Shown here piece after piece: positions 1 to 24,700 of a stretch of 24,700 nt of DNA. The stretch is from a virus. Below the pieces are notes generated by a model. It was not told the origin of the DNA. It did no database searches and saw nothing but the letters and a program-made list of their open reading frames with translations. Where the stretch lies: the IMG/VR virus record IMGVR_UViG_3300030451_000049, positions 1 to 24,700 of that record. One strand, written 5' to 3'. Each line of letters opens with the position of its first letter. Within the stretch, counting starts at the first letter, position 1. Both the position numbers and the translations under genes were made by a program.

Positions 1-2
1 TG

Positions 3-1892
3 AAGGTTGGTTTGAAGCTTATAGATATAATGATTAATGCTGTTGGGATGGTAAAACTTTCTACTGTCAGATCAGGTAAACAAACAAAAACATATGTTGA
101 ATTTACACAAGGTACTATGGATTGGATAAAACGACAACGCAAAAATAGATTAGCTTGTTATCCATTGTATGAACCATGCGTAGAGCAACCGATTGATTGG
201 ACTAGCACAACAGAAGGTGGTTTTCATACAAAAAGACTAAGACATATCAAGGCAATCAAATCAAAAGACCTTACTTACCATGAAGAAGTAACAAAAAGAG
301 AACCAACAGCACTTTATACAGCACTGAATTGTCTTCAACAAACAAAGTGGGAGATAAATACAACTGTTCTAGATATTGCTCAAAGCTGTTGGGATAGAGG
401 TATAGAAGTAGGTTGTCTAATAGATGCTGAACCACTACCACAAACTCCAAAGCCATATGATATTGATACTAATGAAGACTCAAGATCTTGGTGGAGAAGA
501 GAAGAAGTATTAAGACATGATCAAAATGCACATGATCGTATGAAAAGGTATCAATGTATTATGTTGCTTGATACTGCTACCAAGTTTGCAGAAGAACCTT
601 TTTGGCACGTTACACAGGCAGATTTTACAGGCAGAATCTATTATGTTTCAGGTATTTTCAACCCACAAGGTAATGATTTAGCAAGGTCTTTACATAGATT
701 TGCAGAGGGTGCAGCAATAACAGATGAGAAAGCAAAGAATTGGTTAGGTATAGCAGGTGCTAACTCATGGGGTATGAGCAAATACAGTTATGAAGAACGT
801 ATTGAATGGTCTAAGACAGAAGGAGAAGCTTTAGCTAGGCAGATAGCAAGCAATCCAGAATCCTATATCAGTATATGGAGTAAGGCAGAAGAACCTTGGC
901 AGTTTCTTGCCTGGTGTCTGGACTTTAATGAGTTACTTGAAGAGGGATATGGCTATGTAAGCAAGCATCCTGTATTGCTTGATGGTACAAACAATGGATT
1001 TCAACATTTTGCAGCTATGTCTCTTGATGATAATCTTGCAGCAAAAGTAAACCTAAAAAACTATGATCAGGTGGAGGACTTGTATGAAGATGTTAAAGAT
1101 CAGGTAATAAAAGAGCTTCGTGATCTTAGTTATGAACAATGCCTAGCTGAAGATTGGTATAAGCATCACGAATTAATTACAAGAAAGATGATAAAAAAAC
1201 CTGTGATGATGATTCCGTACAGTGGTAAGACTTTTGGTATTGCAAGTGCTGTTCGGGATTACTTTGTAAGCAGTGATGAAGAGTTGTCCTGGGATAAAGA
1301 TTGTTTCTTACATAATCATTATCTTGCAAAAATTATAGAGAAAAGTGTAAATAATATCAGCCCTAAATGTATAACAGTAATGAAATATTTAACAGACATT
1401 GCAAGATGTTTTGGTCAAGAAGATAAAAATATATCATGGATTACACCATCTAATTTTTATGTAAAGCAGCAATATTACAACTTTAATATGAAAAGAATAC
1501 GCACCAAACTGCATACTAGCACTGTAAAGTTGTCACTTCTTACTGATACAAAGGAAGTTGATAAAAGAAAATCTACTCAGAGTTTTGCTGCAAACTTTGT
1601 TCATAGTTTAGATGCTGCTAATGTACATTTAGCATTAACAAAAAGTAAAGCTAGTGGTTTGAATCAGTTCTGTACAATACACGATTGTTTTGGTTCACCT
1701 GCTGCACATATTGAAGAGTTTATAAGTTATGTAAAAGAAAGTTTTGTTGATATGTATAGCAAGAATTTATTAGATGATTTATATCAGCAAGCAGTAAAAC
1801 AATTAGAGGATTCAAGCAAGCTACCCATACCACCAGACATAGGGGATTTTGATGTGTGTGAAGTTTTATTAGCACCATATGTGTTTAGCTAA
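3..1892 (+). CDS. T7-like single-subunit RNA polymerase, 5' truncated by the window edge
   Basis: DNA-directed RNA polymerase that transcribes the phage's own genes from phage promoters. The reading frame is open to the left edge, so the N-terminal domain is missing; about 630 residues remain against 883 in T7 gp1. Visible landmarks are a TGRIYYVSGIFNPQGND block matching the T7 palm segment, motif A DGTNNGFQHF with its catalytic Asp at 981-983 (T7 D537), the O helix IKKPVMMIPYSGKTFG with Lys at 1194-1196 and Tyr at 1218-1220 (T7 K631 and Y639), NFVHSLDAANV, and IHDCFG with the second catalytic Asp at 1683-1685 (T7 D812). The C-terminus ends YVFS where T7 has the FAFA foot. All catalytic residues are present, so it should be active. 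Any start codon inside the window would be artificial. Confidence 0.97.
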   Translation, partial: KVGLKLIDIMINAVGMVKLSTVRSGKQTKTYVEFTQGTMDWIKRQRKNRLACYPLYEPCVEQPIDWTSTTEGGFHTKRLRHIKAIKSKDLTYHEEVTKREPTALYTALNCLQQTKWEINTTVLDIAQSCWDRGIEVGCLIDAEPLPQTPKPYDIDTNEDSRSWWRREEVLRHDQNAHDRMKRYQCIMLLDTATKFAEEPFWHVTQADFTGRIYYVSGIFNPQGNDLARSLHRFAEGAAITDEKAKNWLGIAGANSWGMSKYSYEERIEWSKTEGEALARQIASNPESYISIWSKAEEPWQFLAWCLDFNELLEEGYGYVSKHPVLLDGTNNGFQHFAAMSLDDNLAAKVNLKNYDQVEDLYEDVKDQVIKELRDLSYEQCLAEDWYKHHELITRKMIKKPVMMIPYSGKTFGIASAVRDYFVSSDEELSWDKDCFLHNHYLAKIIEKSVNNISPKCITVMKYLTDIARCFGQEDKNISWITPSNFYVKQQYYNFNMKRIRTKLHTSTVKLSLLTDTKEVDKRKSTQSFAANFVHSLDAANVHLALTKSKASGLNQFCTIHDCFGSPAAHIEEFISYVKESFVDMYSKNLLDDLYQQAVKQLEDSSKLPIPPDIGDFDVCEVLLAPYVFS

Positions 1893-1900
1893 ACAAATGC

Positions 1901-2056
1901 GTGACAAGTAATTTATCTACGGTACCATCAGTGATACATCCAATATGGATGCAATTAAAAGAAACCTTAAAAGAAAAATTAAATGATCAAGTCAGAACCA
2001 ATGAACATCACAACACCAGTGTGTCAATTTCAATTTGCATGGCTGGTAGAACCTGA
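1901..2056 (+). CDS. possible small ORF (51 aa, GTG start) between RNA polymerase and SSB
   Basis: A GTG-initiated frame fills the 90-base gap after the RNA polymerase and runs 74 bases into the SSB gene in another frame. The product would contain the stretch PSVIHPIWMQLKETLKEKL, which looks protein-like: a short hydrophobic start followed by an amphipathic charged helix. No ribosome-binding site is visible and I recognise no homologue. In its favour, genes here are otherwise packed with almost no spacing. Against it are the weak start codon and the overlap. It could be spurious. Confidence 0.27.
   Translation: MTSNLSTVPSVIHPIWMQLKETLKEKLNDQVRTNEHHNTSVSISICMAGRT
1938..1950 (+). repeat. short perfect inverted repeat upstream of the SSB gene
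   Basis: ATCCA-ATA-TGGAT forms a 5-bp perfect stem with a 3-base loop, 33 bases before the SSB start. It may be a small hairpin or an operator-like site. It is short enough to arise by chance in AT-rich DNA. Confidence 0.25.
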
Positions 2057-2609
2057 TACAAAATTTGACCCTGCTGGCATTTGGCAAGTCGAGTGTCTAA
2101 TTGATCCAGAAAAATCACAAGAAATTGAAGAGCAATTAACAGCTTATTTAGAAAGATGGAAGGCTCAACTTAAATCTGCTAATCCTCAAAAAAAATACAA
2201 GTTAGCACCCATGCAATGGGAATATACGGAAGTTGATGGCAAGCCATTTTTTAAAATAAAAAGCAAATTAAAAGCTACTGTTACATATTCAGATGGCACT
2301 GTCAGAAAAAACAGACCACCAGCTTTATTTAAAGCAGATGGTGTGCCAATGTCTGAAGATGAAAAACAAGCTGTAAACAAATGTGGTCCTGGTACAACAG
2401 GTCAGGTTAACTTGCGTTGCAAAGGATGGGAGAACCCTAGCTTTGGTGTCGGGGTAACTATTCAACCAGAAGCTGCAATCATTCATAACCATGTCGAGTA
2501 CACAAAAACCGCACAAGCCTATGGCTTTGAAACAGAAGAAGCAACTATCGAAGAAGAAAAGCCCAAAGCGAAAGCAGGGTTTGAAACAGTCGGAGCAGAC
2601 GAATTTTAG
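1983..2609 (+). CDS. single-stranded DNA-binding protein, T7 gp2.5-like
   Basis: Coats ssDNA during replication and recombination. The 208-residue product is slightly shorter than T7 gp2.5 (232). The N-terminal half (TTPVCQFQFAWLVEPDTKFDP...WQVECLID) resembles SSBs of marine T7-like phages. The C-terminus is glutamate-rich (EEATIEEEKP) and ends VGADEF: an acidic tail closed by an aromatic residue is the gp2.5 feature that contacts other replisome proteins. Position between RNA polymerase and endonuclease I matches T7 order. An internal ATG at 2001 gives a product six residues shorter and is equally plausible; neither start has a clear Shine-Dalgarno. The last about 120 bases are overprinted by the endonuclease gene. 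Confidence 0.85.
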   Translation: MIKSEPMNITTPVCQFQFAWLVEPDTKFDPAGIWQVECLIDPEKSQEIEEQLTAYLERWKAQLKSANPQKKYKLAPMQWEYTEVDGKPFFKIKSKLKATVTYSDGTVRKNRPPALFKADGVPMSEDEKQAVNKCGPGTTGQVNLRCKGWENPSFGVGVTIQPEAAIIHNHVEYTKTAQAYGFETEEATIEEEKPKAKAGFETVGADEF

Positions 2610-2970
2610 AAGTAAGTTTGAAGCTGCAATAGCAGCTACATTACAAGCAAATAAAGTTCCTTTTACCTATGAAACACTTGATGTTAGCTACCAAATCAGT
2701 TGCATTTATAAGCCTGATTTCATCCTTGACAACGGCATATGTATTGAAACTAAGGGCTTCTTCTCAAGGGAGGACCGCAGAAAACATCTTGCTATCAAGA
2801 CGCAAAATCCCACATTAGAGATCAGATTCTGTTTTCAAAACAGCAAAGCAAAATTGAGTCGTGGCAAAAGAAGTTTAACCTATGGTGCTTGGGCCACTAA
2901 GCATGGGTTTCTTTGGAGTCATGGCTCAATACCCACAGAATGGATGAATGAAAACCAGAGAAAAAATTGA
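2491..2970 (+). CDS. endonuclease I (Holliday junction resolvase), T7 gp3-like
   Basis: Structure-selective nuclease that cleaves branched DNA before packaging and helps degrade host DNA. The core lines up with T7 endonuclease I: FRSKFE (E44), TYE (E61), KPDF (D76), IETKG (E86 and K88), DRRKHL, and a YGAWATKHGF...PTEW ending. All metal-binding acidic residues and the catalytic lysine are present. The upstream extension is very lysine-rich (KKKSPKRKQG) and is read in a different frame over the acidic SSB tail. The start is uncertain: ATG at 2491, ATG at 2521, or TTG at 2581 just after an AGGG. T7 has about 16 residues before FRS, which favours one of the later starts. The gene ends beside the primase gene. 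Confidence 0.93.
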   Translation: MSSTQKPHKPMALKQKKQLSKKKSPKRKQGLKQSEQTNFRSKFEAAIAATLQANKVPFTYETLDVSYQISCIYKPDFILDNGICIETKGFFSREDRRKHLAIKTQNPTLEIRFCFQNSKAKLSRGKRSLTYGAWATKHGFLWSHGSIPTEWMNENQRKN

Positions 2971-3067
2971 CAACGCTAGACAGAGAATTAAAGAACTCGA
3001 ATGTCTTATCAAACATTGGGAGAGAGATGACGCAAAGCAAGTATGTCAGAAAAGAACCCTGCCCTGA
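2948..3067 (+). CDS. small charged ORF (39 aa) bridging endonuclease I and primase
   Basis: An ATG-initiated frame in a third phase overlaps the endonuclease end by 23 bases and the chosen primase start by 41 bases. The product begins MKTREKIDNARQRIKELE and is predicted to be one amphipathic, highly charged helix with no cysteine motif or signal. I recall short MKTREx-type helical proteins in other phage genomes but cannot assign a function. It fills bases that would be non-coding if the primase starts at 3027, and so supports that start. Confidence 0.42.
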   Translation: MKTREKIDNARQRIKELECLIKHWERDDAKQVCQKRTLP

Positions 3068-4631
3068 GTGTGGCAGCAAAGATAACCTAGCCATCTATGA
3101 TGATGGTCATGGTTACTGTTTTGGTTGTGGCTACACGCAGCAACCACAGAAAGATAAACCCAGAAAATCTTTTGTTAAATCAGTGAAGAAACCATTACTT
3201 AAATTTGTTACACCAAAAGCATTACCTAAACGTGCAATCACAAAAGAAACCTGTGAACTATTTAATTACGGAACATCTGAACATAATGGTCAGCCAGTAC
3301 AAGTTGCTACCTATGAAGACAAATTAGGTAGACAGGTTGCACAGCATATAAGATTTCAGAACAAAAAATTTATTTGGCTTGGTGATGTAGGAGATCTACA
3401 ACTATGGGGTCAAAGATTATGGAGACAAGTTAATACAGGTAATATGTTTGTCACTATTACAGAAGGAGAGATTGATTGTATGTCAGTCTCACAAGCACAA
3501 AATAACAAGTACCCTGTAGTAAGTTTACCTTCGGGATCACAGTCAGCTAATAAATATATAGCTGCAAATCTGAAATGGTTATCTCAATTTGTACGGATAG
3601 TAATTTGTTTTGACAGTGACGAGCCTGGCATGGTTGCTGCCGAAAAAGCAATTAAAATCTTACCTCCTGGTAAGGCAGCAATATGTAGATTACCTAGAAA
3701 AGACGCTAATGAAATGCTCATCGCAGGTGAAGGGGAGGAACTTAGAGATCTGCTATGGAAAGCAACACCTGTTAGACCAGATGGCATCCTTAACGCATCT
3801 AACCTCTGGACAGAACTAACAAAAAAAGGCAGTAACAGTATCTGTTCTTTTCCTTTCCCAGAATTAGATAAGTTCTGTAAAGGGTTTCGTAAACAACAGA
3901 TGCTATGTATAGCAGCAGGTAGTGGAACAGGTAAGTCAACAATATGTCGTGAACTTGCACATCACTTTATGAAGAATAATCTGACCGTAGGTTATATAGC
4001 TCTTGAAGAATCGGTACAAAGAACAATGCAGGGAATACTCGGTGTAGAGATGAATAAACCCCTGCATCTTGAGGATAATGTAGAAGAAACAGAAGGGTTG
4101 AGGCAATCATTTGACAGATTGTTTGGTACAGGAAAACTATTCTTGTATGATCACTTCGGATCTATTGATCCAGATAGATTAGTCGAACAGATACAGTATC
4201 TTGCAACAGCAGAAGGTGTAGATGTTGTTATCTTGGATCATTTAACAATAGTTGTTTCTGGTATCAGCGATTTAGATGAGAGAAGAGCTTTGGATGTGGT
4301 CTGTACAAAGCTTAGACAGGTGGTTGAATCAACTGGTATAGGTTTGATTATTGTCTCTCACTTGCGTAGACCAGAAGGCAAAGGACATGAGGAGGGTAAT
4401 AAGGTTAGTCTTAATCATCTGAGATCAAGCCATTCAATAGCCCAACTATCTGACTTGGTAGTGGCCTGTGAAAGAAACCAGCAATCGGAAAGCTATGCAG
4501 AAAGAGCAGAACTACAGTTAAGAGTATTGAAGAATAGACACACAGGAATGACAGGGCCAGTAGATAAATTATTGTATGACGAAAAGACAGGAAGACTTGT
4601 AGTACCTATGGAAACTTATTTCGGAAACTAA
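3027..4631 (+). CDS. bifunctional DNA primase-helicase, T7 gp4-like
   Basis: Hexameric replicative helicase with a fused primase. From an ATG at 3027 the product is 534 residues, with a GGGAG ribosome-binding site four bases upstream. An in-frame TTG at 2967 would add 20 residues and is less likely. The N-terminal C4 zinc ribbon has C12, C15, C31 and C34. The TOPRIM primase shows TEGEID (E146) and FDSDEPG (D196, D198). The RecA-like helicase shows Walker A GSGTGKST (K303), Walker B VVILDH (D404), a SHLRRPEGKGHEEG segment and LSDLVVACERNQQ. T7 gp4 ends in an acidic tail closed by Phe that docks DNA polymerase. Here the protein stops at about VVPMETYFGN, without that tail. The exonuclease start overlaps the stop by one base. 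Confidence 0.96.
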   Translation: MTQSKYVRKEPCPECGSKDNLAIYDDGHGYCFGCGYTQQPQKDKPRKSFVKSVKKPLLKFVTPKALPKRAITKETCELFNYGTSEHNGQPVQVATYEDKLGRQVAQHIRFQNKKFIWLGDVGDLQLWGQRLWRQVNTGNMFVTITEGEIDCMSVSQAQNNKYPVVSLPSGSQSANKYIAANLKWLSQFVRIVICFDSDEPGMVAAEKAIKILPPGKAAICRLPRKDANEMLIAGEGEELRDLLWKATPVRPDGILNASNLWTELTKKGSNSICSFPFPELDKFCKGFRKQQMLCIAAGSGTGKSTICRELAHHFMKNNLTVGYIALEESVQRTMQGILGVEMNKPLHLEDNVEETEGLRQSFDRLFGTGKLFLYDHFGSIDPDRLVEQIQYLATAEGVDVVILDHLTIVVSGISDLDERRALDVVCTKLRQVVESTGIGLIIVSHLRRPEGKGHEEGNKVSLNHLRSSHSIAQLSDLVVACERNQQSESYAERAELQLRVLKNRHTGMTGPVDKLLYDEKTGRLVVPMETYFGN

Positions 4632-5362
4632 TGACTTTACTTATTGACGCTGATTGGCTTATCTATTCTTCATGCTGTGCCTGTGAACAGGACATACAGT
4701 GGGATAGTAACCTACACACACTTCATGCAGATGAAAGAGATGTACATGAAATGGTTGATGGCAGAGTTGCACATTATCAAACCATTGCTGAAGGTGATAA
4801 GAATGTTGTTATGTGCTTTACTGAGTATCCAACATTTAGACATACAATATATCCAGAATACAAAGCTAATAGAAAACACAAAAGAAAACCTTTAGGTCTT
4901 CGTAAAATTATTGAAGGGGTAAGAGAAAGATATACATCTGAAAGTTATGCAGGTTTAGAAGGTGATGATGTGATGTCTATTCTTGCAACATCAAAAAAAT
5001 ATGACAACCCAATAATAGTTTCAGTTGATAAGGACATGAGATCTGTACCATGCACACTGCTTGCAGGTGATGACATGGAGCTTATAACTAAACGTAAAGC
5101 TGATAGACATTGGATGATACAAGCTCTTACAGGAGACAGTACTGATAATTACTTTGGTATTGATAAAGTAGGGCCAGTAACAGCAGAAAAGATATTAGGT
5201 GAAGCTAAAACACTTGAACAGATGTGGGAGAAAGTAGTAGAAGCTTATGAAAAAAAGAAATATAACTTTGCTGATGCTGTTCTTAATGCACAGCTTGCAA
5301 GGATACTAAGAGATGGAGACTTTGACTTTGATACTGGTGAAGTATCTCTCTGGACTCCATAA
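4631..5362 (+). CDS. 5'-3' exonuclease, T7 gp6-like (FEN family)
   Basis: Removes RNA primers and degrades host DNA to recycle nucleotides. The 243-residue product (T7 gp6 is 300) carries the FEN acidic clusters: LIDAD (D6, D8), GLEGDDVM (E110, D112, D113), SVDKDMR (D133, D135) and GDSTDNYFG (D169, D172), followed by a helix-hairpin-helix KVGPVTAEKIL. Translation is probably coupled, because its ATG overlaps the primase-helicase TAA as TAATG. In T7, DNA polymerase lies between gp4 and gp6; here nothing does. The gene ends the replication module and is followed by a hairpin. Confidence 0.95.
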   Translation: MTLLIDADWLIYSSCCACEQDIQWDSNLHTLHADERDVHEMVDGRVAHYQTIAEGDKNVVMCFTEYPTFRHTIYPEYKANRKHKRKPLGLRKIIEGVRERYTSESYAGLEGDDVMSILATSKKYDNPIIVSVDKDMRSVPCTLLAGDDMELITKRKADRHWMIQALTGDSTDNYFGIDKVGPVTAEKILGEAKTLEQMWEKVVEAYEKKKYNFADAVLNAQLARILRDGDFDFDTGEVSLWTP

Positions 5363-5368
5363 AAAAAC

Positions 5369-5405
5369 ACCAACAACGCAGTAGCATGGGCTGTTGGTAT
5401 TTCTT
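5369..5405 (+). terminator. probable intrinsic terminator after the replication genes
   Basis: ACCAACA (5369-5375) pairs perfectly with TGTTGGT (5392-5398) across a 16-base loop, flanked by an A-run on the left and ATTTCTT on the right. After one mismatch the A/T flanks can extend the stem. The T-tract is imperfect and the loop is long, so termination may be partial. It lies directly after the exonuclease stop and before the structural promoter region. Confidence 0.5.
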
Positions 5406-5430
5406 AGTTGCCTGGATAAGCATATCAACC

Positions 5431-5459
5431 TTATCACAGAAATTATATACTGCTATACT
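5431..5459 (+). promoter_or_regulatory. host-type extended -10 promoter ahead of the structural block
   Basis: TTATCA (5431-5436), a 17-base spacer, then TGC-TATACT (5451-5459): four of six -35 matches, a TGn extension and five of six -10 matches. It lies in the largest intergenic gap of the window (5363-5503), 44 bases before the next ATG. A separate TTGACA at 5472 lacks a good -10 at a usable distance. The sequence is AT-rich, so chance matches are possible. It is a sigma70-type, not a phage-RNA-polymerase-type, signal. Confidence 0.42.
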
Positions 5460-5503
5460 TTATTCTATAAATTGACATATACTAAATATAAATCTTATTA
5501 ATC

Positions 5504-5707
5504 ATGCCATCTGAAAAATTACCAATAATTACAGATGAATTGATTTTTGCCTTAGATCAAATCTTTCCTAATCGTCATCCTGATTTGTCTTTATCTGATA
5601 GAGAGGTATGGTATAGAGCAGGGCAAAGGTTTGTTGTTGATTATTTAATTGAACAACAGGCAAGACAAAAAGACACCATGCTCACTGAATCAGTCTTGGA
5701 GAATTAG
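5504..5707 (+). CDS. conserved-looking small protein of unknown function (67 aa)
   Basis: First gene of the structural block. The product is acidic and helical, with a compact middle DREVWYRAGQRFVVDYLIEQQ that reminds me of a short protein found upstream of the portal in other marine T7-like phages; I know no function for it. It has no signal peptide, membrane segment or metal motif. The start is preceded by TAATC with no Shine-Dalgarno. Two bases separate its TAG from the next ATG, so it is probably co-transcribed with the portal and may be a head-assembly accessory (inference). Confidence 0.72.
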   Translation: MPSEKLPIITDELIFALDQIFPNRHPDLSLSDREVWYRAGQRFVVDYLIEQQARQKDTMLTESVLEN

Positions 5708-5709
5708 CC

Positions 5710-5943
5710 ATGTGCGTTGGAAGACCGCCATCCCCACCACCTTTACCAGAAGCTAGGCCAACACCACCAAAGCCTGAGAAGACTGCGGAAAATGTTGTTG
5801 TTGGTACAAATAGACTTTCTCAAAATCAAACAAGCGGTAGAAAAAGAACAGGGCAAAGGCAAAGCAGAGCAAGAAGACTAGGTACAGCTATGTTGAGAAT
5901 ACCTTTGAATCCTGATCAAAGTACATCTGACTTGAGGTATTAA
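5710..5943 (+). CDS. proline-rich, basic small protein (77 aa), unknown function
   Basis: Begins MCVGRPPSPPPLPEARP, a proline-rich unstructured segment with Cys at position 2, and continues into a basic Gly/Arg/Ser-rich tail (SGRKRTGQRQSRARRLGTA). It appears intrinsically disordered and has no recognised domain. A GGAGA eight bases upstream of the ATG may act as ribosome-binding site. It lies between two other small genes directly ahead of the portal, which suggests a virion or head-assembly role (inference). The MC start is shared with the next gene and the gp14-like protein. Confidence 0.7.
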   Translation: MCVGRPPSPPPLPEARPTPPKPEKTAENVVVGTNRLSQNQTSGRKRTGQRQSRARRLGTAMLRIPLNPDQSTSDLRY

Positions 5944-5945
5944 TT

Positions 5946-6290
5946 ATGTGTTTTTTCGGAGGAGGTGCAAGAGCAGCAACACCACCAAAAACTACTTTCG
6001 ATGATTCTCCACCTGTTGTAACTGGTATGCAAACTGGTGTTGATAATCCTGTTGATACAGCAAAAGTAACAGAAGAACTAAAGATCAAAAGGATGGCGAA
6101 AGAAGGTATGAGTAATCCTGGTGACTCTCTCAACATTGCAGGTGTAACAAAAAAAAGTGGTAGTCTGGGTGCTGTAGCAAGAAATAAACGCAGTGCTAGG
6201 CTTAGATCAGGAGTCTCAAGAGGACCAAATAAACCATCAAAAGCTCAGAAGGCTGCTGCTGCAAGGAAAGCTATGAGATCTAAACGATAA
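5946..6290 (+). CDS. MC-GGG N-terminal, basic C-terminal small protein (114 aa), unknown
   Basis: Starts MCFFGGGARAATPPK and ends in an Arg/Lys/Ala-rich tail (KPSKAQKAAAARKAMRSKR). The middle is polar and probably disordered. A GAGGT seven bases upstream of the TAATT-ATG junction may be the ribosome-binding site. The stop is immediately followed by the portal ATG with no spacer. I recall MC-plus-glycine starts on small virion-associated proteins near the portal in many marine podoviruses, but the role is unknown. The basic tail could bind nucleic acid (inference). Confidence 0.72.
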   Translation: MCFFGGGARAATPPKTTFDDSPPVVTGMQTGVDNPVDTAKVTEELKIKRMAKEGMSNPGDSLNIAGVTKKSGSLGAVARNKRSARLRSGVSRGPNKPSKAQKAAAARKAMRSKR

Positions 6291-7874
6291 ATGGAATACT
6301 CAACACAAGGACAAACAGCAGGTGGCAGATACGCACAACTACAAAGTGCAAGATCTACCTTTGATAGAGAAGCAAAAGAATCTTCTAAACTTACAATTCC
6401 TAGTTTGATACCAGAGAGTACAACAGGTACAAGAGCAAAGATCAAAACACCCTTTCAAGCTGTAGGTGCTAGAGGTGTAAATAGTCTTGCATCTAAACTA
6501 TTATTTGCTTTACTACCACCATCAACTGCCTTTTTCAAACTTAGTATTGATAGTCTTGAATTGTTGAAGCAAGGACAGGAAGGTTTAGAAACAGAAATAG
6601 ATAAAGGATTACGAACAATAGAAACAGCTTTGATGAATGAGATAGAGATCTCTAATGACAGAGTTGCAATGTTTGAAGCACTGAAGCATCTGATCGTTGG
6701 AGGGAATGTTCTTCTCTATCTCACAGATGATGGACTGAAAGTATATCCACTATCAAAGTTTGTATGTAAAAGAGATGCAGTAGGTAATGTATTAGAAATT
6801 ATTACACAGGAATCAGTCAACCCTAATGCACTGTCACCAGAGTTCTTAGAACAGATCAAGAAGAAAGAGAACTATGACGAGAAGACAATGGATAGTGACC
6901 TTGATATATACACATATGTCAGAAGAGTAAATGATGACTTTATGTGGTATCAGGAATGTAAGGGAGAAAAGATACCAGGTACTGATGGCAGATCAAAGGT
7001 AGAAGTATCACCTTGGATTACTTTGAGATTTGTAAGAATTGATGGAGAAGATTATGGAAGGGGTTATGTAGAAGAATACAGAGGAGACTTGATCAGTCTT
7101 GAAGCTTTGATGCAAGCAATCATAGAAGGTGCAGCAGCATCAGCTAAGACTATATTCCTTGTAAATCCTAATGGTGTAACCAGAGCAGCAACACTAGCCA
7201 AAGCTCCTAATGGTGCAATAAGAGAAGGAAGTGCAGCAGATATTTCTGTCATGCAAGTTGGTAAGGGAGCAGATTTCAATGTATCTTTCTCTGCAATACA
7301 ACGTATTGAATCAAGACTTGAATATGCTTTCCTTATGGCAAGGTCTGTACAGAGAGATGCAGAGAGAGTAACAGCAGCAGAAGTTACGATGATGGCTAAT
7401 GAATTAGAGAACAGTCTTGGTGGTATCTATTCCATACTTACACAGGAGTTTCAACTGCCATATCTAAAACGTAGGATGCATATGCTTGTACGTTCTGGTA
7501 AAGCCCCAAAACTACCAGATAGAATAGTCAAACCCAAGATCGTAACAGGTGTTCAAGGGCTTGGTCGTGGTAATGATCGCAATAAGCTTGTTGAATTTAT
7601 TGGAACGGTTTCACAAGCTTTAGGTCCAGATATTATGAGACAGTACATGAATGTAGATGAAGCCATAAAACGTCTGGCAAATTCAATTGGCATAGATACT
7701 GCTAACCTAGTAAAGACACAAGAAGAGATACAGGCAGAGATGGAAGCGATGCAACAGCAGCAGCTTATCCAACATCTCGGACCTGCTGCTCTTGGATCAC
7801 CATTGCTTGATCCACAAAAAAATGCAAATGCACAACAACTAACGGAGGAATCTGATGCCAACCAAGAAACCTAG
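6291..7874 (+). CDS. portal (head-tail connector) protein, T7 gp8-like
   Basis: Dodecameric ring at the unique capsid vertex through which DNA is packaged and ejected. The 527 residues match T7 gp8 (536) in length. Recognisable portal-type segments are the N-terminal helix with LIPESTTGTRAKIKTPFQAVGARGVNSLASKL, the NVLLYLTDDGLKVYPLSKFV strand region, RGYVEEYRGDLISLEALMQ, and RVTAAEVTMMANELENSLGGIYSILTQEFQLP near residue 370. The C-terminus is glutamine-rich (EEIQAEMEAMQQQQL), typical of portal barrel or tail ends. It starts directly on the preceding TAA with no spacer. Its last 20 bases overlap the next small ORF. Confidence 0.96.
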   Translation: MEYSTQGQTAGGRYAQLQSARSTFDREAKESSKLTIPSLIPESTTGTRAKIKTPFQAVGARGVNSLASKLLFALLPPSTAFFKLSIDSLELLKQGQEGLETEIDKGLRTIETALMNEIEISNDRVAMFEALKHLIVGGNVLLYLTDDGLKVYPLSKFVCKRDAVGNVLEIITQESVNPNALSPEFLEQIKKKENYDEKTMDSDLDIYTYVRRVNDDFMWYQECKGEKIPGTDGRSKVEVSPWITLRFVRIDGEDYGRGYVEEYRGDLISLEALMQAIIEGAAASAKTIFLVNPNGVTRAATLAKAPNGAIREGSAADISVMQVGKGADFNVSFSAIQRIESRLEYAFLMARSVQRDAERVTAAEVTMMANELENSLGGIYSILTQEFQLPYLKRRMHMLVRSGKAPKLPDRIVKPKIVTGVQGLGRGNDRNKLVEFIGTVSQALGPDIMRQYMNVDEAIKRLANSIGIDTANLVKTQEEIQAEMEAMQQQQLIQHLGPAALGSPLLDPQKNANAQQLTEESDANQET

Positions 7875-8007
7875 ACAAAGAGATGAAGAAGGAAAGTTTG
7901 TACCTGCAAAAGCAGTAGTAAGCAAACTTGGTGTGAATGATGAACCAAAACCAAATAAACCAAAGGTGGTCGAAACTAAAAATGGTCGTACACTAACTTA
8001 TAGTTAA
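7855..8007 (+). CDS. small basic ORF (50 aa) overlapping the portal end
   Basis: Preceded by a strong GGAGGA ribosome-binding site (7844-7849) five bases before the ATG, inside the portal gene. The product begins MPTKKPRQRDEEGKFVPAKA and ends NGRTLTYS. It is charged, proline- and lysine-rich and probably disordered. There is no recognised domain. The clear ribosome-binding site, a rarity in this genome, and its exact fit into the portal-scaffold gap argue that it is real. It may be a head-assembly accessory (inference). Confidence 0.62.
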   Translation: MPTKKPRQRDEEGKFVPAKAVVSKLGVNDEPKPNKPKVVETKNGRTLTYS

Positions 8008-8016
8008 CAAAATATT

Positions 8017-8826
8017 ATGACTTCATCCCAGGTAAATGTTACCGAGACACCCCCTATGTCTCGTCAAGACTTAGAAACTCTTGCAAAAAATGAAACTGAT
8101 GAGAACGGTCTTATCTTAGGAAAGTTTAAATCAGTAGAAGATCTAGCTGCTAGTTACAAAGAACTTGAAGGTAAGCTAGGTGCAGCTACAGAAGAAGATC
8201 AGGCTGAAACTTCAGAACAGGAAGAAACTGAAACAACAGAATCTGACTTTGATGCTGAAGAATATTATGGAGATGGACTTGCTTCTGTATTAGAAGAAGT
8301 CGGTATTGATCCACAGGAAATCTCTAACAGGTTTGCAGAGACAGGTGAGATCAATGATGACGATTATACAAAGCTAGGAGAAGCAGGTTTTTCTAAACAA
8401 GTTATCGACACCTATCTTGATGGATTAAGAAATGGTGGTGTAACAGGAGAAGATATTGCTTCTGCTCAGATACAAGGTATAAAAGATTCTGTCGGTGGTG
8501 ATGATAATTACAGTAAGATGGTGGCATGGGCTGTTGACAATCTCCCTGCCAATGAAGTTAATGAATTTAATTCTTTAACAGAAACAGGAAATGCAACTGC
8601 AATAAAATTTGCAGTACAAGGTCTTTATTCTCAATACAATAATGCTATGGGTGTTGAACCAAACTTAGTAACAGGTCGTGCTTCTCAAAGTGGACCTGCA
8701 CCATTCAGATCCACAAATGAGGTAGTTACCGCTATGTCAGATCCACGCTATGGTAAAGATGTCACATACACCGAAGATGTTCAAAGACGTTTAGGTAATA
8801 GTGATGTATTTAACACTGGTCGTTAA
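8017..8826 (+). CDS. capsid assembly scaffolding protein, T7 gp9-like
   Basis: Temporary internal core around which the capsid shell assembles; lost before maturation. The 269 residues (T7 gp9 is 307) are strongly acidic, with a Glu/Asp/Thr/Ser-rich low-complexity stretch at about residues 56-85 (TEEDQAETSEQEETETTE). An N-terminal GLILGKFKSVEDLAASYKEL segment is characteristic of scaffolds of marine T7-like phages. The C-terminal part is helical and ends SDPRYGKDVTYTEDVQRRLG. Position between portal and capsid supports the call. In T7 the capsid gene follows directly; here six small ORFs intervene. No Shine-Dalgarno; the ATG is preceded by TT. Confidence 0.92.
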   Translation: MTSSQVNVTETPPMSRQDLETLAKNETDENGLILGKFKSVEDLAASYKELEGKLGAATEEDQAETSEQEETETTESDFDAEEYYGDGLASVLEEVGIDPQEISNRFAETGEINDDDYTKLGEAGFSKQVIDTYLDGLRNGGVTGEDIASAQIQGIKDSVGGDDNYSKMVAWAVDNLPANEVNEFNSLTETGNATAIKFAVQGLYSQYNNAMGVEPNLVTGRASQSGPAPFRSTNEVVTAMSDPRYGKDVTYTEDVQRRLGNSDVFNTGR

Positions 8827-8828
8827 TT

Positions 8829-8975
8829 ATGGCTAACAAACCAACCAACCCAGAATTGTATTCAAGGGTAAAGGCAGAAGCAAAAAAGAAGTTTAGAGTC
8901 TATCCTTCTGCTTATGCTAATGCCTGGTTGGTTAGAACTTATAAGAAACGTGGTGGAGGTTATCGTAAAACTTAA
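8829..8975 (+). CDS. small basic protein (48 aa), AYANAWLV family
   Basis: First of six small ORFs between scaffold and capsid. The product contains PELYSRVKAEAKKKF, RVYPSAYANAWLVRTYKKRGG and little else: a two-helix, very basic domain. I recall this pattern from phage and viral proteins grouped under DUF5872, but the family number is from memory and unverified. The function is unknown; a nucleic-acid-binding or virion role is inference. Junction with scaffold is TAA-TT-ATG, and with the next gene TAA-TC-ATG. Confidence 0.7.
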   Translation: MANKPTNPELYSRVKAEAKKKFRVYPSAYANAWLVRTYKKRGGGYRKT

Positions 8976-8977
8976 TC

Positions 8978-9100
8978 ATGCCTTATTCTAAAAAACAAAT
9001 GAAGATCGCTAGAGTTGCAGAACCTAGAGATAAAATCACAAGAGAAGATCTTATGATTCTTCGTAAATCTAAAAAGAAAAAGAAAAATGGCAAAGCTTAA
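8978..9100 (+). CDS. very small lysine-rich protein (40 aa), unknown
   Basis: The product reads MPYSKKQMKIARVAEPRDKI and ends in a lysine run (KSKKKKKNGKA). I remember similar short proteins with a K-x-R-RIA-x-x-A-x-P-x-D-x-I pattern from other phages, without known function. Start follows the previous stop by two pyrimidines. The end overlaps the next gene by 14 bases. The length is near the limit of confident calling, but the syntenic packing supports it. Confidence 0.6.
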   Translation: MPYSKKQMKIARVAEPRDKITREDLMILRKSKKKKKNGKA

Positions 9101-9239
9101 TCTTAGCCAGATGAAAAAGCTGAAAGCACATTCAGTTCATCACACACCTAAACACATGAACCTTATGAAGAAGCTTATGCGTGAAGGTAAATCATTTAAA
9201 GCTGCACATACTGCTGCACAAAAAGAAGTAGGCAAATGA
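9087..9239 (+). CDS. small basic histidine-rich protein (50 aa), unknown
   Basis: Starts inside the lysine run of the previous ORF and overlaps it by 14 bases. The product has two helices around HSVHHTPKHMNLMKKLMREG and SFKAAHTAAQKEVGK. The HHTxKHM...M..G.SF..AH..A...VG pattern is one I recall from several tailed phages, including cyanophages, but its role is unknown. The histidines might bind metal, although no paired cysteines are present. It ends with an ATGA overlap to the next ORF, suggesting coupled translation. Confidence 0.66.
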   Translation: MAKLNLSQMKKLKAHSVHHTPKHMNLMKKLMREGKSFKAAHTAAQKEVGK

Positions 9240-9400
9240 TTTTTAAAGCAACTCATTTATTTTCAGCAAACGGAGTAACAAAGCCTTATGCTCCTGTCAT
9301 GTCTTTAAAGAAATTTGATGATTCAAATTGTTACGAAGTAATGATAGAAAATGGTAATACATTTTATGCAAATGAATTTCAACTTGAAAAATTAAAATGA
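9236..9400 (+). CDS. small beta-rich protein (54 aa), unknown
   Basis: Coupled by ATGA overlaps on both sides. Unlike its neighbours it is not strongly basic. It alternates hydrophobic and polar residues (FKATHLFSANGVTKPYAPVM, YEVMIENGNTFYANEFQLEKL), suggesting a small beta-barrel such as an SH3-like fold; this is only a pattern impression. There is no recognised family. The two tight overlaps are the best evidence that it is translated. Confidence 0.6.
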   Translation: MIFKATHLFSANGVTKPYAPVMSLKKFDDSNCYEVMIENGNTFYANEFQLEKLK

Positions 9401-9651
9401 GTCTTACAAGATGGTTCAAAGAAAAGTGGGTAGATGTTAAAACAGGTAAACCCTGTGGAAGACAGAAGGGTGATCAACGTGGCTACCCTGCTTGCAGACC
9501 ATCAAAAAGAATTAGTAGTAAAACACCAAAGACTACCAGTGAAATGAGTAGTAAAGAAAAGGCTAGATTTAAAAGAGAAAAGACAGGTCCAAGAAAAATT
9601 AGTTATCAACATAGAAGAAATAAAAACAGAAAAAAGTTAAGACTTGCATAA
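9397..9651 (+). CDS. small basic cysteine-containing protein (84 aa), GYPACRPSKR type
   Basis: The product begins MSLTRWFKEKWVDVKTGKPC, continues GRQKGDQRGYPACRPSKRI and ends with a long Lys/Arg tail (QHRRNKNRKKLRLA). Two cysteines in a WVDVxxGKPCGR...GYPxC arrangement recur in small phage proteins I remember from T4-like and podo-type marine phages; function unknown. The charge suggests DNA or RNA binding (inference). The ATG overlaps the previous stop as ATGA. Confidence 0.74.
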   Translation: MSLTRWFKEKWVDVKTGKPCGRQKGDQRGYPACRPSKRISSKTPKTTSEMSSKEKARFKREKTGPRKISYQHRRNKNRKKLRLA

Positions 9652-9654
9652 GAG

Positions 9655-9663
9655 TGTTATATT
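9655..9663 (+). promoter_or_regulatory. weak extended -10-like sequence before the last small ORF
   Basis: TGT-TATATT resembles an extended -10 (TGn plus five of six TATAAT matches), 25 bases ahead of the ATG at 9689 in a 37-base spacer. No good -35 is found 16-18 bases upstream. It could give an extra transcript over the capsid gene, or be chance in AT-rich sequence. Confidence 0.22.
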
Positions 9664-9688
9664 TTAATTAACTGCTTATCTTTCCTTT

Positions 9689-9952
9689 ATGTCTAAGGGA
9701 GTATCTCTTACCAAAAAAGACAAAGATCCCACTGGGGGTCTTACTGCTTCTGGCCGTAGGAAATACAACCGAGCAACAGGTGGAAACTTGCAAGCTCCTG
9801 TTACTAAAAAGACAGGTCTTTCTCCTAGACAAAAAGCAAGAAGAAAATCTTTTTGTGCAAGAATGTCGAAGGTAAAAGGACCGTTAAAGAAAGATGGTAA
9901 GTTAACACGCAAAGCTCTTGCACTACGCAAGTGGAATTGCGGATCAGTATAA
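9689..9952 (+). CDS. small basic protein (87 aa), KDPTGGLTASGR family
   Basis: Contains KDPTGGLTASGRRKYNRATGG, then LSPRQKARRKSFCARM and a C-terminal KLTRKALALRKWNCG. I associate the DPxGGLTAxGRxKY pattern with a phage and viral family annotated as DUF6321; the number is from memory. The protein is strongly basic with two cysteines and probably binds DNA or packs in the virion (inference). It is the last ORF before the capsid leader and is preceded by 37 non-coding bases, so it may have its own transcript. No Shine-Dalgarno is seen. Confidence 0.74.
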   Translation: MSKGVSLTKKDKDPTGGLTASGRRKYNRATGGNLQAPVTKKTGLSPRQKARRKSFCARMSKVKGPLKKDGKLTRKALALRKWNCGSV

Positions 9953-9981
9953 ACTCAACAAAACGAAAATCTAAATATCAA

Positions 9982-10042
9982 AAGTGCCTGATGCGTCAGA
10001 TAACACTTGAGAGAACAGACAGTAGTGAAGTTAGTTTCTCAA
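9982..10042 (+). promoter_or_regulatory. capsid-gene leader with two overlapping hairpins
   Basis: Within the non-coding stretch 9953-10071. Hairpin 1: AAGTG (9982-9986) with CACTT (10004-10008), enclosing CTGA-TGCG-TCAG (9988-9999). Hairpin 2: TTGAGA-G-AAC (10007-10016) with GTT-TCTCAA (10034-10042), nine pairs and one bulged G. The two share bases 10007-10008, so they may compete. Possible roles are mRNA stabilisation or processing, a phage promoter region, or control of capsid translation. No T-tract follows either stem, so they are not terminators. Confidence 0.45.
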
Positions 10043-10060
10043 ATTATTAATCAATCCAAA

Positions 10061-10066
10061 GGAGTT
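10061..10066 (+). promoter_or_regulatory. strong ribosome-binding site of the capsid gene
   Basis: A canonical Shine-Dalgarno (GGAG core at 10061-10064, extended leftward by AA) lies about seven bases upstream of the capsid ATG. Most other genes here have none, so this site marks the capsid gene for high expression. Confidence 0.75.
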
Positions 10067-10071
10067 TTATT

Positions 10072-11058
10072 ATGGCTAACGCCACAGTATCTCGCCTTGG
10101 TCTGGTAAACAATAGTGGAACAGACTTTGAAGCTCTGTTTCTGAAAGTGTTCTCTGGTGAAGTTTTAACAGCCTTTGCTAGAAACAACATCTTCAACGAG
10201 CAGCTTCATTCAGTTCGCACTATTACTTCTGGTAAATCAGCACAGTTCCCTGTTACAGGTGCTGCAACTGCTGCATATCACACACCAGGAACACCATTAG
10301 TTGGTGCAAACCAGATCTTGGCAAATGAAAAAATTATCAGTATAGACGACCTCCTTATATCACAGGCCTTCGTGAGCAACTTAGATGAACTCATGAACCA
10401 CTATGATGTTAGGGCTACATATGCTGATGAATTAGGAAAGGCTCTCGCAAAAACATACGATCAAAACGTAGCGAAGGTAATTGCTAATGCTTCAAGAGCT
10501 TCAACAACTCTTACAGGTGGAGCAGGTGGATTAGTTTCTACTCTTGCTTCTGGTAATACAGCTTCAGCAAACGTAACTGGTGATGAGTTAGCAGCAGCTA
10601 TCTATGACATCGCACAAGCGTTTGATGAAAGAGACATCCCTCCAACAGATCGTTTCTGTGTACTACCACCTGCTGAGTACTACAAGTTAGCTGAATCAGC
10701 TACAAGAACTGTAGATGTTGACTTCAACCCAGGTGGAAATGGTTCATTTGCATCAGGTCGTGTACAACAGATTGCTGGTATTCCAGTGATGATGAGTAAC
10801 AACGTACCTCAGTCAAACGTATCATCAAACCCAAGTGGTGCGAACAACACCTACTCAGGTGACGATAGTAAAACTATTGGTCTTGTCTTCCACAAGTCTG
10901 CTGTTGGTACAGTAAAACTTATGGATATGACAACTGAGATCTCTGGTTCTGACTACGGAATTATGTATCAAGGTACATTAATGGTTGCTAAGTATGCTCT
11001 TGGTCATGGAATCCTAAGACCAGAATGTGCAGCTACTATTAAGCTATCTGCTTCTTAA
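10072..11058 (+). CDS. major capsid protein, T7 gp10A-like
   Basis: Forms the icosahedral shell. The 328-residue product (T7 gp10A is 344) has the T7-type HK97-fold layout: N-terminal ALFLKVFSGEVLTAF, TSGKSAQFPVTGAATAAYH in the E-loop region, ISIDDLLISQAFVSNLDELM, and an A-domain ending with MMSNNVPQSN...GLVFHKSAVGTVKLMDMTTE. The SGKSAQFPVTG...AYHTPG region resembles capsids of marine cyanopodoviruses as I recall them. It is preceded by the best Shine-Dalgarno in the window and followed by a strong terminator. No slippery sequence for a T7-style 10B frameshift product is apparent near the end. Confidence 0.97.
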   Translation: MANATVSRLGLVNNSGTDFEALFLKVFSGEVLTAFARNNIFNEQLHSVRTITSGKSAQFPVTGAATAAYHTPGTPLVGANQILANEKIISIDDLLISQAFVSNLDELMNHYDVRATYADELGKALAKTYDQNVAKVIANASRASTTLTGGAGGLVSTLASGNTASANVTGDELAAAIYDIAQAFDERDIPPTDRFCVLPPAEYYKLAESATRTVDVDFNPGGNGSFASGRVQQIAGIPVMMSNNVPQSNVSSNPSGANNTYSGDDSKTIGLVFHKSAVGTVKLMDMTTEISGSDYGIMYQGTLMVAKYALGHGILRPECAATIKLSAS

Positions 11059-11070
11059 TTTCAATTTATA

Positions 11071-11101
11071 GGGTATCTTATTATTAGATACCCTTTTTTT
11101 T
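11071..11101 (+). terminator. strong intrinsic terminator after the capsid gene
   Basis: GGGTATCT (11071-11078) and AGATACCC (11086-11093) form a perfect 8-bp stem around a 7-base loop, followed by eight T residues (11094-11101). The position immediately after the capsid gene corresponds to T-phi of T7, which limits transcription of downstream tail genes. Confidence 0.93.
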
Positions 11102-11107
11102 ATAGCC

Positions 11108-11182
11108 ATGTATCATTCAACAAAGAAAAAAAAGAAGAAGAAAAAAATGGGTGGCAGAGAGTCACTTAAAATAAAAAAGTAA
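11108..11182 (+). CDS. possible poly-lysine micro-ORF (24 aa)
   Basis: Reads MYHSTKKKKKKKKMGGRESL and ends KIKK, filling the gap between the capsid terminator and tail tube A. More than half of the residues are lysine. I recall similarly tiny MY-x-x-KKK-MGG proteins in marine phages, but a poly-A stretch would also give this by chance. The ATG is preceded by two pyrimidines like other starts here. Function unknown. Confidence 0.42.
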   Translation: MYHSTKKKKKKKKMGGRESLKIKK

Positions 11183-11188
11183 AAAACC

Positions 11189-11797
11189 ATGACTGTAGCT
11201 GCAACCACTGAACTAGAAAGTATCAACATTATGTTAGCTGCAATAGGAGAAGCTCCTATTAACAGTCTTACAGGTACACTTCCTGTTGATGCTCGTCTAG
11301 CACAGTCAACTCTTACGGAAGTAAATAAAGAAGTTCAATCAGAAGGATGGTCTTTTAATACTGAAATAGATGTCACTCTTACAAGAGATGGATCTAATCA
11401 AGTATCACTTTCAACTGATATTTTAAGAGTTGATCCTAATACTCATCATCACACTACGATTGATGCAATACAGCGTGGTTTAAAGCTATATGACAGGTTA
11501 AATAATAAGTATGAATTTGATGAAGATCTCATCTGCACTGTTGTCTATTTCAGAACCTTTGATGAAATACCAGAACCTGCAAGAAGGTATATAACAATCA
11601 AAGCTGCTCGTATCTTTGTAGATAGGTTAGTCAGTGATGATGGATTAAGAACATATACACAACAAGACGAAGTAAGAGCAAGAGCTATATTAATGGAAAC
11701 AGATTTAGCTAATGGAGATCATAATCTTCTAAGGGGAGATCCAAGTCTTACAAGTGTCTTTGATACTTATTCACCAGCAAACGCATTAATTAGATAG
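11189..11797 (+). CDS. tail tubular protein A, T7 gp11-like
   Basis: Gatekeeper ring joining the portal to the nozzle and carrying the fibre attachment site. The 202 residues match T7 gp11 (196). Family hallmarks visible are ELESINIMLAAIGEAPINSL at the N-terminus, ARLAQSTLTEVNKEVQSEGW SFNTE, then the strand DGSNQVSLSTDILRVD and a C-terminal PARRYITIKAARIFVDRLV. The start ATG follows six bases after the micro-ORF stop. Two bases separate its TAG from tail tube B. Confidence 0.95.
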   Translation: MTVAATTELESINIMLAAIGEAPINSLTGTLPVDARLAQSTLTEVNKEVQSEGWSFNTEIDVTLTRDGSNQVSLSTDILRVDPNTHHHTTIDAIQRGLKLYDRLNNKYEFDEDLICTVVYFRTFDEIPEPARRYITIKAARIFVDRLVSDDGLRTYTQQDEVRARAILMETDLANGDHNLLRGDPSLTSVFDTYSPANALIR

Positions 11798-11799
11798 CT

Positions 11800-14457
11800 A
11801 TGGCAGTAGTATCAAGAGCAATTCCTACATTGCTAAGAGGAATCTCACAAGCTGCTGATTCAACAAAACAACCTGACCATGCCGATATACAGGACAATGC
11901 CAATAGCAGCCCTGTAAGAGGACTTGTAAAGAGGTCTGGCACACAGTTTGTTACAACTCTAAGCTCTTCTACAGTAGGGAATGTTCACATACAAACTATC
12001 AACAGAGATATAAATGAAAGATATGTAGCAATATTTAGTAATGGTAATGTCAAAGTATATGAATTGGATGGAACAGAAAGGACCGTAAACAAACCTGATG
12101 GTACAAGTTACTTAAACACATCTGATCCCAGAAGTGTAATTAAGACTGTAACCATTGCTGATTTTACTTTTGTAGTTAATACAAGTATTACAACAGAAAT
12201 GGACTCATCTCTTAGTCCAGGTAACATCACACAAGCTGTAGTTTTTATAAATGCAGTTTCAGATAAAACAACATACTCAGTCACTGTAGATGGTGTCACT
12301 GTTACTGATAACACTGCTTCTGACTCTACACTTAGTACCACACAGGTAGCTAGCGACCTTCAGTCTGGTTTAAATTCTGGTTTGACAGGTTTCACTATTG
12401 CAAGAAATGGTCCTGTAATACATATAAAAAAGAATGATGGCAGTAATTTTTCTATTGATGGTAATGACACTCAAGGCAATACTCAACTAACAGTAGTTAA
12501 AGATTCAGTACAAAGATTTACTGACCTACCAACTGTTTCACCTAATGGTTATGTTGTTGAAGTGAAAGGAGATGAATCAACTAACTTTGATAATTATTAC
12601 GTCAAGTTTGTAACTAATAATGGTGGAGCTTTTGAAGAAGGGCAGTGGGAAGAATCAGTAGAAGCAGGTATACCTTTTAAATTTAATTATGACACTATGC
12701 CACACGTTCTCATACGTCAGGCTGATGGTGATTTTAGGTTTGCAAGAGTTGATGGAGACACCTATACAGATTTAAATATTGCTGGAACATATAGCCAATC
12801 AGGAACTACAGTAACTGTTACTTCTGCTAATCATGGATTGGCAAGTAGTGATTCTGTAAAATTTGATTTTACTTCTGGTAATGCTGTCGATGGTACTTTT
12901 ACAATTACAGTTACAAACGCAAACACATTTACTTTTACAGCAGCAGGTTCTTTAACGACAAGTGGAAATGTTGCTTTTGGTAAAGTAAACAATTCAACAT
13001 TACCTAAGTGGGGAGAAAGAACTGTTGGTGATTTAGATTCAGCACCTAACCCATCTTTTATAGATGGCAAAATCAACAACGTCTTCTTCTTTAGAAACAG
13101 ATTAGGTTTTTTAACTGATGATAACGTAGTGTTGACAAGGGTTTCAGAATTTTTTAACTTCTTTCCAGAAACAGTTTTGTCTGTTATAGATTCAGATCCT
13201 ATTGATGTAGGTGCTTCTCATACTAAAGTTGCTATTCTTAAACACGCAGTAACTATGGGAGAACAGTTGGTTTTGTTCTCTGATCAAACACAGTTTGTAT
13301 TAACATCATCATCTGATGCTCTGACACCTAAAACAGCTAACGTAGTTGTTGCAACTGAATTTGAATCCAGTGACCAGGCACAGCCTGTAGGTTCTGGTTC
13401 TTCTATCTACTATCTAACAAAGAAAGGATCTTTTGCAGGTGTAAGAGAATATATAACACAGGAAAATGTAGCGATTAAAGATGCTAGCAATATTACTGTT
13501 CATGTACCAAGACTGATACCAAGTAATATTTTTAAATTAGCTGTTTCTACCAATGAAGATGTTTTAGTTTTATTAGGTACTGATAATCCAAATAAGTTAT
13601 ATATAAATAGATGGTTGTATGGTGATGGTTTTAAAAAGGTTTTAAATAGTTGGTCTACTTTTACTTTTAATTCTGCCAAGTCAATAAAGAATATAGATTT
13701 TGTTGGCACTGATTTGTTTATGGTGGTAGAAGAAGCTAATGGTACAACTTTAGAAAAAATACCGTTTGAAGCAGAGTTTAGAGAACCTAATTCAGAATTT
13801 GAGTTTCATCTGGACCATAAGGTAACTGAAGCAACCACTGGTGTTTCTATTGCTTATAACTCTGGCACTGATGTAACTACATTTACTTTGCCTTACAGAT
13901 TAAATGCCAGTATGTCAGTTGTAGGTCGTTACTTAGCCAATGGGGAAACAAGTACCTTTGTTGATACTCAAGGTAATACAAAAACATTGAAGCCTGGTCA
14001 GGTTGTACAAACAACAAATACAACAAACGGATCTACATCAACCATTACAGCTAATGGTGACTTTAGAAACAGTAAGGTAATTATTGGTGAGCCATACCTC
14101 ATGCACTATAGGTTTAGTCAACAAAGACTTACTGAAGGTAGTAATGCAGGTGAGATGATCAGTGGTCGCTTACAACTGCATCATTTTTATATCAAGTTTG
14201 AAGATACAGGATTTTTTAAAGTAGAGGTTACTCCTGAGAATAGAGATACATCTACTCATAAATTTACTGGTCGTTTCTTAGGATCTTCTTCTGCTGCTAT
14301 TGGTCAGATTAATTTAGAAACAGGTACGTTTAGAGTGCCAATAATGTCTAGAGCAGATAGAGTAGATATAGATGTAAAAAATGACACGTTCTTGCCTACT
14401 CAATTATCCAGTGCTGAATACGAAGCTATGTTCCATATGAGGAGTAGGAGGGTGTAA
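11800..14457 (+). CDS. tail tubular protein B (nozzle), T7 gp12-like, with inserted domains
   Basis: Hexameric nozzle forming the distal tail tube. The N-terminus (VSRAIPTLLRGISQAADSTK...HADIQDNANSSPVRGLVKRSG) and centre (FIDGKINNVFFFRNRLGFLTDDNVVLTRVSEFFNFFP, then HAVTMGEQLVLFSDQTQFVL) are diagnostic. At 885 residues it is about 90 longer than T7 gp12 (794). Two Ser/Thr-rich beta segments look inserted: about residues 150-232, and about 329-397 (SGTTVTVTSANHGLASSDSV...TNANTFTFTAAGSLTTSGN), a repeat type common in phage adhesins. The C-terminus ends SSAEYEAMFHMRSRRV. The stop overlaps the next ATG, and an AGGAGG ribosome-binding site sits inside its last codons. Confidence 0.94.
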   Translation: MAVVSRAIPTLLRGISQAADSTKQPDHADIQDNANSSPVRGLVKRSGTQFVTTLSSSTVGNVHIQTINRDINERYVAIFSNGNVKVYELDGTERTVNKPDGTSYLNTSDPRSVIKTVTIADFTFVVNTSITTEMDSSLSPGNITQAVVFINAVSDKTTYSVTVDGVTVTDNTASDSTLSTTQVASDLQSGLNSGLTGFTIARNGPVIHIKKNDGSNFSIDGNDTQGNTQLTVVKDSVQRFTDLPTVSPNGYVVEVKGDESTNFDNYYVKFVTNNGGAFEEGQWEESVEAGIPFKFNYDTMPHVLIRQADGDFRFARVDGDTYTDLNIAGTYSQSGTTVTVTSANHGLASSDSVKFDFTSGNAVDGTFTITVTNANTFTFTAAGSLTTSGNVAFGKVNNSTLPKWGERTVGDLDSAPNPSFIDGKINNVFFFRNRLGFLTDDNVVLTRVSEFFNFFPETVLSVIDSDPIDVGASHTKVAILKHAVTMGEQLVLFSDQTQFVLTSSSDALTPKTANVVVATEFESSDQAQPVGSGSSIYYLTKKGSFAGVREYITQENVAIKDASNITVHVPRLIPSNIFKLAVSTNEDVLVLLGTDNPNKLYINRWLYGDGFKKVLNSWSTFTFNSAKSIKNIDFVGTDLFMVVEEANGTTLEKIPFEAEFREPNSEFEFHLDHKVTEATTGVSIAYNSGTDVTTFTLPYRLNASMSVVGRYLANGETSTFVDTQGNTKTLKPGQVVQTTNTTNGSTSTITANGDFRNSKVIIGEPYLMHYRFSQQRLTEGSNAGEMISGRLQLHHFYIKFEDTGFFKVEVTPENRDTSTHKFTGRFLGSSSAAIGQINLETGTFRVPIMSRADRVDIDVKNDTFLPTQLSSAEYEAMFHMRSRRV

Positions 14458-14909
14458 TGGGTCATTTAAGAAAAGCTACATTTACAGATTTAAAATATGT
14501 TGCAGCAAACATGAGAGAAATTGATAAATTAGAAGCTTTGTATCAAACAGGACAAGAACCAAAACAAGCTTTGCAATTATCTTATATATGCAGCAATGTG
14601 AATATGGCAATAGCTGATGATTATGATCAACCTATAGGGCTATGTGGGGTAGTTCCTGGTGGAGTTATATGGATGGTTGCAACAGATAAATTGTTTGAAA
14701 ATAAAAAATATAGGATACAACTAATAAGAAAAGGTCGTAAATGGGTTGAAAGCCTATTGAAAAAATACAAAGTCTTATATAATTTTGTATATGCAGAAAA
14801 TGATTCTGCTATTAAATGGTTAAAGTCTCTTGGGTTTACTTTTATCCAATATCACGAACACTATGGTATGCAGGGTAAACCATTCTACGAATTTCTGAGG
14901 ATCGCCTAA
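14457..14909 (+). CDS. gp13-like protein with GNAT acetyltransferase-like fold
   Basis: Occupies the T7 gene 13 slot between nozzle and gp14. The 150 residues have a GNAT-like profile: N-terminal LRKATFTDLKYVAANMREID, central IGLCGVVPGGVIWMVATD, then LYNFVYAENDSAIKWLKSLG near residues 109-127, matching the end of T7 gp13 (NYVWVGNTSHIRFLKTIGA). The usual acetyl-CoA loop (Q/R-x-x-G-x-G/A) is not clearly present; KYRIQLIRKGRK lies where it should be. It may therefore be a non-catalytic assembly factor, as gp13 is in T7. A strong AGGAGG five bases before the ATG and a TAATG overlap suggest coupled, efficient translation. Confidence 0.8.
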   Translation: MGHLRKATFTDLKYVAANMREIDKLEALYQTGQEPKQALQLSYICSNVNMAIADDYDQPIGLCGVVPGGVIWMVATDKLFENKKYRIQLIRKGRKWVESLLKKYKVLYNFVYAENDSAIKWLKSLGFTFIQYHEHYGMQGKPFYEFLRIA

Positions 14910-15473
14910 ATGTGTACTGCATTTCCAGCCATAGGAGGATTAGCTGCTGGTACTCAGTCAGCTTTATTTGCGGCAGGTTTAGGTCTTAACTTGGCTACTG
15001 GTTTGGTAGGTAGATCGGCTGCACAAGCTGCTGCCCAACAAACATATCAATCAGCTTTAATAGCAAATAGATCAGCAGAACAGGCTTTCACTGCTCAACA
15101 AGAAGCAATATCGGATCAGCTAAAAGAGACAAGAGCATCATCAGCACAAGAAAAATTAGCAAAAACAATACAAGGGTTACAGGCAAGAGGAGCTATAAGA
15201 GCTTCTGAAAGAGCAGGTCTTACAATAAATCTTTTACTTGCAGATGCGGAACGACAGTCAGCCAATGCAAGAGAATCTATAAATCAAGCTTTAGAATCAG
15301 CTTCTAGACAATATACAAGAAATGTTGAAGGTCTTATCGCTCAAAGAGATAGTAGACGTAATCAGCTACAAAGTAATATAAATCAAGCATATAATCAGAT
15401 TCCATCGTTAGGGTCAATTATCCTTAATACAGCAGCCCAAGGTTTATCCTCTTATGCTACCCTCACAGCCTAA
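14910..15473 (+). CDS. internal virion protein, T7 gp14-like
   Basis: Ejected core protein expected to form the outer-membrane part of the DNA-ejection channel. The 187 residues (T7 gp14 is 196) begin MCTAFPAIGGLAAG, comparable to MCWAAAIPIAISGA of gp14, followed by a hydrophobic Gly/Ala-rich segment and long Ala/Gln-rich helices (AAQAAAQQTYQSALIANRSAEQA). Central QGLQARGAIRASERAGLTIN parallels the Gly-Ser-Ile-Arg-Ala region of T7 gp14. It ends hydrophobic (ILNTAAQGLSSYATLTA). Its start abuts the gp13-like stop, with GAGGA upstream, and its stop overlaps the gp15-like ATG. Confidence 0.88.
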   Translation: MCTAFPAIGGLAAGTQSALFAAGLGLNLATGLVGRSAAQAAAQQTYQSALIANRSAEQAFTAQQEAISDQLKETRASSAQEKLAKTIQGLQARGAIRASERAGLTINLLLADAERQSANARESINQALESASRQYTRNVEGLIAQRDSRRNQLQSNINQAYNQIPSLGSIILNTAAQGLSSYATLTA

Positions 15474-17842
15474 TGACATCTAGTTTTCAAAGCACAGCAT
15501 TTCAATCTTCTGCAAGACCTGTAGATACTTTTGTAGCACCTCCAAGTGTTCAACCTAAAACAGATTTGGAAGAATTAGCAGAAGCATTGGAATCAATAAA
15601 CCCTGCTATACAAACTTTTCTTGGTTCAAGAATAAAAAAAGAAATTGAAAAAGAAGAAGCAGAAGGTACAGAACAAGCAATAGAAGATGCTGCTAGTAAT
15701 TTCAAAGATATTAGTAAGGGTGTAAACAAAACTGATGGAGAAGATGCTGCACGACAACTTATAGGTGGAAGTATTTTTGCTGATCGTGCTTATCAAAAAA
15801 CTAAAGCAGAAATTTTAGGTAATAATTTAGCAAGCACCTTATCTAATAGTTATGCTACAACACAGATAGATGGTAAATCTCTTAATACATATTCTCTTGA
15901 CTCTGAACAGTTTCAAACATGGTTATCAGGAGAAAGATCAAAAGTTGTTGACCAGTTGAATGATATAAACCCTACTTATGTAAATAAATATTTTTTACCA
16001 AAATTGGCTGATGCTACAGCTACTGTCACTTCTAGTCATATAAAACAACATCAAGAATATAATTTAGAAAAACTTAAAAATTTAGCTGTTCCCTTAGTTA
16101 AAGGATTGATTGTTAGTGATGATGAAACAGATTTAGAATTAATTTCTAATTTTGAAGAAAGCATGAATAACTTAGGTCTTGTTACAAAGGACAGAAGTGA
16201 TCTTAATAAAACTATTGTGAATATTCTTATTGACCAGGCAGAAGCAGTTGGTCTTTCTGGTAATGGTGATATAGAAGGTGCAGAAGATATTTTAGATATT
16301 GCCTTGCAGTTTCCTTATGGTGTTGATGGTAAATTAAATCTTACTGCACATCCTGATTATCAAAACAAAGTAAATACTTTAAGGAAATCAATTAACAACT
16401 ACGTTTATGAATATGAAAAAAGAAAAGATGTAGAACAAAAAAGAAAACAAAGAGAAGAAACTATACAAGAATTAAAAAAATTTGCAGATACTGGTAACGC
16501 TAGAATTTTAAGTAATTTAATGAAAAAATATCCATTAGATGCAAATAAAATATCTATTGCTGGTGTTGCTTTAGATGGCACAACCTTAGAAAGGTCTGCA
16601 CAACTTGAAACAAATATGATTGCTGGCAAATATGATAATGCAAAAGATGCCAGTTTAGCAGCCTTACAATGGTATCAAGATCCATCAACACCAAAAACTG
16701 TACAAAACAGAAACAGGTTAACTCAGTTATTAGATACGGCTGAATCTGTAGAAAGGGGTGACTATACCGAAATCAATAAAGGTCTTACAGAATTACAAGG
16801 TCAACTAAAAGGTGAATTTAGTGGCAATGAGTTTATTATTTCTGATACAGGACAGTTAAATGACGTTGGCTCTCGTAAAGTTACCGATTTTTATAACAAA
16901 GCAAAATTAGAACTTTATCAATATCGTCTAAGTGAAGAAGGTCGCAATGCAACAACTTTAGATATTATTAACAAGATAGAAGAAGTTAAGAGTAAATATA
17001 TTGAACAAGCAAGAAAATTAACAGGTGTAACTATTGAATCAGGTAAAGACGATGATAAAGAAAAAGAAAGAGAAAATAATTTAAGTGATATAGAAGGTGA
17101 TGCTAATAGTAATTTGGAAGCTGGATTTTTTACAGAATCTACTAAAGAAGATATAGAAAGAGAAAAAGCATTAGATGCTGAAGAAGATAATAGTATTATT
17201 GAAGTAAAAAGAGGTGATTCATTAACATCTATAGCAACAGAAAATGGAATTACAGTTGCTGATCTTATAAAACTTAACAACATAAAGAATCCAAACTTAA
17301 TAAGACCTGGTGATAAATTGATACTCAAAGATAATATTTCTACTGATACGACTATTGAAACAACAACACCTACCATTACCTCAAGCAGTAAACAACAGGC
17401 TATTGTTGAAGCAGCAAAAGAATTAGGAGTTAAACCAGAAGATCTTGCATCTGTAATATCACAAGAAACAATGGGTACTTTTGATCATCAAATAACAGGT
17501 GGAGAAGGTGGCAACTACAAAGGATTAATTCAATTTGGTATTCCAGAACGTAAACAGTATGGATATAAAGATGATATGACCTTTGAAGAACAGATGAAAG
17601 GACCAGTTGTTAGATATTTAAAAGACAGAGGAGTTAAAAAAGGACATGGTGTAAAAGAGATATATGCAGCTATATTGACAGGTAATGTCTCTACTCTTCA
17701 GAGTGATGGTTTAAAAAGAAAAGATTCTTTTGGAACATCAGTTGAAAGTGCATTACCAAACTTAAATCAAGGAGGTTCTCATTATAACAATGCCCTTGAT
17801 TTCCTATCAGAACAAGGAAAGTTTAAACAAAATTCTAATTAG
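15473..17842 (+). CDS. internal virion protein, gp15-like, with C-terminal LysM and transglycosylase-like domains
   Basis: Core protein ejected into the cell envelope. The 789-residue product (T7 gp15 is 747) is mostly helical for residues 1-520. After an acidic linker (GKDDDKEKERENNLSDIEGD) comes a LysM domain at about 575-618 (VKRGDSLTSIATENGITVAD, ending RPGDKLIL), which binds peptidoglycan. A lytic-transglycosylase-like domain at about 640-789 has ISQETMG with candidate catalytic E665, followed by a GNYKGLIQFG motif. In T7 the muralytic domain is the N-terminus of gp16, the next gene; here it is fused to this protein. The ATG overlaps the gp14-like stop as TAATG. Domain calls are by pattern. 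Confidence 0.87.
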   Translation: MTSSFQSTAFQSSARPVDTFVAPPSVQPKTDLEELAEALESINPAIQTFLGSRIKKEIEKEEAEGTEQAIEDAASNFKDISKGVNKTDGEDAARQLIGGSIFADRAYQKTKAEILGNNLASTLSNSYATTQIDGKSLNTYSLDSEQFQTWLSGERSKVVDQLNDINPTYVNKYFLPKLADATATVTSSHIKQHQEYNLEKLKNLAVPLVKGLIVSDDETDLELISNFEESMNNLGLVTKDRSDLNKTIVNILIDQAEAVGLSGNGDIEGAEDILDIALQFPYGVDGKLNLTAHPDYQNKVNTLRKSINNYVYEYEKRKDVEQKRKQREETIQELKKFADTGNARILSNLMKKYPLDANKISIAGVALDGTTLERSAQLETNMIAGKYDNAKDASLAALQWYQDPSTPKTVQNRNRLTQLLDTAESVERGDYTEINKGLTELQGQLKGEFSGNEFIISDTGQLNDVGSRKVTDFYNKAKLELYQYRLSEEGRNATTLDIINKIEEVKSKYIEQARKLTGVTIESGKDDDKEKERENNLSDIEGDANSNLEAGFFTESTKEDIEREKALDAEEDNSIIEVKRGDSLTSIATENGITVADLIKLNNIKNPNLIRPGDKLILKDNISTDTTIETTTPTITSSSKQQAIVEAAKELGVKPEDLASVISQETMGTFDHQITGGEGGNYKGLIQFGIPERKQYGYKDDMTFEEQMKGPVVRYLKDRGVKKGHGVKEIYAAILTGNVSTLQSDGLKRKDSFGTSVESALPNLNQGGSHYNNALDFLSEQGKFKQNSN

Positions 17843-17844
17843 TT

Positions 17845-20800
17845 ATGACAGACTCAAACCCAATAACTCGTTTTCGTAAGAACAGACAAGAAGCTGGTAA
17901 GAAGTTTCGAGAAAAACTAAAAAAAAATGAAGAGATAATAAAACAAACTACTACTTCCAAAGTTATTAGGGGTAGTTTAACTGGCCCATTAAAAGCTGTT
18001 AATGAGACTGTTGAATTTGTAGATGATATTTATGATTTCACTGTTGGCAATCCATACGATAATAATGAACTGATAGATCTACAGGCATTAGGTCTTGAGG
18101 TGAAAGGTGATAAAGAAGATTGGGCTTATACAGTACCACAGGCTATAACACAGTTTTTACTACCTGCTGGTGTTCTTAGTAAAACCTTGAAAGGTACAAA
18201 GCTTGTTGGAATGGGTAATGCTTGGACTAGAAATGCTGTTGCAGGTTTTATTACTGATGCTGTTGTTCAAGATCCTTATGAAGAAAACTTGTTCAATATG
18301 ATTGACAAGCACCCAAGACTTGCAACTCCAATAAGTGATCTTTTAAAAGCAAAAACACCAGAAGAAATAGGTGTAGCTGAAGCACGTTTCAGACAAGCCA
18401 CAGGTGGATTATTAGCAGGTGAAGCTCTTACTGCTTTAGGTCTAGGTGTAAAAGCAATCAAAAAAACACCAGAGTTATATGAAAAAGTGATTAACAGATT
18501 ATCAAGAAGAGATGAAATATTAATGACAGATAATGTTGTTGATAATCTTGGTGATGAAATTATTGATGATCTTAATCTTCCTAACAAAGTTGTTAAAGAT
18601 GGTGAAAAAGTAGATACAACTTTTAATACAAAAACTAAAACAGAAGGACAATATTTTGAAACTACTACTCTTACAGGTGGTGGTGATCCTGATGTACAAA
18701 AACTAATCATTGATAGAGCAAACAAGATAAAAGAATTAGACGCTAATAATGCTTGGCCTTACAAAAGAACTTTTGCTGATATGGTCAAAAATGCAAACGA
18801 TTTATTACCAGCAGAAGTTATTGAATCTGCAAGATTATTTAACGCTAGATATGGCAGAGGGGGAGAAGAAGACTTACCTGCAACATTGATTGCAATGAAT
18901 CAACTAATGAATAAAAATGCTATCAACCTAGCTTCATTAGCAAAAACTATTGATGAAACTTTAGCCACAGGTAACAAAAGTGGATTTTCTGAAGAATTAA
19001 AACAACAATTTATTAGGGAAGCAAAAGTACTAGATGGTCTTATTACTCTTAACAAACCACTCAAAACAGTACCTGCACAAACACTAGCTGCTAACAGAGC
19101 AGGTGGTGGAGTAGGCAAAGTTGCTGCTTCTGTAGAAGATCTAACAGGTCGAACACCAACAGAGAAAGCAATAGATCAAGCTACTGATATTAGAGGAACA
19201 GTTAAAGAACCTTCAGATCCATTAGCTGAATTTTCAATGCAAGAAATATTAGATGCTGCTGAAAAAGGTGATAAGGCATCTTGGAAAAAACTAAGAATAA
19301 TTACAAAAAAACTACAAGCTGCACAAGGTAATCCTCAAGCCTTACAGAAAATGGCTAACGAAAGCAAACTGATGAGAGGACTAAAAGTTCAAAATGAAAT
19401 ATTTATAAACTCAATATTATCAGGACCAGAAACACACGCTGTCAACATTCTTTCTACTGGTTTAAATACTTTAGCTAGACCGTTAGAACAAACACTTGGT
19501 TCTTTTGCTCAAGGTGATATGACAGGTGCTATCAGAGGTGGTAAGGAACTTTATTATTTAATCTCATCTATTACTGATTCTTTAAAAGCTGCAAAGCTAT
19601 CTTTTCAGATTGAAGATAATATTGTTAACCCTGGTGCAATGATTCAAGATGCTGATCGCTTTCAAGTAAGAATGGAAGGTGATGGAAATTTAGCAAATAT
19701 AGTTAATACTTTTGGTACGATTATTCGTTTACCTAGTCGTTTTTTACTTGCAGAAGATGAATTTTTTAAACAAGTAAACTTTAGAGCTTATGTAAAAGCT
19801 AGTGCTTGGGAAGATGGTATGAGGAAAGGTTTGCAAGGTGCTGATTTACAAGATCATATACAAAGACAGTTTGATGGCACTATTGAAATTGTTAATAAAA
19901 ACAGTATGGCAAATGTTAAAGATAAGTCTGTTTTAGATTTATACGAAAAAGCACAGCAATATGCTGCTGAGACTACATTTACTGCTGATTTACCAGAAGG
20001 TAGTTTAGGTGGTGCAATACAAGGAGTGGCAAGACATCCAGCAGGTCGAATAGTTTTTCCATTTGTAAGAACACCAATAAATATATTTAAAGCACAGGTA
20101 AGAAGAACTCCTGGTGTAAATATGTTGTTACAGGAATATAGACAAGCGTTAAAAAGCACTGATCCATCTGTAGTAGCAAAAGCAAAAGGTGAAATGATAC
20201 TTGGTGGTTCTATTTGGGCTATTGCAGGTCTTACAGCTTATTCAATTAATGATCCTATGTCTGAGTTAGCAATAACAGGTGGTGGTCCTTCTGACTTTAA
20301 TATGCTTAATCAGAAACGAGCTACAGGTTGGCAGCCTTACAGTTTTAGATTTCTTTTAAAAGATGAGAATGGCAATGTACGCATGGGTAAAGATGGAAAG
20401 CCTAGATATAAATATGTAAGTTTTAAAAGATTAGATCCTTGGTCTTCTTTTCTTATGATGGCTGCCGATGCAGCAGCTATTACAGGTGGTCTTAGCAAAC
20501 AGGATCGTGATGATTTTGGTGTCGCTGCTTCAGTTGCATTAGGTCGTAATATTACAAACAAAACTTATCTACAAGGTATTACTGAATTAGCTGATTTATT
20601 AGGTAAGCCTTATAAATTAGAAAGTTGGCTTGCCAGAAGAGCAGCAGCAACTATTAACCCTTTGAGTTCCTTTGGAAGATCAGTCAAAAGAAGTGGTCTT
20701 ACAACTTCATATGGTCAATTGCCAGGTGATCGAAGGATTTTAGATAAAAAAGTAAGAGCAGGTGATGATGGATTTGTAGTACTTAGAAAATTTCACAATG

Positions 20801-21420
20801 AATTGGCTGCAACAATACCTGGTTATACTGGTGGTCTAAGACCAATGAGAAACTTTATAACTGGTTCTGTTATTGAATATCCTGTTGGTTTTGGTCCTGA
20901 CACTATGAATATTCTTAATCCTATAAAAGAAACAGATAGCATCAACAACAATGTTCTAACAACTCTTGATGATATTGGTGCAAGGATAACTCAACCATCA
21001 GATGAATTAAATATTGGAAGACTTCCTAGTGGTCAAGCTATAGGAAGTGGGATAGAACTAACATATGACGAACATCTTGATTTAATTGAAGAAACTGCTT
21101 TTGTAAAAATTAATGGTATAACTATGGTAAGAGCTTTGAACAACAGGATTCAACAAAAAGATTTTCAAGCATTAATGAAAAGTGTAAGAGGTGAATTAAT
21201 AGAACAGAATAATATGGATATAGAAGTTAAAGCACAAGAAGCCAATAGGGATTTAGCAGAAGATATATTAAGAGATATTGTAAATAAATACAAAAGGGCT
21301 GGTAAAAAAGTTTGGTTAAGTAAAAATCCAGAACGTGAATTAGAATATAAACAGTTGCAATCTGCCATAAGGCAAGAAGCTAACAATGACATCCTTGAGG
21401 GGTTTAACCAACTTAATTAA
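17845..21420 (+). CDS. internal virion protein, T7 gp16-like, without N-terminal transglycosylase
   Basis: Largest protein in the window (1191 residues; T7 gp16 is 1318). By position and length it is the inner core protein that forms the periplasmic and inner-membrane conduit for DNA ejection. It opens with a basic helix (NPITRFRKNRQEAGKKFREK) instead of the gp16 muralytic domain. Features include hydrophobic helices near residues 105-145 (QAITQFLLPAGVLSK; NAVAGFITDAVVQDP), GGLLAGEALTALGLGVKA, a central FINSILSGPETHAVNILSTG, and FVRTPINIFKAQVRRTPG near residue 740. These ETHAVN and FVRTPxN segments recur in marine phage core proteins I remember. It is separated from the upstream gene by two bases (TAG-TT-ATG). 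Confidence 0.87.
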   Translation: MTDSNPITRFRKNRQEAGKKFREKLKKNEEIIKQTTTSKVIRGSLTGPLKAVNETVEFVDDIYDFTVGNPYDNNELIDLQALGLEVKGDKEDWAYTVPQAITQFLLPAGVLSKTLKGTKLVGMGNAWTRNAVAGFITDAVVQDPYEENLFNMIDKHPRLATPISDLLKAKTPEEIGVAEARFRQATGGLLAGEALTALGLGVKAIKKTPELYEKVINRLSRRDEILMTDNVVDNLGDEIIDDLNLPNKVVKDGEKVDTTFNTKTKTEGQYFETTTLTGGGDPDVQKLIIDRANKIKELDANNAWPYKRTFADMVKNANDLLPAEVIESARLFNARYGRGGEEDLPATLIAMNQLMNKNAINLASLAKTIDETLATGNKSGFSEELKQQFIREAKVLDGLITLNKPLKTVPAQTLAANRAGGGVGKVAASVEDLTGRTPTEKAIDQATDIRGTVKEPSDPLAEFSMQEILDAAEKGDKASWKKLRIITKKLQAAQGNPQALQKMANESKLMRGLKVQNEIFINSILSGPETHAVNILSTGLNTLARPLEQTLGSFAQGDMTGAIRGGKELYYLISSITDSLKAAKLSFQIEDNIVNPGAMIQDADRFQVRMEGDGNLANIVNTFGTIIRLPSRFLLAEDEFFKQVNFRAYVKASAWEDGMRKGLQGADLQDHIQRQFDGTIEIVNKNSMANVKDKSVLDLYEKAQQYAAETTFTADLPEGSLGGAIQGVARHPAGRIVFPFVRTPINIFKAQVRRTPGVNMLLQEYRQALKSTDPSVVAKAKGEMILGGSIWAIAGLTAYSINDPMSELAITGGGPSDFNMLNQKRATGWQPYSFRFLLKDENGNVRMGKDGKPRYKYVSFKRLDPWSSFLMMAADAAAITGGLSKQDRDDFGVAASVALGRNITNKTYLQGITELADLLGKPYKLESWLARRAAATINPLSSFGRSVKRSGLTTSYGQLPGDRRILDKKVRAGDDGFVVLRKFHNELAATIPGYTGGLRPMRNFITGSVIEYPVGFGPDTMNILNPIKETDSINNNVLTTLDDIGARITQPSDELNIGRLPSGQAIGSGIELTYDEHLDLIEETAFVKINGITMVRALNNRIQQKDFQALMKSVRGELIEQNNMDIEVKAQEANRDLAEDILRDIVNKYKRAGKKVWLSKNPERELEYKQLQSAIRQEANNDILEGFNQLN

Positions 21421-21422
21421 TC

Positions 21423-22658
21423 ATGGCAACTAACACCGCAGCATCTTTTACAAACCACACAGGCAATGGCACTGCTGGTCCGTTTAGTATTTCCTTTTCG
21501 TATCTTTCAGAAGCAGAAGTAGATGTAACTGTAGGTGGTGTATTAAAAACCATAACAACTCACTACACATTTACCAGTGCAACCCAGATTACATTTACCA
21601 GTGGTAATGAACCTGGTAACGGTGTTGCAATTAAGTTTCAAAGAGATACAGACATAAGTGCAAAGAAGGTAGATTTTCAAGACGGTAGTGTTCTTACGGA
21701 GACAGATTTAGATACCAACGCAGATCAGGTCTTATTTGCTCAGCAAGAGATTATTGATAAATTAGGCGGTATTGAAGAAGGAGCTACAGCAGATCAAACA
21801 AATGCAGAAATAAAAACAGCATACGAAGCAAACTCTGATACAAACGCATTTACTGATGCAGAAAAAACAAAGTTACAAAATTTAGATTTATCAAAACTAC
21901 AAGGAATAGAAACAGGAGCAACCGCAGATCAATCTAACGCTGAGATTAAAACTGCTTATGAAGCCAACTCTGACACTAATGCTTTTACTGATGCAGAGAA
22001 AACAAAACTAGCAGGTATTTCTGCAAGTGCAGGTGCAACAACATTTGTAGGTCTTGGAGATACCCCTGCAAACTTTACAAGTGCAGCAGGTAAGACAGTT
22101 AAAGTAAACAGTAGTGCCAATGCTTTAGAGTTTGTAGATCAGATTTCAGATGTTGTAGGAGATACTACACCACAGCTAGGAGGAGATTTAGATGTACAGG
22201 CAAGAGAAATAAATACATCTACATCTAATGGCAATATAAAATTAAATCCTAATGGCTCTGGTGCAGTAGAGGTAAAAGGTGATGGAAGTAGTAATGATGG
22301 TAAATTACAACTTAACTGTTCACAAAACTCTCATGGTGTAAAACTACAATCCCCTGCTCATAGTGCAGGTCAATCTTATACTATGATTCTGCCTGATAAC
22401 CAGATAGCAGCAGATAAATTTTTAAAAGTAAAAAGTATTACTGGTAGTGGAGCAACAGCAGTAGGACAACTAGAATATGCAGATGGTGGGGGTGGAGCTA
22501 CAGGTGGCGGTACTGATAAGGTGTTCTTCGAGAGTGACCAAACAATTACAACATCTTACACTTTAACTGCTAATAAACACGCACACACAGTAAGTCCTAC
22601 AATAGCTAATAATGTCAATGTGGTAGTGCCAAACAACGCAATATTAGTTATCTTATAG
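21423..22658 (+). CDS. tail fibre anchor protein with T7 gp17-type N-terminus
   Basis: Residues 1-110 match the T7 gp17 N-terminal attachment domain (GPFSISFSYLSEAEVDVTV, then ITTHYTFTSATQITFTSG, VDFQDGSVLTETDLD and LFAQQEIIDKL), which docks the fibre to the tail. Then come two copies of a 36-residue repeat (GATADQ-NAEIKTAYEANSDTN) at 116-151 and 161-196. The rest is Gly/Ser/Asn-rich, with segments such as TPQLGGDLDVQAREI and GSGAVEVKG common in phage fibres. At 411 residues it is shorter than gp17 (553), and a distinct receptor-binding tip is not evident. The following genes may supply tips (inference). Confidence 0.88.
   Translation: MATNTAASFTNHTGNGTAGPFSISFSYLSEAEVDVTVGGVLKTITTHYTFTSATQITFTSGNEPGNGVAIKFQRDTDISAKKVDFQDGSVLTETDLDTNADQVLFAQQEIIDKLGGIEEGATADQTNAEIKTAYEANSDTNAFTDAEKTKLQNLDLSKLQGIETGATADQSNAEIKTAYEANSDTNAFTDAEKTKLAGISASAGATTFVGLGDTPANFTSAAGKTVKVNSSANALEFVDQISDVVGDTTPQLGGDLDVQAREINTSTSNGNIKLNPNGSGAVEVKGDGSSNDGKLQLNCSQNSHGVKLQSPAHSAGQSYTMILPDNQIAADKFLKVKSITGSGATAVGQLEYADGGGGATGGGTDKVFFESDQTITTSYTLTANKHAHTVSPTIANNVNVVVPNNAILVIL
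21768..22010 (+). repeat. two-copy 108-bp direct repeat in the tail fibre gene
   Basis: Copy 1 is 21768-21875 and copy 2 is 21903-22010, in frame, with a 27-base spacer (period 135). The encoded 36-residue units differ at only two positions (Glu/Thr and Thr/Ser), while 19 codons differ synonymously. The unit, containing GATADQ and NAEIKTAYEANSDTN, is common in phage fibres, where it probably forms a trimeric shaft. Confidence 0.88.
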
Positions 22659-22660
22659 TT

Positions 22661-23290
22661 ATGCCAGTAACAATCAACGGATCAGGTTCAATAACAGGTT
22701 TATCAGTCGGGGGTTTGCCTGATGGTTCTGTTGCACTTGCTGATTTAGCAACAACAGGAACAGCATCTAGTTCTACGTTTTTAAGAGGTGATGGAGCATT
22801 TGCGGAAGCTGGTGGTGGAAAATTTGCCAGTTATGCTCTTATTGCAGATCATAAATCTTCTGGAACACCAGGCGGAACTTTTGTTAGTGGTGATTGGAGA
22901 ACAAGAGACTTAAATACTGAAGTAGCAGATGCAGATGGAATAGTCTCAATTAGTAGTAACCAATTTACGTTACAAGCTGGAACGTATTTAATAAAATGGA
23001 AATGCCCTGTTTATGGTAGAGATTACAATCAAAGTAGATTATATAATATAACTGATAGTAGCGTAGTTGGTAATGGAGGGTCTATGTATTCTTGGTACAA
23101 TGGTAATGTCTCAAATACTTCTGATGGACAAGCAAGAGTAACAATTAGCGGTGCAAAAGTATTTGAACTTCAACATAGAACTTCCCAATCATCATCAGGA
23201 GAAAATACTGCCTTTGGTGTACGAGTAGGAAATCAGTTTACTGTAACTACTGAAGTATATTCTCAATGTGAAATTTATAAGGAGTCATAA
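22661..23290 (+). CDS. fibre / receptor-binding protein 1 (209 aa)
   Basis: N-terminal fibre-type leader (NGSGSITGLSVGGLPDGSVA, then TFLRGDGAFAEAGGG) followed from about residue 55 by a beta-rich globular domain containing SGDWRTRDLNTEVADADGIV, ISSNQFTLQAGTYLIKWKCP and RLYNITDSSVVGNG. I recall this domain as common at the end of marine phage fibres. It is C1q/TNF-like in appearance and probably trimeric, displayed on the virion surface to bind the host. It ends about VYSQCEIYKES. Two bases follow the anchor stop, and no Shine-Dalgarno is visible. Confidence 0.76.
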   Translation: MPVTINGSGSITGLSVGGLPDGSVALADLATTGTASSSTFLRGDGAFAEAGGGKFASYALIADHKSSGTPGGTFVSGDWRTRDLNTEVADADGIVSISSNQFTLQAGTYLIKWKCPVYGRDYNQSRLYNITDSSVVGNGGSMYSWYNGNVSNTSDGQARVTISGAKVFELQHRTSQSSSGENTAFGVRVGNQFTVTTEVYSQCEIYKES

Positions 23291-23292
23291 TC

Positions 23293-23607
23293 ATGGCAAT
23301 AAATTCAGATACAGACATTAATTTAGCTTTATTGCAACTCGGTAAAAATGCTAATCGTTATAGACTAGATCAAAGTTGCACACCCCATAAAATTATTGAA
23401 TGGGATTCTGGAAATAAAGATTCACAACCTACAGATAATGAATTAAATGCAGCTTATACAGCTTGGAAAAATGCCAATGAATATAAACAAAATAGAGTTG
23501 CAGAATATCCAGCTATTGTAGATCAGCTTGATGACATTTATCATAATGGTATAGATGGTTGGAAAACTACTATTAAAGCTATCAAAGACAAATATCCTAA
23601 AACATGA
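23293..23607 (+). CDS. small acidic fibre-assembly chaperone-like protein 1 (104 aa)
   Basis: The C-terminal half reads NRVAEYPAIVDQLDDIYHNG and then GWKTTIKAIKDKYPKT, a signature I remember from small proteins next to marine phage tail fibre genes, often labelled tail assembly chaperones. The N-terminus (DINLALLQLGKNANRYRL) is variable. A clear AAGGAG lies eight bases upstream. The stop overlaps the next fibre ATG as ATGA, implying coupled synthesis with that fibre. The chaperone role is inference; it could instead be a minor tail component. Confidence 0.65.
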   Translation: MAINSDTDINLALLQLGKNANRYRLDQSCTPHKIIEWDSGNKDSQPTDNELNAAYTAWKNANEYKQNRVAEYPAIVDQLDDIYHNGIDGWKTTIKAIKDKYPKT

Positions 23608-24233
23608 GCAAGATTTCACTTAAACACTCAGGCGGTAATGTTGTTTCACTCAACTCACCAACTTCCGCACCAACATCATCAGACGTTGCATTTAAACTAC
23701 CAAATGCTGATGGGACAAATGGTCAGGTATTAAAAACAGATGGTTCGGGAAATTTAAGTTTCGGTGCTGATTCTGGCGGTAAAATTCTTCAAGTAATACA
23801 AGATACCAAAACAGATACACAATCAATACAGTCACAAAGTTTTGTTGATATATCAGGTTTGTCAGTTACGATTACTCCAAGTGCAACAACAAGTAAAATT
23901 AGAATTTTCTATGCAATTTCTTCTTGCACACAAGCTTATGCAATGTTTAGATTACAAAGAAATGGGACAGACATTTTTTTAGGTGATGCTGATGGTAGTA
24001 GAACACAAAGCACATTCACTACTGCTAGTATGAACCAGTATGAAGTGCCATTATCAGGCGGTGTGTATTTAGATTCTCCTTCTTCAACAAGTGCTTTAAC
24101 TTATAAATTTCAAGTTGCTACTCCTGATAGTTCAAGTTCACAAGTGTTTATTAATAGATATAAAACTGATAGTAATTCTAATTTTGTTGGTAGACCAACT
24201 TCTGTAATAATAGTTGAGGAGGTGGCAGCTTAA
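23604..24233 (+). CDS. fibre / receptor-binding protein 2 (209 aa)
   Basis: N-terminal fibre leader (SVAFKLPNADGTNGQVLKT-like: DVAFKLPNADGTNGQVLKTD GSGNLSFG) then a beta-rich domain with KILQVIQDTKTDTQSI, SGLSVTITPSATTSKIRIFY and MFRLQRNGTDIFLGDADGSR, ending RPTSVIIVEEVAA. The SATTSKI and RNGTDIxxGDxxGSR elements recur in fibre tips of marine phages as I recall. Its domain differs from that of fibre 1, so the virus may carry two receptor-binding specificities or a branched fibre. Translation is coupled by ATGA overlap to the upstream chaperone-like gene. Confidence 0.76.
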   Translation: MSKISLKHSGGNVVSLNSPTSAPTSSDVAFKLPNADGTNGQVLKTDGSGNLSFGADSGGKILQVIQDTKTDTQSIQSQSFVDISGLSVTITPSATTSKIRIFYAISSCTQAYAMFRLQRNGTDIFLGDADGSRTQSTFTTASMNQYEVPLSGGVYLDSPSSTSALTYKFQVATPDSSSSQVFINRYKTDSNSNFVGRPTSVIIVEEVAA

Positions 24234-24265
24234 TGTCCATCTTCTATAATTAAAAAAAACTGATT

Positions 24266-24589
24266 ATGGCTAATTTAGACCACGAAGCAATACGAAAAGC
24301 TTATCCAAATGCTGTGTCAATAGATGATGGCACAGGTGCTTATGATGAAAATGGTAAGTCGATTAGTTTAGAGCAAAGTAAAATAGATGTAGCAAGAGCA
24401 GAATTAGACACAGAGGCAGCAAAAGTTAAATACAAAACAGATAGAACAACTGATGGTTCTACAATTTATGCAGATATTGGAGATCAGCTTGGGATGATAT
24501 ACGATGACATTATTGCTGGCAAATTAGATGCAACAGGAAGTTTTGCTGTTCACAATAAAGCTGTAAAAGACGCTAATCCCAAGCCATGA
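24266..24589 (+). CDS. small acidic fibre-assembly chaperone-like protein 2 (107 aa)
   Basis: The C-terminal region YADIGDQLGMIYDDIIAGKL, then AVHNKAVKDANPKP, lines up with the first chaperone-like protein (Y-x-x-I-x-DQL-x-x-IY...KA-x-KD-x-x-PK), so the two are probably divergent paralogues. The N-terminus (DHEAIRKAYPNAVSIDDGTG) is unrelated and contains a glycine-rich turn. A 32-base spacer with no hairpin precedes it. Its stop overlaps the next fibre start as ATGA. Confidence 0.65.
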   Translation: MANLDHEAIRKAYPNAVSIDDGTGAYDENGKSISLEQSKIDVARAELDTEAAKVKYKTDRTTDGSTIYADIGDQLGMIYDDIIAGKLDATGSFAVHNKAVKDANPKP

Positions 24590-24700
24590 GTACATTAAAA
24601 GTCACTAATGTTGCACACGAAACAAGCACATTAAACACGCTTGTATTTGATAATGGTGGTGGTTCTGGTAACGGAAGAGTTACTACAAAAGGAACTATCG
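24586..24700 (+). CDS. fibre protein 3, partial (cut by the window edge)
   Basis: Starts with the ATGA overlap on the previous stop and stays open to the end. The visible 38 residues begin MSTLKVTNVAHETSTLNTLV and continue with a Gly/Ser/Asn-rich stretch, the usual start of short marine phage fibre proteins. It is the third fibre gene of the array; its receptor domain lies outside the window. Confidence 0.68.
   Translation, partial: MSTLKVTNVAHETSTLNTLVFDNGGGSGNGRVTTKGTI

Follow-up and report, generated by a model that had tools for sequence, protein, structure and literature searches.

Paired absence of the DNA polymerase gene and of the helicase docking tail in T7-like cyanopodoviruses of the MPP-C lineage

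How does a phage with a T7-like replication module copy its DNA when the primase-helicase gene runs directly into the exonuclease gene and no DNA polymerase gene is found? The question is raised by the window studied here, a 24.7 kb stretch (positions 1-24,700 of IMG/VR record IMGVR_UViG_3300030451_000049) which is itself a fragment, a linear viral contig that is incomplete. Its replication region has the following features.

3..1892, + strand: single-subunit (T7-like) RNA polymerase, its 5' end cut by the window (PF00940, 5.4e-83)
1983..2609, + strand: gp2.5-like ssDNA-binding protein (SSB) with acidic C-terminal tail ...GADEF (phrog_112, 1.4e-17)
2491..2970, + strand: endonuclease I, T7 gp3-like (PF05367, 4.1e-36; phrog_945)
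3027..4631, + strand: T7 gp4-like primase-helicase (PF21268, PF13155, PF03796; phrog_239, 2.5e-168)
4629..4633, + strand: overlap of helicase stop and exonuclease start, TAATG, read directly from the sequence
4631..5362, + strand: 5'-3' exonuclease, T7 gp6-like (PF02739, PF01367; phrog_107, 1.3e-61)

The primase-helicase starts at an ATG (3027, MTQSKYV...) and its open frame extends back to a TTG at 2967. Its TAA (4629-4631) and the exonuclease ATG (4631-4633) have base 4631 in common, as the initial annotation had noticed. The T7 gene order on one strand and the single-subunit RNA polymerase, both recognized with Pfam and PHROGs, place the window in the Autographiviridae. Homologues of gp4, gp2.5, gp3 and gp6 of Escherichia phage T7 are present. 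Further downstream, positions 15473-17842 code an internal virion protein that contains a LysM domain and, near its carboxyl terminus, shows similarity to transglycosylase/endolysin families; in this region the counterpart from the closely related genome G005 differs.

The initial annotation referred to a report of marine cyanopodoviruses lacking a DNA polymerase gene. This lineage exists: it is MPP-C, described by Cai et al. 2022 (PMC9860041), whose cultured members infect Prochlorococcus MED4. By DNA and protein searches the window falls next to these phages, and it represents part of the genome of an MPP-C cyanopodovirus, within the T7-like phages. A helicase tree of 58 representatives groups it with the isolates P-SCSP1a and P-SCSP2 in one polymerase-less clade (support 100/100), and identity to P-SCSP2 reaches 93% in the capsid, 76% in the portal and 55% in the helicase, the latter being 64% identical to that of P-SCSP1a. 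This placement rests on the helicase tree, in which the short tail columns were included and should matter little, and on the identity table, while the published MPP-C tree is built from nine concatenated genes. P-SCSP1a-u and P-SCSP2 have the same order of RNA polymerase, SSB, (endonuclease), primase-helicase, exonuclease and portal genes, with no DNA polymerase. The window represents a subgroup distinct from them: its RNA polymerase is only 30-46% identical to theirs, its internal virion proteins differ, and it has an endonuclease I, for which there is no annotated gene in P-SCSP2. In the latter genome the gene at 35301-36251, listed as hypothetical, codes an antirestriction protein of the ArdC type that includes a zincin domain (PF08401, PF18818).

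MPP-C phages are defined by a small genome of 37.3-37.9 kb without auxiliary metabolic genes. G005, which shares with the window blocks of 91-96% nucleotide identity, has 35.8 kb, and a reading of its ORF list showed no psbA, rnr, talC, hli, mazG or thyX. A 10 kb fragment of the uncultured phage MedDCM-OCT-S08-C159 (Jalkavirus) is also related, with 83.5% nucleotide identity to the window in the capsid region and a helicase 58% identical; its primase adjoins the exonuclease with a 4-base overlap and no polymerase is annotated. A search of bacterial genomes for relatives of the window, as a link to its host, gave no close relative and four distant matches only.

No match to family A polymerase was found in the window with profile HMMs, which bears out the initial reading that none of its ORFs carries family A motifs. 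Families C (PF07733) and B (PF00136, PF03175) and the PolA 3'-5' exonuclease domain (PF01612) gave no match in the window either. The window alone is weak proof of absence because it is a linear fragment with a truncated RNA polymerase gene and no terminase gene. The search was therefore carried to 54 records of the clade, which include two circularly closed genomes (G005, end overlap of 126 bp at 100% identity; G007, 169 bp at 99.4%) and the complete isolates P-SCSP1a and P-SCSP2. In six-frame translation the Pol A HMM was negative in all 31 MPP-C-type records of a first set, while being positive in 8/8 polymerase-encoding relatives, and in 23 further MPP-C records, several of them of 35-38 kb. 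The PolA exonuclease (proofreading) domain was found in 0/14 MPP-C records versus 5/5 polymerase-encoding controls, and families B and C in 0/12 MPP-C records. A polymerase elsewhere in the genome, which would have contradicted the initial annotation, is thus missing from complete relatives. The idea that a polymerase remnant persists was discarded, as near-complete MPP-C genomes have no PolA or PolA-exonuclease match.

Among 337 classified loci, 187 encode a polymerase and 150 do not; all of the 150 have an MPP-C-type helicase and all of the 187 have other types. In the helicase tree the loss of the polymerase falls on a single branch (support 100/100), and the clade above it holds every polymerase-less sequence. 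In polymerase-encoding relatives the DNA polymerase and small genes occupy the site between helicase and exonuclease. Such is the case in the T7-like pelagiphages HTVC031P and HTVC120P, whose replication module otherwise has the order of the window, with a helicase 46% identical and ribonucleotide reductase (RNR) genes downstream. The common ancestor of MPP-C lost the family A polymerase and the adjoining small genes from this site. The exonuclease now starts at -4, -1, +2 or +3 relative to the helicase stop in 144 of the 150 polymerase-less loci. The other six junctions comprise three inserts of a Mom-like gene, one zinc-ribbon ORF, one frameshifted helicase and one exonuclease start that could not be cleanly placed.

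The inserted Mom-family DNA modification gene (PF25680, 3.1e-41 in L033) lies exactly between helicase and exonuclease, at 2153-2848 in L033, about 3058-3753 in L045 and about 10426-11121 in L046. The zinc-ribbon ORF (L055, about 4287-4520) resembles NrdR by eye. A small zinc-ribbon protein (PF22811, 1.6e-9) similar to the amino terminal domain of NrdR, the ribonucleotide reductase repressor, is coded upstream of the RNA polymerase gene in G005 (5312-5575 of the rotated genome, loci L100/L101). As these phages showed no RNR gene, such a protein might affect control of the host RNR.

The missing gene has a counterpart in the helicase itself. T7 combines the gp5 polymerase with an acidic gp4 docking tail (...STDWSNDTDF), and neither of these two hallmarks of the T7-type replisome, the gp5-like family A enzyme and the tail, is found in the window or in MPP-C. 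The helicase of the window ends in a short, non-acidic sequence, ...GRLVVPMETYFGN, while those of HTVC031P and HTVC120P end in NDF. The tail was defined as the residues that follow the conserved TGRL motif, and the helicase was long enough in 334 of 337 loci. It ends in [DE]F in 71 of 81 distinct sequences from polymerase-encoding phages and in none of 39 from MPP-C, one of which (L064) is a frameshift. All tails of the first group have a net negative charge (median -3, range -12 to -1), and the median values of the second are a net charge of -1 and a length of 10 residues. A rank test gives p of about 3e-15, a value not to be taken at face value because related sequences were treated as independent. 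The SSB tail served as internal control: [DE]F is found in 85/87 distinct sequences from polymerase-encoding phages and in 50/51 from MPP-C. MPP-C has thus lost from its helicase the segment to which a T7-type polymerase is held, yet preserves the comparable tail of its SSB. In T7, removal of the gp4 tail reduces coupled synthesis without abolishing it. The negatively charged gp4 tails dock on patches of the T7 polymerase, and their deletion abolishes the cooperative binding of gp4 and gp5 at the fork (PMC8472574, PMC8835902).

The rule linking tail and polymerase has exceptions among polymerase-encoding phages. Helicase tails of the freshwater loci L076-L082 end in ...LPEELQ and that of HTVC011P in ...SSFDE, lacking the terminal F. 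The prophage of Devosia, one of the four distant bacterial matches, encodes a polymerase and has a tail ending in SDF, in agreement with the rule. A possible sister of MPP-C, on long branches, is HTVC011P, so that the change of the tail could be older than the loss of the polymerase; it may have come before, with or after that loss. As all polymerase-less sequences form one clade, the association amounts to a single evolutionary event and the sequence counts overstate its weight.

The proteins kept by MPP-C indicate how its DNA may be copied. The phage RNA polymerase, SSB, endonuclease I, primase-helicase and 5'-3' exonuclease are all maintained. Motif alignment finds the zinc ribbon cysteines, Toprim and Walker A motifs of the window helicase intact; the possibility that the P-SCSP2 group lacks the zinc ribbon of the primase was considered and dismissed, all four cysteines being present. 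Purifying selection acts on helicase, exonuclease and SSB, with dN/dS of about 0.07-0.16 (0.07-0.15 for the helicase versus its relatives). Conserved motifs and selection imply that the phage still does its own unwinding and priming. Within this module the exonuclease (4631-5362) and SSB (1983-2609) of the window are 83% and 73% identical to those of G005, while helicase and portal reach 98-100%; such uneven identities suggest recombination within the replication module.

The helicase hexamer would unwind and prime the fork and, unless some undiscovered enzyme does so, a host polymerase would carry out synthesis, the helicase lacking the acidic [DE]F-ended tail with which T7 gp4 holds its polymerase. 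Initiation is probably driven by the phage, with a primer made by its RNA polymerase or primase, since no DnaA-box cluster was found. Host-type initiation at such clusters was rejected, the counts of DnaA boxes being no higher than expected from shuffled sequence. It is very likely that the window is an MPP-C fragment with ancestral polymerase loss whose fork combines the phage helicase-primase with synthesis by a host polymerase. Recruitment of a host enzyme, put forward in the initial annotation, is supported by the loss of the helicase tail, which does not single out the enzyme. Host Pol III with its sliding clamp appears somewhat likelier for elongation than Pol I, because a polymerase held by a clamp needs no helicase tail or tether for processivity. 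A search of the helicase, exonuclease and SSB of MPP-C for canonical clamp-binding motifs found none that is conserved. The latent period on MED4 lasts 12-15 h for MPP-C versus 6-8 h for MPP-B (PMC9860041); the slower kinetics fit a limited access to the host enzyme, other causes being possible. After the loss, the helicase could conceivably have evolved a new short carboxyl terminal element that contacts a protein of the host replisome, so that the fork would be a hybrid in which a phage ring helicase-primase drives host Pol III or Pol I. This is rather unlikely; candidate elements, such as VVPMETYFGN and IVYENDFADL, combine hydrophobic residues and phenylalanine.

The strongest rival, doubtful but still a reasonable possibility, is that host DNA polymerase I was recruited as direct substitute for the lost enzyme, which is of the same family. 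In its favour, RNA primers can be extended by Pol I, as happens when plasmid ColE1 replicates. It is a repair enzyme of low processivity, however, and the helicase lost, rather than kept, the tail to which a family A polymerase docks in T7. This substitution is the first option considered by Cai et al. (PMC9860041).

Their third option, a very divergent DNA polymerase that escapes recognition, is improbable. Several MPP-C ORFs are unannotated and the virion proteins are large, leaving some room for it, but in complete genomes, translated in six frames, the HMMs of families A, B and C have no match. Nor does the gene list of closed G005 leave an unassigned ORF that could plausibly be a polymerase: outside the virion genes the only one of at least 300 amino acids codes a 306-residue protein with a weak HTH match. 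The RNA polymerase shows no sign of conversion into a DNA polymerase, as T7 residues D537, K631, Y639, H784 and D812, which include the ribonucleotide gate, are all conserved in the window; with Tyr639 and the other catalytic residues in place, the idea that it doubles as DNA polymerase has no support. The loss of the docking tail also makes a hidden polymerase of the T7 type unlikely.

Dependence on a co-infecting phage that provides the polymerase, a satellite lifestyle, has a very low probability: nothing was found in its favour, the isolates of MPP-C, which were purified, grow on MED4 (PMC9860041), and complete MPP-C genomes have capsid, tail and terminase genes. That the contig is chimeric or deleted at 4631, the other outcome that would have undermined the initial annotation, is hardly credible, for although chimeras do occur in the set (the 56 kb contig G001, loci L097-L099, looks like one, a siphovirus-like tail module at 1-19500 being fused to an MPP-C genome at the fibre genes), the junction recurs in cultured isolates and in 150 polymerase-less loci that come from many metagenomes, 144 of which start the exonuclease between -4 and +3, so that an assembly fault does not explain it.

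The absence of the polymerase is not new as such, since MPP-C and the hypothesis that it uses a host polymerase were published in 2022 (PMC9860041). The helicase carboxyl terminus is not mentioned in the text of Cai et al. (PMC9860041) and was not found elsewhere in the limited literature searched. Its correlated change, read from sequence comparison, adds to the description of the lineage and supports the host-polymerase hypothesis. In viromes of the surface ocean MPP-C accounted for about 44% of the reads from cyanopodoviruses (PMC9860041), and marker surveys based on the polymerase miss this lineage. The paired loss, of the polymerase gene and of the tail by which the helicase would dock it, speaks against a T7-type polymerase hidden in these phages.
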